Shown here in pieces: positions 1 through 64,000 of a stretch of DNA of 64,000 nt (its first letter is position 1; each line of letters begins with the position of its first letter). The stretch is taken from NCBI RefSeq assembly GCF_032854445.1, contig NC_088302.1:55158237-55222236 (forward strand), read 5' to 3'. The translations under genes and the position numbers were made by a program. This stretch comes from Liolophura sinensis. Its lineage: Eukaryota > Mollusca > Polyplacophora > Chitonida > Chitonidae. The notes under the pieces were generated by a model. It was not told the origin of the DNA, made no database searches, and saw only the letters and a program-made list of their open reading frames with translations.

Positions 1-204
1 GAAGTCGCTACTCTGGTTTTACTCTCTATGTTGTACCCCTTTATGCTGTATTCTTGCAAAACACAGGATTCTGTTGGTGGAGTAAGGACCATTAGGCCTG
101 GTTCCCTCGCACTGCTCCCATGTTTGTGAAATATGACATAACAGCATTTTTGAGTAATTCTACAACAGAAAAAAAAATTGCAATGAACATCACCACATTT
201 TTTT

Positions 205-675
205 CCCAATGTAGCCATGGTGCTATGGGGTGTATAAGTTACTATGGTGCTGTGGGCTGTGTAAGTTACTACGGCACTATGGGCTGTATAAGTTGCTATG
301 ATGCTATGGGCTGTATAAGTTACTATGGTGCTATGGGCTGTATAAGTTACTATGGTGCTATGGGCTGTATGTTACTATGGTGTTATGGGCTGTACAAGTT
401 GCTATGGTGCTATGGGCTGTATAAGTTACTGTGGTGCTATGGGCTGTATAAGTTACTATGATGCCATGGGCTGTATAAGTTGCTATGGTGCTATGGGCTG
501 TATAAGTTACTGTGGTGCTATGGGCTGTATAAGTTACTATGATGCTATGGGCTGTATAAGTTGCTATGTTGCTATGGGCTATATAAGTTGCTATGGTGCT
601 ATGGGCTGTATAAGTTACTATGGTGCTATGGGCTGTATAAGTTGCTATGGTGCTATGGGCTGTGTAAGTCGCTAA
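205..675. repeat. 27-bp minisatellite, about 17 copies
   Basis: The unit reads like GTGCTATGGGCTGTATAAGT plus seven more bases, with scattered substitutions (TTAC/TTGC, GTGC/ATGC). Because 27 is a multiple of three, the plus strand stays open over long stretches as a nine-residue repeat (GCISYYGAM type). One shortened unit near 366-385 breaks the frame, and no splice or start context supports a gene. I treat it as non-coding. Confidence 0.9.
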
Positions 676-1059
676 TATTTCAGCATTTACTTGACCAGTA
701 AGAATGAAACCATATTAAGTAAACGTAGATTGACAAGAGGTCGGAATTTTTACCAAAAAAAACTTTGTGAAAAATATGGTCTGTACGGGGGAATACAAAC
801 CCTCAGTCCTTAACACTTGGCTTCAGTTAGTTAAGAAAAAGGTTGTGCATGCAATCCACCAAATCAATATTAAAGCCCATGTGATAGCCAAGCAAGTTCT
901 GAAGGGTCCTACCTTCAGAGAAAATACGGTATTGTTCCTGCCGACAAAGCTCCTAGTAATATTATATTTGTCTGAATGGTTCTGTCAGGTCCTTGTGGTG
1001 GAGGTTAATATCACCACAATAACTGCAGCAACATCAACGTATTCCAAAGCGACCTATAC

Positions 1060-2110
1060 TCTGGAAACGATCTAAAAAAAAACACCAGTTCTTTCTCAAG
1101 CAGAGGAATATATCAGTACCTTCCCGCCACACCGACATACCACAACCAAAAATGCATAAACCCCCTTCGAAAGCTCGCTTTATTGTGAGGTCAAAAAGCT
1201 GTCACCAAACTTTACCCTATCACTCACACAGACCTAATAGATAGAATTCCATCATTAATTGTTTCGGTCTTAATAAAACCGGTCACCGCTATATTAACGT
1301 CAAAGACAACAAAGCCTTCCCCTACATACAAATGTTGTCATTCACGGAATGTTTTGAAGTTCATCGAGTTGCTTCAATTTCTCATTAATAACATCTTTGT
1401 GAAATTCGCGGAAACCATGTATCAACAGTGTATAGGTATACCGATGGGTACCTACCCTTTTGGTTTACCTATGTCTTTTCTCATATGCATACGACTATAG
1501 GCAGAAACTATGATGAGGTAATCCTCACCAGACCCGATCTTTCTCATTCACTAATCGGTATATTGAGGATCTGCTAGCTTTAAACAAATCGACTCTCCTA
1601 ATGGTACGTCTTATTTGGACCTATATGTGCAAAAACCAAAATAGTTTCCTCTCTTGCAGACTTTAGGACAGGAAGGATAGATTCAAGTTGACATTGTAAA
1701 TAATCCTTACTTGGACAGCAATATACCGAAGGGCCCTGCATATGGCGTGTACATATCTCGGCTTGTAGCATTTGTTAGAACATGTGTGTTCTGTCCTTCT
1801 ATCAATCAACCTCACCAGTTATTACTGCAAAAACAAGTGTGTTAAGGTCATCCCATCAAACGTCTTTACTCCAAGTTTCTTAAGTTTTAAAATGAGTATA
1901 TTCATAGAGTGGAATTAGATCGCCAAGTTGGATATATGAACGGTTTCAATCAGAGCGCAACTGAGATACATATTTTGTTATGGACAACTGATATTCTAGC
2001 ACGGTACACGATTTGAATACTGTTTTCTCTCAGTCGCCCAAACTTACCTTGCGTCGTTCCCACATCACTGAAAACTGTTGACTGCTTCTCTTTGCATGAT
2101 TCCGTCCAAC
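1060..2110 (+). pseudogene. Decayed retroelement reverse transcriptase
   Basis: No open frame is left, but pieces of a reverse transcriptase can be read across shifted plus-strand frames: QQCIGIPMGT near 1421-1452 (like the conserved PMG region before the catalytic box), RYIEDLLALN near 1555-1585 (the YxDD-type catalytic box) and PAYGVYISRL near 1735-1764 (a downstream block common in Penelope-related or similar invertebrate retroelements). Stops and frameshifts lie between them. The string CTCTGGTTTTACTCTCTAT occurs both at about 11-29 and at about 2243-2261, so the window may open in the end of a neighbouring copy. The family assignment is tentative. Confidence 0.5.
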
Positions 2111-2114
2111 TTTC

Positions 2115-3760
2115 GTACTTGATATAATTTCATAGTTTTTTGGTGAATTGTATGTGCGTCGTTTTTGAAATTGTGCTTGCGATTATTATCATAGATTTAT
2201 TGGTTGCCCATGACCATTTGCCAACAATCAGGCTGTCGGTGCTGCTCTGGTTTTACTCTCTATTCTGTGGTCTGTTATATCCAGTTAAACATAAAGCTTC
2301 TATGTAAAGACATATAGAAACATGTTGTTCTCTAATAATATAAAAGGAAACTTACAATACTAGCCGTCTTTAAAAGTTACCGAGTTCATAGTAAATGTGT
2401 ATATAATATCCCCGGAACTAGATTTAATCAATCATCATGTCTTGTAATAACAATCGATGTTTAACACAATTTGTAAAATCACCGTTACACGGATTAGCCA
2501 ATAATCAGTGGCTAAAAAAGGCTTTGGACAACCCCGACAGAAAACGGTTTAACCAGTTATCATAATGTAGCCCAGTTACCAAGTTGTCTTATAGGTTCCA
2601 ATGACCATAGATGTTTGCATCTTCCTTACTGGACTATTCCCTAGGTGTAGGTGTCACAGAGTCAATATGCAGCCCCTCACCAGCTTACATATCACGTCAA
2701 CATTTCACCTGCATAGAAAAGTGTTTATCTTCTTCTTTGGAAAGTTCAATCTATCTCGTGTCTTTTCAGAAATTAATTGGACATTTCTTTCAGGTTCTGA
2801 TGAATCGCCATTTAAGAAAATCAGAACAGATTTCTGTCCCGGAAATCATTGCGAAAGCAGCTAGTGTTGCGAATTCATAATCAAATATTGGATGACAAGA
2901 GGTAGGCCAACCTCCATTGTTTGTCCTTGTATAAACAGGGTCATTCCAGCAATTAAGCCACCAGGCAGGCGCAAATCGGCGGCCGGTGGGGCACGAGCAC
3001 GTCTAAGATGTTGACTCTGTCACCTCCGTGCCAAGTTGTCTCGTGGGAGAGGCGTGTTGTCAGGATTAATGTAACCCACCATATTTAAGAGAGTTGATGA
3101 TAGAAAGTATCTGGTGAACATCGTCATTACCTGCCTAGTTTGCGGCAGGAGTGTTGTCAGGGTAATGCGGTACATTCTGATAGTCCATGTCAAACCTATC
3201 AAGCATGGACTGGCTTGGACTTCTGCTCATGTCACGCCCTACCGAAAAGCCGATGCCATCACAGGTGGGCAGCCACTAACAAAACACCCACATGTACCAT
3301 CACGGGTGGGCCCTACATGCCTTACCACCCGCAGGTCACTCCCTCACAGAGTAAGCCGTCAATGCACGAGCTCTAGATAGATGCCAGTCCAAAATCACAA
3401 ATTGCGCGTCACTGTACGTTCACTGCAATTCGAGTAATGTTCTTATTTGTTTTACTTATTTATTTTTTTACTTATTAATTATAATCTTGCTATACCCGTT
3501 CCCTAGAAAGAAAGGAAACATATAATGAAAACATTTAACTTTGCCGGTCAAAAATATAAAGTAAGTGTTGAGAATCTGTGCCTGAATTTTAAAGCTGTTA
3601 GTTGAATCAACAACGTTCACAGGACTGTCTAGTAAAAAAACCGCATATAATTTGTCTTTTTCTATAGTGTATAACAAGTACAGCAAATATATTTTGCCTA
3701 AAATACAAATTATTTACCTCGTAAAAGAGAAGCTCTTAATAGATGTCGATGATGTTGTGA
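2115..3760. other. Gene-free stretch, nothing recognised
   Basis: Only short open frames occur on both strands. They have no recognisable motif, splice context or repeat identity. Confidence 0.5.
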
Positions 3761-3764
3761 TTAC

Positions 3765-4545
3765 CGGTTGCACGGTGTCTCGGTCACAGAATATAGTCAC
3801 AGATTATAGGCACGCCCTACAATCTCTGTATAGCACCTGCTGTAACTCTGTGACTCGGTCACTGAGTATAGATAGGTGCAGGCCGGAGATGGTGTCAGTT
3901 GACAGAACGGCTGCTCGGTGTCTCGGTCACAATGTATAGACAGGTGCAAGCCGGAGATGGTGTCAGCTGACAGAGCGGCTGCCCAGTGTCTCGGTCACAG
4001 GTGCAGGCCGGAGATGGTGTCAGCTGACAGAGCGCCTTCCCGGTGTCTCGGTCACACGGCATAGACAGGTGCTGGCCGTAGATGGTGGTAGTTGACAGAA
4101 CGACTGCCCGGTGCCTCGGTCACAGTGTATAGACAGGTACAAGCCGGAGAGGGTGTCAGCTGACAGAGCTGCTGCTCCATGTCTCGGTCACAGAGTATAG
4201 ACAGTGAAAGCCGGAGATGGTGTCAGTTGACAGATCCGTTGCCTGGTGTCTCGGTTACAGAGTATAGTCACAGAGTATAGACAGCTCCAGGCCGGAGAAG
4301 CTGTCAGTTGACAGACCGTCTGTCCGGTGTCTCGATCACAGAGTAATAGACAGGTGCACACCGGAGATGGTGTCACCTAACAGAGCTGGTGCCTGGTGTC
4401 TCGCTTATAGAGTAATAGACAGGTGCAGGCCCGGAGATGGTGTCAGCTGACAGAGCTGCTGCCCGGCGTCTCGATCACAAAGTATAGACAGATGCCGACC
4501 GGAGATGGTTCAGCTGACTAAGTGGCTGCCCGGTGTTTTCAGCAT
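3765..4545. repeat. Degenerate 68-bp tandem array, about 11 copies
   Basis: Units follow the pattern GGTGTCTCGGTCACAGAGTA, TATAGACAGGTGCAGGCCGG, AGATGGTGTCAGCTGACAGA, then a short GC-rich joint. Copies differ by substitutions and by loss or gain of the internal block AGTATAGACA, giving steps of about 56-76 bp. No reading frame persists. Confidence 0.88.
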
Positions 4546-5417
4546 GGTTTACCAGTGAGGCAGAATATTCCAGCATTGACTCCGGCCTGACACTGACAAA
4601 AGGACACCATCGTGATGTAAGAGTAAAATAATGTGTTAGAATAATTTGGCCGCTACAATCACAAATAAATGTCCCCGTCTCTATGAAAAATGCATTATAT
4701 TTCTTCCAATGAGTGAGGAAATATATGATAAAATGAGACTAAAACAATCACATTCTTTTTGCCGATAATGAATAGTAAAATACTTTGGTGCGATTTGTTT
4801 GTTTTCTAAGTCAAAAGATGCAACGCATTTTACACACATGCTGAGATTAACGTGGAAGCGTGTCTTGTATAATTCATGCATTTCAAGGTTATTTATATGA
4901 CATCTAGGCATACTGGTTAAGCCAACATGCGCTTTTAAGCCTCGGTCCTGTTGACGAACTGTCAAGGTTAAGCCTTACATCTGCCCTTCCATGAAGAAAT
5001 TATTTTTCCTCAAACAAAATAATAGTGGCTGCAGACTGTGAGGCTACCTGCCCAACAACATGGCCACCCGGCGACCTGATTGATTCAGTGCTGGGAACTC
5101 TGTGGTATAAATGTGTATACATCTGGCTTCGTCGATCACGTTTGCAAGTCTGGTTTACCCCTGTCCTTTATCGTCCTCTCCAACGGTTAAATGTCGAGGT
5201 AATCTCCACATTTTTTTCTTCTCTTAGTCAACATAAAGACTAATGCAATTAAAGACAACACGCAGCAATGGCTTGTAAAATAATTATTTATCGACCTTTC
5301 GACCCTTAATTATTTGTATGACCTTCATTTAACTTGACACTTATACAACAGTCGCAAAGTTACAAAAGTTATCACATCCTGTCATCAGTAGTAAATGCTT
5401 TCATCAAATTTGGTCGA

Positions 5418-5613
5418 GGGCCTCCGTGGCTCAGTTGGTTAGCGCGCTAGCGCAGCGTAATGACCCAGCAGCCTCTCTCCAAGTTCAAGTCCATCTCATG
5501 CTCGCTTCCTCTCCGGTCGTACGTGAGAAGGTCTGCCTCCCACCTTATTGCTGGCCGCCGTCGTAAAACACGTTAAAGCGTAAAACACCAATCAAATAAA
5601 TAAATCAATCAAA
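5418..5613 (+). mobile_element. SINE family A, nearly full length
   Basis: The tRNA-like head has an A box (TGGCTCAGTTGG, near 5426) and a B box (AGTTCAAGTCC, near 5481). It is followed by the family body (CTGGCCGCCGTCGTAAAAC) and a tail AACACCAATCAAATAAATAA. The RNA polymerase III promoter role is known for tRNA-derived SINEs; the family itself is defined here from the many copies in this window. Confidence 0.85.
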
Positions 5614-7597
5614 CTTGGTTGTGCACAGAGTCTTTACTATACGATGGGTGCAGGCCATAGTCTAGTGCCTTAGAAGCGATCGCCTAAAAGCCACAGAGGT
5701 TTAACCAACTGAGAGAGCGATGACCTGCTTGTTTTTCAAAGGCTTTCTTGTCTCTTGATGTCGACTTCAACGGAAAATACGAGATAGCACAAAAAGTTAC
5801 ATGGTAAAAATACCCTCTCAAGCCAGAAAACTTTTTTAGAAATGCTTTTTTTTTTTGGGGGGGGGGGGGGGGCGGTTGCTTCTTGTTTTGTAATGACATT
5901 GTACTGCCAGATGTGTTTTTAGTGGACAGTAGGTGAGCCTTTGTCGAATGCAAACACTTGGAAACGATGTGAAAGGTCTGCGTCACTAATGTCACGTTCA
6001 CACTTGCAGGCTCCTCGTGCGTTTGAGAACGTGTATAGCTAAAATCATGGTGGTGTAAAGTTTCTACATTCGACAGTTTCTATGAAGATGTCGAAGAACT
6101 GTGCAGTGAGCTGAAGATGTTAAAGGATAAATCGTAGACATTTTACTGACGAGTTTTACCCACCCGCATCCCTTTGTGGAAGACAAATGCCTCACAACAC
6201 TGTCGACGAGAGCTAATTGTTACAAGGTCCTGCGAACAGCGAGAGCGCCAGAACCTACAAATGTCATGTCCAAGGCTGGTTTTGAACCCGCTCCTCGTTT
6301 GTCCTTGGACAATCTCAGAGGTTATAACCAATGAAGGAAGACGTTTTATCAAGCCTTTTTTGACATCGAGTGCCGATGTTACAAAGTCACAAAGAAAGAC
6401 AAAGTGATTCACAATAAAATATCTCCCTTTAATGCAAGTCTGTCAACCTATACATCGGAAAATAACAAATCCGTAAAATCTATAAGTAGCTTAGGCCCTT
6501 CATACAGAACTGACAAATTCTGTGAAACTGATAACAATTATTAACAAGACGTTTGAAGAAACACTTCGAGATAAGATAAGTTTACATCTTTAATACTCAA
6601 AACAGTGTTGTAATCTTACTCCTCACTCAATTATGTCGTTCATACTAACATCTTTGAAATATTATTCCCAATAAATAAAAACACTGCACTATTCACAGTT
6701 ATAATTCCTGAAAAATTAGTTACTTTTCACAGTGGGTTAACAAAAGAATAAAATTCTGCATAATTCCGTGTAAACTAATACAGGGTGGCATTTGTATGAC
6801 AGTGGATCAAATACATCAAAACGTAATTAGTTTAGTCTTTTACATTACCTGAGTTCTACGACGGTGGTTATCGAAGACATTTGAGAAGAAGACAAGAAAG
6901 CATTCAACGATGGGATTAATTAGTTTCACAATAGCTGTAAATGTACGAGTATGCAACATGATTTATACCCAACTATGCGATTGGTCGACGGTAAATATAC
7001 TCAGAGCAATGTGGAATTTAATGAATTTCGGTTCTGTACTTCATCCGATAATTATGCGGTAGACAACATTTCTTCAGAACGCGAACTGCACTTTACATAT
7101 ATTGAATCCGTTTCTGCTTAAAGCACTTAAAATATAACATTTTCGCCAGGTATCACAACCATGGTGTTGATAAGATACTATTTTTATGATCAACAAGCGT
7201 TTCAGCTATGAAATATGCCCTGTTATACATTTTGTCCCTATATTTCCTGTTTAACACGGACACCGTAGTGCACACAATACAGTTTGTTATGTCAAAGTTA
7301 CAACTGCGAGCTAAAGTGAAGTGCACAGTTGGTATTACTACTGCACGGCTGTCTGTCGTATGTTTCGTATGTAATAGCAACAGGACGACGATGTTAACTC
7401 GCAGATAATTTACAAAGCCACATAGATTTCACGTGTTATTTGAAAGGAAAACCTTTTGCGCCAAAAGCATTTCAAGTCCAAACAGTTCTCAATGGCCTGC
7501 ATTGTTGTGAAGTATTTCGTTATCAATGAGATTTAGGTGGTCAAATCATCAGGCTACTTGGACTTGAATCGCCGCTGGTCAGAAAAAGGTCTTCAGT
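5614..7597. other. Gene-free stretch downstream of PAL
   Basis: AT-rich sequence with a T10-G16 run near 5847-5872 and short chance open frames. I saw no gene or recognisable repeat. The PAL 3' untranslated region must start here, but I saw no clear AATAAA signal on the minus strand close to the stop codon. Confidence 0.45.
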
Positions 7598-10500
7598 TTA
7601 TAGCTTGACCCTGTCCAGCTTCCAGAGCCTGTTGGGTCCGATCTCTGCCACATACACGTGCTTGCCGTTAGGGGAGACAGCCCAGGTCGTGAGGCGTGGA
7701 GAAGCCCTGGTGGACAGACAACAGTATACAGAGTTTATTCTATTTGTTTACTTTATTGAGGTTAATGCAAGACTCAAGAAAATATTTCTTAAGCGACGGT
7801 CGTTAAGTTTACACATGATATTTTCTGCAATATTGCTGAAGTGGCGGTAAGCATAATCTTTTCTCCGTCGTATTTACGCGTGGAGGAAAAGCTCGGAGAC
7901 CCGTCAGAAGCCATCCCTCTTCAGCAGGTATCTGGCACACCACCCAACTTAAAGTCGTATCTGAGACAGCTGAAGCTGGATTCAAAACACCGTTACTCAT
8001 GCGACTTGTGTTCGTCAGTCCTTCTCTCAATTCTGTATGTCTATTTTCATGTCAGTCATGCTTGACAACCATTTATATCAAGTGTTTCTGTCAATCATGC
8101 TTGTTTCTTCGTGCGTATCATTCCACCAATACTAAAAATTTTCTACTTTCATGGTAAAAAAATATATTCTTCTCTTGTAAAAGCCAGTAGCCTGTCTATT
8201 TGTAAGAGGTTCATACTGTGATTTCATGACATCAGACTTACCTCCCGAGGTCCCCAAGAATCCACGACTTGCCAGTCCTGAACATCAATAGTAAATCCCT
8301 GTACGGCCTGGAGATCCCTATTAGGCCCCATTCACAGCATACATCAGGTTCTCTGAAATGCAATACAGTTTAGTTTGGAAAGATTTACCATTTTTCATTT
8401 GGTTCATCAACATTACGCTTCATTAACGTTGTGTTTGACAACAAAACCAGCAAAACGCTACATCAACAGTAAAGTGCGCCATCAAAGGTAGAGCTATTCG
8501 GGTCCAAAGTGCGAACACTTTGAGCATACATAAAAAAAGAACACGATAAATAAGCCACACGCGCTTGATTCTTGTATTCTTGACATTCGGAGGTTCTGTA
8601 CTGACCATCGTTATCGTTGCACACATCACGTGCGAAAAGAGAGTTTTATTCACTAGCTATAAGAAGAACAAAGGAGTCCGGGGTAAGATTTCTAAAGCTC
8701 AGAGCAGGATTTAAGCGTGTTTAGTGTTACCCCACTTGAAGATAGTGGCGTAGAGTTATTTGTGAAACTTTGATTTAAGGCTATTAAAGGCAGACTTCAG
8801 AGATCACCTATGGAATTAATGTTCCACTGTCACTAGTTCCAATACACCATCAGCTGGTTCTTATGGTAAATGTCACACGTCTCTTAAACAGGTCTAAATG
8901 TCATTGTGAGATCAAAATTACCATTGGGATCGTAGGCGACGGCGTAGACTTTGGCCATCTCTGGATCAGAGACGGATACGACAAAGTTCCCAGTGTCGTT
9001 AGCATTCCTCAATCCAGCACGGAAAACACTGGATTCTGTGAGAAGAAGTAATGATAATGATAAAGCGGTACTGATGATGTCATGACATGAAAGTCTGGTG
9101 TCTGGTAATTTTTTATAAAAACTAGAAGGCACTCTTAGAGTGCAAACTTTCGCACCGGGAAAATGTACAAATTTGGTGCATGGATCACTACAGACAAAGG
9201 GGAAACTTTTCTACATTTCTGTGCTATCTATTAATAGTGAAGAATGGTTTTTTAAAATGTATCACTACCAATAATTGGTGGATTGGTCCTTAACCAAGAC
9301 AAACCTATGAATATTCATCAAAATCCGTGCATAGCGGTTTATTTCGTAACGTTTCTGACACATCAAAAGACAAAAAACATAACCTCCTTGGCGTTGGTTA
9401 TAACTAAATACTATATGAAATGTTTAATTTGCAGTTTTAACTTTAAAAATGAACAATATAGTAAATTGCATATTTATGTATTTCTGACATAGCCAGTTTT
9501 ACTTCACGGTAACATGCCGTTAAACTTATTTAGGCCCTATCTATATTTTAAGAGGTCATAATGCCAGTTTTATTATTTGGAAATTTGACTTTTTTCCATC
9601 TGAACTGTGATTGACAGCTTGAAGATGCTTGATGATGCCCGTCTGTACTAGTATTAATTTTTTTTTTTACAAGTTCGATAGCTGTTCGAAATTAGTAAGC
9701 CAGGGATTTAAAATGATTAAAGATTAAGTGGACATTATAAGTCAGATTAGAGGTCCTTACCTTCCGTGTTCTCTGTCTGCAACACACAGAAGATCCTGAG
9801 ACTCGATCAAGGTCAGGCTGTGAGGGATGCGCAGTTCGTCATCCTTCACATTATCAAAGTCTGGAAGAAGATGACAGCGATAAGTCACGTGACAGGCCTT
9901 TGAAAGATGCCGATATATAATAACAATAAACTAATGATGTTTTCAGTCGAAATCGTACTTTCTACATTTATTGAAAAATAAAACGTTAAGTTTTCGTTGA
10001 TTTTTTTATTTATTTGGCGATTAACGATCTGTGCTTAACTAGATAATTTTTGATACGACATTAATATTTTATACGACGTATTCCATTTAGCCTATTTGAG
10101 TCATCCGGAATTACATACACTGTTACTTTAGCAGCATAAAAGTTTCTCAAAATGCGACGTGTAGAGTGCCCATTTTTAAAAATCTATAAGACACAGGCAA
10201 CAGAGACTTCACGGGGAACGAACAAAGTTTCCGTTAAAAGGTTGTCTCCTTGAATTGCTCTTGCTGCTGATCTTACCGGCAGGAATTTTCCGAACTGCTT
10301 AACAAAGTGACGTAAGGTGAGAACTTCATAACTCGGCTGTTGCAATAGCTGGTAAGAAAAAGCACTGTGTTAGTGAGTTAGTCTGCCATTGTCATAAAGC
10401 TGTATGTGTTATCATGGTGACAGTATTAAACACTTTTATATGTTGGGACAGAAGATGGATATAGGGCCTGTACCAACAGTCTGGCGTTCCATTCAGGTGC

Positions 10501-13500
10501 ATTATTGGCGTTTATTGGCCAGACAGACCACGTGAGCCGGAAATTCTCGTTTAGAGCGTATGTTGAAATATTATACATCCCACGTGATAATGCTTGAAAA
10601 AGTAGTCCCGCACCTAACTTCTGACGGTTGAGGTCGTTGCAAAATTCAAGATTAAAATTCAAAATATTTTGCAACTGGAAAAAAAACGTTAACAAATTAC
10701 CCCATACGGGTAAGTCAGGAGGGATATCAGGTGCCTCACGAAGGTCGGTGGTTTTATTCCTACCATAAACTTGACTGTCGTCGTATACATAAAACATTCT
10801 TGAGCACAGAGTTAAAAATCAACCAAATAAATAAATATATAAATAAATACCCATCAGCGACGAAGAAGACACCATTAGAGGCCACAGCGACATCTGTCGG
10901 CTTACAGAAGTGTGTGTCATCGTGACCAGGCTCAAACTCCTTCCCTAACACAAATGAGGCCTCACTCGCACCTTTGGGGTATTTAAATACCTGTTGAAAT
11001 GAAATTAGGTGTTAAAATACCAGTATCAGACACTAAACCCGCTGCGTCAAGAAAAGTGCTCGAACACAATATACAACTATCAATGATGTAATGGTGTGGA
11101 TGCAGGCGTTGCATTTTGTGAAGAAATTGCTAGCAAAATATGTTTTTTTCAGCAACTAAGACACATAAGAAAGCATTTCCCATCGTAACATATGATGACA
11201 TTGATACATATCTGAACATTTAGGCTTACATTCACCGAACTAATTGTCTTAGGCTTTGGTGGAGTGTAAGGCATCCTGTATACGTCCATTGTCTACACAA
11301 TACAGTGTCAGGAGACATAACTGGCAGATGTATAGCTATTTCCCAGCCAAACAGCTAAATATCCAAACCAGAGATCTGAATGTTGAGGAAGTTAGAATGC
11401 AGGACCTGGATACCGGTTGACAGGTCACTGTAGTGCAATCCTTCAACCTACGAATGTTTTATGATTGGTCAATACAGAGTAGTTTTCAAAGAGGAAATAT
11501 AATGGACAACGGAAACGAGAGTAAAACGAGACCAGCGAGCACAGTGTGACACTTGACAAATGGTCACACGTAACCGGTGAAATACTGTCTCTTGGTCATT
11601 TACCTCAGTTAGGTTTCATCCTAACTGTTTATGTAAATGCTTCAAAATAGTAGGAAAATTTAACATACCGCATAGCGCCATGGATTAAAAGAGAAGTATG
11701 GAAAAATGCAGTCATATTGCAATTTACAGGACGCCGCTGGTCTAGAATTACTCAAAATGCGGCTTAACATCATAGAATTTGTCACTTGTGGGGGCTTCTC
11801 CCAAGGTCTGACCGGTTTCTTCTCCATATAAACCCTGCTGTGACATAAATGAACTCAAACAAATAGATAATAAATACACCGATGAAAATCTAGGAAACTA
11901 AATCTATAAATTTCTATCAGTCCGTAAAGGAATAACCGTAGATAAATATAAATAGTGAATTCGTGTGCAATTACCGGTGCCCCTGTGGATAGATAGAAGC
12001 AAACAAAACAATAAAGCCATTATTCCTGATGTAAAGCCACGTCAGTGAGACATTGTCACAGATATGCAAATGCTATAGTTGCCTGATGTAAAGCCACGTC
12101 AGTGAGACATTGACACAGATATGCAAATGCTATAGTTACCTGATGTAAAGCCACGTCAGTGAGACATTGTCACAGATATGCAAATGCTATAGTTGCCTGA
12201 TGTAAAGCCACGTCAGTGAGGCATTGACACAGATATTCAAATGCCATAGTTGTCTGATGTAAAGCCACGTCAGTGAGACATTGACACAGATATGCAAATG
12301 CTATAGTTACCTGATGTAAAGCCACGTCAGTGAGACATTGACACAGATATGCAAATGCTATAGTTGCCTGATGTAAAGCCACGTCAGTGAGACATTGACA
12401 CAGATATGCAAATGCTACAGTTACCTGATGTAAAGCCACGTCAGTGAGACATTGACACAGATATGCAAATGCTATAGTTGCCTGGTGTAAAGCCATGTCA
12501 GTGAGACATTGACACAGATATGCAAATGCTACAGTTACCTGATGTAAAGCCACGTCAGTGAGACATTGACACAGATATGCAAATGCTATGGTTACCTGAT
12601 GTAAAGCCACGTCAGTGAGACATTGACACAGATATGCAAATGCTATGGTTACCTGATGTAAAGCCACGTCAGTGAGACATTGACACAGATATGCAAATGC
12701 TATAGTTACCTGATGTAAAGCCACGTCGGTGAAACACTGACATTCATGTGCAAATAATATAATTATCTGATGCAAAACCACTTCAGAGACATTGACACGA
12801 ATGTGCAAATAATGTAGATACCTGATGCAAAGCCACGTCAGTGAGACATTGACACAGATATGCAAATGCTACAGTTACCTGATGTAAAGCCACGTCAGTG
12901 AGACATTGACACAGATATGCAAATGCTATAGTTGTCTGATGTAAAGCCACGTCAGTGAGACATTGACACAGATATGCAAATGCTATAGTTACCTGATGTA
13001 AAGCCACGTCAGTGAGACATTGACACAGATATGCAAATGCTATAGTTGCCTGATGTAAAGCCACGTCAGTGAGACATTGACACAGATATGCAAATGCTAC
13101 AGTTACCTGATGTAAAGCCACGTCAGTGAGACATTGACACAGATATGCAAATGCTATAGTTGCCTGGTGTAAAGCCATGTCAGTGAGACATTGACACAGA
13201 TATGCAAATGCTACAGTTACCTGATGTAAAGCCACGTCAGTGAGACATTGACACAGATATGCAAATGCTATGGTTACCTGATGTAAAGCCACGTCAGTGA
13301 GACATTGACACAGATATGCAAATGCTATGGTTACCTGATGTAAAGCCACGTCAGTGAGACATTGACACAGATATGCAAATGCTATAGTTACCTGATGTAA
13401 AGCCACGTCGGTGAAACACTGACATGCATGTACAAATAATATAATTATCTGATGCAAAACCACTTCAGAGAGACAGTGACACGAATGTGCAAATAATGTA

Positions 13501-16500
13501 GATACCTGATGCAAAGCCACGTCAGTCAGCCACATGTTCTCCTCGTGATCTATCGTCAAACCGTGTGGCATATAAAACCTGAAACACAACACAGTCGTTC
13601 TTGTTTTTATTTGGAGCTTCCAAAACTGAATTGAAAGAACATAATTAATGTATTAAGATTGTTGAGACTGGCTATATTGTATACCTGGGTACGTCAAGGC
13701 GTCATTGTTTAGACATTTTTATACTGGTACCCAAATTACAGCAACCCTTTAAAAACTCCCAAATTATGGAAATTTTTAGAACATTTAACTTGAATATTTG
13801 ATAAAAAAGTCAGTATATCCATGTGCACTGACCGCTCTTTGATGTACACGTAATTTTGTTACTATAAATTGGAATATAGGGTTTTAGTTCAGTTTTTGAA
13901 AACCTGAAAGTATTTTCATCAAAATTGGGCAATTAAAAGTGAAAATCAAAAAGCTACACATGTTAGTGCTACACGGAAATATTGAGACTAGGGTTGCTTA
14001 GCTTGGGATTGAATCTATATCCATGTTACAAGTACGTTGATATAATACGTTCCAGACCACAACTTACTTGTTGCTGCCGAAACGGATCTTCACGGCGCCA
14101 GATTCCTTGTCCAGAACCAGGAGAGTGTCCCCTTGGATGGGACCCAGGTCCCTCTGCTGGTAGATGTCCCCATAGCCGAATGACCTGAAGGGTGAGAAAT
14201 CGCTCTGATAAGTGAGGTAACAGCATGTATGTCATGAAAGTACATTACTTGTCATTCAGGGTGTTATCTTTAACATTATCTCAAGTAAACATTTTTACCT
14301 TCTTGTGTTCATTTATAAATGAGTTTTGCATTTTAGCTGCGAGATCTTCCTTACGCGAAACGAATTTCTACATGGCTCTGAATAGAGTATACTGTTAGAA
14401 TGTTCAGTTTATTATTTTGGATGCGGGGAAAGCTGACGTGGGAAGCATTGGTCTATTTGCGCACACTCCGGGAGAATTAATACATGTATGAGTATAATAG
14501 GACCTATGTTATAGGACACTAATGAGCCGCTGTAATAAATACTCATTTATCAGCATTCTTGGAGATCAAAACCGCACAGACGATCCACTCACTCAGCCGT
14601 CCATGCCCGCTCGGCTCTGTGGAACACATGAACGTCCCCAGCCTTGTCCGTGTCCACTCCTGCCACCTGGCCGAATTTTAGACTGCTCCCTGGCCAGTCC
14701 TTCTCAGTGAGAAGCGTGTCATAGTTCGTCACTTCCTCATCAGGCGGAAGCTACAAAAGCAATATCACTCAGTTTCAAACTTACTCTGTGTATGTTAGAT
14801 AGTTTATATGATATTGCTAATATATAAGGTGATGTATCAGTTCGGCGAAACTTGACGCTGATTATCACCCAGTAGTCAGTGTGACTGGGGCATTAAATGA
14901 TGCCAAAAGGTCTTATCGATGAGTGGATACATTAGAACATTGATTGATTTATCGACTGCTCCAGTGAGTAAGAAATCATGCTGGTGAAATATGCACGTGA
15001 TATGATTTACCCCATCCGACCATGCCACACTATACTGAGCATGTTCAGGAGTATTTATCTATCTACTTGTTTATTTGATTGGTGTTTAAGAATACTTCAC
15101 TTATACGACGGTGGCCAGTATTATGGTGGGCAGAAACCGGGCAGTGCCCGGGGGAAACCCACGACCATCCGCAGGTGGCTGGAAGACCTTCCCACGTATA
15201 CAGAGGGAGAGAGGAAACCGTATGAACTGGATGCATATTACGCACGAAGGTAAGCTTCGCTTTAATTAACTTGCCGATATCTGCTTAGGCATCTAAAATA
15301 TTGGAGGCTATATTCATCTATGTAGCGCAATGCATAATCGTGAAATCAAATCAAAGGAGGTCTCCCAAGTGAAGCATTTGACTTGATATGGAAGTCAGTT
15401 CGCTCATACAAAACGTCCATGAATATCCTCCACTCCGACGAGGGTTTAGGAATTTGTGTGAATGAGAATGGCCCACTATCGATTTCTTCATATTATTCCC
15501 AGAACTGTTGACTCAGTTTTTATTAAATTGCTAGTTATTCTCAAATTAATAAGTCCCACTTAACAAAGGCCACCTCGAGAAATATTTGTGCAATTCAGTT
15601 CTCCGTCAAACCTCATTATCCAATCTGTTATTCTCAGGGCTGGGCCTTTTGTTCACAGCAGACTGTAGTTAGATTATAACAACATGCTTCACGGCATCGA
15701 TATATCTCCATGGCAACCCTGATTGGCGGGAAATAATAATGAAGATTACATGTTGATATGTGTTGATGCATTGGCCCTGTATGTCGGCTTTAACTGTGGG
15801 AGGTGTATGGACAGTCACCTTCTCCTCGAGGTGTAATGGGTGTGAAATCCTCATACTTGAGCTAAATCGCACTTTAGATGACGCGAGATTTGCACGTTAT
15901 CAACGTACTTGTCCTCGTGTGTCAGTTCTATACTTCTGAAGAGCATATTACGCTTGGAATATGGGATTTCGCGTTACTTGCAGGAGTTGTAATTCGAGTT
16001 GTTAGGATGAATTAATATGACCCCATTATGAAAATTGTTTAAATACTTCTATATAAAACTCATAGCCAATAAACCAACAAGAAACTGATTTCACAAATTA
16101 TAGCATGCTTACAAATTTGCATACATTTTTGTATTGTATTTCGCGATTGCTCATTTATATTAGCCAGTATATTGGCCATGTCGCTTTATGAGAGTTACCG
16201 TGTACTTTTGTCTTCAGCCGTATGTCAACAACCTGCAGATGGTCATAGGTTTCTCCTGGGCTCTGCCCGGTTTCCTCCCATCATAATGCTGGCCGCCGTG
16301 GTATAAATGGAATATTGTTGAGTACGGAGTAAAACACCAGTAAAATAAATAAATAAATAAATACTTTTTTCTTGGTTTGTTGGTTATTCACTACTTCCAT
16401 ATTTCTGCAAAATTTCCCCCAAAACGGTCGTGGATAAGTGTATAACATGCAACAAAGCGATAAGCAGACTCTTCAGCGAAATCTTGTGTGGATCTCTCTA

Positions 16501-18013
16501 GTTTCTTTATAGGCTAAAGATGTTAATATTTTTGCAACACCCTCATTGTTTAACATGCAGATTAAGAGTTTTTTTTAGCAGCATGTTATTTAAATTTAAA
16601 CGTCCATTTTTATAATTGGAAAATTCATCATTGGATGTACTGCATAAACATTTACAATTTACAGTTACACATGAAGTCACCCTGTTGATAGCCTGTTAAC
16701 TGGACTTGGTATATTTTCGTCTAGCTGTACAACTGTGAAGATCCCCCCTACCCTCACAGTTTTTTTTGTTTTTTTTTTTGGTTTTTTTTTTGTTTGTTTT
16801 GGCAGTGGTTTTGTTGACGTACTAGCACTGTGGAAAAGTCTGACATACTCGGCTTACCCTTTTTCATGTTACAACACACAGCTCTTCACACTAATCTCGA
16901 CTATAACATGTCTTTTCTAAACATATCGGCCTGCAATACGGATGTGCTTAGAAAACTCTTCAAGCATTTGACAGGAATCTACAACACCATTTTTAAAAAG
17001 TCAAACACCGTTCAGCTGTCGCATATGTAGATAAAACTCGCAGATTGCCAAACCTATCTAAAAACTCTACAATGTTGAGGTGTGCTATACAGTCCCCAAA
17101 CGCAGTCTAGCTTGATGTTTAGATGATATGGTATTGTGTTCTCAAATTAAAACGCCCACAAGCGCCAGTCAGAGGGGGCAAAGTGTGACCTCACGTAGCG
17201 TGGTGGGATCAGGTCACAAGATTTGATCTTTACACCAAACTATGGTCACCGGCCAGACATTGGGATGGAGGGGCCCTGGGCGGGGGAGATGGGAATAACT
17301 TCATTGGAAACTGAGATCATCTGTTAGTGGTATATCTGAGGGCTCTAAAGCCAAATAAGCAGGTGTTGAACAGCCATCACAGTAATCACAGTCATAGATC
17401 TATGTAGAAAACGAGACAACTCTCTGCCTTACTCTCTGTTGCATTGTACACTTAAACGTCGTTCACCTTTGTAGCAAGGTAAAAGGGCACCACAAAGCAA
17501 CAAAGTTCACTTAAGGCATATACAACGCTAAACCGGCGTTAAGCTTTGTCTTCACGTAACTGACGTCAACATCTCTTTGCCAGGGTAAGGCTGAACTATT
17601 GTGAATGTGGCGTTTAACCTTAAGGTACGTGATTCAGTCATTCGCATGGTATGGCAGAACATGCTGGTGTATGCTGGAGTACACTGTAGGTAGCCACGAT
17701 GAACGGTTCGGTAAGGAAATGTGCCAGTATGTACACGGAGCGGTTGTAGCGTTAGTTCATTCATGGTAGATCTGACAGCGACCATGTGTTCATTATTACA
17801 CCCTGATATATACATCACACCTGGTCCCTATGTTGTCGCTGTCCTGCCCGCTGTGAGTACATCTGTCTAGTGTTATGATACAGGTAAACTGTTACCTACC
17901 TGAATCCTGTCAATAAGGTAAGGCAGATTGTCATATATGCTGTTCTGCTTCAGGTACGGTGGGGGTTTACAGAAGACCAGAGTGACCAGGGACAGAAGTA
18001 CGGAGACCAACAT
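7598..18013 (-). CDS. PAL: Secreted peptidyl-alpha-hydroxyglycine alpha-amidating lyase (PAL), 10 exons
   Basis: PAL cleaves peptidyl-alpha-hydroxyglycine to give C-terminally amidated peptides plus glyoxylate, in the secretory pathway. Exons, 5' to 3' on the minus strand: 18013-17900, 14750-14593, 14184-14068, 13578-13506, 10990-10851, 10348-10277, 9860-9761, 9035-8922, 8352-8242, 7706-7598; all have GT-AG borders. Exon 1 encodes a hydrophobic signal peptide (MLVSVLLSLVTLVFC). The three zinc-ligand histidines of the PAL beta-propeller are recognisable in PHGLTID (exon 4), IPHSLTLI (exon 7) and TPHDL (exon 10). The catalytic Tyr lies in DGYCNSR (exons 5/6) and the Arg in VFHRAERAW (exon 2). 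No monooxygenase (PHM) domain is present. Frame breaks of one base occur in exon 6 (near 10309-10315 and at its donor near 10276-10278), exon 8 (9023-9026), exon 9 (8326-8329) and exon 10 (7681-7683). Allowing for them, the model is 368 codons plus stop. Identity is confident; intactness is not. Confidence 0.92.
12025..13535 (-). repeat. 57-bp array built from the PAL exon 4 end plus its splice donor, about 26 copies
   Basis: The authentic exon 4 ends at 13506 (CTTTGCATCAG followed by GTATCTAC). Downstream of it on the minus strand, 57-bp units repeat the last exon bases (GACGTGGCTTTACATCAG), a donor-like hexamer (GTAACT, or GCAACT/ACAACT in some units) and intron sequence. The units are open in the exon's frame and read as 19-residue repeats (DVALHQVTIAFAYLCQCLT) until a 53-bp unit at about 12768-12820 breaks the frame. 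Units next to the exon are the most diverged, while distal ones are nearly identical. Confidence 0.95.
15069..15232 (-). mobile_element. SINE family A, partial (in PAL intron 1)
   Basis: The reverse-orientation body is present: tail side TTTATTTGATTGGTGTTTAA, then ATTATGGTGGGCAGAAACCG, GGGAAACCCACGACCATCCG and ATGAACTGGA. The tRNA-like head is missing. Confidence 0.85.
16227..16363 (+). mobile_element. SINE family A, 3' half (in PAL intron 1)
   Basis: The copy starts inside the body (CAACCTGCAGATGGTCATAG), runs through TGCTGGCCGCCGTGGTATAA and ends in AAAACACCAGTAAAATAAAT plus further AAAT repeats. Confidence 0.83.
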
Positions 18014-20257
18014 GGTGATTGCAGGCAGGCCCTGACCAGATAGCCACTTGTCTGTATACAGGCTTCCCAGCTAAGTGGACTACCGTTTACCGTTATCTCT
18101 GGGTGATATACAGGCCTGGTACCTCGGTATAAATATATCCGTCCCAGCCCTGAATATCAGACACGTTTCTCCGTTGTTTCCCTCGTTGTCTGTTGAGTCC
18201 AGTTTATCTAGCTACTGGCTTATCAGCATAATTCTTGCTGGCTGTTAACAACGTCATTCCGCTTCGTTCGCGAACGGTCAGGCTCTCTCGTGGTCGCCTA
18301 GCGACTGGAGTGAAAAAATCAATACTGTTACAGAACTGGCAGGGATCAGTCACTTCCGCCCATTGATCCAAGGTTTCCAGTATAAAGAGTGTAGCTAGCT
18401 CATTATCAGCTTTTTGGTTGTTAACAATCAAGAGCGCGTGGAGTGTTCATTAGCAATGTTCAAAGAAGAACCCTGTGTGAACATATTTTGGGTATGAACG
18501 TAACTGTGATACTGTCCCATGAATTATTTGTTAGATTGTCGACTTTTTGACTCACGATATACGACTGAGGCCAGCTTAATGGGTTGAGGAAACCTAGCTC
18601 CAGTAGTAAACCACGGACCTTTGGCATGTTAGTGGCGAAATTTCCCATGTGTAACGTACATCATATTGGTGACAGACAAGCTTTTCTTCAGTAGCATGCC
18701 GTCGACCAAGTCCCGAGGAACGACGGAAGCGGGAGAGACTTACATGTCCAATGACGGGATTGAACTCACGCCTCGTGTAGCCTAGAGTTTAACGCTCTAC
18801 AGAGAAGGTTTCGCTTATACGACGACGGTCAGGTTTATGGGTGAAGGAAACCGTAGTGCCCAAATAACATGACATGAATCGCTCGGGAAGAGAGGTGGAA
18901 ACAGATCTAGACCGTTACAATTATTTTGTAATACGTGCTTAGTAACTCTATATATATAAACTTTCGATCTTGAGCGCTGTGTTATAGCAGCCGGAAACAC
19001 GATATCGTGTAACACATATGGCTATCTCGGTTATTCAACATCATAAAATAAAATGTTTTTTAATCTACATGTGCGATTCTTTATCGGTGCATATATAAAT
19101 TTGGTTTAGTGTGGTCTTTTCTTTTACAGTCACAGCTAGAGCAGGATTCGAGCACGCGACCTAATGGATCGATGGTTATCCGCCTACGCAGTGTACTAAT
19201 CCCATCAAGAACATGTTATTCCAATAATACATATAGATATACTGTCACTAGTAATGGCTCAGTGGCTTTCTTGCTAAGTTTTTTTATATGGATATAAAAA
19301 GTATATGCATAGTGTTGGCAGTTTTAAAAAGTATCACCATATGATTTCTTCAGCTTTTGTCATATAATAAAAGCTCCACGACATGAAATATTGCTGTACT
19401 GGTTCTTGGAAGGGTAAATGTGTTAAAGTAACCATTAAGAATTCGATTTTCACGGTATAATCTATTACAATATCAAATAAATGTCTGGCAAGATTTAAGA
19501 TTTGAAGAACGAAAATGTCAGTGGCTCTGAGATCAAAAATCTGACTTAGCCGATTTCATGTTCCTAATCATATTTCCTAGGTCGAGCTGAATTCACACAC
19601 CCACCTCATATTTTCTGTTGATATACACCTTTTATTTGCATATCATATCCTGCTTTGACAATGCATCTGTTCATATTGTATGTTTTATCTGTTCTGTTCT
19701 AGCATACGCAGTACTGGTAGCTTGAAACAAGGGGTCCGTCTTACGAAGCAATCACAACGCATGTCTGACACCCATGGCAATACTGTGCGAAGGGATATGT
19801 CGCTATGATAAATGTGCTTGACGTAGCATTACCACTGTTTGTAAGACCGGCTCCTCTGCATTCTGAATCATGTACGTGTGTTTTCGCCAGTAGTTACCTT
19901 AACAACGACTTCACCACGAAGTCTTGTGCTGCTACAGACCTACAGAGAAGCTTGATTAGATATCTATTTATGAACTCGGTAGTTGTATGACGTCATTACA
20001 GCCGTGATGGCATGATGGATATTACGCGTGGTGAATTACAAATATAATGATGATAGTATACATACAGTCATTTCATTACATAAATTCTGAGAAATAAAAG
20101 TCGATGAATTAATCATTTTTTGACATAAAGATATAAAAGAATCGATAGATTAAACAATATCACAGTTCATTTAACCCCTACATTCCGTGATTGTGCTTTT
20201 GGGGATATCTCCCCGTAACAAAGTGAACGTGTTTCAGTAATTCAATTCTAAGGAATC
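18014..20257. other. Intergenic region between PAL and the TIR gene
   Basis: It holds the PAL 5' flank and the 3' flank of the TIR-domain gene. Near 18690-18860 there is a decayed tRNA-like SINE piece in reverse orientation (GGGATTGAACTCACGCCTCG, then CGCTTATACGACGACGGTCA). No other gene was seen. Confidence 0.5.
18128..18138 (-). promoter_or_regulatory. Possible TATA element upstream of PAL
   Basis: An AT-only block (TATAAATATAT on the plus strand) lies 115 bp upstream of the PAL start codon in an otherwise mixed sequence. Its perfect TATAAATA reading is on the plus strand; the minus-strand reading is weaker. Only position supports it as a PAL core promoter. Confidence 0.25.
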
Positions 20258-20923
20258 TCACAGCACAGTGCATGATTTAGACAGTCCATCCTTCTGTGGA
20301 GTGTACGGTCGTGTCACCTTTCTAGCTTGGCTTGACTGGGGCCTAGGCGGTGCTGCTGGGGACCGCTGTCTTGTTTCCGCGGGAGCATCTTGTACAACAG
20401 CAGGTGGAGGGGCAGTATTTGACGGTGTTACCGGAACAGGTTTCGCCGGTTTATTTTCTCTCCCTTTATCAACTGTGCTGTTATCCTCATCATTGGAAAC
20501 GTAAAGTTTAATTTTCCTTATCAACTCATCAAATGTCGCCCCAGACCAAGACCTTTGTACATTTACGTCTTTAAAATCTATATACAACAGCTGAGTAAAG
20601 ACCATGCTCATTGGTCCACTCGGCGGCCATGTTGTGTCTTCTAAGAGAAGAGGTATGATTGGCTTCTTCAGCGCATCTGCCAGGCTCACTTCTCTGCGGC
20701 AGTTGGCTGATTTGGAATATTTCTCTGTCACACAAGACAGAACAACTTTACATCCCCTGACTCCCTTGTCTATTTTATCGTAGAGTGAGTCTCCGCCTCC
20801 CATCTGATGAATGTCCATCCAGCAGTGGTAACCAAGTCCAGACATCCTCTTGTAGAGAGCTTTGATCTGTGGCTGGATCCCCCATTGGTAAGAAATGAAC
20901 ACCTCCGGTTCTTCACCCAGATC
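20258..20923 (-). CDS. Exon 21: second TIR domain, proline-rich tail, CTVL end
   Basis: The exon follows a CAG acceptor and is fully open to TGA at 20258. TIR motifs: FISYQWG (box 1), DIHQMGGGDSLYDKID (BB-loop region) and CVTEKYSKSANCRREVSLAD, with a Glu where the SARM1 TIR has its catalytic Glu, then KPIIPLLLE. After about residue 115 of the exon the sequence turns low-complexity and proline-rich (PAKPVPVTPSNTAPPPAVV) and ends SKSCTVL. CTVL fits a CaaX box; Leu at the last position usually favours geranylgeranylation. That use is inferred. Confidence 0.92.
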   Translation of the reverse strand, partial: DLGEEPEVFISYQWGIQPQIKALYKRMSGLGYHCWMDIHQMGGGDSLYDKIDKGVRGCKVVLSCVTEKYSKSANCRREVSLADALKKPIIPLLLEDTTWPPSGPMSMVFTQLLYIDFKDVNVQRSWSGATFDELIRKIKLYVSNDEDNSTVDKGRENKPAKPVPVTPSNTAPPPAVVQDAPAETRQRSPAAPPRPQSSQARKVTRPYTPQKDGLSKSCTVL

Positions 20924-23900
20924 CTGCACATATTAAATCACAATATGGTTAAACAATGACTTTATGTGTAAAAACAGTGCCTACATATTACAGACTTTGC
21001 CGGCATGGACTATGGCCCTATATCTCTATTCACATGAGGTCCACTACTGCGTAGTTAAGTGCACCGTGATCAAATTGCCCACCGTAAGATACGCTGCTCT
21101 TTTTTCACGCCGACAAAACCAAGCAACCTATATCACAAACATGTAAACAAAATATAGAATCTGTCTGTTGAGTTTGGGGATGAAATTAAACATTTATAGT
21201 TTTAATCAGTTCTTACGCTGCTTAATATACATTTGATTATCAAAAGTTGTAACTCTTATTTTATACTGGAGTCATCACCTTGCTCGCTCCGGACTTAGCA
21301 GAAACCTCTTTAGCGCTTCCGCCACTGCTTGGCTTCTTTTTGACCACTATCACTTCCTCTGGGGGCAACCACCAGTTCTCATAGGCTGTCAGTCAATAAT
21401 AGAGAATGTGTCATAGAAAAGTCAAATGTCTGATCGAAAATATATCCATGCCATAGGTATAGTTTGTAACCTCAGGTTTACCTCATCGGACTGCACATAC
21501 ATTAGCTATGTATAAGCTAACATTTACTCCATTTCACACCTGGAGTCGTTTAGCAATTTAGAAAGGGAGATAACTCCAAGAGGCAAAAACTATCAACATT
21601 TGATAACTTTTCGGACTAACCTAGACTCATCCGAAGTATAGGTTTGGTAACTTTTAAATGTTCTACGATCATTTCTTGATAGGTAAGTTTGGTCTGATTT
21701 GTTGTGAACTCAGATTAAGTAACCTTGGACAGACTTAGGATCAATTTACGTTTGGTCATTTTGGTGTGATCTGGTATCAATTTACGTTTGGTAATTTTGG
21801 AATGATCTGGTATCAACTTACGTTTGGTAATTTAGGAGTGATCTGATATCATCTTACGTTTGGTAATTTTGGAGTAATCTGGTATCAACTAACGTTTCGT
21901 AATTTTGGAGTGACCGGGTATCAACTTACGTTTGGTAATTTTGGAGTGATCTGGTATCAACTTCATGTAAGACAGCTGCATCAGAAGCTCCTTGAAACTT
22001 AATGGCGGCCAGACGCGGTCATCTTTGGTCTCCTCCTTCTCCCCCCGCTGGAAAAACCGAATGTAGAGGTACTCCCCAAATATGGGGCCCATGGACCCCG
22101 GGGGAGGCCATGCCACATTCTCCAGCAGAAGAGGGATGATCGGTTTGCCCAGATTTACAGCCAAGTTTACCTGACAAAGAAAGGCATTTTGATGTCGAGT
22201 GACTGGACGAATACCTTTATCAATGGCATGGTTTCGTAATCTTGATCAATTTCATGGAATATAAGATAAAAACGCTTTAAGTGAAAATTCCTTTTACGTT
22301 TTGATAAGCGTAGCTTTGCATATCAGGTTGAATGTTTTGTAATGGAACAACTTCCACCAGCCGCTGACATACACCCACCTCCCTGTTACAGTTGGGTGAC
22401 CTGGCGTACTTCTCCGTCACACAGCAGATGACCACTTTGGCCGCCCGTATTCCTTGGTCAATCTTGGCATACAGTTTATCTCCCCCTCCCATCTGACCGA
22501 TGTCCAGCCAACTTTCGAAACCCGCCATTTCCAGGTGTTTACGGAGCAGTCTCACTTCCGGTTGATGACCCCACTGGTAACTGATGAAAATAGGGGGTGG
22601 AATATCGTAGTCAAGAGGTTCGTCCTCAACCACATTCTCTGAAAATAGGAGGAAAGAAGCACTGAAAGTGACTTTTATGGTAATAAAGACAAATACAGTT
22701 GGCTGGTAACAGGGTCATGTTACATATTCCAAACTCGACGTGCTATAACCGAAAACAAATACAATATCTGTGGCCAAAAACGAAACCAAAAAGACAGGAG
22801 TGTTCCAACATTACAAATTATTTATTTAATTGAATTATTTTAAAGATATGTTTATCCATATTTTGCTATTATCCACGATTTAAGAATATGTTTGAAGAGG
22901 CTACTTCTTTGGAACAGATTATATGACCAATGTTTCCGTCTTAGAAGCCACTGTCAAGAAGTTTTAGTACAAAAATCGAAGGCATAAGTATGATTGTTGC
23001 AACGTTAAAATATAGCAGCAGAAAACGTGGATGCATAGTACACGAAGAAAGATCTAAAGTGGTATGTATAGTACACGAATAAAGATCTAAAGTAGTGACA
23101 TTATATGTTTACCAACAGCCTGCATGGCCCTGCCAACGATCTCAGCGGCCGTCCAGACGGTTCATCTCCTCCAGAGTTTTGAGGACGGCTTTTGTCGCCT
23201 CGCTGGTTTTGTGGGTGGCGAACCACTCGCTAAGGAGTGACATACAGGGGTCGTGTTGTGTGGCCCAGCCCCGGATGTCCTCAGGGGTGTAGCCCAATCT
23301 CTGGGCAAGTAGGCGCCAGTCATGCTCAGCCTCAGGGTTGAGGAGGAGAGGAAACGTCCCGTGACCACACTGGGGCGTGACTCAAAGTCTGTCGGGGAAA
23401 AGCAAGCAATGACGAAACGTTACAGGATTGATTTAAATATTTAACGCCAGCTACTGAAATTTATTTACGCAATAGCGGCCAGATTTACAGAGAATCGATC
23501 TTTAGGAAGTTACTGACGAATTTTCTTACGTGTGACATATGTCATATTGGTTTAAGACAAGTGGTCTCCTGAGAACCTCTTGCAAGAAGACGCCAGAGAT
23601 CTATTCTTGCATCGACTATAATGGAAGCAGGAGACTCTAGGTTTATTGATTTGTCATAATTTGCTTATTCTTGTAATGGTGGAAATATTTATCCCACTGA
23701 GATTTAAACTCGGGTTTTCACATCCTAAATCCAGTACACTACACCAATTTTTCTAAAATTTCCATCAGCTATTATCATTGGATAGCACCGCCATCACAAT
23801 TACTCCACATGATGTCTGTATCCGCACCTTTTTATCAATCTCCTCGACCTTCATCACGGTGTCGTCGACCACTACCTCCAGGTCACCTATCTTTCCTTCC

Positions 23901-26900
23901 TGCTTGGCCACATCCTCATCCAGCTGGCTGAGTTTCCTCCCCTGGGAATCCACCTCTGTGCTAATCTCCTTCACCTCATTCTCAGTGTTGGTCACCCGCG
24001 TGTCCAGCTGGTTGATGTCATCTTGCTGCTGGCCGATCTTCTCAGTGATGTCGTCAACACTGAAGCAAACGGTATTCTATACATGTATTTGTAGATCACC
24101 CCCAATAACTGCGCTTAACGTGGAAATCTGTCAGCAATAGGAAACGTTTAAACTTTTAAAAATTAATTCTCTGTCAAAGGAAAAATTGCACACATTATTT
24201 AGGATTGTGATTTGTGTTGAATCTGCATCGGTTCATACCTACGACCTTCAATGATGTCAACCAGCAGTTTGCACATGTCCTTCAGATTGGGGTGTTTTTC
24301 CCCAAGATCCTCAAACAGTTGCTTATGAGGAGTGAGGATTTCTTTATCGTGTGCACCAATCACCCGGATGGAGTTCAGTGCGCAGGACAAGTAGGTGTAG
24401 TCTCCTTTGTAGTTCCGGAGGAACTCTATCAGCTTATTAAACACGGGATGGATTAGTTTCTGCAAATAAAGGAAAGCATGCTGTATGTTCCTCAATTTCC
24501 AAGCCTGAGACATCAGCATGACCCAGGTTTTGAAAATCCACAAGAAAATCTACTACAGCTACCATGTCCAACAGACCTTACGCTAGATCGATCGTCAGAC
24601 GCACATATAACACTAGATTTCATCTATATGTAAAACAATGCGTTAATCGACGTAAACGTTTATTCTCTACCTGTATAAAACCCTCTGTAATTTGTAAACC
24701 ATTTGGAGGACGGTTAGCTTCTCACCTTATTCTTGTGAGCCAAATTAACCAGAATAGTAGGAATCATGGCCGCTCCGATCAGGCTGTTCATTTTGGCAAA
24801 CAGTTTGTTCATGTGATGTTCTATAGGGGAGGATGACGACAGGGACAAGGCCTGTAGTAGCTGTAATACTAATCCTTCAGTCATCTGATTGTCAAGGTAC
24901 TCGTCCAACAACGTGTCCACTTGATCTTTTGTGAATAGCTGAAATTATACAGGAAATACATCACATGAAAAATAGCACACAAATCAGTCGAAGTGGAAAA
25001 GCAGATTCAACAAATGGATACCGGTACTTTAAAAAGCACTTTTCTCTTCGTTGCAAATGAAGTACTTAGCTTACCTTTGGGTTTCGTTCCGCAATTTCCT
25101 TCAACAACATCAGCACACTACTTTGGTAATTTGTCTCCACTGATCCCAGGAGGTTAAAGATTTGATCAAATACGTCATCCACAGGTGTGGGGTTGTGTTT
25201 GTAACACGCCTGAACAACGGCTGCGAGGAAAACATTGGGAAACTTTACAAATGTTTATCATACATTCTGATTTGGTGTTTACTATTGTTTTTAACTGTGA
25301 TAAAAAAGGAAATATTGAATAATGACTTCTCTGGAAAAGTACAGTGTACTTTTGATCCGTCAGTGAGAGAAGAATCGGATAAATATCGTCCCAATATAAC
25401 AAACAAGGTTTGTCAACAAAACAAAAGTTTTAAAATTGATCCGTATACAGATACAGAACAATCTGACAACAGCCCTCGACTGTTACATTGATTTTTTTCA
25501 TTTATTTGACTGGTGTTTTACGACGAACTTAAGAATATGACGGCGGTCAGCATTATGGTGGGAGGGAACCAGGTAAATTACGGGGAAACTCATCTGAAGG
25601 TTGCTGTTATATCAAGTAAGTTGTCCATACTATAAATAATGTACTTGTACATAACACACGTTCTACTGTAACCCGTAGGTATGACCTAAAACATGTTTAT
25701 ATGACAGAAAAATCTTTCCTACACAACAGCGTATTATCTTCCTTTTCCAGCATAGACTCGACGATTTCCTTCATATGAGGCGCAAAGATGGCTGCGTTGG
25801 CCATGGTGAGCATGGTGAAGGTGTTGCCGACACTGCTGCTGATGTCCTCGTCCTCACACTGCAGTAGTCTCACCAAATCGCCTAGGAGAGGCTTGAGGTC
25901 GTCGTGGTTTTTGCCATTACGGTACTGGAAGAAAAAATTTGTTTGATGACTGGCGCATGACAATTCCTAACACAATCACAGCAGAGAATAAACCCACTTC
26001 TAGTTTTAAAATAACATCAAACCGTAAAAACTAGCAGTATATTACTGACAATATTTATTTATTTGAGTTCCACAATACTCAGGAATATTTCACTTATACG
26101 ACGACGGCCAGCATTATGGTGGAAGCCAGTGGGAAACACACGATCATCCTCAGGCAAACCTTCTCATGAACGACCAGAGAAGAAGTCTGTATGAGCTGTT
26201 CTCGAACTCATAACTATCGCATTATTGAAAGAGACTTTGGCATTGTGCTGCGCTAGCTGGCTAACTGCTAAGCCACGGAGGTCCCACTCACCCAATACAC
26301 CGTTAGATTACTTCAAATGTCAATTAGTTCGACACTGAGATATATGCTTTATATGTAGTTTAATCTAGGCCTTGAAAACATACAATCGAGCCTCCTCCGT
26401 CACATTGGATGTTCCTTGTTAATTTTTGCAAGACAACGCTCAGCACAAGCCATTTCAGAAGAACTTAAGTAAAAAATTAAGACTGATTCATGCAAGGAAA
26501 AGAAGTCGAAAGCAGTTTTCAACTGGTTTTTACTAGATAACTGTACCAAATGCAGCCTTCAGTGGGTTTTTACGGTACCCACTGTAAAGTTCAAGAAACT
26601 TAGTGTGAAGCCTATTGATGGAATAGCCTTGACATAGTAGATGTGTAGTGATAGATGTAGCTGGTGACGTCGATTGAAATCGTAGCACACCGCAAGGATC
26701 TGACAAATACTACAGAGGTTAAACATGTACACCACATATATATGTAGGACCTTTTGGTATCTTAAATAGGATCGATATGCCAGCAGTATATGACTATTTG
26801 TGTTCATGACTGAACTTAGAATGGTAAGTAATGCTTGTGAAAATAAATGACAACACAGTATTACCAGCGCTCCGAGTACGATGAGAGGTCCCATAAGCAC

Positions 26901-29900
26901 GTAACCAAATACGCTCTTCGAATCAGATTCATAGTTGTAAAAATCTCGACTCATGGCGGTTTTGAAGATGGAGACAAACTTTGGGGCGTACGGTCTGAAC
27001 TGTTCCTGATCCCTGTGAATAAAGCCGGTTGTGTTGAAACCAAACTGATCTGTATCTGGTTATGGTGCTGTGATGAGTCTAAACATAGCTTAGGCTTGGA
27101 GTAACGTAAAAACAATAAAGTATCTCAAAGTTATAAATGGGCTCGTGTAAATGCTAGAAAACCCTCAAAGCAGCACTTTATTGCCTAGGTGCTTTGAAGT
27201 ACACCTCTTGCGTCATGCCATACACTTTCGTAACTGGGTCATGCATTTTTATAAATCGTCACAGCAACATCGTTAAATGAGAAGAAACAGAAAGATAAGC
27301 ACGTGTCGTGGAAGGACCTAAGAAGAATTATTCTTTACGCGCTAGTCCTTTACCAACAAGGTGGATTGCGTGAATGTAGATGGCGGACAATACTTGCGAT
27401 AGTGTCCCGCCATCTTGTGTTCCTCTGTCCTCATATTAGTAGAAAATTCCAGTGTAGGGAGTGTTTACAAACACGATAAAACCAACGAAGAAGCTTTGTG
27501 TTTAAATTACTGCTAATGAAAAGAACATGGCTTACTTGTGAGCTTGGATAACTTTATTTAGCACGTCCATGCAGATTCCAACAGTTGCCCAATGATCCCA
27601 TGGATAGTCTTCTCGTTTAAACTGCCGGTCAAATGTGTCTATCAAGGGCAGAGCCAGGCTCAAATCGTCCTGAGAAGCAGCAAAAATGAAAATTAACAAG
27701 AGTGGCCTAATGGGCCTAGAGATTTAAACTGTCGATCAAATGCGTCTACCAGAGGCATGACCATGTTTGAATCCATAAGAAACTTATCTCCAACTTATTC
27801 TACGGCATTTTAACAACTTCCGGGAAAAGAGTTAAATTCTGTTTTTTAAAGTTGCTCGAAACATCTAGCAAAGTTACCTTAAGTTCAATAAACTCTGAAC
27901 ATTCCTTGGCTATGCTTAACTTGTTCCTGTCCCCCTCCTCCAATATGTCCTTCAGTAAGGTCAGGAGTTCCTTCTGCACATCACCCAGAACCTTATAGAA
28001 CCTGAAAATGGAAAATATACATCCTTCTGAATATGTCATACAGTCTTATAAAACGTGAAAATATCCACAAAACTTCCTTATGTACATCGCCTAGAGCCTA
28101 ATAGAAACCTCCTTACGTACCTCGCCCACAACGGTATAAAAACTGAAATAGCTAGTGAACTTTCTTCTATATATTCCCCTAGAACATTTTAATACCTGAA
28201 AATAACCAATTAGCTTCCTTATGTATATGCCTCCAGAACCTTATAAAACTTGAAAATAGACCCTCATTGTTTACATCTCCTAGAGCCTTACGGAAATATA
28301 TGCAAGAGATGCGAATAATAGCATCTAAGGAAACCAAAACCTGCGCGCACTAATGCTAGTCGAGATGACATGATTGAAAGAGATGTCAAATGTTCGCCTG
28401 ATAACTGTTACCAATGTCACATTGCTTTTTTTATTTCAGATGGACAAAGGTATTCGGTGAGACAGTTACTCAGGTGTCAGATTATCTGTTACAATAACAG
28501 GTGGCTGCGGTGACGAGAATAATTCAGAAGAATAAGAAACATATACAGTTAACACATAGCTCCTTGTTAACGTAAAATGCAAAAACCACTCTAAAATGAA
28601 GTATATATCAGATGAAAGACAATTAAAACTGTCCAGGAAATTTTTTTTAACCGAGTAAAATTGTGTTCAAAGATCAGATTTTACAGTGGTCTGTTTTGAC
28701 CCAGAAAGTATCAGTTATGTCGCATCTATACTATTTGCCTGAAATAATTCGTTTCAAGGTCAAGTCAGCGAATGCATTCACAGATCTATATGTATATGTG
28801 TTTTGAATGATGAAATGTAACAGTTCCTGTGTATTAAGTAGCCAAAACCGTATGTGACGTCACTGGTCCCATTGTGGTCCGAAAATGCCACCTTAGAATA
28901 AAATATTAAAATGCTTTTTACTAAGTTAATAACATTGTAAAAAAACGAAATCCAGTTATGTTCCAGGACGGTTTTTAATGGTCTTCCATCTCATACATAC
29001 TTCATTTTAGAGTGGTCTTTGCCTTTACGAAATGAAGGAAAATCTGAACTGTCGTATCTGCAATACGTTAAAGGGGTGGCTAGATTTCATTGAAAGTGTT
29101 TGTGTAATACCCTTTTGGCCAAAGTTAACAAGGCTGCAAAATTGTCGATCGCAAGTGGCTATACCCTAGTTTTTACGTCACAAGCGATTACTCTATATTT
29201 GATACTGGAAAGGACCGCGGTGGATAATAAAGATACCTTAAGTCTCAGTCTGTGTCTTCAAAAAATTAGTGTAGCCGGTAATCTGCTGATTTCATGCAAT
29301 AGTGTAAATCAACTAATATTTCAACAGTACGGCACTGAACATTAATCGGGTGATCCCACACTTCCCTCAAGTGGTCAAAACTTAGAAACATTAATTCAGA
29401 CACTTACTTTAGCTGCTTCAGGAGTTCTTCACCAAAGTCTCCTAATGCACGTCCCACGGAGTCTGGATCGGAATTGTCACGACCCCTCCTGCCCGTAGAG
29501 TTTTCATCAACCTCCTTGAACTTGACAGATCCTATATTAGCCAGGATCACACGAGCGCCATCTACGTTGTCCTACATTAACAAGAATTTAATTCACTTGC
29601 ACTCATTCCATTTAGCTCAAATTGTTAGTCTATGTAGTCAACCAGTGCCATAGAGCCATTGCTCACAGAACTGCAAAGTTTGTTATTGGCTGTAATATTA
29701 AATGTTTGTTCACTGAACCCTTTATATTTGGTATCATGAATACAGACATACATGGAGACCTTAAATGACTCAGGATGATTTACCTTCCACTTTAATATTT
29801 TCTTGTGGTCCCTCACGAACCTCTGGCTGGACTGAATAAAGCGGACATCACCTTGGGTAATCATGGCGGCTAAGAAGTTCACCCACAGTTTAGTGTGACT

Positions 29901-32900
29901 GGCATCGCTGTAATTGTTTGTACAGAAATGCAGGCTTTTAAATTTAACATCTAAGACTTCAAAAGTTCACTTAGGATTGGTAGGAAGCCTAAGAAAGAGC
30001 TCGCCTGTATGAGACACATGAATGCAAAACTTCAGCTCTATGCATAAAGAATCGTGAATTTGGTAATTTAGAGTAACTAATATGTTCACAGAGCATCAGC
30101 GATGGAACATTCCCCTTGCGTCATTATGCTTTCTATGCATGTAAAACCTCAAGTCGATACAAGTACAATAATTTTTCAGATACAAACCCTAAAATTTGGA
30201 TTAACAGTATTTAATATGCACATATCCAATCAATGATCGAATATCGACCTCTTGCTAGCGTGCTCTACATGTGAGAAAACCCTGAGCTCAATACCTGCAG
30301 TGCTTTTGGAGACACCACCCCTAACATTTTGTTTAACATTGATTCTCATACATAATACACTAAGTCAGGAATTCAGTGATTTACGGTACTGAATATGCAC
30401 ACTTCGGATCAACGATGGAATATCCCCCTCGTGATAGTGTGCATTACAGGTGTGCAAAACATGATCTAAATACATGCAGTACTTTTTGAGTGAATGAGTG
30501 AGTGAGTGAGTGAGTGAATGCTTCAGGTTTAACGTCGTACTTAACAATTTTTTTAGTCATATAACGACGAAAGAATCCTAAGAGTGCTTGTAATGTGCCT
30601 CCTCGTTTCAGGACGGATTTCCACCGCTCTCTTATCTAGTGCTGCTTCACTGAGACGAGTTACCAGAGGCAAGTAAGCTGCCCCGCCCGAGCCATTATAC
30701 TGATACAAGTCAACCAGTTGTTGCACTATCCAATGAATGACCCTGACTCGACCCTGAATCTATCGCCTCTCGAAGTGGACGCTCCATCAACTATGCTATC
30801 GGCCGATCAGTACTTTTTGAGAAACCACCCCTAACATTTTGTTTAACATTAATTCTTATACACAATACACTAAGTAAGTAATTCAGCCACTTGCAGTACA
30901 TTTTGTTTAATATTGCTTTCTCTATTATTAGACGCCGACGTCGACGCGCGGGGTATGATATAAGTTACGCCTGTACTTTATACAGGCGAGCTAAAAATAT
31001 GTATGGAAGAACTTCTTAGCATGTGGAATTGTGCGTGTTATAATTCACAATTTATTAGGCAATATTAGGGGCCTAATACTACAGTCGCTATGCGATGAGA
31101 AGATTACTTTCAAGATTTCAACAGTTATGAAAGTTTAAAATTGCAAACAGGCATTTGTCTACTTGTGAGTACTAGTCAACTAGTTAGCGATGTCTCCTTC
31201 GCTGGGTACCTATTTGTAAATTTGAACAAGATTCATATTCTTCCTGTCTGGGACATCACGCATAGAAAACACGACGACCAATATGACAAGTAATTAGCCT
31301 ACATCCCAATCATAAGTAAAGAAACAAATCTACCGCCCATATCTGTAAAGGCCATATTGAAACCATTCACAAGTAAGGGATCTTTATTGGACTTATCACT
31401 ATACTACAGTAACTAACATATTGCAGAATACATGGGAACCATTCACCAGTAAGGCATCTGTACTGGACTTATCACTATACTACAGTAACTAACATATAGC
31501 AGAATACATCGGAACCATTCACCAGTAAGGCATCTGTACTGGACTTATCACTATACTACAGTAACTAACATATAGCAGAATACATCGGAACCATTCACCA
31601 GTAAGGCATCTGTACTGGACTTATCACTATACTACAGTAACTGACATATAGCTGAATACATCGGAACCATTCACCAGTAAGGCATCTGTACTGGACTTAT
31701 CACTATACTACAGTAACTAACATATAGCAGAATACATCGGAACCATTCACCAGTAAGGCATCTGTACTGGACTTATCACTATACTACAGTAACTGACATA
31801 TAGCAGAATACATCGGAACCATTCACCAGTAAGGCATCTGTACTGGACTTATCACTATACTACAGTAACTGACATATAGCAGAATATATCGGAACCATTC
31901 ACCAGTAAGGCATCTGTACTGGACTTATCACTATACTACAGTAACTTACACATAGCTGAATAAATCGGAACCATTCACCAGTAAGGGATCTGTACTGGAC
32001 TTATCACTATACTACAGTAACTTACACATAGCTGAATAAATCGGAACCATTCACCAGTAAGGGATCTGTACTGGACTTATCACTATACTACAGTAACTTA
32101 CACATAGCTGAATACATCGGAACCATTCACCAGTAAGGCATCTGTACTGGACTTATCACTATACTACAGTAACTAACACATAGCAGAATATATCGGAACC
32201 ATTCACCAGTAAGGCATCTGTACTGGACTTATCACTATACTACAGTAACTTACACATAGCTGAATACATCGGAACCATTCACCAGTAAGGCATCTGAATT
32301 GGACTTATCACTATACTACAGTAACTTACACATAGCTGAATACATCGGAACCATTCACCAGTAAGGCATCTGTACTGGACTTATCACTATACTACAGTAA
32401 CTGACATATAGCAGAATACATCGGAACCATTCACCAGTAAGGCATCTGTACTGGACTTATCACTATACTACAGTAACTGACATATAGCAGAATACATCGG
32501 AACCATTCACCAGTAAGGCATCTGTACTGGACTTATCACTATACTACAGTAACTGACATATAGCAGAATACATCGGAACCATTCACCAGTAAGGCATCTG
32601 TACTGGACTTATCACTATACTACAGTAACTAACATATAGCAGAATATATCGGAACCATTCACCAGTAAGGCATCTGAATTGGACTTATCACTATACTACA
32701 GTAACTTACACATAGCTGAATATATCGGAACCATTCACCAGTAAGGCATCTGAATTGGACTTATCACTATACTACAGTAACTGACACATAGCTGAATACA
32801 TCGGAACCATTCACCAGTAAGGCATCTGTACTGGACTTATCACTATACTACAGTAACTGACATATAGCAGAATATATCGGAACCATTCACCAGTAAGGGA

Positions 32901-35900
32901 CCTGTACTGGACTTATCACTATACTACAGTAACTGACATATAGCAGAATACATCGGAACCATTCACCAGTAAGGCATCTGTACTGGACTTATCACTATAC
33001 TACAGTAACTAACATATAGCAGAATACATCGGAACCATTCACCAGTAAGGCATCTGTACTGGACTTATCACTATACTACAGTAACTTACACATAGCTGAA
33101 TAAATCGGAACCATTCACCAGTAAGGGATCTGTACTGGACTTATCACTATACTACAGTAACTTACACATAGCTGAATACATCGGAACCATTCACCAGTAA
33201 GGCATCTGTACTGGACTTATCACTATACTACAGTAACTAACACATAGCAGAATACATCGGAACCATTCACCAGTAAGGCATCTGTACTGGACTTATCACT
33301 ATACTACAGTAACTTACACATAGCTGAATAAATCGGAACCATTCACCAGTAAGGCATCTGTACTGGACTTATCACTATACTACAGTAACTTACACATAGC
33401 TGAATACATCGGAACCATTCACCAGTAAGGCATCTGTACTGGACTTATCACTATACTACAGTAACTAACATATAGCAGAATATATCGGAACCATTCACCA
33501 GTAAGGGATCTGTACTGGACTTATCACTATACTACAGTAACTTACACATAGCTGAATAAATCGGAACCATTCACCAGTAAGGGATCTGTACTGGACTTAT
33601 CACTATACTACAGTAACTTACACATAGCTGAATACATCGGAACCATTCACCAGTAAGGCATCTGTACTGGACTTATCACTATACTACAGTAACTAACATA
33701 TAGCAGAATATATCGGAACCATTCACCAGTAAGGCATCTGTACTGGACTTATCACTATACTACAGTAACTCACACATAGCTGAATAAATCGGAACCATTC
33801 ACCAGTAAGGCATCTGTACTGGACTTATCACTATACTACAGTAACTTACACATAGCTGAATACATCGGAACCATTCACCAGTAAGGCATCTGTACTGGAC
33901 TTATCACTATACTACAGTAACTAACATATAGCAGAATATATCGGAACCATTCACCAGTAAGGCATCTGTACTGGACTTATCACTATACTACAGTAACTGA
34001 CATATAGCAGAATACATCGGAACCATTCACCAGTAAGGCATCTGTACTGGACTTATCACTATACTACAGTAACTAACATATAGCAGAATATATCGGAACC
34101 ATTCACCAGTAAGGCATCTGTACTGGACTTATCACTATACTACAGTAACTTACACATAGCTGAATACATCGGAACCATTCAGCAGTAAGGCATCTGAATT
34201 GGACTTATCACTATACTACAGTAACTTACACATAGCTGAATACATCGGAACCATTCACCAGTAAGGCATCTGTACTGGACTTATCACTATACTACAGTAA
34301 CTTACACATAGCTGAATACATCGGAACCATTCACCAGTAAGGCATCTGTACTGGACTTATCACTATACTACAGTAACTAACATATAGCAGAATATATCGG
34401 AACCATTCACCAGTAAGGGATCTGTACTGGACTTATCACTATACTACAGTAACTTACACATAGCTGAATAAATCGGAACCATTCACCAGTAAGGGATCTG
34501 TACTGGACTTATCACTATACTACAGTAACTTACACATAGCTGAATACATCGGAACCATTCACCAGTAAGGCATCTGTACTGGACTTATCACTATACTACA
34601 GTAACTAACATATAGCAGAATATATCGGAACCATTCACCAGTAAGGCATCTGTACTGGACTTATCACTATACTACAGTAACTTACACATAGCTGAATAAA
34701 TCGGAACCATTCACCAGTAAGGCATCTGTACTGGACTTATCACTATACTACAGTAACTTACACATAGCTGAATACATCGGAACCATTCACCAGTAAGGCA
34801 TCTGTACTGGACTTATCACTATACTACAGTAACTGACATATAGCAGAATACATCGGAACCATTCACCAGTAAGGCATCTGTACTGGACTAATCACTATAC
34901 TACAGTAACTAACATATAGCAGAATATATCGGAACCATTCACCAGTAAGGCATCTGTACTGGACTTATCACTATACTACAGTAACTTACACATAGCTGAA
35001 TACATCGGAACCATTCAGCAGTAAGGCATCTGAATTGGACTTATCACTATACTACAGTAACTTACACATAGCTGAATACATCGGAACCATTCACCAGTAA
35101 GGCATCTGTACTGGACTTATCACTATACTACAGTAACTAACATATAGCAGAATACATCGGAACCATTCACCAGTAAGGGATCTGTACTGGACTTATCACT
35201 ATACTACAGTAACTGACATATAGCAGAATACATCGGAACCATTCACCAGTAAGGCATCTGTACTGGACTTATCACTATACTACAGTAACTGACATATAGC
35301 AGAATACATCGGAACCATTCACCAGTAAGGCATCTGTACTGGACTTATCACTATACTACAGTAACTAACATATAGCAGAATATATCGGAACCATTCACCA
35401 GTAAGGCATCTGTACTGGACTTATCACTATACTACAGTAACTTACACATAGCTGAATATATCGGAACCATTCACCAGTAAGGCATCTGAATTGGACTTAT
35501 CACTATACTACAGTAACTTACACATAGCTGAATACATCGGAACCATTCACCAGTAAGGCATCTGTACTGGACTTATCACTATACCATTTTAACTGACATA
35601 TAGCAGAATACATCGGAACCATTCACCAGTAAGGCATCTGTACTGGACTTATCACTATACTACAGTAACTGACATATAGCAGAATATATCGGAACCATTC
35701 ACCAGTAAGGCATCTGTACTGGACTTATCACTATACTACAGTAACTAACATATAGCAGAATACATCGGAACCATTCACCAGTAAGGCATCTGTACTGGAC
35801 TTATCACTATACTACAGTAACTTACACATAGCTGAATAAATCGGAACCATTCACCAGTAAGGGATCTGTACTGGACTTATCACTATACTACAGTAACTTA

Positions 35901-38900
35901 CACATAGCTGAATACATCGGAACCATTCACCAGTAAGGCATCTGTACTGGACTTATCACTATACCATAGTAACTAACACATAGCAGAATACATCGGAACC
36001 ATTCACCAGTAAGGCATCTGTACTGGACTTATCACTATACTACAGTAACTTACACATAGCTGAATAAATCGGAACCATTCACCAGTAAGGCATCTGTACT
36101 GGACTTATCACTATACTACAGTAACTTACACATAGCTGAATACATCGGAACCATTCACCAGTAAGGCATCTGTACTGGACTTATCACTATACTACAGTAA
36201 CTAACATATAGCAGAATATATCGGAACCATTCACCAGTAAGGGATCTGTACTGGACTTATCACTATACTACAGTAACTTACACATAGCTGAATAAATCGG
36301 AACCATTCACCAGTAAGGGATCTGTACTGGACTTATCACTATACTACAGTAACTTACACATAGCTGAATGCATCGGAACCATTCACCAGTAAGGCATCTG
36401 TACTGGACTTATCACTATACTACAGCAACTAACATATAGCAGAATATATCGGAACCATTCACCAGTAAGGCATCTGTACTGGACTTATCACTATACTACA
36501 GTAACTTACACATAGCTGAATAAATCGGAACCATTCACCAGTAAGGCATCTGTACTGGACTTATCACTATACTACAGTAACTTACACATAGCTGAATACA
36601 TCGGAACCATTCACCAGTAAGGCATCTGTACTGGACTTATCACTATACTACAGTAACTAACATATAGCAGAATATATCGGAACCATTCACCAGTAAGGGA
36701 TCTGTACTGGACTTATCACTATACTACAGTAACTGACATATAGCAGAATACATCGGAACCATTCACCAGTAAGGCATCTGTACTGGACTTATCACTATAC
36801 TACAGTAACTAACATATTTCAGAATACATCGGAACCATTCACCAGTAAGGCATCTGTACTGGACTTATCACTATACTACAGTAACTAACATATAGCAGAA
36901 TATATCGGAACCATTCACCAGTAAGGCATCTGTACTGGACTTATCACTATACTACAGTAACTGACATATAGCAGAATATATCGGAACCATTCACCAGTAA
37001 GGCATCTGTACTGGACTTATCACTATACTACAGTAACTAACATATAGCAGAATATATCGAAACTATTCATAAGTAACAAATATGTAACAGACCACATTAA
37101 AATCACTATAACTAACAGATTTTGAAGCAGACTCTATCAGGTCCATCCGTAATTTGTTACAGCTTACATTAGAACCATCACGAAGAACAAACTCTAAGGG
37201 CTGTACCACAGTCATTCATATAAAAAAGAACAAAATGTCTTGAATCTTGGAATACCAGGTTGAAGACATATCAAGTCAATATTAAGGACACAATTTAAGT
37301 GAGTGAGTGAGAGGGTGAGTTCTTAGGGTTTAACGTCTTCTTAACAATATTTCTGTCATATGAGGACGAAGGAGTCCTTAGCAAACACACTTTAAATCCA
37401 ATAATTTGATACCATTACATTTTATACAAATATAGTAGTAATGTATATAACTAGGTTTAGGGATATTCAAGTATACCTTGCTCCAGCTGGCTTGAGGAAA
37501 TACTCGAGCAGATCTTTGATCACGCCTCCCAAGCAATCCGGGTGGGGAATATCCAAAATGAGGTTTGTCAGCATTGGGGCGTATTTCTTGAACAGTTCGT
37601 GTTTTTTCTGTAAGAAAGACGTTGAACATCAAGGCAAAGTTAAGTAAGTTGTAGTAACAAAAATGTCATTCACAAATAGACGGCCTAAATATATTTTGAT
37701 CACCAGAATTAATTTCTAGAAAAAACAGGCTTCTAATTTAGAAAAAATTAGAAAGCCTAGTCATTGAAAGACAAACACCAGGGTTAAACACTCGGCCACT
37801 GACCGCTCCTCCAGTCATCAGTAGGTTACAACACACAAAAGACTGTGTAATACTGGTTACGCACCTCTACCAGCTGCTTGTTGTTCCTCAGTCCGTTGAT
37901 GAAAGACGAGAACGGATCCATTACTTTCTCTTGACTCTCACCCACTGGCAGTTTAGCGACGATACAGAACAGCTTCATGACCTCATCCAGATGAAGATTG
38001 AAATATGTCTTGTTTTGTCTGCGGTAAAATAAAAGAAATGAAACATTGTCAACGGTTTAGCACCTGTCAGACAGAGATGATAAACAGTAGTTCAGTAGCA
38101 GTAATCCTGCAGTGATAGGGTACGGAAATATATATATATATATATTCTTCGGAAAGGTGTTGTCAGTAAAGGCATCGAGATGAAGTAAAGCTAGTTTTGA
38201 TGTTCATGTCTATATATTACTGATTTCGCTTTACAAACTGGACCCCTTATTTTTGCCCCTGAAGACCACTGTACCCAACAACGGAGCGAGAACATCGTGC
38301 TTGAGCCCTTCAGGATGGTAAGCGCCCTCTAGCTACAGTAAACAGGGCCGTAACTTGTCTTCAGTCTCCCTTCAGCACACATGAGTTCGTTTACAGGTCA
38401 ATGTCCATGGATTTTCAGTACAACTGATATGTAGGATTTCAACTCACATTATTGGCTCTAGTATGTTGCGTAAACAATATCTGAAGATGTCTCCCTGTTT
38501 TTCAAAGGCTGGATATTTACCGGCCTTAAAGAACTTCCCAAAGGCCTGTAGTTGCTCTTGAAAACAAAATGGCTTTGGGTCCGGTACCACACTTTCTAAA
38601 TCCTGTAAAACAATGATACAACCTTCTTTTCAGAAAAAATCAGTCCACAGGCGCCATTTGATTACATATCATTTTCATTTCATTTCATTTATTTCAACAA
38701 AATATATACTTAATATGATTTAGATGCATTCTGGATATTTAAATATAAGTACAAAATCAATGTATAACATAAGTTGTAATCAAATATTTGACGGGACTTT
38801 GGGGGCGTACCCACCGATTGATACATGTTTTATATAATTTATTGAAATGATCAGTAAAGAAAATTGATATCACAAAGAGTATATGAACATATCAAGGTGA

Positions 38901-41900
38901 AACTAAACGCATTCACATGCTGACCGCTAGTTAAATATGGGGTTTAATGACAAGATGAAATATAACAAAATGTTGTAAGTCCCCCAATGGTATAAGTATT
39001 CCTATACCACTCACAACATTCTGGTATATATATGTATTTTTAATTAGAAAAGCTTTAATTTCGCGCTTAAATAAAAAAATAGATTTTACATTTTTGAGAC
39101 TTGGGGGAAGATTATTCCACACACTTCTAATTCATGCAGAATGAAATGATAAATTTGATGAGTAGAAAGAACAATAAAGATTTGTTCTGCAATCTCTAGT
39201 ATTGCATCTATGAACATCAAACAGCATGATAAAAAAGATTTTTGATAATGAACTGGCAGTTAAAATGAATGGTGGAAGTGCTTATGCACTAAAAGCAGGA
39301 TTCGGTACATATTTATCTGGATCAGCGTTAGTATTTTCAGATATTTAAATATTGGACCTGCATGTTCAAGTGGAATTGATTGGTTAATAATTCTAACTGC
39401 ACGTATCTGAAGGATATGATGGGGAGCAAGATGTGGAATATATGTGTTACCCCATAAGATGTTGCTGTTTGACAGGTATGGGAATATAAGAGAATAATAC
39501 AAAACAATCAATCTATTTTTATTCAGACAAGATTTAATATTACTGATGACGCCAAGATTTCCAGATATTTTCTTTACACATTTATTCATTTATGTCAGAT
39601 TTCTAGTTTAGCTTACTATTAAAATAAACTCCTTAAAATAAAATTTATAGTTGTCAACTTTGTCAACATTAACGCCATTTATGTTAAGAGATTAACTCTT
39701 GATACCCTTTTATTAGGGCTCACTATGATAAATTTGGTTTTACCTACATTAAGGTAGAACCCTGATCAACTGTCGCAGCCTACGTCCATAGTCATTATCA
39801 AGTTACAGGCTTTAATTTTACTTGATTGATAGGTGTTTTACGCCGTACTCAAGAATATTTCACTTATACGACGGCGCCCAGCATTATGGTGGGAGGAAAC
39901 CGGACAGAGCCTCGGGGGAAAACCCCAAGCCATCTGCAGGTTACTTGCGACCGCATTGATGAGAGGCTTGTGGGTCATTACGCTACGCTAGCGCGCTAAC
40001 CAACTGCGCCACAGACGGCCCGCTTTAACTTTAGATGTGATCCCCTTATAAAGGCACACAAATCTTGCGTATTTATGTTTTTATTTATTTGACTGGCGTT
40101 TTACGTAGTATTAAAGAAAATTTCACCTATGTGATTTTAGCCAGAATTATGATGGAAGGAAACCGGGCAAAGCCCGCGGAAGAGATTGTAAATACCATAA
40201 CAACACATATTAAAGGCATATCAGCTATGACTGTTACAATCCAAGAATTTTCTAAGTGAATCACACTCTCTGTCAGAATTCCAGCGGGTGAGCACATCCT
40301 TTCTCGAGACCGCTTTGGTGGCTTAATGGTTAGAGCCTCGGCCTCGAAGTCGGAATACCCACGATCAAATCCCGGTCGGGTCATAGTTTTTTTAAAATGA
40401 TACTTGCTGCTGCCTTGCTTGGCGCTCAGAGAGGTTAGTGCAAGGAAACTTGACTGGTGACTGGTTGCCCTGTTATCAGTATAATGTGACTGGATGGGGT
40501 GTCATGTCTGATGTCTCCGGCATGCTACTCCAGTGAGGGCAGCACTTTGGCGACATGGACTCGCTCTGCCACAAGAAGACACACAATATTTATATACATC
40601 TAATGACTCATCGTCGTGATATGGCTGAAAAATTGTTACGTACGACGTAAAACGCCAATCATACCTACATAAATACATACATCCTTTCTCGTGGCCCTAA
40701 CTAACTCGCTCCGTCTGATTCTCTGAACATACCTTCCATTTTTCTCTCCCCATCAGGTTCTCAATGGCGTTACACAGATTTGTGTAGTAAAGTTTGGCCA
40801 TGTATTCATCCGCGTCGGACACCTGGCTCTGGTAAAACATGAGCAGCTTCACGAATGCACCGCGGTGCTGCGAACATTGCTCCTTCCTAAATTGTGATAC
40901 AACAACAGATATAGAGAAACATTAATCTCGTGAAAAGTTTGGTTCTGTTATGCCGCTCTGTTCCAGTCAGAGTTTATTATTTGTTAATGACCATATTATA
41001 TTTCAATGATAACATCTAAATAAGACATCTTCTCATATTTTCTCAGCAAACTGACAACATTCACACTACACCTATGATCCAAATCACGCTTATGAGAACA
41101 TCTAAATAAGACATCTTCTCATATTCTCTCAGCAAACTGACAACATTCACACTACACCTATGATCCAAATCACGCTGAAAAGAACATCTAAATAAGACAT
41201 CTTCTCATATTCTCTCAGCAAACTGACAACATTCACACTACACCTATGATACAAATCACGCTTATAAGAACATCTGAATAATTTGTCTTCTCCACACGCA
41301 GGTTAATTTCTCACTGATCTGTGATAACGCCTGGAAAATGTGCGTCCTCACCACGGCAAAGGTAATTTCTCAAAGTATTTTCAGTAGCATCTAAAAATGT
41401 TTTTAGTACGGTGGATAATTTGGACATACATGTACGATTACGCCTAATGGATGTTCTGCGCACCGTAGTTACTTTCTCACTTGACTGTATCTTAAATACT
41501 AGGTAGTTCATTTGTTATTGGTCTATGCAATAACTACTAGGTAGTTTATTTGTTATTTATTTATTTATTTATTTATTTATTCATTTAATTATTTCATTAT
41601 TTATTTATTTGATTGGCGTTTTACGCCGTACTCAACAATATTGCACTTATACGACGGCGGCCAGCATTATGGTTGGCGGAAAAGGGGCAGAGCTCGCGGG
41701 AAACCCACGATCATCCGTAGGTTGCTGAAGACCTTCTCACTTCCGGCCGGAGAGGAAGCCAGCATGAACCGGACTTGAACCCACAGCGACTTTGTTACTA
41801 GACTGTACGATAGCTATATGGTAGTTAATTTGTTATTGGACTGTACGATAACTATATGGTAGTTAATTTGTTATTGGACTGTACGATAACTACATGGTAG

Positions 41901-44900
41901 TTAATTTGTTATTGGACTGTACGATAACTACATGGTAGTTAATTTGTTATTGGACAGTACGATAACTATATGGTAGTTAATTTGTTATTGGACTGTACGA
42001 TAACTACATGGTAGTTAATTTGTTATTGGACTGTATGATAACTACATGGTAGTTAATTTGTTACTAGACGATACGATAACTACATGGTAGTTAATTTGTT
42101 ATTGGACTGTATGATAACTACATGGTAGTTAATTTGTTATTGGACAATACGATAACTATATGGTAGTTAATTTGTTATTGGACTGTACGATAACTACATG
42201 GTAGTTAATTTGTTATTGGACAATACGATAACTACGAGGTAGTTAATTTGTTATTGGACTGTATGATAACTACATGGTAGTTAATTTGTTATTGGACTGT
42301 ATGATAACTACATGGTAGTTAATTTGTTATTGGACTGTACGATAACTACATGGTAGTTAATTTGTTATTGGACAATACGATAACTATATGGTAGTTAATT
42401 TGTTATTGGACTGTACGATAACTATATGGTAGTTAATTTGTTACTAGACGATACGATAACTACATGGTAGTTAATTTGTTATTGGACTGTATGATAACTA
42501 TATGGTAGTTAATTTGTTATTGGACAATACGATAACTACATGGTAGTTAATTTGTTATTGGACTGTATGATAACTACATGGTAGTTAATTTGTTATTGGA
42601 CTGTATGATAACTACATGGTAGTTAATTTGTTATTGGACTGTACGATAACTACATGGTAGTTAATTTGTTATTGGACAATACGATAACTATATGGTAGTT
42701 AATTTGTTATTGGACTGTACGATAACTATATGGTAGTTAATTTGTTACTAGACGATACGATAACTACATGGTAGTTAATTTGTTATTGGACTGTATGATA
42801 ACTATATGGTAGTTAATTTGTTATTGGACAATACGATAACTACATGGTAGTTAATTTGTTCTTGGGCTGTATGATAACTATATGGTAGTTAATTTCTGAC
42901 TGGACTTACGAAAGTGCCTGAATCACGTGTGATCTCAGCACGCTGGTTAATTTCTCGCAGTAGTCTTTCGGGAGGGTCTCGCTGTTGACAAACTTCTTCT
43001 GTATCCCAGTCAGTAAACTAATCAGTTTTGTACCACTCAGACTCTGAAGTAAATGAGGAACTAGACACCATGTTTAGCAACAACTGACAGAGCATGCACT
43101 CTGGATTGAAAGAGGTAGAGAGGTTCCATCCAGCTCTGTAAAGTTTTATTCAGCAGTAAACTTGACTGCCGTTTTTTTATTCAAATGTTCATAAAATATC
43201 AGTTAATTTATTTCTTTATTTATTCATCCATAAGACCATTGTATACCGCAATACTTTAGAATATAACAAGTATACAATGTAAACCATCGACTATTGGCAA
43301 GTTACTGCCACACTTTCCTACCTGTGACGTAGGCCTGCAGATATGCGCACCATATATGTGCAAGACAAACTTGTGGATTTTAAAGGGGACATATTGCCGA
43401 CGGTGACATAATATACTGTTACTTTAGACGTCATCTGCATAAAGATGGGATTCCAGACGTCTTCTGACATGTATCTGATTTTGAGTGAACAATCGAATAT
43501 TCAGTTTTATCCGGGATTTCCCTCCATCACCGTCGCTATATGTAGAAACATGGCCGAAGATTGGCTTTTTGGACTGGACTACCTCCCCTTGTTGTCTAAT
43601 GACAAGAGATGTTCAGGGAACTTCAATGTCAGACACAGCAATGAGTTGTAATTATGCGGCCTACCACGTAACATTGTCTACATGTGCGATCCACGAGGCA
43701 GTGTGGGAATCTTTGCGCATTCTCATTTGCATTTTTATGGCGTCTGGTGGACAGCTTAGACCAGTGACGGATTACCCCTTATAATTGTCTTAATTGACAT
43801 TATTCAGAAAATATAGGCCCAAGAGGTTTATTTAGGAGTCAGTGCAACGCATTTTTGTATTTATCTCAACCAACTCAAAAATTCTGAAATTCTTTCTTAT
43901 GTCCCTTAAATGAATGTTATAGACTGTTTAAAACGGCTACGTGAGCGTCGGGGACCGATTATTGTCACCAAGGTTTTAGAAACAATTACAAATTCGCTGT
44001 CCAAGGTTTGGTTTGAACACGAACTTTGTGTGACCTAGCGAATAGAAGATAACCACCTTAACCACTCAGGCACAGCCTTTCTTTACTCATAATATAGCAA
44101 ACTAATTAAATAGCATAATATTAAAGGTATATAGTCCCCTGCTTTCACGTGAAACTGAAAATATACCGCGTAATTACGTGACAAATAACGGTACCAATTT
44201 TGTGTTTAATTAGTGAGTTATGAAAATCCTGCATGTCTACTTACTTGTGGCCTACCTTTAGATAGCCCTGGAAACTCCGCCTGCAGGCCACTGTGTACAT
44301 CAGGTCAATCTGTGCTAGGCTGGGGCCAGCTGCTGTACACGCTATTAGGAATGAGGCGTACTCATCATGAAAGGCGTCATCTTCTCTGGTTAACAATACC
44401 GTTATCTTATGTTACAGTAACAAGCTGTTGAATTACATACGGAAATAAGGGTGTTTTAACATTACCAAAATCTGGAGACTTACGAAATAAGTAAGCTTTA
44501 ACATTTAACAAAATCTGAAGACTAATTGTGTAGCCGGACAATTTAGCAATCGGATTTTTTTTTTTACGATATGCCCTCATTCTGCACTGTCAGATATTTA
44601 GTCGAAATAGATTAATATTTAGTCAAAACAGATTAATATTAAGTCATCTATATCCGCTATGAAAATTACAAGAAAACTGGTCGTAAAATCCATATCTGCA
44701 AATATAATGAATAAAGTTATCTAAATGCTAAGTTATTTTGACAGCTATGTTTGTAGGCTTCAAGTTTGTTTAAAGCTTGGGCTTACTTGATGTGTTGTAA
44801 GATCCATTCAAGTGCCTTTTTCGCCAAGGCCGCCGGGCCGGTGTCGTATACTGGGAAGTTGGAGGAGCAGACAACAGACTGCAGATGTTTGAATGCCGCC

Positions 44901-45040
44901 TTTAGGTCTTCTTCCTGCCATTCATGACGGTGTGGAAAGTCCGAGGCCTGTTCCCGAAACTTTTTTTCATCTGCGGCCGAAGCGTTGTGATAATCCCATT
45001 TTGAGATGAACAGCAGAGCGCTCGGAGCCGGATCGGACAT
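20258..45040 (-). CDS. Melted-like / coiled-coil / Death / TIR / TIR protein with CaaX-type end, 21 exons
   Basis: Predicted signalling adaptor or NAD-consuming enzyme of the TIR class; function inferred. Exons, 5' to 3' (minus): 45040-44787, 43041-42910, 40886-40733, 38602-38448, 38018-37865, 37607-37477, 29907-29784, 29571-29408, 28001-27878, 27669-27536, 27012-26865, 25924-25723, 25220-25075, 24938-24726, 24459-24239, 24059-23828, 23388-23113, 22638-22379, 22170-21930, 21385-21279, 20923-20258. Phases match at every junction, giving 1411 residues once two one-base breaks in exon 17 are allowed for. Residues 1-510 match no family I know. Residues about 510-820 resemble the N-terminal helical repeats of Melted/VEPH1 (ANAAIFAPHMKEIVESML; NTLLLSVVQACYKHNP). 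Then follow a coiled coil (820-896), a Death domain (897-987), TIR1 (about 1002-1145), TIR2 (about 1196-1310), a proline-rich tail and CTVL at the C terminus. Start: first ATG of exon 1, giving MSDPAPSALLF. Confidence 0.85.
21279..21385 (-). CDS. Exon 20: linker between the two TIR domains
   Basis: The 107-bp exon reads YENWWLPPEEVIVVKKK, then a Ser/Gly/Ala/Lys-rich stretch, joining TIR1 to TIR2. It is confirmed by a homologous exon in the second copy (52903-53008, YKNWWLPPKVIIVVKKK). The aromatic NWWLPP core and basic VVKKK run are conserved between copies; no domain was recognised. Confidence 0.85.
21715..21966 (-). repeat. 36-bp array across the exon 19 splice donor, about 7 copies
   Basis: The last 36 coding bases of exon 19 (ending ATTACCAAAC) are copy one. 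The donor GTAAGTTGATACC starts copy two, and further copies follow in the intron as GTAAGTTGATACCAGATCAC plus TCCAAAATTACCAAAC, with changes increasing toward 21715. Each unit therefore carries a potential exon end and a donor (GTAAGT, GTAAGA, GTTAGT or GTAAAT). Confidence 0.92.
21930..22170 (-). CDS. Exon 19: second half of TIR1
   Basis: Phase-0 acceptor (CAG before GTAAACTTGG) and a donor at GTAAGT. It encodes LGKPIIPLLLENVAWPPPG, EYLYIRFFQRG and FKELLMQLSYMKLIPDHSK, the C-terminal strands and helix of the first TIR. The last dozen residues (KLIPDHSKITK) are the exonic copy of the 36-bp array. Confidence 0.92.
22379..22638 (-). CDS. Exon 18: first half of TIR1
   Basis: It encodes a short acidic linker (NVVEDEPLDYDIPPP), then PIFISYQWGHQPEVRLL, WLDIGQMGGGDKLYAKID, AKVVICCVTEKY and SPNCNREV before the donor GTGGGT. 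The Glu of NCNREV sits where SARM1-type TIR NADases place the catalytic Glu, by alignment from memory. Confidence 0.92.
23113..23388 (-). CDS. Exon 17: Death domain, with two one-base frame breaks
   Basis: The exon encodes a recognisable Death fold: LLLNPEAEHDWRLLAQRLGY, TPEDIRGWATQHDPCMSLLS, EWFATHKTSEATKAVLKTL and RLDAAEIVGRAMQAV. The conserved Trp, the DP-x-x-x-LL-x-x-W block and the final Ala-rich helix are all present. The frame is broken by one extra base near 23350-23354 and another near 23147-23150. The second copy of the gene (55391-55604) lacks both extra bases. Adapter exons with Death folds mediate homotypic assembly; that role is inferred. Confidence 0.88.
23828..24059 (-). CDS. 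Exon 16: coiled-coil segment
   Basis: It encodes about 77 residues with heptad spacing of hydrophobics (DDITEKIGQQQDDINQLDTR, VTNTENEVKEISTEV, KLSQLDEDVAKQEGKIGDLE). It joins the helical-repeat region to the Death domain and probably drives oligomerisation. Splice phases agree on both sides. Confidence 0.88.
25498..25606 (-). mobile_element. SINE family A, partial (intron)
   Basis: Reverse-orientation body fragment: TTTGACTGGTGTTTTACGAC, GGCGGTCAGCATTATGGTGG and GGGGAAACTCATCTGAAGG. Confidence 0.78.
26053..26285 (-). mobile_element. SINE family A, near full length, diverged (intron 11)
   Basis: A TTTATTTATTTGAG tail side, CACTTATACGACGACGGCCA, CAGCATTATGGTGGAAGCCA and an altered tRNA-like head ending GCTAACTGCTAAGCCACGGA. 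It lies downstream of exon 11, which carries a donor at 26864. Confidence 0.82.
27700..27780 (-). pseudogene. Decayed duplicate of the start of exon 10
   Basis: About 110 bp before exon 10 in transcript order, the minus strand reads DSNMVMPLVDAFDRQFK, against DDLSLALPLIDTFDRQFK in exon 10. The DNA around TTTAAACTGTCGATCAAATG is clearly related to exon 10 (TTTAAACTGCCGGTCAAATG). The acceptor AG has become TG, so this copy should not be spliced. Confidence 0.75.
27962..28310 (-). repeat. Degenerate repeat across the exon 9 acceptor
   Basis: The first bases of exon 9 plus its 3' splice site (CAGAACCTTATAGAACCTGA on the plus strand) recur five to six times in decayed form upstream: TCTTATAAAACGTGAAAATA, CCTAGAGCCTAATAGAAA, CAACGGTATAAAAACTGAAA, TAGAACATTTTAATACCTGA, CAGAACCTTATAAAACTTGA. 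Spacing is about 50-60 bp. Confidence 0.7.
30080..30900. repeat. Degenerate repeat of about 178 bp, interrupted by a SINE
   Basis: Related blocks such as CAATGATCGAATATCGACCT, CAACGATGGAATATCCCCCT and CAGCGATGGAACATTCCCCT, each followed by a TGCAGT(A/G)CTTTT segment and ACCACCCCTAACATTTTGTT, occur at about 30085, 30230, 30410 and 30823. Confidence 0.65.
30491..30808 (-). mobile_element. SINE family B, complete, with 13-bp target duplication
   Basis: The 13-bp string AGTACTTTTTGAG flanks the element exactly at 30478-30490 and 30809-30821. Read on the minus strand it begins with a tRNA-like head (TAGCATAGTTGATGGAGCG, then GGGTCGAGTCA), continues through CAGCACTAGATAAGAGAGCG and ATATGACTAAAAAAATTGTT and ends in a TCAC-type simple tail. 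The perfect target duplication suggests a fairly recent insertion. Confidence 0.9.
31355..37075. repeat. 76-bp satellite-like array, about 75 copies (intron 6)
   Basis: The unit contains GGAACCATTCACCAGTAAGG, CATCTGTACTGGACTTATCA, CTATACTACAGTAACT and a variable part. Two variants alternate: AACATATAGCAGAATACATC (type A) and TACACATAGCTGAATAAATC or -ACATC (type B), further marked by GGCATCTG versus GGGATCTG. Runs of the same variant order recur (near 33470, 34385 and 36220), which indicates a higher-order block of several units. The array fills most of a 7.6-kb intron. Edge units are diverged. Confidence 0.97.
37293..37385 (-). mobile_element. SINE family B, 3' fragment
   Basis: GAGTGAGTGAGAGGGTGAGT, TTAGGGTTTAACGTCTTCTT and GTCATATGAGGACGAAGGAG match the 3' part of the family B copy at 30491-30808. 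Confidence 0.75.
38680..39740 (-). mobile_element. LINE remnant, C-terminal reverse transcriptase region (intron 3)
   Basis: The minus strand keeps two frames typical of the C-terminal end of non-LTR retrotransposon reverse transcriptases: LIVLYYSLIFPYLSNSNILW with ILQIRAVRIINQ (39260-39589), and MWNNLPPSLKNVKSIFLFKR (38931-39122). A stop and a frameshift separate them. The 3' end near 38690 has a short ATGAA-type repeat, like the microsatellite tails of some LINE clades. No 5' part is present. The clade cannot be named from this. Confidence 0.75.
39820..40021 (-). mobile_element. SINE family A, full length (intron 3)
   Basis: It runs from TTGATTGATAGGTGTTTTAC through CGGCGCCCAGCATTATGGTG to the head GCGCTAACCAACTGCGCCAC. 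Head and body are complete with few changes. Confidence 0.88.
40078..40190 (-). mobile_element. SINE family A, truncated (intron 3)
   Basis: TTTATTTATTTGACTGGCGT, a diverged TTTTAGCCAGAATTATGATG and GAAACCGGGCAAAGCCCGCG. It sits 57 bp from another copy in the same orientation. Confidence 0.8.
40311..40680 (+). mobile_element. SINE family B relative with a different tRNA-like head (intron 3)
   Basis: The head GGTGGCTTAATGGTTAGAGC (A box) and ACGATCAAATCCCGGTCGGG (B box) is followed by AGTGCAAGGAAACTTGACTG, ATCAGTATAATGTGACTGGA, GCAGCACTTTGGCGACATGG and the shared 3' end ATATGGCTGAAAAATTGTTA, then CATACATA repeats. Confidence 0.85.
41011..41285. repeat. 86-bp direct repeat, 3 copies (intron 2)
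   Basis: AACATCTAAATAAGACATCT starts each unit at 41011, 41097 and 41183, and a partial fourth starts near 41269. Units end in CCTATGATCCAAATCACGCT. Identity is high. Confidence 0.93.
41545..41790 (-). mobile_element. SINE family A with expanded TTTA tail (intron 2)
   Basis: A long ATTT/TTTA run (41545-41610) precedes GATTGGCGTTTTACGCCGTA, CGGCGGCCAGCATTATGGTT and the head side GGACTTGAACCCACAGCGAC. The 38-bp array starts directly next to it. Confidence 0.87.
41795..42909 (-). repeat. 38-bp array starting at the exon 2 splice donor, about 29 copies
   Basis: The plus-strand unit is GTACGATAACTACATGGTAG plus TTAATTTGTTATTGGACT. On the minus strand the first unit begins exactly at the exon 2 donor (TTTC then GTAAGTCCAG) and continues AAATTAACTACC as in the array. 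Later units begin TATC then GTACAGTCCA. Variants with ACTAGACG and GGACAATA recur in blocks. Confidence 0.93.
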
Positions 45041-45354
45041 CTCGTTGTTTGTGATCAAACACGCTGATGTATGCGAGTCTTATTTCAGTACAGAGTGCGG
45101 GTGGCTGAAACAGACATACAACAGATGGCTAATTGTAGTGGTTAGCTGTGTGCTCAGAGACTGTTATTATATCAGTAATGAAGGAAATATTAAGGCGGAA
45201 CAGGAAATCCAGATAAGAAAATTCCATGCAGTTTTGACGCTATCCCAGTTTATATTGTACACCATAAAGCTGATATTGCAGTCATTCGTGAACATTTTTT
45301 AAATTGCTCTAAATAATATGGATTTGACAAACATAATGCGTTTAATATCTGAGG
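45041..45354. other. 5' flank of the TIR gene
   Basis: Unique sequence directly upstream of the exon 1 start codon. I saw no TATA box or other clear promoter element, and any 5' untranslated exon is not recognisable. Confidence 0.35.
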
Positions 45355-45620
45355 GCGGCCGCTTCGTTGGTCTAGAATTCTCAAATCGAGAGATCCGGGA
45401 TCAAACCCGGGTCGGGTCATACTAAACACTTTAAAAATGGTACTTGCTGCATCGCTTGGGACTCAGTTCTGAGAAGTTACAGCAAGGAAACAGTGCTGGT
45501 TGGCCCAGTGTCCGTATAATGTAACTGGGTGGGGTGTCATATCTGTTGTCTTCGACATAATACTTCAGTGGTAGCAGCACTTTGGCGGCATGGATTTGCC
45601 CTGCCACAAGGGCGCAAGCA
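45355..45620 (+). mobile_element. SINE family B relative with tRNA-Pro-like head
   Basis: The head CTTCGTTGGTCTAGAATTCT and GGGATCAAACCCGGGTCGGG resembles tRNA-Pro (TCGTTGGTCTAG). The body AGCAAGGAAACAGTGCTGGT, CGTATAATGTAACTGGGTGG and GCAGCACTTTGGCGGCATGG matches the element at 40311. The 3' end is truncated. Confidence 0.82.
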
Positions 45621-46030
45621 AATAAAACGTAAATAACAGTTCGCATTGACGTCGGGCAGAAGTTGCAACAATACGAATTCATCAAATCTTTTTCTGGTTT
45701 CAATTTTTTCTGGTTTCCAAGCCCAACACAAATAAATATATCTCGGTTACGTTTGATTTTATTGATTTATTTATTTATTACGGAGGCCTCTTACGTTTGA
45801 ATTGTAGGTGTAAACTATTTAGAGTTTGTTCAAAATAAACAAAGGAGCCTTTCACCAATGTCGGTTAAGCAAAATTACACACAGTTACGAAACATACTAC
45901 AAAAGATGCTGACCGTTCTATCAGTATTTAGACATAATAATGTTGCACTGGTTGTAAAACAAATTGTGAAACTTATAAAGACGGCAATGAAGTATGATGA
46001 AGTATTCAGGACGCGTATATTGCAACGAAT

Positions 46031-46254
46031 ACGTCAGTAGACCAGGAGCCTCTCACCAAAGCAGTCGATGTGAGTTGAAGTCCAGCGTGAGCTGGACTCC
46101 TCTCCAGACAAACGTGGGAAGGTCTGGGGCAACCAGTGGATGGTCGTGGATTTCCCGTGGGCTCTGCACGGTTTCCTCCCACCATATTGCAGGCCGCCGT
46201 CGTATAAGTGACATGTTCTTGCGCACGCATAAAACACCAATCGAATAAATAAAT
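46031..46254 (+). mobile_element. SINE family A (head truncated)
   Basis: Starts at GTCAGTAGACCAGGAGCCTC, has AGTTGAAGTCCAGCGTGAGC, GGGCTCTGCACGGTTTCCTC and AGGCCGCCGTCGTATAAGTG, and ends CACCAATCGAATAAATAAAT. Confidence 0.87.
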
Positions 46255-47493
46255 AGTCCAGTGTAACCAGTAAGTGTTTTGAATTTATACAGTGTTCGTG
46301 ACATGACGGATGTAGGTAGAGAGATAACAGGAACTAGAGTGCTTCACTGACCACTGCTCTAACAGTCAATAAAGAGTGGATCCTTTTGTTGAATGTTATG
46401 ACAGCCGGCGATGGCCTCGTTGTGGTTGTGGATGTTTGTTCGTATGAGCAGCCCGGTTTCACCCAATGACCTTATCCTAATCCCTGCATACTTGACATCG
46501 AGTCTTCGTTGCCAGGCAAAGCTTGGCACTGTACAGGGAATTGCTTCAGAGAAAGCAAGCAGTTAATAAGGTCATTGTTGGTTTAAGGAGACACGGTATA
46601 CCTAAGGTTATAAATGTACAGGTATCTCTATGCAGGTAGTGCTGCATTTCAGACAATGTACGCGATGGCCGATATAAGAGAGTAAAGTCAGCGAGTATTA
46701 TGTTTAGAGATATGACAGAGTCTTCTATGGAGCTAATCTTTGTGAGTACTCCACCGTATCATTGATTTAGGCTCAGAGATTCACAGGACGTGTGTCAGTA
46801 TAATTTTTCCATGAAGCCAATAATATTTTCTAACGTGTTTTCCTTGTCCCGGTTCCTGTTAATATATGACGTGATGATTTACCCATTCGCAGTACAACTA
46901 CTTCTTGTGGTATAGAAAATGTTATATTTTCGTGGCTGTCCGAACAGCCTTCTAACTCCTACAGTCTTCGGGGTACAAAGTCTGTTTAATTGTTGCCGAA
47001 ACGCGTCCCTTTTCCACCTTTCAGTATTGCACGTTAACATATGTACGTTATACACGTTCTACAAAAAAGCAATTCATCTGTAACGGTCGTACACACTGTT
47101 TACCTTGGCTTGTATATTTCATATGAGCTTTATAGGGAATTTGATAGGGATGTCTCTGGTGCATGTTATCAATGCCGTATTGTCGTCGTTCAAATAACCC
47201 AGTTTTATTTTCATTCTCTGGATAAGGAAGTGGGATAATGAGAGAGCCGGGTGTCATGCGGATCACTTATCAACCTCTAATACCAAATCAACCACAACTT
47301 TGACACCAGTTACTGAAATCAACTCAAGACGTATACGTGTTCACCTCCCCCCATCCCATCCACCCCAAACCCCCCACCACCCACCACCACCCACTGCCCC
47401 GAGGCTCTGTCTAATTTCCTCGGCCTGTAAAACTAACCGCTGCCATGAAAGTGATTCAACATTCTTGAGTATGTTGTTTAACGCTAATCAAAC

Positions 47494-47590
47494 AAATATT
47501 GATTGATTGAATGGTGTTCAACGCCTTACTCAAGAATATTTCACCCATATGACTATCAGGTTTATAACTAGAGGAAACCGTAGTACCCTT
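47494..47590 (-). mobile_element. SINE family A, short 3' fragment
   Basis: TTGATTGAATGGTGTTCAAC, GCCTTACTCAAGAATATTTC and a diverged body. Confidence 0.7.
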
Positions 47591-48558
47591 CATAACCACC
47601 GACCTTGGCAAATCCCCTGACTTAAAGCCGCTTTGAAAAATCAAATAAATTCACATACACAGTGTGCCGACATTACTCGTTTGTCCACAGTAACATTACG
47701 GGTGACGTTAGGTGTTTGACTGTACTACATTCCCTGTCACACCACCGTTAGCTGTTTGATTTCACATCAACCTTATATGTTTATAACACGAACTGAATCA
47801 GATAGATCCAAATTTGTTTCCCACTTACCTTCGCATTACAGAGGAGTACAGCACGTGTTTCTGATACTGTTACAAACTCTGAAATGCAACCTTCTTGCCG
47901 TCACCGCTGTGAACACGTATACGTCACCACATCCGGAATGTACTCATTCCCGGACGTCTAGCTCAGAACCGTATCGCCTCCGGTTAACACTCTACTGACT
48001 TGTTACAATTTCACTGGTGCACTGGATTTTTTCCTTCAGAAGTGACTTCCACATGTGAATCGATTGTCACGTACAAAACCCCTCCCGTACCTTGACATAG
48101 ATCAGGTGAAATCTTAATGACAAGTCTGTCAATGGATATGTTTACCGGTCGCGTTGGTGACATGTTCGCGTTGAATCAATCAATGCTGCGAATAGGCAGG
48201 TAGTGCTGGCTGATCTGTGTACCGTGCTTTGCTGACCTGATAACGACGGCCTATGTACACAGCGTCACACTACGGTACATTGTGATGGCGTGGCGATTTG
48301 TGCATGCAGTCAGAACAGGCGGTTGTATAGCGCTATGCCTACCCTGTCCCACTCTGACCTCCATGTAGTCACCATGCACTCTCCACCACAACACCTAGGG
48401 ATTATAATATTTTGTGTTGTGGACCATGTAGCTCATCTTTTACCGGTTTGGTACACGCTGCAGTGTGCACTTTGCACGTTTATGGTTAGGTCTACTGACC
48501 AATCAGTTACTTTATTAGTCAGATTCATTCATTTATCCATTTACTTGATTAGAGCTTC

Positions 48559-48762
48559 CGTAATGACCCAGGAGTCTCTCACCAATGTGGTCGCTGTGAG
48601 TTCAAGTCCAGCTCATGCTGGCTTCCTCTCCGGCCCTACGTGGGAAGGTCTGCAGATGGTCGTGGGTTTCCCCTGGGCTCTGCCCGGTTTCCACCCACGT
48701 ATAAGTGAAATATTCTTGAGTACGGCGTAAAACACCAATCAAATAAATAAATAAATAAATGA
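48559..48762 (+). mobile_element. SINE family A (head truncated)
   Basis: CGTAATGACCCAGGAGTCTC, GTGAGTTCAAGTCCAGCTCA, GGGCTCTGCCCGGTTTCCAC and the tail AACACCAATCAAATAAATAA. About 25 bp of body are missing near 48695. Confidence 0.87.
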
Positions 48763-49964
48763 ATATTAGAGGTTCTATCCGTTATGAGGCTGACTCAGGC
48801 TCCTGACTACAGCATTGCACCTGACAAACCGAATACACTCGGGAGCTGGATACAGACAGTTGTGGTCTTCAAGCAGGCACGCCTTAGACTATATAGCCAG
48901 CCATTACGATGCGTCTGAGAATGACACGATCTAAATATTATGCCTTAAGATATGGATCAAGCCTAGGTGTCTTTTCATGCTGATGGTCGAATTTACATAT
49001 ACATATACATATCACGACATTCTCTTGGAGTCTATTAGAATCTAGTCTCTGTACACACATGTTGAGAAGAATGGGCTATATTTGTGCACTACGTTAGGTT
49101 GGAGGTCAGCCTACCGCAGGAAACCACATGAAGTGATCGATGCACAGCGGAGACGTTCGTTGTATCGCCAACGTGCTGCAAGGAACACAACATCGTGATA
49201 TGACAGCATTAATGTTCAAAGCCTCATCAATCAGACTAGCCAACAAATAAATTTGTTTCTCTTTAACTGTTTTCTATAAATATGTTAATAAAGCGAAAAC
49301 AGCAATTTGCCATCACTTCAGATCTACACCAGATCATTGGTTCTGTGCAAGCCTCTTATGGACAACTGTTGTATATCGCCATGTGGCGAAAGAAAATTGG
49401 GTTTGCAAAATATTAAATTAAATAAACCATATTGTCGAAATGAAAAATAGCCAGTAACTCATTTTTGTCTTCATTTTGATGTCTTCTTGAAAGTCTTGCT
49501 AATAAGTTTTGAAATTTAAGTTGTCGCATATTTTAAATTAACTTTCGTTGTTTTGTGAAATCTCACCTGGACATCGGTAAGTCTGTTTAAGTAAAATTGG
49601 TTCGAGGAAGTTGTAAATTTACTTTCAGTTAAATGATTCATGAAAAGGGAAACGCCTTCAGCTTACGCTGGTATTTACGAGCATCCGTGAGCATTCGTGA
49701 GAAAGTCTCTCAGCAACCTGCTAATGGTCGTGGGTTTCCACCGGTTTGCGCGGTTTTTCTGAAAACTTTATTTTAACTCTATCCATGTAAACAGCCCGTT
49801 CCGCCAAAATTTCAACTCCCGGTTAAAAAATTACGAAGGAAGGAGCGGTAATTATCAGTGGGCTAAAAAGGCGGAATTATCGATATCAATAAATATTGGT
49901 ATTTATCGATATGGCTAATTCATTTATTGATTTCAATAAATGATGATATTTATTTTTCGTACGG

Positions 49965-50038
49965 CAGGAAAGGAAGCCAGCCGGATTTGGACTTGAACTC
50001 ACGGCAACCGCATTAGTGAGAGGCTCCTGGGTCATTTA
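49965..50038 (-). mobile_element. SINE family A, head-side fragment
   Basis: GGAAAGGAAGCCAGCCGGAT, GACTTGAACTCACGGCAACC and GTGAGAGGCTCCTGGGTCAT. Confidence 0.78.
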
Positions 50039-50039
50039 A

Positions 50040-50395
50040 ACCTACCTCGATGGATCACCTGGTAGAGCGTCAGCTTCGAGGCGGTAGATACAGTATCAGC
50101 CCTGGGATTTGTCACACCTAAGACCTTAAAAGAGTGGGTTGTAGCTTTCTCGCTTGGCGTTCATCATTAAGGGGATAGTGCAATCATTACACTGACCCGT
50201 ATTAATATAATGACTCAGGTGGGGCAGCTTACTTGCTTTCGCTAAGTCGTGTAAGTGAAGCAGCACTAGATAAGAGCGGTGGAAATCCGTCCTGTGACAA
50301 GGAGACACATTACAAGTACATGCACTCTAAAGACTCTTTCGTCGTCATATGATTGAAAAATTGTTAAGTACGATGCTAAACCCTAATCGCTCGCC
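50040..50395 (+). mobile_element. SINE family B with a third tRNA-like head
   Basis: The head ATGGATCACCTGGTAGAGCG differs from those at 40311 and 45355. The body GGGGATAGTGCAATCATTAC, CAGCACTAGATAAGAGCGGT and the 3' end ATATGATTGAAAAATTGTTA match the copy at 30491-30808. Confidence 0.82.
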
Positions 50396-50943
50396 CACTC
50401 CAGAGCCATTGCGCCGTGCGTGCTAACCCTCCGGCTACGGAGGCCCCTAAATGATTTGCTGAAATCCATAATTCTCCATTAAATTTGACCCCTCATAAGA
50501 AACAATAGCTTCAATCTACCGTATGTTCGCTGATGTGTGTGGGTCTGGGCATACCAGGATTATCAAGAGGAAATAATCGAGCAGATCTTCTGCTTACAGT
50601 CCACCAGTCTTGTTTTTACCAGTGATGCCATAGGTTTAAATCCAATTGTCCCAACTGATGTAATAACGTTTGTCAGGTGCCATAGCGATACCATTTGTCT
50701 TACTCCAGGCTTTACCTTTTTCTCTCCACCACCCATTTAACGCACTAAAAAATAAATAGTTAACATGATCTTTATCTCCGTGAAATCAAGTATTATTTTA
50801 ACCAGAGGCCTTCCTTTAATTGTTCTGGCCAGATAGTCTACATGAAGAATGGTCATTGCTTAGCATAGAACAGAATAACTGTAACTCCGTATATTGAAGT
50901 GACAATAGTTTAAGGTTCTATGTTTCGGCATATACATATCTTT

Positions 50944-51168
50944 AGCGCAGCGTAATGACCCAGAAGCCCCTCACCAATGCGGTCGCTGTGAGTTCAAGTC
51001 CAGCTCATGCTGGCTTCCTCTCCGGCCGTACGTAGGAAGGTCTTCCAGCAACCTGTGGATGGTCGTGAGTTTCCCCCAGCCCGGTTTCCTCCCACCTTAA
51101 TGCTGGCCGCCGTCGTATAAGTGAAATATTCTTGAGTACGACGTAAAACACCAATCAAATAAATCAAT
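50944..51168 (+). mobile_element. SINE family A, nearly full length
   Basis: GCGCAGCGTAATGACCCAGA, GAGTTCAAGTCCAGCTCATG, TGCTGGCCGCCGTCGTATAA and ACACCAATCAAATAAATCAA. Confidence 0.88.
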
Positions 51169-51797
51169 TAATATACATATCTTGACAATACGCCAAAACA
51201 TAGAGTATCATAAAATTATGACTTCAGTATTTCGATATTATATGGCCTAGACCTTTTCCACTGATGCACGTCGCGTTTTCACTTTCACCTCTTGCTAGTT
51301 TGACTGTAGCATCACTTAAGGTGATTTACCAGGTATGTGGAAAAGAGCGGTAGCACAGGATGCTTACAGCCAGTGACATAATGACATGTATCACGTTTCA
51401 TTATATTTCCACCGGTATAGAGAGTTGAAACAAAATAACAAGGACTTTCGGTTTGGTTCCCATGATTACATGACATCAAAGAATCGAACAGCCTTTCCAT
51501 GTGTTTTGTTTTATGAGTGTTTCTTGACGGGCTTACAAAGATTGATTAGTTTTTATTTGTGTGTCTACTGGTTCAGTCGAGATGCTTGGCTCTGCGACTG
51601 TACTCTGCGACTGTACTCTACGACCCTGTTTGGTTTGGTTCCGCCTTCTTTGTCGCTGGTTCAGCTCGGTATGGGAGCCCGGGACTATCTTCTCCGTTCC
51701 TGTATTACCCGTATCGGCTTGAAGTACTAGGGATTGATCTGCTGGTGACCCTTATGAAGTCACGCGTGTTGGGACTCACTGGGTTACGAGTCTCTTC

Positions 51798-52533
51798 TTA
51801 GTGAAGCAGACTGGCTTGTTTGAGACTTGGTAACTGCTGTGGCTGACGAGACTGTGTAGTTTCTCGATGAGACGTTGGTTTGTGGATAACATTCTGTGGC
51901 TTCTTCTCCTTTAGTTTAGGCCTCCTTACAACGAGAGATATAGGCTGTGCTTTTGCTGGCTCTTTGCAGATGGATAGTTTGTCTACACCGACTTTCTGAC
52001 TGGGTCGGTCATTAAATCCCTCTGCTGTCTTCGTTCTTGCCCGTGAAGACTGTTTTGTAAAATCTGCTTTTGTACGGACAACCTCCAGGCTGCCATGTGT
52101 TCCTGTTTTAAAAGCATTTCCATTATTTTGATCTTGCTTGCCGGTTATAACTTGTCTTTAAATCTTCCTTAGAAGTTCATCGAAGGTTTGTCTTGACCAC
52201 TAGTTTTGTGTGTTTTTGTCTATAAAATCTATATACAACATCTGAGTAAAAACCATGCTCATAAGGCCACTTGGCGGCCATGTTGTGTCTTCTAAGAGAA
52301 GCGGTGTGTTTGGCTCCTTCAGCGCATCGGCCAGGCTCACTTTTCTGTGGCAGTTGGCGGATGTGGAATATTTCTCTGTCACACAAGACTACACAACTTT
52401 ACATCCCTTGACGCCCTGGACTATTTTATCGTAAAGTGAGTCTCCGCCTCCCATTTGGTGAATGTCCGGACATCCTCTTGTAGAGATTTTTGATAAGGAA
52501 TTGGTAGGAAATAAACAATTCCGGCTGGTCAAC
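51798..52533 (-). pseudogene. Second-copy exon 21: broken TIR2 and a different tail
   Basis: An acceptor CAG at 52534-52536 is followed by PELFISYQ, then a deletion and frameshift in the TIR. In-frame stops follow KVV (TAG), before TFDELLRKI (TAG) and just after it (TAA). The segment NCHRKVSLADALKEP has Lys where the intact gene has the putative catalytic Glu. Past the TAA the same frame stays open for about 115 residues (VITGKQDQNNGNAFKTGT to LPSLKQASLLH) and ends at 51798. This tail is Lys/Gln/Ser-rich, unlike the proline-rich CTVL tail of the intact gene. Confidence 0.8.
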
Positions 52534-52694
52534 CTGCGACAAAGATATGTCATTACTGTGCGTTCATATTAGAATTGTATGACAAATGAAACAGAACAGC
52601 TAAATAAACCAGATTCGATGACGTCACTGGCTAGCGTTGGTGCTTTCTGACCTAATCACTCCCACTAAAAGTTACCCAAATATGAGTGGCTATG

Positions 52695-52749
52695 GGTATA
52701 AGTGAAATATTCATGAGTACGGAGAAAAACACCAATTAAATAAATAAAT
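52695..52749 (+). mobile_element. SINE family A, 3' end fragment
   Basis: GTATAAGTGAAATATTCATG and AACACCAATTAAATAAATAA. Confidence 0.75.
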
Positions 52750-52902
52750 AACACAAAAATAACGATCATTTCGCTAAGCAAAGACACGTACTACAATATC
52801 AAATTAATGTTTGGTAATATCTATAACTGAGACAATTATTTCCATGTAAAATCATATTGCTCGGCTGGCGTAAAATCCCTTCCGTGAAACTTTTTATCGT
52901 AC

Positions 52903-53008
52903 CTCATTCTTCCCTGCTTTACTGGATGTCTCTGTGGCGCACCACTAGACCTGGATTTCTTTTTGACCACAATGATGACTTTTGGTGGCAACCACCAGTT
53001 CTTGTATG
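52903..53008 (-). pseudogene. Second-copy exon 20 (TIR-TIR linker)
   Basis: It encodes AYKNWWLPPKVIIVVKKKSR and a basic tail, with an acceptor (TTACAG) and a donor (GTACGA). It is 106 bp against 107 bp in the intact gene. Confidence 0.82.
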
Positions 53009-53821
53009 CTGTAACAGCACATAAATGCAAAAATTAATTTGATAATTATTCGCATGGGAATTGTGCTTTGGGTACCCAGGTAGAATACGGATACGGGCTC
53101 CTGATCATTCGGATTGGCATAGCGTTTAATACAGGAACCGCTGGCGCAAGAGTTCGTAGTTATACTCGATTGTCAGCCCTACAGGTGAGTTCAAAATTGA
53201 TAGTAAAAATGAGTCGCCGCAGCTTGCAGTTGTGAGGTAATTGTAACTTTTCAATCGCACGCCAGATTTGACTGATATATATTGGTGGTCTGTGTGATCT
53301 CTTTTTTTTTTTTGCCTTCATATTCAAAAGATGCAAGCGTGTATGCTTTGTTTTTAACGTCGTTCTTAACAATTTTCCAAAGAGTTCCAAATCATAATGA
53401 TTCATCAGCTAATAACAATAATAATAATAATGACAATCTCATAATGTCGCTTGGATACAATTAAATTGCACATTTTTGTAAACCGCGCCGAAAATTACTA
53501 ACTGTTTAAATAAGGCTATTTAGGGCAAGTATTTGTATTTAACGTTAATTTTGGGGCGATTCTAAACATTTACAACAGGATCGACCCGACCGTATTTTTT
53601 TTATTGCAGATTACAACTATCACAGCTTACAATCCACTCATGCAAGAGGGTGTAAGTTAAGGCTACATTCGTGATCCTGGTGATTTACAATCAGTTTAGG
53701 CTTATACGGTCACTATGTACAAGCGACCACAGGTCATTATTTGAACAAATCCCCCATTTTCGTTAAATGTTTGAAATAAAGAGAATGCAAGCCTTTGTAT
53801 ATTAGTTTGATTTATTATTTT

Positions 53822-54077
53822 TTTTTATTTGATTGGTGTTTTACGCCGTACTCAAGAATATTTCACTTATTCGACGGCGGCCAGCATTATGGTGGGTGGA
53901 AACCGGGCAGAGCCCGGGGGAAACCCACAACCATCCGCAGGTTGCTGGAGACCTTCGCACGTACGGCCGGAGAGGAAGCCAGCATGAGCTGGACTTGAAC
54001 TCACAGCGACCGCACTGGTGAGAGACTCCTGGGTCATTACGCTGCGCTAGCGCGCTAACCAACTGAGCCACTGTCCC
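53822..54077 (-). mobile_element. SINE family A, full length, well preserved
   Basis: This is the clearest copy in the window: TTTGATTGGTGTTTTACGCC, CGGCGGCCAGCATTATGGTG, AAACCGGGCAGAGCCCGGGG, TGGACTTGAACTCACAGCGA and the head GCGCTAACCAACTGAGCCAC. It lies in the intron between second-copy exons 19 and 20. Confidence 0.93.
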
Positions 54078-54335
54078 TTGTATATTAGTTTGACCTAGGT
54101 TGTTAGCCTCGAGTGAGCATGAGAGCACCAAACGTTAAGGTGTAGTTAGATACATGTATACAATCAACTTAAGTTTGGTACCTTTCAGTCCATGATTATT
54201 GCGCACGTTTGGTGTCTGACCTATGATCAATGTATACTTTGTAAGTGTGCACTAATCTAAATTACGCATCAGTTCTATATTTTGGATTGAATCAAATTAA
54301 GTTTCGTATTATTGACTGATTTAGAATCAACTTAC

Positions 54336-54576
54336 GCTTGATAATTTTAGAGTGATTTGGAATCAATTTCATGTAAGACAGCTGCATCAGAAGCTCCTTG
54401 AAACTCAATGGCGCCCAGACGCGGTCATCTCTCGCCTTCTCCTCTTTTCTCCTCTGGAAAAACCGGACGTAGAGGAACTTCCCCAATATGGGGTTCATGG
54501 ACCCTGGAGGAGGCCAGGCTACGTTCTCCAGCAGAAGAGGGAGGATTGGTTTGCCCAGATTTTCGGCCAAGTTTAC
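54336..54576 (-). pseudogene. Second-copy exon 19 (TIR1 second half), still open
   Basis: Exactly the same length (241 bp) as the intact exon 19. It encodes LGKPILPLLLENVAWPPPG, KFLYVRFFQRRKEEKARDD and FKELLMQLSYMKLIPNHSK, with donor GTAAGT. About two and a half copies of the 36-bp splice-site unit follow (to about 54290). It is the best kept exon of this copy. Confidence 0.85.
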
Positions 54577-55028
54577 CTTGTGGACGAAACCACAATTTGT
54601 GCAAAGGTCAACTCTCAATAGTTTATACGCCAACGCCTTGTTGCCGCAAATCTTTTTAAGACTATCTTATAAAACAGGGCCGAGACACAGATTTCTTCAG
54701 CTCATATCGCCTTGCCTTAATCAATGAGTGAGTGAGTGAGTGCTTGTGGTTCAGCCTTAATCAGTGATATTGCATGTTTGAATCAAGATTTCGATGGCTC
54801 CACTAAGACTCCGTCAAGAACACATACTGGTTCATCCGTGCCATATTCACTATATATCCATATTCAAATGAATGTATCTCTTAGTTCATCAATTAGAACT
54901 TTTGTGAATTCAGAAAGAACGTATAGGAGGATAAAACAAATCTAGCTGGATATTTCCCCGGGCGATTTCAAGCTGCTATAGGTCAGCTACAACGCTTAGA
55001 GTCAGGGGATTGTAACACTGTTCAATTC

Positions 55029-55171
55029 CTCCCGGTTACAGTTGGGTGACATCGAGTACTTGTCCGCCACACAGCAGATGACCATTTCGGCCAGTTGATG
55101 ACCCCAGTGGTAACTGATAAAAACAACGGGCGGGGCGTCATAGTCGAGGGGTTCGTCCTCGACAACCTTCT
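55029..55171 (-). pseudogene. Second-copy exon 18 (TIR1 first half) with internal deletion
   Basis: It reads KVVEDEPLDYDAPP, VFISYHWGHQ, then jumps straight to AEMVICCVADKYSMSPNCNR. About 117 bp that encode the BB-loop half are gone, and the donor has decayed (GAGGAATTG). Confidence 0.85.
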
Positions 55172-55390
55172 CTGAAAATGAAATCCTGCTTTATTAACAA
55201 CCTACAGTATGTCTTTGTCACTGAACAGGATGTGCCAGTTGCACTGTTCTAAAATTGTGGCCACATACTGATGAAACAAAAGAATCGACGCGAGCGGTTA
55301 GTCAGTCAAAACAGAAATAAAATCCCCATTGACTATTTCGTTAAACCATGAAAATTGGAGGCAAAAGTTACATGATAGAGATCTTCTTAC

Positions 55391-55604
55391 CCACAGCCTG
55401 CATGGCCCTGCTCACTATCTCGGCAGCGTCCAGAATGTTCCTCTCCTTCAGAGCTCTGAGGACGGTTTTTGTGGGTGGCGATCCAGTCGCTGAGGAGTGA
55501 CATACAGGGGTTGTTGTGTGGCCCAGCCCCGGAGGGGTGTAGCCCAGTCCAGGGTTGAGGAGGAGAGAGACATCTCGGGACCAGACTGGGACGTTACTCA
55601 ACGT
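55391..55604 (-). pseudogene. Second-copy exon 17 (Death domain) with deletions
   Basis: It keeps VPVWSRDVSLLLNP, GLGYTP and NILDAAEIVSRAMQAV but lacks several blocks present in the intact exon (214 against 276 bp). Its start and end are free of the extra bases seen in the intact gene. Confidence 0.83.
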
Positions 55605-55826
55605 CTGCAGAGGAAAAGCATATAACTAGTGTTTGGAAATTTACCTAATTGTTTTCATGTAGCATTTAAATGAAACGGGCCATCAGAAATTATTCACTTT
55701 TGTACGACTTACCGGGTTTTCAGTATTTGTTTTGCATATCTTATCTGTTTGCTGCACTTCAGTTTTACTTTTTTCACATACGTTCTTATAAAATATTTGG
55801 CCTATAGTTGGCTACCTCCCGCTCAC

Positions 55827-56000
55827 CCTCTCCTCCCTTCCTGTTTGTCCACATCCTCAGATAGTTGGGCGATTTTCCTCCCCTGGGAATCCACCTCAAC
55901 GCTAATTTCCTTCGCCTTGGACTCGGTGTTGTTTACGCGCGTGTCCAGGAGACTGATGTCTTTCTGCTGCTGTCTGATGACACCCGTGATGTTGTCTATG
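55827..56000 (-). pseudogene. Second-copy exon 16 (coiled coil), shortened
   Basis: Encodes DNITGVIRQQQKDISLLDTR and EVDSQGRKIAQLSEDVDKQE. It is 174 bp against 232 bp and ends at GTGAGC. Confidence 0.82.
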
Positions 56001-56522
56001 CTGTAACATTGAATACATACAGTCACACATAGCACTCTTAGAGTTCTTTTAGAATTCTTTATTAGAAAGGACATTTGACATGCTTCGATTTTAAATTAAG
56101 AACTGTGTAAAATATTTGCTCTGTCAAGTACGAACAACAACAAGTTCGTCTAACTTCATAGGCTTACGTACTTGGGCCTTTTCGACCTTACCATCGTATG
56201 ATCTTTTGTAAATTATCACTCTTTCATAAAGTAGAGCCATTTCCGTATCCTTAACAAACCCAGTAACTGAAAATCTAAAGCAATTATGAATTCAAGTAAT
56301 TACGATATTTTTAAGAACCCAGCAGGGTCTGTTTGAATGTTCAGTGGACTTAAACAGTCAGAGTGTGGATGAACCCAGTGAACTGCTGAAAGAGACGAAT
56401 GAAGCCTGGTCATGGCGGGAATCTTTTGTTCTCTGCATTTATCACACTGAGTGATGCTTTGGTTTAATGGTAACTACTGCTGCCATCACACATTTCTGTA
56501 CTGGCCCTGTCATATCCCTTAC

Positions 56523-56692
56523 CTTCTGCCTTGTAGGATGTCAACAAGTATTTTGCATGTGTTCTGTAAGTTGAAATGGTGTTTCCCGATTTCCTCAAAC
56601 AATTGCTTGTACGGTTTCAGAATATGCCTGTCATCTCTGCCCATCGCACACAAACCCTTCAGCCAACTGACCAAGTAAGTATACTCTCTAGT
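56523..56692 (-). pseudogene. Second-copy exon 15, 5' part missing
   Basis: Reads EYTYLVSWLKGLCAMGRDDR, HILKPYKQLFEEIGKHHFNL, then CKILVDILQGR and donor GTAAGG. It corresponds to the second two thirds of the intact exon 15. Confidence 0.82.
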
Positions 56693-57079
56693 TTAGTCCT
56701 TAGCGGACTGTATGAGCAGCCTAAAAAAACGATTTGGGAGCGTCTCAAACAATAGAGGGATTTGGGGCATTATTTTCTACCATTCTGCGCGTTACTCCAT
56801 ACTCATCAATTGGCGAATCTTTGTCGTTTTAAATTGGGTTGATATCTCGATTTTTGAAAATGCCAGTGGCATATATTTGGAGGAGATTTAATTCTCATTG
56901 GCTGAACATAATGGCATGTCCGTTAAAATAATGTCCACCGAAATTTCACAAATATTTCCATTTTAATATCCAAATATGTATTTACTTAATACTAAATGTC
57001 GCATTTTAATAAATTATTCATAGAAATATACACGATACTGTCTAATCCATTTAGACAGTCGCATAATAAAACATAATAT

Positions 57080-57160
57080 ATCATTCGTCAACCATACTGG
57101 ACGTTCCAGGTCAATAATCGCAAGACCAAACCAACGTTCAACATAAAGCATCAAGGAACA
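57080..57160 (-). repeat. Dispersed short repeat, copy 1
   Basis: The minus strand carries TTGCGATTATTGACCTGGAA followed by CG and ACGAATG. The same core occurs at 58180-58240 (plus) and 60590-60660 (minus). The element is not identified. Confidence 0.6.
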
Positions 57161-57293
57161 AGAAGAAAGATAATGCATTTTAAGTAAGAACCCGAACGGA
57201 TTTATGTATAGAAAACCAACCAACAGTTTTCAGCTGTGCGGGAAATACGAAATGACCTTTCTGAGACAGATAAAACCATGTGAGTTGACATAC

Positions 57294-57494
57294 CTTATTG
57301 TTATGTGCCATATTCGCCAGAATGGTAGAAATTAGAAGCGCTCCACTCCTGGACGCCGTGTGCTGGAAGAGGCTGTCGATGTGGGGGTGGAGAGAGGACG
57401 ACGCGGACACAGGCAGGGACAGCAGGACCTGCAGCACCATTCCCGCCAACACCTGACTACCCATGTGACCCTCAGTCAGAGCTTCCCCGAACAG
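57294..57494 (-). pseudogene. Second-copy exon 14, open
   Basis: Reads LFGEALTEGHMGSQVLAGMV, LQVLLSLPVSASSSLHPHID and LLISTILANMAHNNK, with acceptor (CAG) and donor (GTATGT). It is 201 bp against 213 bp in the intact gene. Confidence 0.85.
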
Positions 57495-58179
57495 CTGAAA
57501 ATAAGGTACCACAAAAAAATGTGAGGCAGAGTGAAGTGATTAATGGGTTTACAGTGTCACCTTATACGTTTAAGTGGGTCACTCTTTCGAAACTAACTAG
57601 AGTAACAAACTTTCAAAATTCGGAAAAGAGCTAGTCTACGTAACAAAACTCAAAACTTTCAAAGTTTTTGAAAGGTTAAGCAGTACCACAAGGTTTTATT
57701 TATGTTCCAAACGCGAAACGTCAAACTGTACTGTAACATAAAACACACATCTTAGTTTTTGATGCAAGAATGGTAGTCAGTTATACAGACCATAATGAAA
57801 AACCAAGTAAACTTATGATCGTTAGCCTGTGTTAATGTGTAATCTTCACACTTCTGACTGACTTTTAATTATAATCACTGACTTAATTACCTAAAGGAAC
57901 AGTGGTTTAGTCAGTTTTCAGTCGCATGCAATCTGTCGTTTTCACTGGTCAAATTTTATCCGTTTTCTGTGCAATGCATAGTATACTTGCCGTCAATGCA
58001 TGCATATAACAAACTGAAAATAGTTTTTATCACATGAATTTCACCAGGTGAGACGTGGAATTAGCAGAAAGAGAAATAAGACAGGTGAACAGGAGCTTTG
58101 TGAGCGTGACATCCTTGTATTACATCCTCATGGCCATCGTGACTGTTTGTTACATCCTCAAGGCCATCGTGACAGGGGC

Positions 58180-58240
58180 ATCTACTGTATTGGCCTCGCG
58201 ATTATTGACCTGGAACGTCATTTTGGTTGACGGGTCGATT
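58180..58240 (+). repeat. Dispersed short repeat, copy 2
   Basis: CTCGCGATTATTGACCTGGA followed by ACGTC and, further on, ACGAATG, related to 57080-57160 on the other strand. Just upstream, TACATCCTCATGGCCATCGT is itself duplicated (58120 and 58152). Confidence 0.6.
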
Positions 58241-58433
58241 ACGAATGTCTGCTGCGACACGTGGACTTTAAGACGCGACATATATACAATGGATTGTAGC
58301 TGAATGTTTATTTCCGTCTCTCTGTAACATCTTCCTGTAATTTAAACTAAGAGTTTGTCTTCGTTTTTTTTCACGCAATGTTTATGATTTTTAGTGTTAG
58401 GAGGTGAATATTGATTCAAAAAGCCCGACGTAC

Positions 58434-58520
58434 CTTCGGATTGCGTTATGCGATTTCTTTCAGAAGCCACAGTATGATGCTTCTGCAGTGCTCTGCACAT
58501 GATTCCAGAAGGTCAAACAC
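58434..58520 (-). pseudogene. Second-copy exon 13 with in-frame stop
   Basis: Reads VFDLLESCAEHCRSIILWLL, KEIA, stop (TAA where the intact gene has GAA), RNPK, then donor GTACGT. The 5' half is missing. Confidence 0.8.
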
Positions 58521-58819
58521 CAGTTCAACGGTTAATAAGATGTTATAATGAATTCATTTATGCACTAATTAATGAACATCTTTTATTTTATCCACTATAT
58601 GCAAACTATCTCAATGCGCGTATTGTATGTGCGTGTGTGCGTGTGGGCGTGTGTGGTTTTGCTTGGGGTTTAACGTCATAATTAACAAATGTCTCAGTCA
58701 TATGACGATGAGGAGTTATTAGATTGAAGGATTATGCTTAATACCACATCGGGAATATTTCCGCCATATTGTGGTGACGTAGTCATTAGGTGTGTGGTCA
58801 TGTATTGTTTCTTCTCGTG

Positions 58820-58955
58820 TCAGAGTCCATGCAGAATTTCCCTCAGGCGAGGAGCAAACATGGCGGCGTTGGCGGTACTAAGTGTCATGAAAGCGCTGCT
58901 GACAGTATTGGCGATTTCCTGGTCGTCACAGTGTAGAAGTCCCATGTATAACTAA
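58820..58955 (-). pseudogene. Second-copy exon 12, partial
   Basis: Reads LLHCDDQEIANTVSSAFMTL and STANAAMFAPRLREILHG, matching the helical-repeat exon 12 of the intact gene. No homologues of exons 1-11 were seen beyond it. Confidence 0.8.
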
Positions 58956-60120
58956 AGTGCTTCTTTTTGAAATGGAAGCACCCGATAAGTTGCAGGAATG
59001 GTTCATCATTCTCAAAAGACTTGAATACACTAATCAAGATAGGCACGTCTGTGACTTGAATACAACCAGTATAAACTGATAAATAATTAGTCTTTGAAAA
59101 TGTGAGATTTTATTTCTCTGGTGGAACTCTTGAGAATATATACATTGCCTGTGTAACCACTGTGCCGCTTTCCTAGCGCATTTCCGGGACTCGTATTCGC
59201 TTTATTTTGTTGAAAATCCAAATGCACTTCATTAAAAGAATCCTTGAACGCCATAGATGAACACAAATAGATTCAATAAAAATAAAAAAGCTAGGTGTAT
59301 TTTCTTACTACGTCAACGGGTTAAAAAGCTGATGATTTTAATTTGATGTTTTTAAACTTTTTTGTTTTTTTTTTTCAGTTTGTCAGTTTGTGGATTTACT
59401 CCAAAACCCGTTTTCCCTCGGTATTTTCCGTCGGCACCTCGTGAATGACGTATATCACGTTGACATTTGCCTTCGTTATCTTCAATGTGAAAACTGCAGA
59501 TAAGCTGAACGATTATCGAAAACAGGATATAACGGGGTATTAGTTAAAGGTTAAACTTAATGGTACGGGAATGTGTTATCCAAGGCTGTTATCCACCATT
59601 TACATATGTACCACCGTATGTCCCCACCCACACAAGGCACAGACGACAGAAAAAAGGTAAGCCTTCGACCAAACCAACCTATCCAAGTTGACTGCACATC
59701 ATCTGCTTATGATACGTGTAATCCCAAGAATGACTTGGTTATGTCGAACACAGTAAGCTCTCAAATACCATCTCAGAAATGTTTTTATTCATATAGTTCT
59801 GACTTTAACTCATTCGATAAGCATGTTTGAAAAGGAAATGTGCGCTGATGACGAGGTAGTATTATAACGTTCTTACTCCACTGACGATAGCTGAACTGAT
59901 AGGAAGTGCAATAATTTCGCTGTATTTATGAAATTGAAGAAATACATCCCTTTCGAAAACATTTAGGGTAAAAACGACCTGGTATGCTAAGGCGGGGACG
60001 CAGCTCAAGTGCAAGAAATTATATGCATCTCAAGAAGTAAAACAGACTAGGTGCTGACACCTTCCTAAGACAGCTTCTATTCTCGATTCTGTTTTACTCC
60101 ACTTTTCCTGTTATATTTAT
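58956..60120. other. Gene-free stretch, nothing recognised
   Basis: AT-rich sequence with short chance open frames only. This is where exons 1-11 of the second copy would be expected to begin; none was found. Confidence 0.5.
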
Positions 60121-60290
60121 TTTTTTATTTGATTGGTGTTTTAGGCCGTACAAAAGAATGTTTACTACTTTTATCACCACAGCATTATATAGTGAGAGGA
60201 AACTGGACAGACCCTTACGCTTATTCGTGTCGTTAGTATTTGCTCAATTTATTTTGATTGGTGTTTTACGCCTTACTCAAATGCCAAACA
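60121..60290 (-). mobile_element. Two SINE family A 3' fragments
   Basis: TTTTATTTGATTGGTGTTTT at 60122 and TTTGATTGGTGTTTTACGCC at about 60252, each with a decayed body. Confidence 0.65.
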
Positions 60291-60589
60291 ACTCATAATA
60301 GTGGGGTCTTTTTTCACATTGCTGCTATGAATACATCTAATTGTTTAACGCCATATTCCAACTTTCACTTTTACGATGGCCTACATTTTTACGGGTAGGA
60401 GAGCTCCACGGATAAACTTCTGACTTTTGTCAGGTTTCTGACTACTTTCCAGTCGTATACCGATTATGCATGGTGGAAACTGGAGTGTCCTGGTTAAACC
60501 ACTGATTGGCAAGTCACTGACGAACTTGTCCACATGTGATGTACAGATATGTGTATTTGGGTATAAATATAAGCGTCAAGTCCGACATT

Positions 60590-60665
60590 CCTGTACCATT
60601 CGTAGTCCATAAAGGGCGTTCCAAGTCGATAATCGCAAGATCCATTTCCAAAACAACGTTTAACA
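60590..60665 (-). repeat. Dispersed short repeat, copy 3
   Basis: CTTGCGATTATCGACTTGGA with ACGCCC and TACGAATGG on the minus strand, related to 57080-57160. It sits inside a short open frame (60494-60727) that begins with a hydrophobic stretch. Confidence 0.55.
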
Positions 60666-61839
60666 CTAACTCCCAAAGACAAAGGTATGTAAGAAATTAT
60701 ACAAATAAGAAATAAAGCCGGTAACACGCAAGAGAGAAACAGTCATCAGTTTTCAATGATGCCGGGCGGAAGGCCTGTGCTTCTCGACGAACATATACGC
60801 CTAATTTAAGACTGCATTGGCCACGAGCGTTCTCAATGGAGGAACTCTTGAACCTTTAACTAAGCGATTTAAGCAGTGCAGCCTTTGCTTCTTCCATGCA
60901 GCACGTCACGTGTTTGGTGTATGTGCGCTCATATAACACTTCCGTAGTGCACCAGCGCTGTAACGCTTTTACAGAGTAATTTTACAGCATTTGTGTTCCG
61001 CGAGCCTGTCCTCATTACCAATGCCACTTTGAACAGAGAGAGCGTGAGAATCTACATTGTTCCTGCCCAAGCATTCATGAACATAAAAAAGTTAACAAAA
61101 TGCCACAGCGTTAGACTACGTGACGAATATAACGGCATTGCCCCCAAAGTTTTCCCCCAAAATATAGGTTAACGAGCAAAGAACTGTTGTTCCATTTTTT
61201 TTTATTAGGCGTCATAACAAACTCAGCCGGATACGATACTGTTACATGTTAATCGCAAAACCAAGCCACAGGCTGTGGTGTATTTCCGGTCTCTGATTGG
61301 TCCAATTACCTCTAGCTGCTATACTTAGCTGATGTGCTCTGTAAGATACCAGCTATATTGTTGGTGCAGGAAGAGAGGAGAACGGTGAGTGACAGAACGA
61401 AGACATTTGTTTTATTTTCCATAAAGCACTGTCATCCCTCCATCCCAACAGTCGGATACCACCTCGATTCCTAAAGTCTTACATTAGACCAGTCCAACAA
61501 CGGTAGAACCGGAACTGCAAGGTATCAAATTCTATTGGTTGATTTCTGTCAAAAGGTATCCAGACTGTGTGAAGAAATAGTATTACTTCAGTTTACTGCT
61601 GCATAATCAGTTCAATCTTCATGATATTTTACTATGTAATCTTTATAGACAATATCATCGAGTTTTCTCCAGCATGATATGTTTAATGTAACGTCAATCC
61701 TAAGTCAGTATCAGTGTAATAAACTTTTGATTAATTTATTAATTTGCAAAGTGTTTCACGCCACATTCAAGGATTTTTCACGTATAAGAAAGCTGTCAAA
61801 ACTCTGGGTATAAAAAACCGGTACGCCTGGAGCAAAAAA

Positions 61840-62830
61840 TTTACGTCCTGTTTTCAGAACTGATTTCTATAAGAGCAAAACTGTGTACAGCTTTGGATAT
61901 CATGGAATTCCTGTCCAATATTGATTTCTATTCCAGTGAAAATACTGTCATATCTTGACTTATATCAATATCAAAACGCTTTCCAGTCTTGATTGGCATC
62001 TTTTTCAAAACTCTGTCCAGTTTAGATTTCTATCCCTGTCTTGAAGGGCATAGTATTGCTCTGCCTATGCTGCGTCGAGACCTGTATACATCATACTTTT
62101 CCCCAAACCAATAGGATATCCAATCCCCCATGAATGTCTATAAGAATAAGCCTCCTGTCCAACCTTGACGGCCATCCCCATCACGGCAAAATCCTGTCCA
62201 ACCTTGACGGCCATCCCCATCACGGCAAAATCCTGTCCAGATCTGACGGCCATCCCCATCACGGCAAAATCCTGTCCAACCTTGACGGCCATCCCCATCA
62301 CGGCAAAATCCGGTCCAACCTTGACGGCCATCCCCATCACGGCGAAATCCTGTCCGACCTTGACGGCCATCCCTATCACGGCAAAATCCTGTCCAACCTT
62401 GACGGCCATCCCCATCACGGTAAAATCCTGTCCAACCTTGACGGCCATCCCCATCACGGCAAAATCCTGTCCAACCTTGACGGCCATCCCCATCACGGCA
62501 AAATCCTGTCCAGATCTGACGGTTATCCGCATCAAAGGCCTGTCTAGTTTTTGTTTTCTGTACCAGTCAAAATAGTGCAAAATGTTGATTTGTAGTCTTA
62601 CCAAAAGGATGTGTAATCTAGCACCTTACCACCATTAAAAATACTGCTTAATACTGATTTTTAAAATATTTGATTTTTGTCCGTACTGACCAATCTTGCT
62701 GTCCCTCCGTATCAAAGTTTTGTTAAATCCTGGGGTTTTTTATCCCTTTCAAAGTCCTATTCAGTTTTGAATTTTATCCTTATTAGTCCAGTTAAATCTT
62801 GCTTTGTATCCCTGTAATCGTCGCTCACAG
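61840..62830. repeat. 39-bp array with decayed shoulders
   Basis: The core at about 62155-62530 has ten nearly identical units (CCAACCTTGACGGCCATCCC plus CATCACGGCAAAATCCTGT). On both sides older, diverged units with the CTGTCCA...TTGAT...TC...CAAAA pattern extend to about 61840 and 62830. In the core, both strands stay open because 39 is a multiple of three; no gene context supports translation. Confidence 0.88.
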
Positions 62831-62912
62831 ACTCTTTTGATGCTGTCCACAGAATTCATAATATTCACAGGAACTGCTTGACACTGGAATATAGGTTTGT
62901 TTCCTTGGAAGT

Positions 62913-63076
62913 ATTTATTTATTTATTTGACTAGTGTTTTACGCCGTTCTCAAGAATATTTCACTTATACGACGGCGGCCAGCATTATGGTGGGAGGAAA
63001 CCGGGCAGAGCCCGGGGAAACCCACAATCATCCGCAGGTTGTTGAAGACCTTCCCACTTACGGCCTGGGAGGAATC
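62913..63076 (-). mobile_element. SINE family A, head missing
   Basis: TTTATTTATTTGACTAGTGT, CGGCGGCCAGCATTATGGTG, GAAACCGGGCAGAGCCCGGG and CTTACGGCCTGGGAGGAA. It ends where the Penelope-like sequence starts. Confidence 0.88.
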
Positions 63077-63077
63077 C

Positions 63078-63976
63078 TTTGACGTACAGTCTTTGTTCAC
63101 CAATGTACAGTTTTTGTTCACCAATGTTAATAAGACCATTGACATCATTATGAATAGAATCTACAATGAGAATCATGTAATCACCAAACTGAAGAAAGAA
63201 GCTCATCAAGAACACATGCACGAGGACACCTTATTCGGTTACTCAAGATCTTTACCTTGAGTAAAACTGATGGTGTATCAGTGGGCTCCTCACTTGGCCC
63301 TTTCCTCGCTAATTTTATTCTTACCATTTCTTAGACATTACATTAGACTCCTCGTCCACAACTGTGTAAGGAAACCTACCAACACTGGTCAATATGTTCA
63401 TTCTGGTAGTTTTGAACTATGGTGTAGAAAGGTGGCATGGGTCAGATCTCTTGTGTTGGGGGCTTTCAAAATTTGCACAGATCAAACAACCTTCTCTGCC
63501 GAATTAAATAAAATTGCCCAATTCCTCTCCTGGAATGGCTTCACAAAACACACAGGAAGACATCCGATAGGTAAGTTTACCCCAAAATTCGGACCTAAAT
63601 ATAGACCATCTGAAGAATGGTCAAAATCGTCAAAATATGGATGCGCCTCCCTTACACTGGTAAAAAAGGGGAGTACCTTGCTAGAAAATGTATTTCTAAA
63701 ATACGCACCCTCTTGAACAAACCTGTTACGTTTGTCTTTATCTGGCAGACTACCAAATCCAGTTTTTACCTGAACACAAAAGATCTGACTCCTAAAGAAT
63801 TTAAAAGCTCTGTTGTATACAAGTTCTCATGTCCAGGGTGTCTTTCTGAATACAAAACCGACAAATGTCTCCTCTCTAAAATGGAACACAGCGGTGGTCT
63901 CAGGTACAGTGAAGTATTTAACCACATTTCTCAACGTGCTGAATGTTCCACTACCTTGCAAATCTATTTTGTCTAG
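63078..63976 (+). pseudogene. Degenerate Penelope-like retroelement (RT plus GIY-YIG end)
   Basis: Plus-strand pieces in order: FDVQSLFTNV (reverse transcriptase motif A, with a duplicated QxLFTNV block at 63080-63127), DGVSVGSSLGPFLANFILT (near 63268-63325, the region before the catalytic box), RKPTNTGQYVHSGSFELWCR (63378-63437), LPYTGKKGEYLARKC and SSVVYKFSCPGC (63810-63840, start of the GIY-YIG endonuclease). The RT segment with the catalytic YxDD is deleted and the expected YIG after CPGC is missing (SEYKTDKC). Frames shift at least twice. The element runs toward the window end. Confidence 0.72.
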
Positions 63977-64000
63977 CAGACTGCCTTAATGGCATTGATC

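Follow-up and report, generated by a model that had tools for sequence, protein, structure and literature searches.

A minisatellite repeating an exon-intron boundary in a PAL gene of the chiton Liolophura sinensis

The PAL locus and its tandem array

The window analysed here (a stretch of 64,000 nucleotides of Liolophura sinensis contig NC_088302.1, positions 55,158,237 to 55,222,236) carries a gene on its minus strand that matches rat PAL (3fvz, phmmer E 1.8e-45), as an earlier note on this DNA had proposed. The homology is to the PAL catalytic core, with an additional NHL repeat match (2e-8), and the name PAL denotes this homology, activity not being claimed. The exons run from 14589..14699 (matching DWPGSSLKFGQVAGVDTDKAGDVHVFHRAERAWTA, bounds taken from the protein match) and 14068..14184 (SFGYGDIYQQRDLGPIQGDTLLVLDKESGAVKIRFGSN) to the exon at which the array lies (13506..13578, FYMPHGLTIDHEENMWLTDVALHQ, donor CAG/GTATCT with its GT at 13505-13504), followed by the next exon at 10851..10990 (VFKYPKGASEASFVLGKEFEPGHDDTHFCKPTDVAVASNGVFFVADG, acceptor CAACAG/GTATTT) and then by those at 10277..10348 (YCNSRVMKFSP to HFVKQFGKFLP), 9760..9861 (DFDNVKDDELRIPHSLTLIESQDLLCVADREHGR, open), 8908..9057 (the GLRNANDTGNFVVSVSDPEMAKVYAVAYDPN region, likewise bounded by the protein match), 8242..8345 (YAVNG to GPNRDLQAVQGFTIDVQDWQVVDSWGPRE, high end approximate) and, as the last, 7598..7706 (GFSTPHDL to AVSPNGKHVYVAEIGPNRLWKLDRVKL). 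As assembled, the catalytic-core frame is not intact, since it is broken in three exons (10277..10348, 8242..8345 and 7598..7706). This copy may be in decay, with a second PAL gene present in the genome, or the three breaks could be consensus errors, the HiFi depth of the assembly (HiFi plus Omni-C) being 14x according to the available part of its description (PMC11068029).

At 12025-13526 lies a tandem array with a period of 57, 26.4 copies and 92% matches (TRF), of which each unit (minus strand) comprises the PAL exon end, the donor and some 39 bp of the intron, so that the repetition of this boundary described in the earlier note is confirmed by both TRF and unit alignment. The true end of the exon forms unit 0 (GACGTGGCTTTGCATCAG/GTATCT), while the core units read GACGTGGCTTTACATCAG/GTAACT. 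The match between exon end and unit is ~24 bases long with 2 mismatches, and for this 24-mer the next-best site in the window outside the array reaches only 16/24, so the units derive from the exon end. Units 12-23 (12158..12839) are a higher-order duplicate of units 0-11 (12 units, 684 bp), to which 673 of the 682 aligned bases are identical; the authentic donor recurs at unit 12. The core is homogenised, whereas the edges (units 0-1, as well as their copies 12-13) diverge from it. A single DNA search with the array sequence gave no match outside its own locus. The block duplication had been absent from the earlier note.

The PAL paralogue carries a different array (60 bp x 10.4) in the intron corresponding to the one that holds the donor array in the window copy, but on the acceptor side. 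The intron position is common to both paralogues and the two arrays thus sit at its opposite ends. In the frame of the next exon, the paralogue array contains 10 stops in 630 bp.

Donor positions and reading frame

In register, the authentic donor and the 26 array copies give 27 positions, of which 16 are GT, 6 GC, 2 AT, 2 AC and 1 GA, so the variability that had been noticed before is real. There are 15 GT donors besides the authentic one, and in 14 of the 26 copies they score 8.0-8.9 against 6.1 for the authentic donor (by matrix score), with a U1 pairing of -8.0 kcal/mol for these higher-scoring donors compared to -7.2 for the authentic one. As 14 array donors outscore the authentic donor, the donor sequences give no obvious preference for the proximal one.

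The exon frame stays open up to and including the donor at position 12 (positions 0-12, 12783..13523, i.e. 12 further units, close to the earlier estimate), after which it meets its first stop, a TGA at 12785-12783 that is preceded by a 2-bp deletion; GT is present at 9/13 of the in-frame donor positions. The next acceptor (CAACAG/GTATTTAAA) is in phase 0, with a predicted junction DVALHQ/VFKYPKG, and 57 bp correspond to 19 codons; therefore any in-frame donor, if used, would lengthen the protein by n x 19 residues, in agreement with the prediction that had been made. A literature search lent no support to the zinc-ligand numbering assumed for PAL. Among the in-frame core units, four kinds of variant alter a residue and two are silent (manual reading), and hence there is no sign of constraint on the encoded peptide.

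Arrays at other exon edges in the genome

By a single criterion, repetition of the donor motif CAGGTAAGT, 13 arrays were fetched from the genome, and in eight of these manual reading found an exon-like frame at the start. Four of the exon edges were confirmed by library matches (Smad MH2, 3.6e-11; GH31, 3.5e-13; DAGK_acc, 1e-9; RPC1, 1.4e-8). For the other four, naming by homology was weak or failed: the best match of L008 was polycystin-2 (E 0.13), L013 gave DeoC below the cut-off (E 0.092) with a partly inexact query and no PDB match with the exact one, and no family was found for L014 and L016. The remaining five (L006, L007, L009, L011 and L015) showed no recognisable exon. In the exon-edge arrays examined, the period was a multiple of 3 in 3/10, which equals the chance rate.

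As controls, six arrays on C1 were used, for which none of 10 picked reading frames exceeded the Pfam cut-off (best E 0.03). The flanking frame of a seventh control array, L025 (C9), likewise had no Pfam match over the cut-off (E 0.078); it contains the donor motif and was excluded from the 0/6 count, while L026 and L027 entered a repeat scan only. Exon-like ends were thus found in 8/13 donor-motif arrays against 0/6 control arrays (Fisher p 0.018), or 4/13 against 0/6 when only library-confirmed exons are counted (p 0.26). However, the excess of CAGGTAAGT over its reversed motif is 50.5%; were about half of its sites real donors, 8/13 at exon-like ends would be expected (p 0.58 against that expectation).

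The ratio of three-motif to single-motif hits was 301/9807 (3.1%) with the donor motif; among the controls it was 158/4854 (3.3%) with the motif reversed, 44/2757 (1.6%) with a permutation that preserves dinucleotides and 122/4840 (2.5%) with that permutation reversed, i.e. donor-containing arrays occur at about the frequency of controls. Counted as distinct arrays per motif, the donor motif gave 1.6-1.7 times the controls (one-sided p 0.07-0.11), an excess that is not significant but leaves room for some donor-linked bias. Among 26 arrays picked without regard to donors, donor enrichment was absent (1/26 at p<0.05). Genome-wide donor enrichment in minisatellites was rejected on the basis of these unselected arrays, and a donor-seeking mechanism because array rates are near those of the control motifs.

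A probably tolerated mirage and its alternatives

A minisatellite that multiplies a splice boundary is of an already published kind, so the earlier statement that none had been described was wrong. In amphioxus, according to the available parts of two reports, mirages are minisatellite-like tandem duplications of a 5' or 3' exon-intron boundary with units of 10-160 bp, often containing AG/GT splice signals, whose cluster edges escape homogenisation; they occur in Adh3, the globins BflGb6 and BflGb9, troponin C and PGBD5, RT-PCR on those of globin and Adh3 suggested regular splicing, and the possibility was raised that mirages are general among cephalochordates (PMC3087553, PMC3902484). Like these, the PAL array duplicates the boundary of its host exon, keeps splice signals in many (not all) units and has edges diverged from the core; unlike them, it resides in a mollusc, has 26 copies in PAL and is known here from one genome assembly. 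An amphioxus source for the DNA, considered because of these precedents, was rejected; the mitochondrial gene order is of a mollusc type. Internal tandem repeats at exon-intron boundaries have also been reported for human segmentally duplicated genes, on average four 30-bp units in recent paralogues, with transcript evidence in the accessible text (PMC2812944). These too are minisatellite variation at an exon-intron boundary, which in the human case can alter splicing, but their units are shorter and their transcripts were seen, whereas the evidence for the PAL array is DNA. The available texts on intronic minisatellites of earthworm metallothionein (PMC12783039) and C. elegans (PMC4039745) do not describe repeats spanning splice sites.

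It is very probable that the PAL array is a mirage, seeded at the exon-intron boundary, that a minisatellite-rich chiton genome tolerates, and not a device kept by selection for making isoforms. The seed would have been a tandem duplication of exon end, donor and proximal intron, which could have grown by slippage or unequal exchange, with the 12-unit block duplication among the events. The array would persist because the exon is still defined by its proximal first donor, which leaves the other units within the intron, and the in-frame period would be due to chance (about 1 in 3). In favour of this reading are the exon-derived units, the amphioxus precedents, the comparable arrays at other exon edges with periods at the chance rate, the stops in the paralogue array, the near-control rate of donor-containing arrays, the lack of enrichment in unselected arrays and the frame breaks in three other exons. 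The 14 stronger GT donors, the frame that is open for 12 further units and stops only after a 2-bp deletion, the 1.6-1.7-fold excess and the chance that the frame breaks are consensus errors speak against it.

The same open frame, together with the 19-codon unit, GT at 9/13 in-frame positions and the phase 0 acceptor, would suit a functional ladder, in which alternative donors yield PAL isoforms longer by n x 19 residues. Yet the exon-edge arrays examined are in frame at the chance rate only, the paralogue array carries stops, three other exons of the window copy have broken frames, the core-unit variants betray no peptide constraint and amphioxus mirages appear from the published reports to splice normally. 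These results leave the isoform device suggested by the earlier note unsupported, and we consider it very improbable. It is likewise very improbable that chiton genes including PAL use several array donors such that minisatellite length sets the n x 19-residue insert and varies it by individual or tissue. Somewhat doubtful, but a serious possibility, is functionless noise, i.e. several donors used at a low level, so that some transcripts would stay in frame and others would stop prematurely. The 15 extra GT donors (14 above the authentic score) and the alternative transcripts reported from human boundary repeats are in line with this, while the RT-PCR on the globin and Adh3 mirages points to regular splicing. 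Noisy splicing is compatible with a tolerated mirage, and the confidences in the two overlap.

Placement of arrays at donors by a directed process or by selection (e.g. for intron-end redundancy or U1 recruitment) would fit the nominal difference from the control arrays, the 1.6-1.7-fold rate and the two paralogues with one array at each end of a shared intron. It is nevertheless unlikely, as the first is expected if about half of the motif sites are real donors and is lost with library-confirmed exons only, the second is not significant, and the donor-unselected arrays lack enrichment. Tandem arrays are easily mis-sized in assemblies. An artefact as the origin of the PAL array is nonetheless exceedingly improbable, given mutually distinct units, diverged edges, a block duplication, a search match to a single locus and an assembly published, by its available description, as HiFi plus Omni-C.

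For the tolerated mirage, a further parallel is the Rogers model (cited in PMC3087553), in which introns are reportedly gained via tandem duplication of AG/GT segments. The PAL units contain AG/GT as well, and the array could therefore supply boundaries for new introns; the model differs in that a new intron is not shown at PAL, where the intron position is common to both paralogues. Several exon-edge mirages in a mollusc, and arrays at opposite intron ends in the PAL paralogues, suggest that mirages arise wherever minisatellites are abundant. The chiton mirages are natural test sites, both for the idea that introns are gained by tandem duplication and for the choice that the spliceosome makes between one donor and its many near-identical neighbours.

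Anatomy of the PAL array and its counterpart in a paralogue

Tandem Repeats Finder reports a single array at 12025-13526 of the window (period 57 bp, 26.4 copies, 92% matches), which on the - strand starts at the 3' end of the exon encoding FYMPHGLTIDHEENMWLTDVALHQ and extends into the intron. Together with its neighbouring exons, this exon matches the catalytic core of rat PAL (peptidyl-alpha-hydroxyglycine alpha-amidating lyase; 3fvz, E 1.8e-45), and the unit consensus differs from the final 24 exon bases at only 2 positions, the next-best window match being 16/24. The 27 donor positions in register, numbered from the authentic donor (position 0, GT at 13505-13504) into the intron, comprise 16 GT, 6 GC, 2 AT, 2 AC and 1 GA. 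The exon frame is open up to the donor of position 12, the first in-frame TGA being found at 12785-12783 (i.e. after a 2-bp deletion), and the downstream acceptor, CAACAG|GTATTTAAA at 10991/10990, is in phase 0. The earlier note's description of a 57-bp unit that repeats the PAL exon end, with varying donors and a frame open for about 12 units, therefore holds. The possible insertion point lies 19 residues past the His of PHGL, which we take to be the first zinc ligand of PAL; a literature search gave no support for this zinc-ligand role.

The array contains a block duplication in which units 12-23 copy units 0-11, with 673 identities over 682 aligned bases and one 2-bp gap; identity between units is maximal at a lag of 12 (0.965). 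The authentic exon end and its donor therefore recur in unit 12. Units at the edge (0-1) and those copied from them (12-13) are distinct from the homogenised core, a pattern that the amphioxus globin paper describes for the BflGb6 cluster boundaries. When donors were scored with a donor-site matrix and by U1 pairing, 14 of the 26 array copies outscored the authentic donor, which counts against the proximal donor winning by strength.

A second PAL gene is present at 34.02 Mb of contig C8, with an intron at the same place as the array intron (DVALHQ|GTATGG; acceptor TTCGCAG|GTATTTCG). Here, a 60-bp x 10.4 array (C8:34023791-34024394) repeats the acceptor together with roughly 19 bases from the start of the following exon; thus, this intron has its array on the donor side in the window copy and on the acceptor side in the paralogue. 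The 630 bp upstream of the paralogue's next exon contain 10 stops in that exon's frame, so that its upstream acceptors could not yield a long coding insert. A partial genome duplication has been reported in Liolophura (PMC12005716), which is a possible source of the two PAL copies.

Arrays at other exon edges

A search of 609.46 Mb in 632 contigs for three CAGGTAAGT with gaps of 20-50 gave 301 matches genome-wide. The matches listed cover contigs C1, C2 and C3 to ~ 23.27 Mb and amount, on manual reading, to 14-15 distinct arrays, 13 of which were fetched. Among these, 8 of 13 start with an exon-like reading frame (again by manual reading). The exon was confirmed by Pfam for Smad MH2 (L017), GH31 (L012) and the diacylglycerol kinase accessory domain (L018 with L029), and by phmmer for RNA polymerase III RPC1 (L010); the exon-like starts of L008, L013, L014 and L016 are without homology confirmation, and no exon was recognised at the other five fetched arrays (L006, L007, L009, L011 and L015). 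On C1, six control arrays chosen with the reversed motif had no recognisable exon (Fisher 8/13 vs 0/6, p 0.018; with the homology-confirmed 4/13 only, p 0.26). The 44-bp array at the diacylglycerol kinase exon donor (C3:23271700-23275728) has ~ 92 copies in the fetched stretch, below which triple-motif matches extend further.

Per single motif, triple matches numbered 301/9807 for the donor and 158/4854 for the reversed donor; a dinucleotide-preserving permutation gave 44/2757 and its reverse 122/4840. In the fully listed regions the donor's distinct-array rate is 1.6-1.7 times that of the controls (one-sided p 0.07-0.11), based on 14-15 donor versus 23 control arrays read manually and on single motifs assumed to be evenly spread, and a modest donor bias is possible. 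No strong-donor excess was found in 26 non-PAL arrays from the window and ten fixed 10-kb stretches (1/26 at p<0.05); the ten stretches contain 19 arrays, making up 11.85 of 100 kb (hand-summed). The CAGGTAAGT total exceeds the reversed-motif count by about half of all CAGGTAAGT, and 8/13 at exon ends is therefore what is expected for unbiased matches (p 0.58). We conclude that donors are hit by arrays about as often as the background would predict, and that arrays at such sites are tolerated.

The window contains further arrays, the longest being a 76-bp x 75 minisatellite at 31361-37076 (95% matches). At 41791-42911, a 38-bp x 29.5 array starts beside a donor, that of an exon-like frame on the - strand whose end reads ...SVLRSHVIQALS|GTAAGT; a 36-bp x 6.2 array at 21740-21963, some units of which contain AAC|GTAAGT, continues from a - strand reading frame (21889-22245) that presumably encodes a TIR protein. 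When read on the - strand, the 39-bp x 9.8 array at 62153-62534 has an open frame of GQDFAVMGMAVKV repeats and may be a coding repeat. Elsewhere in the assembly, contig C99, with seven COX1 matches ~ 15.5 kb apart, is a mitochondrial concatemer.

Kinship and unlikely coding role of the PAL array

The earlier note had proposed that use of the distal donors would insert multiples of 19 residues. Of ten exon-edge arrays (including PAL, the paralogue and four unconfirmed cases), three have a period that is a multiple of 3, which is the chance rate; the period of L013 was entered as 37, the alternative reported period of 49 likewise not being divisible by 3. As assembled, the window PAL copy also has frame breaks in three other exons (10277-10348, 8242-8345 and 7598-7706), the first of which is one continuous frame in the paralogue; these breaks may be real decay (i.e. 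a possible pseudogene) or consensus errors. Taken together, the chance-rate periods and the frame breaks make it unlikely that the array is an isoform device.

The claim that no such minisatellite had been described does not stand: amphioxus mirages (minisatellite-like tandem duplications of an exon-intron boundary), the kind to which the PAL array belongs, and human boundary repeats are both published. PMC3902484 adds troponin C and PGBD5 to the mirage genes, and PMC2812944 describes altered splicing by human tandem repeats located at exon-intron boundaries. No report of mirages in molluscs was found among the literature matches listed (including the best 20 of 2,676 and the best 10 of 14), which leaves their absence unproven. 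The word 'tandem' is absent from the main text of one chiton genome paper (PMC11068029), as are 'minisatellite' and 'tandem repeat' from that of another (PMC12005716); the species of the published chiton assembly was first named Liolophura japonica and later corrected to L. sinensis.

The PAL array is most likely an intronic minisatellite that is tolerated, its in-frame period being coincidental; the observation itself is genuine and extends an already known type of repeat to a new animal branch.
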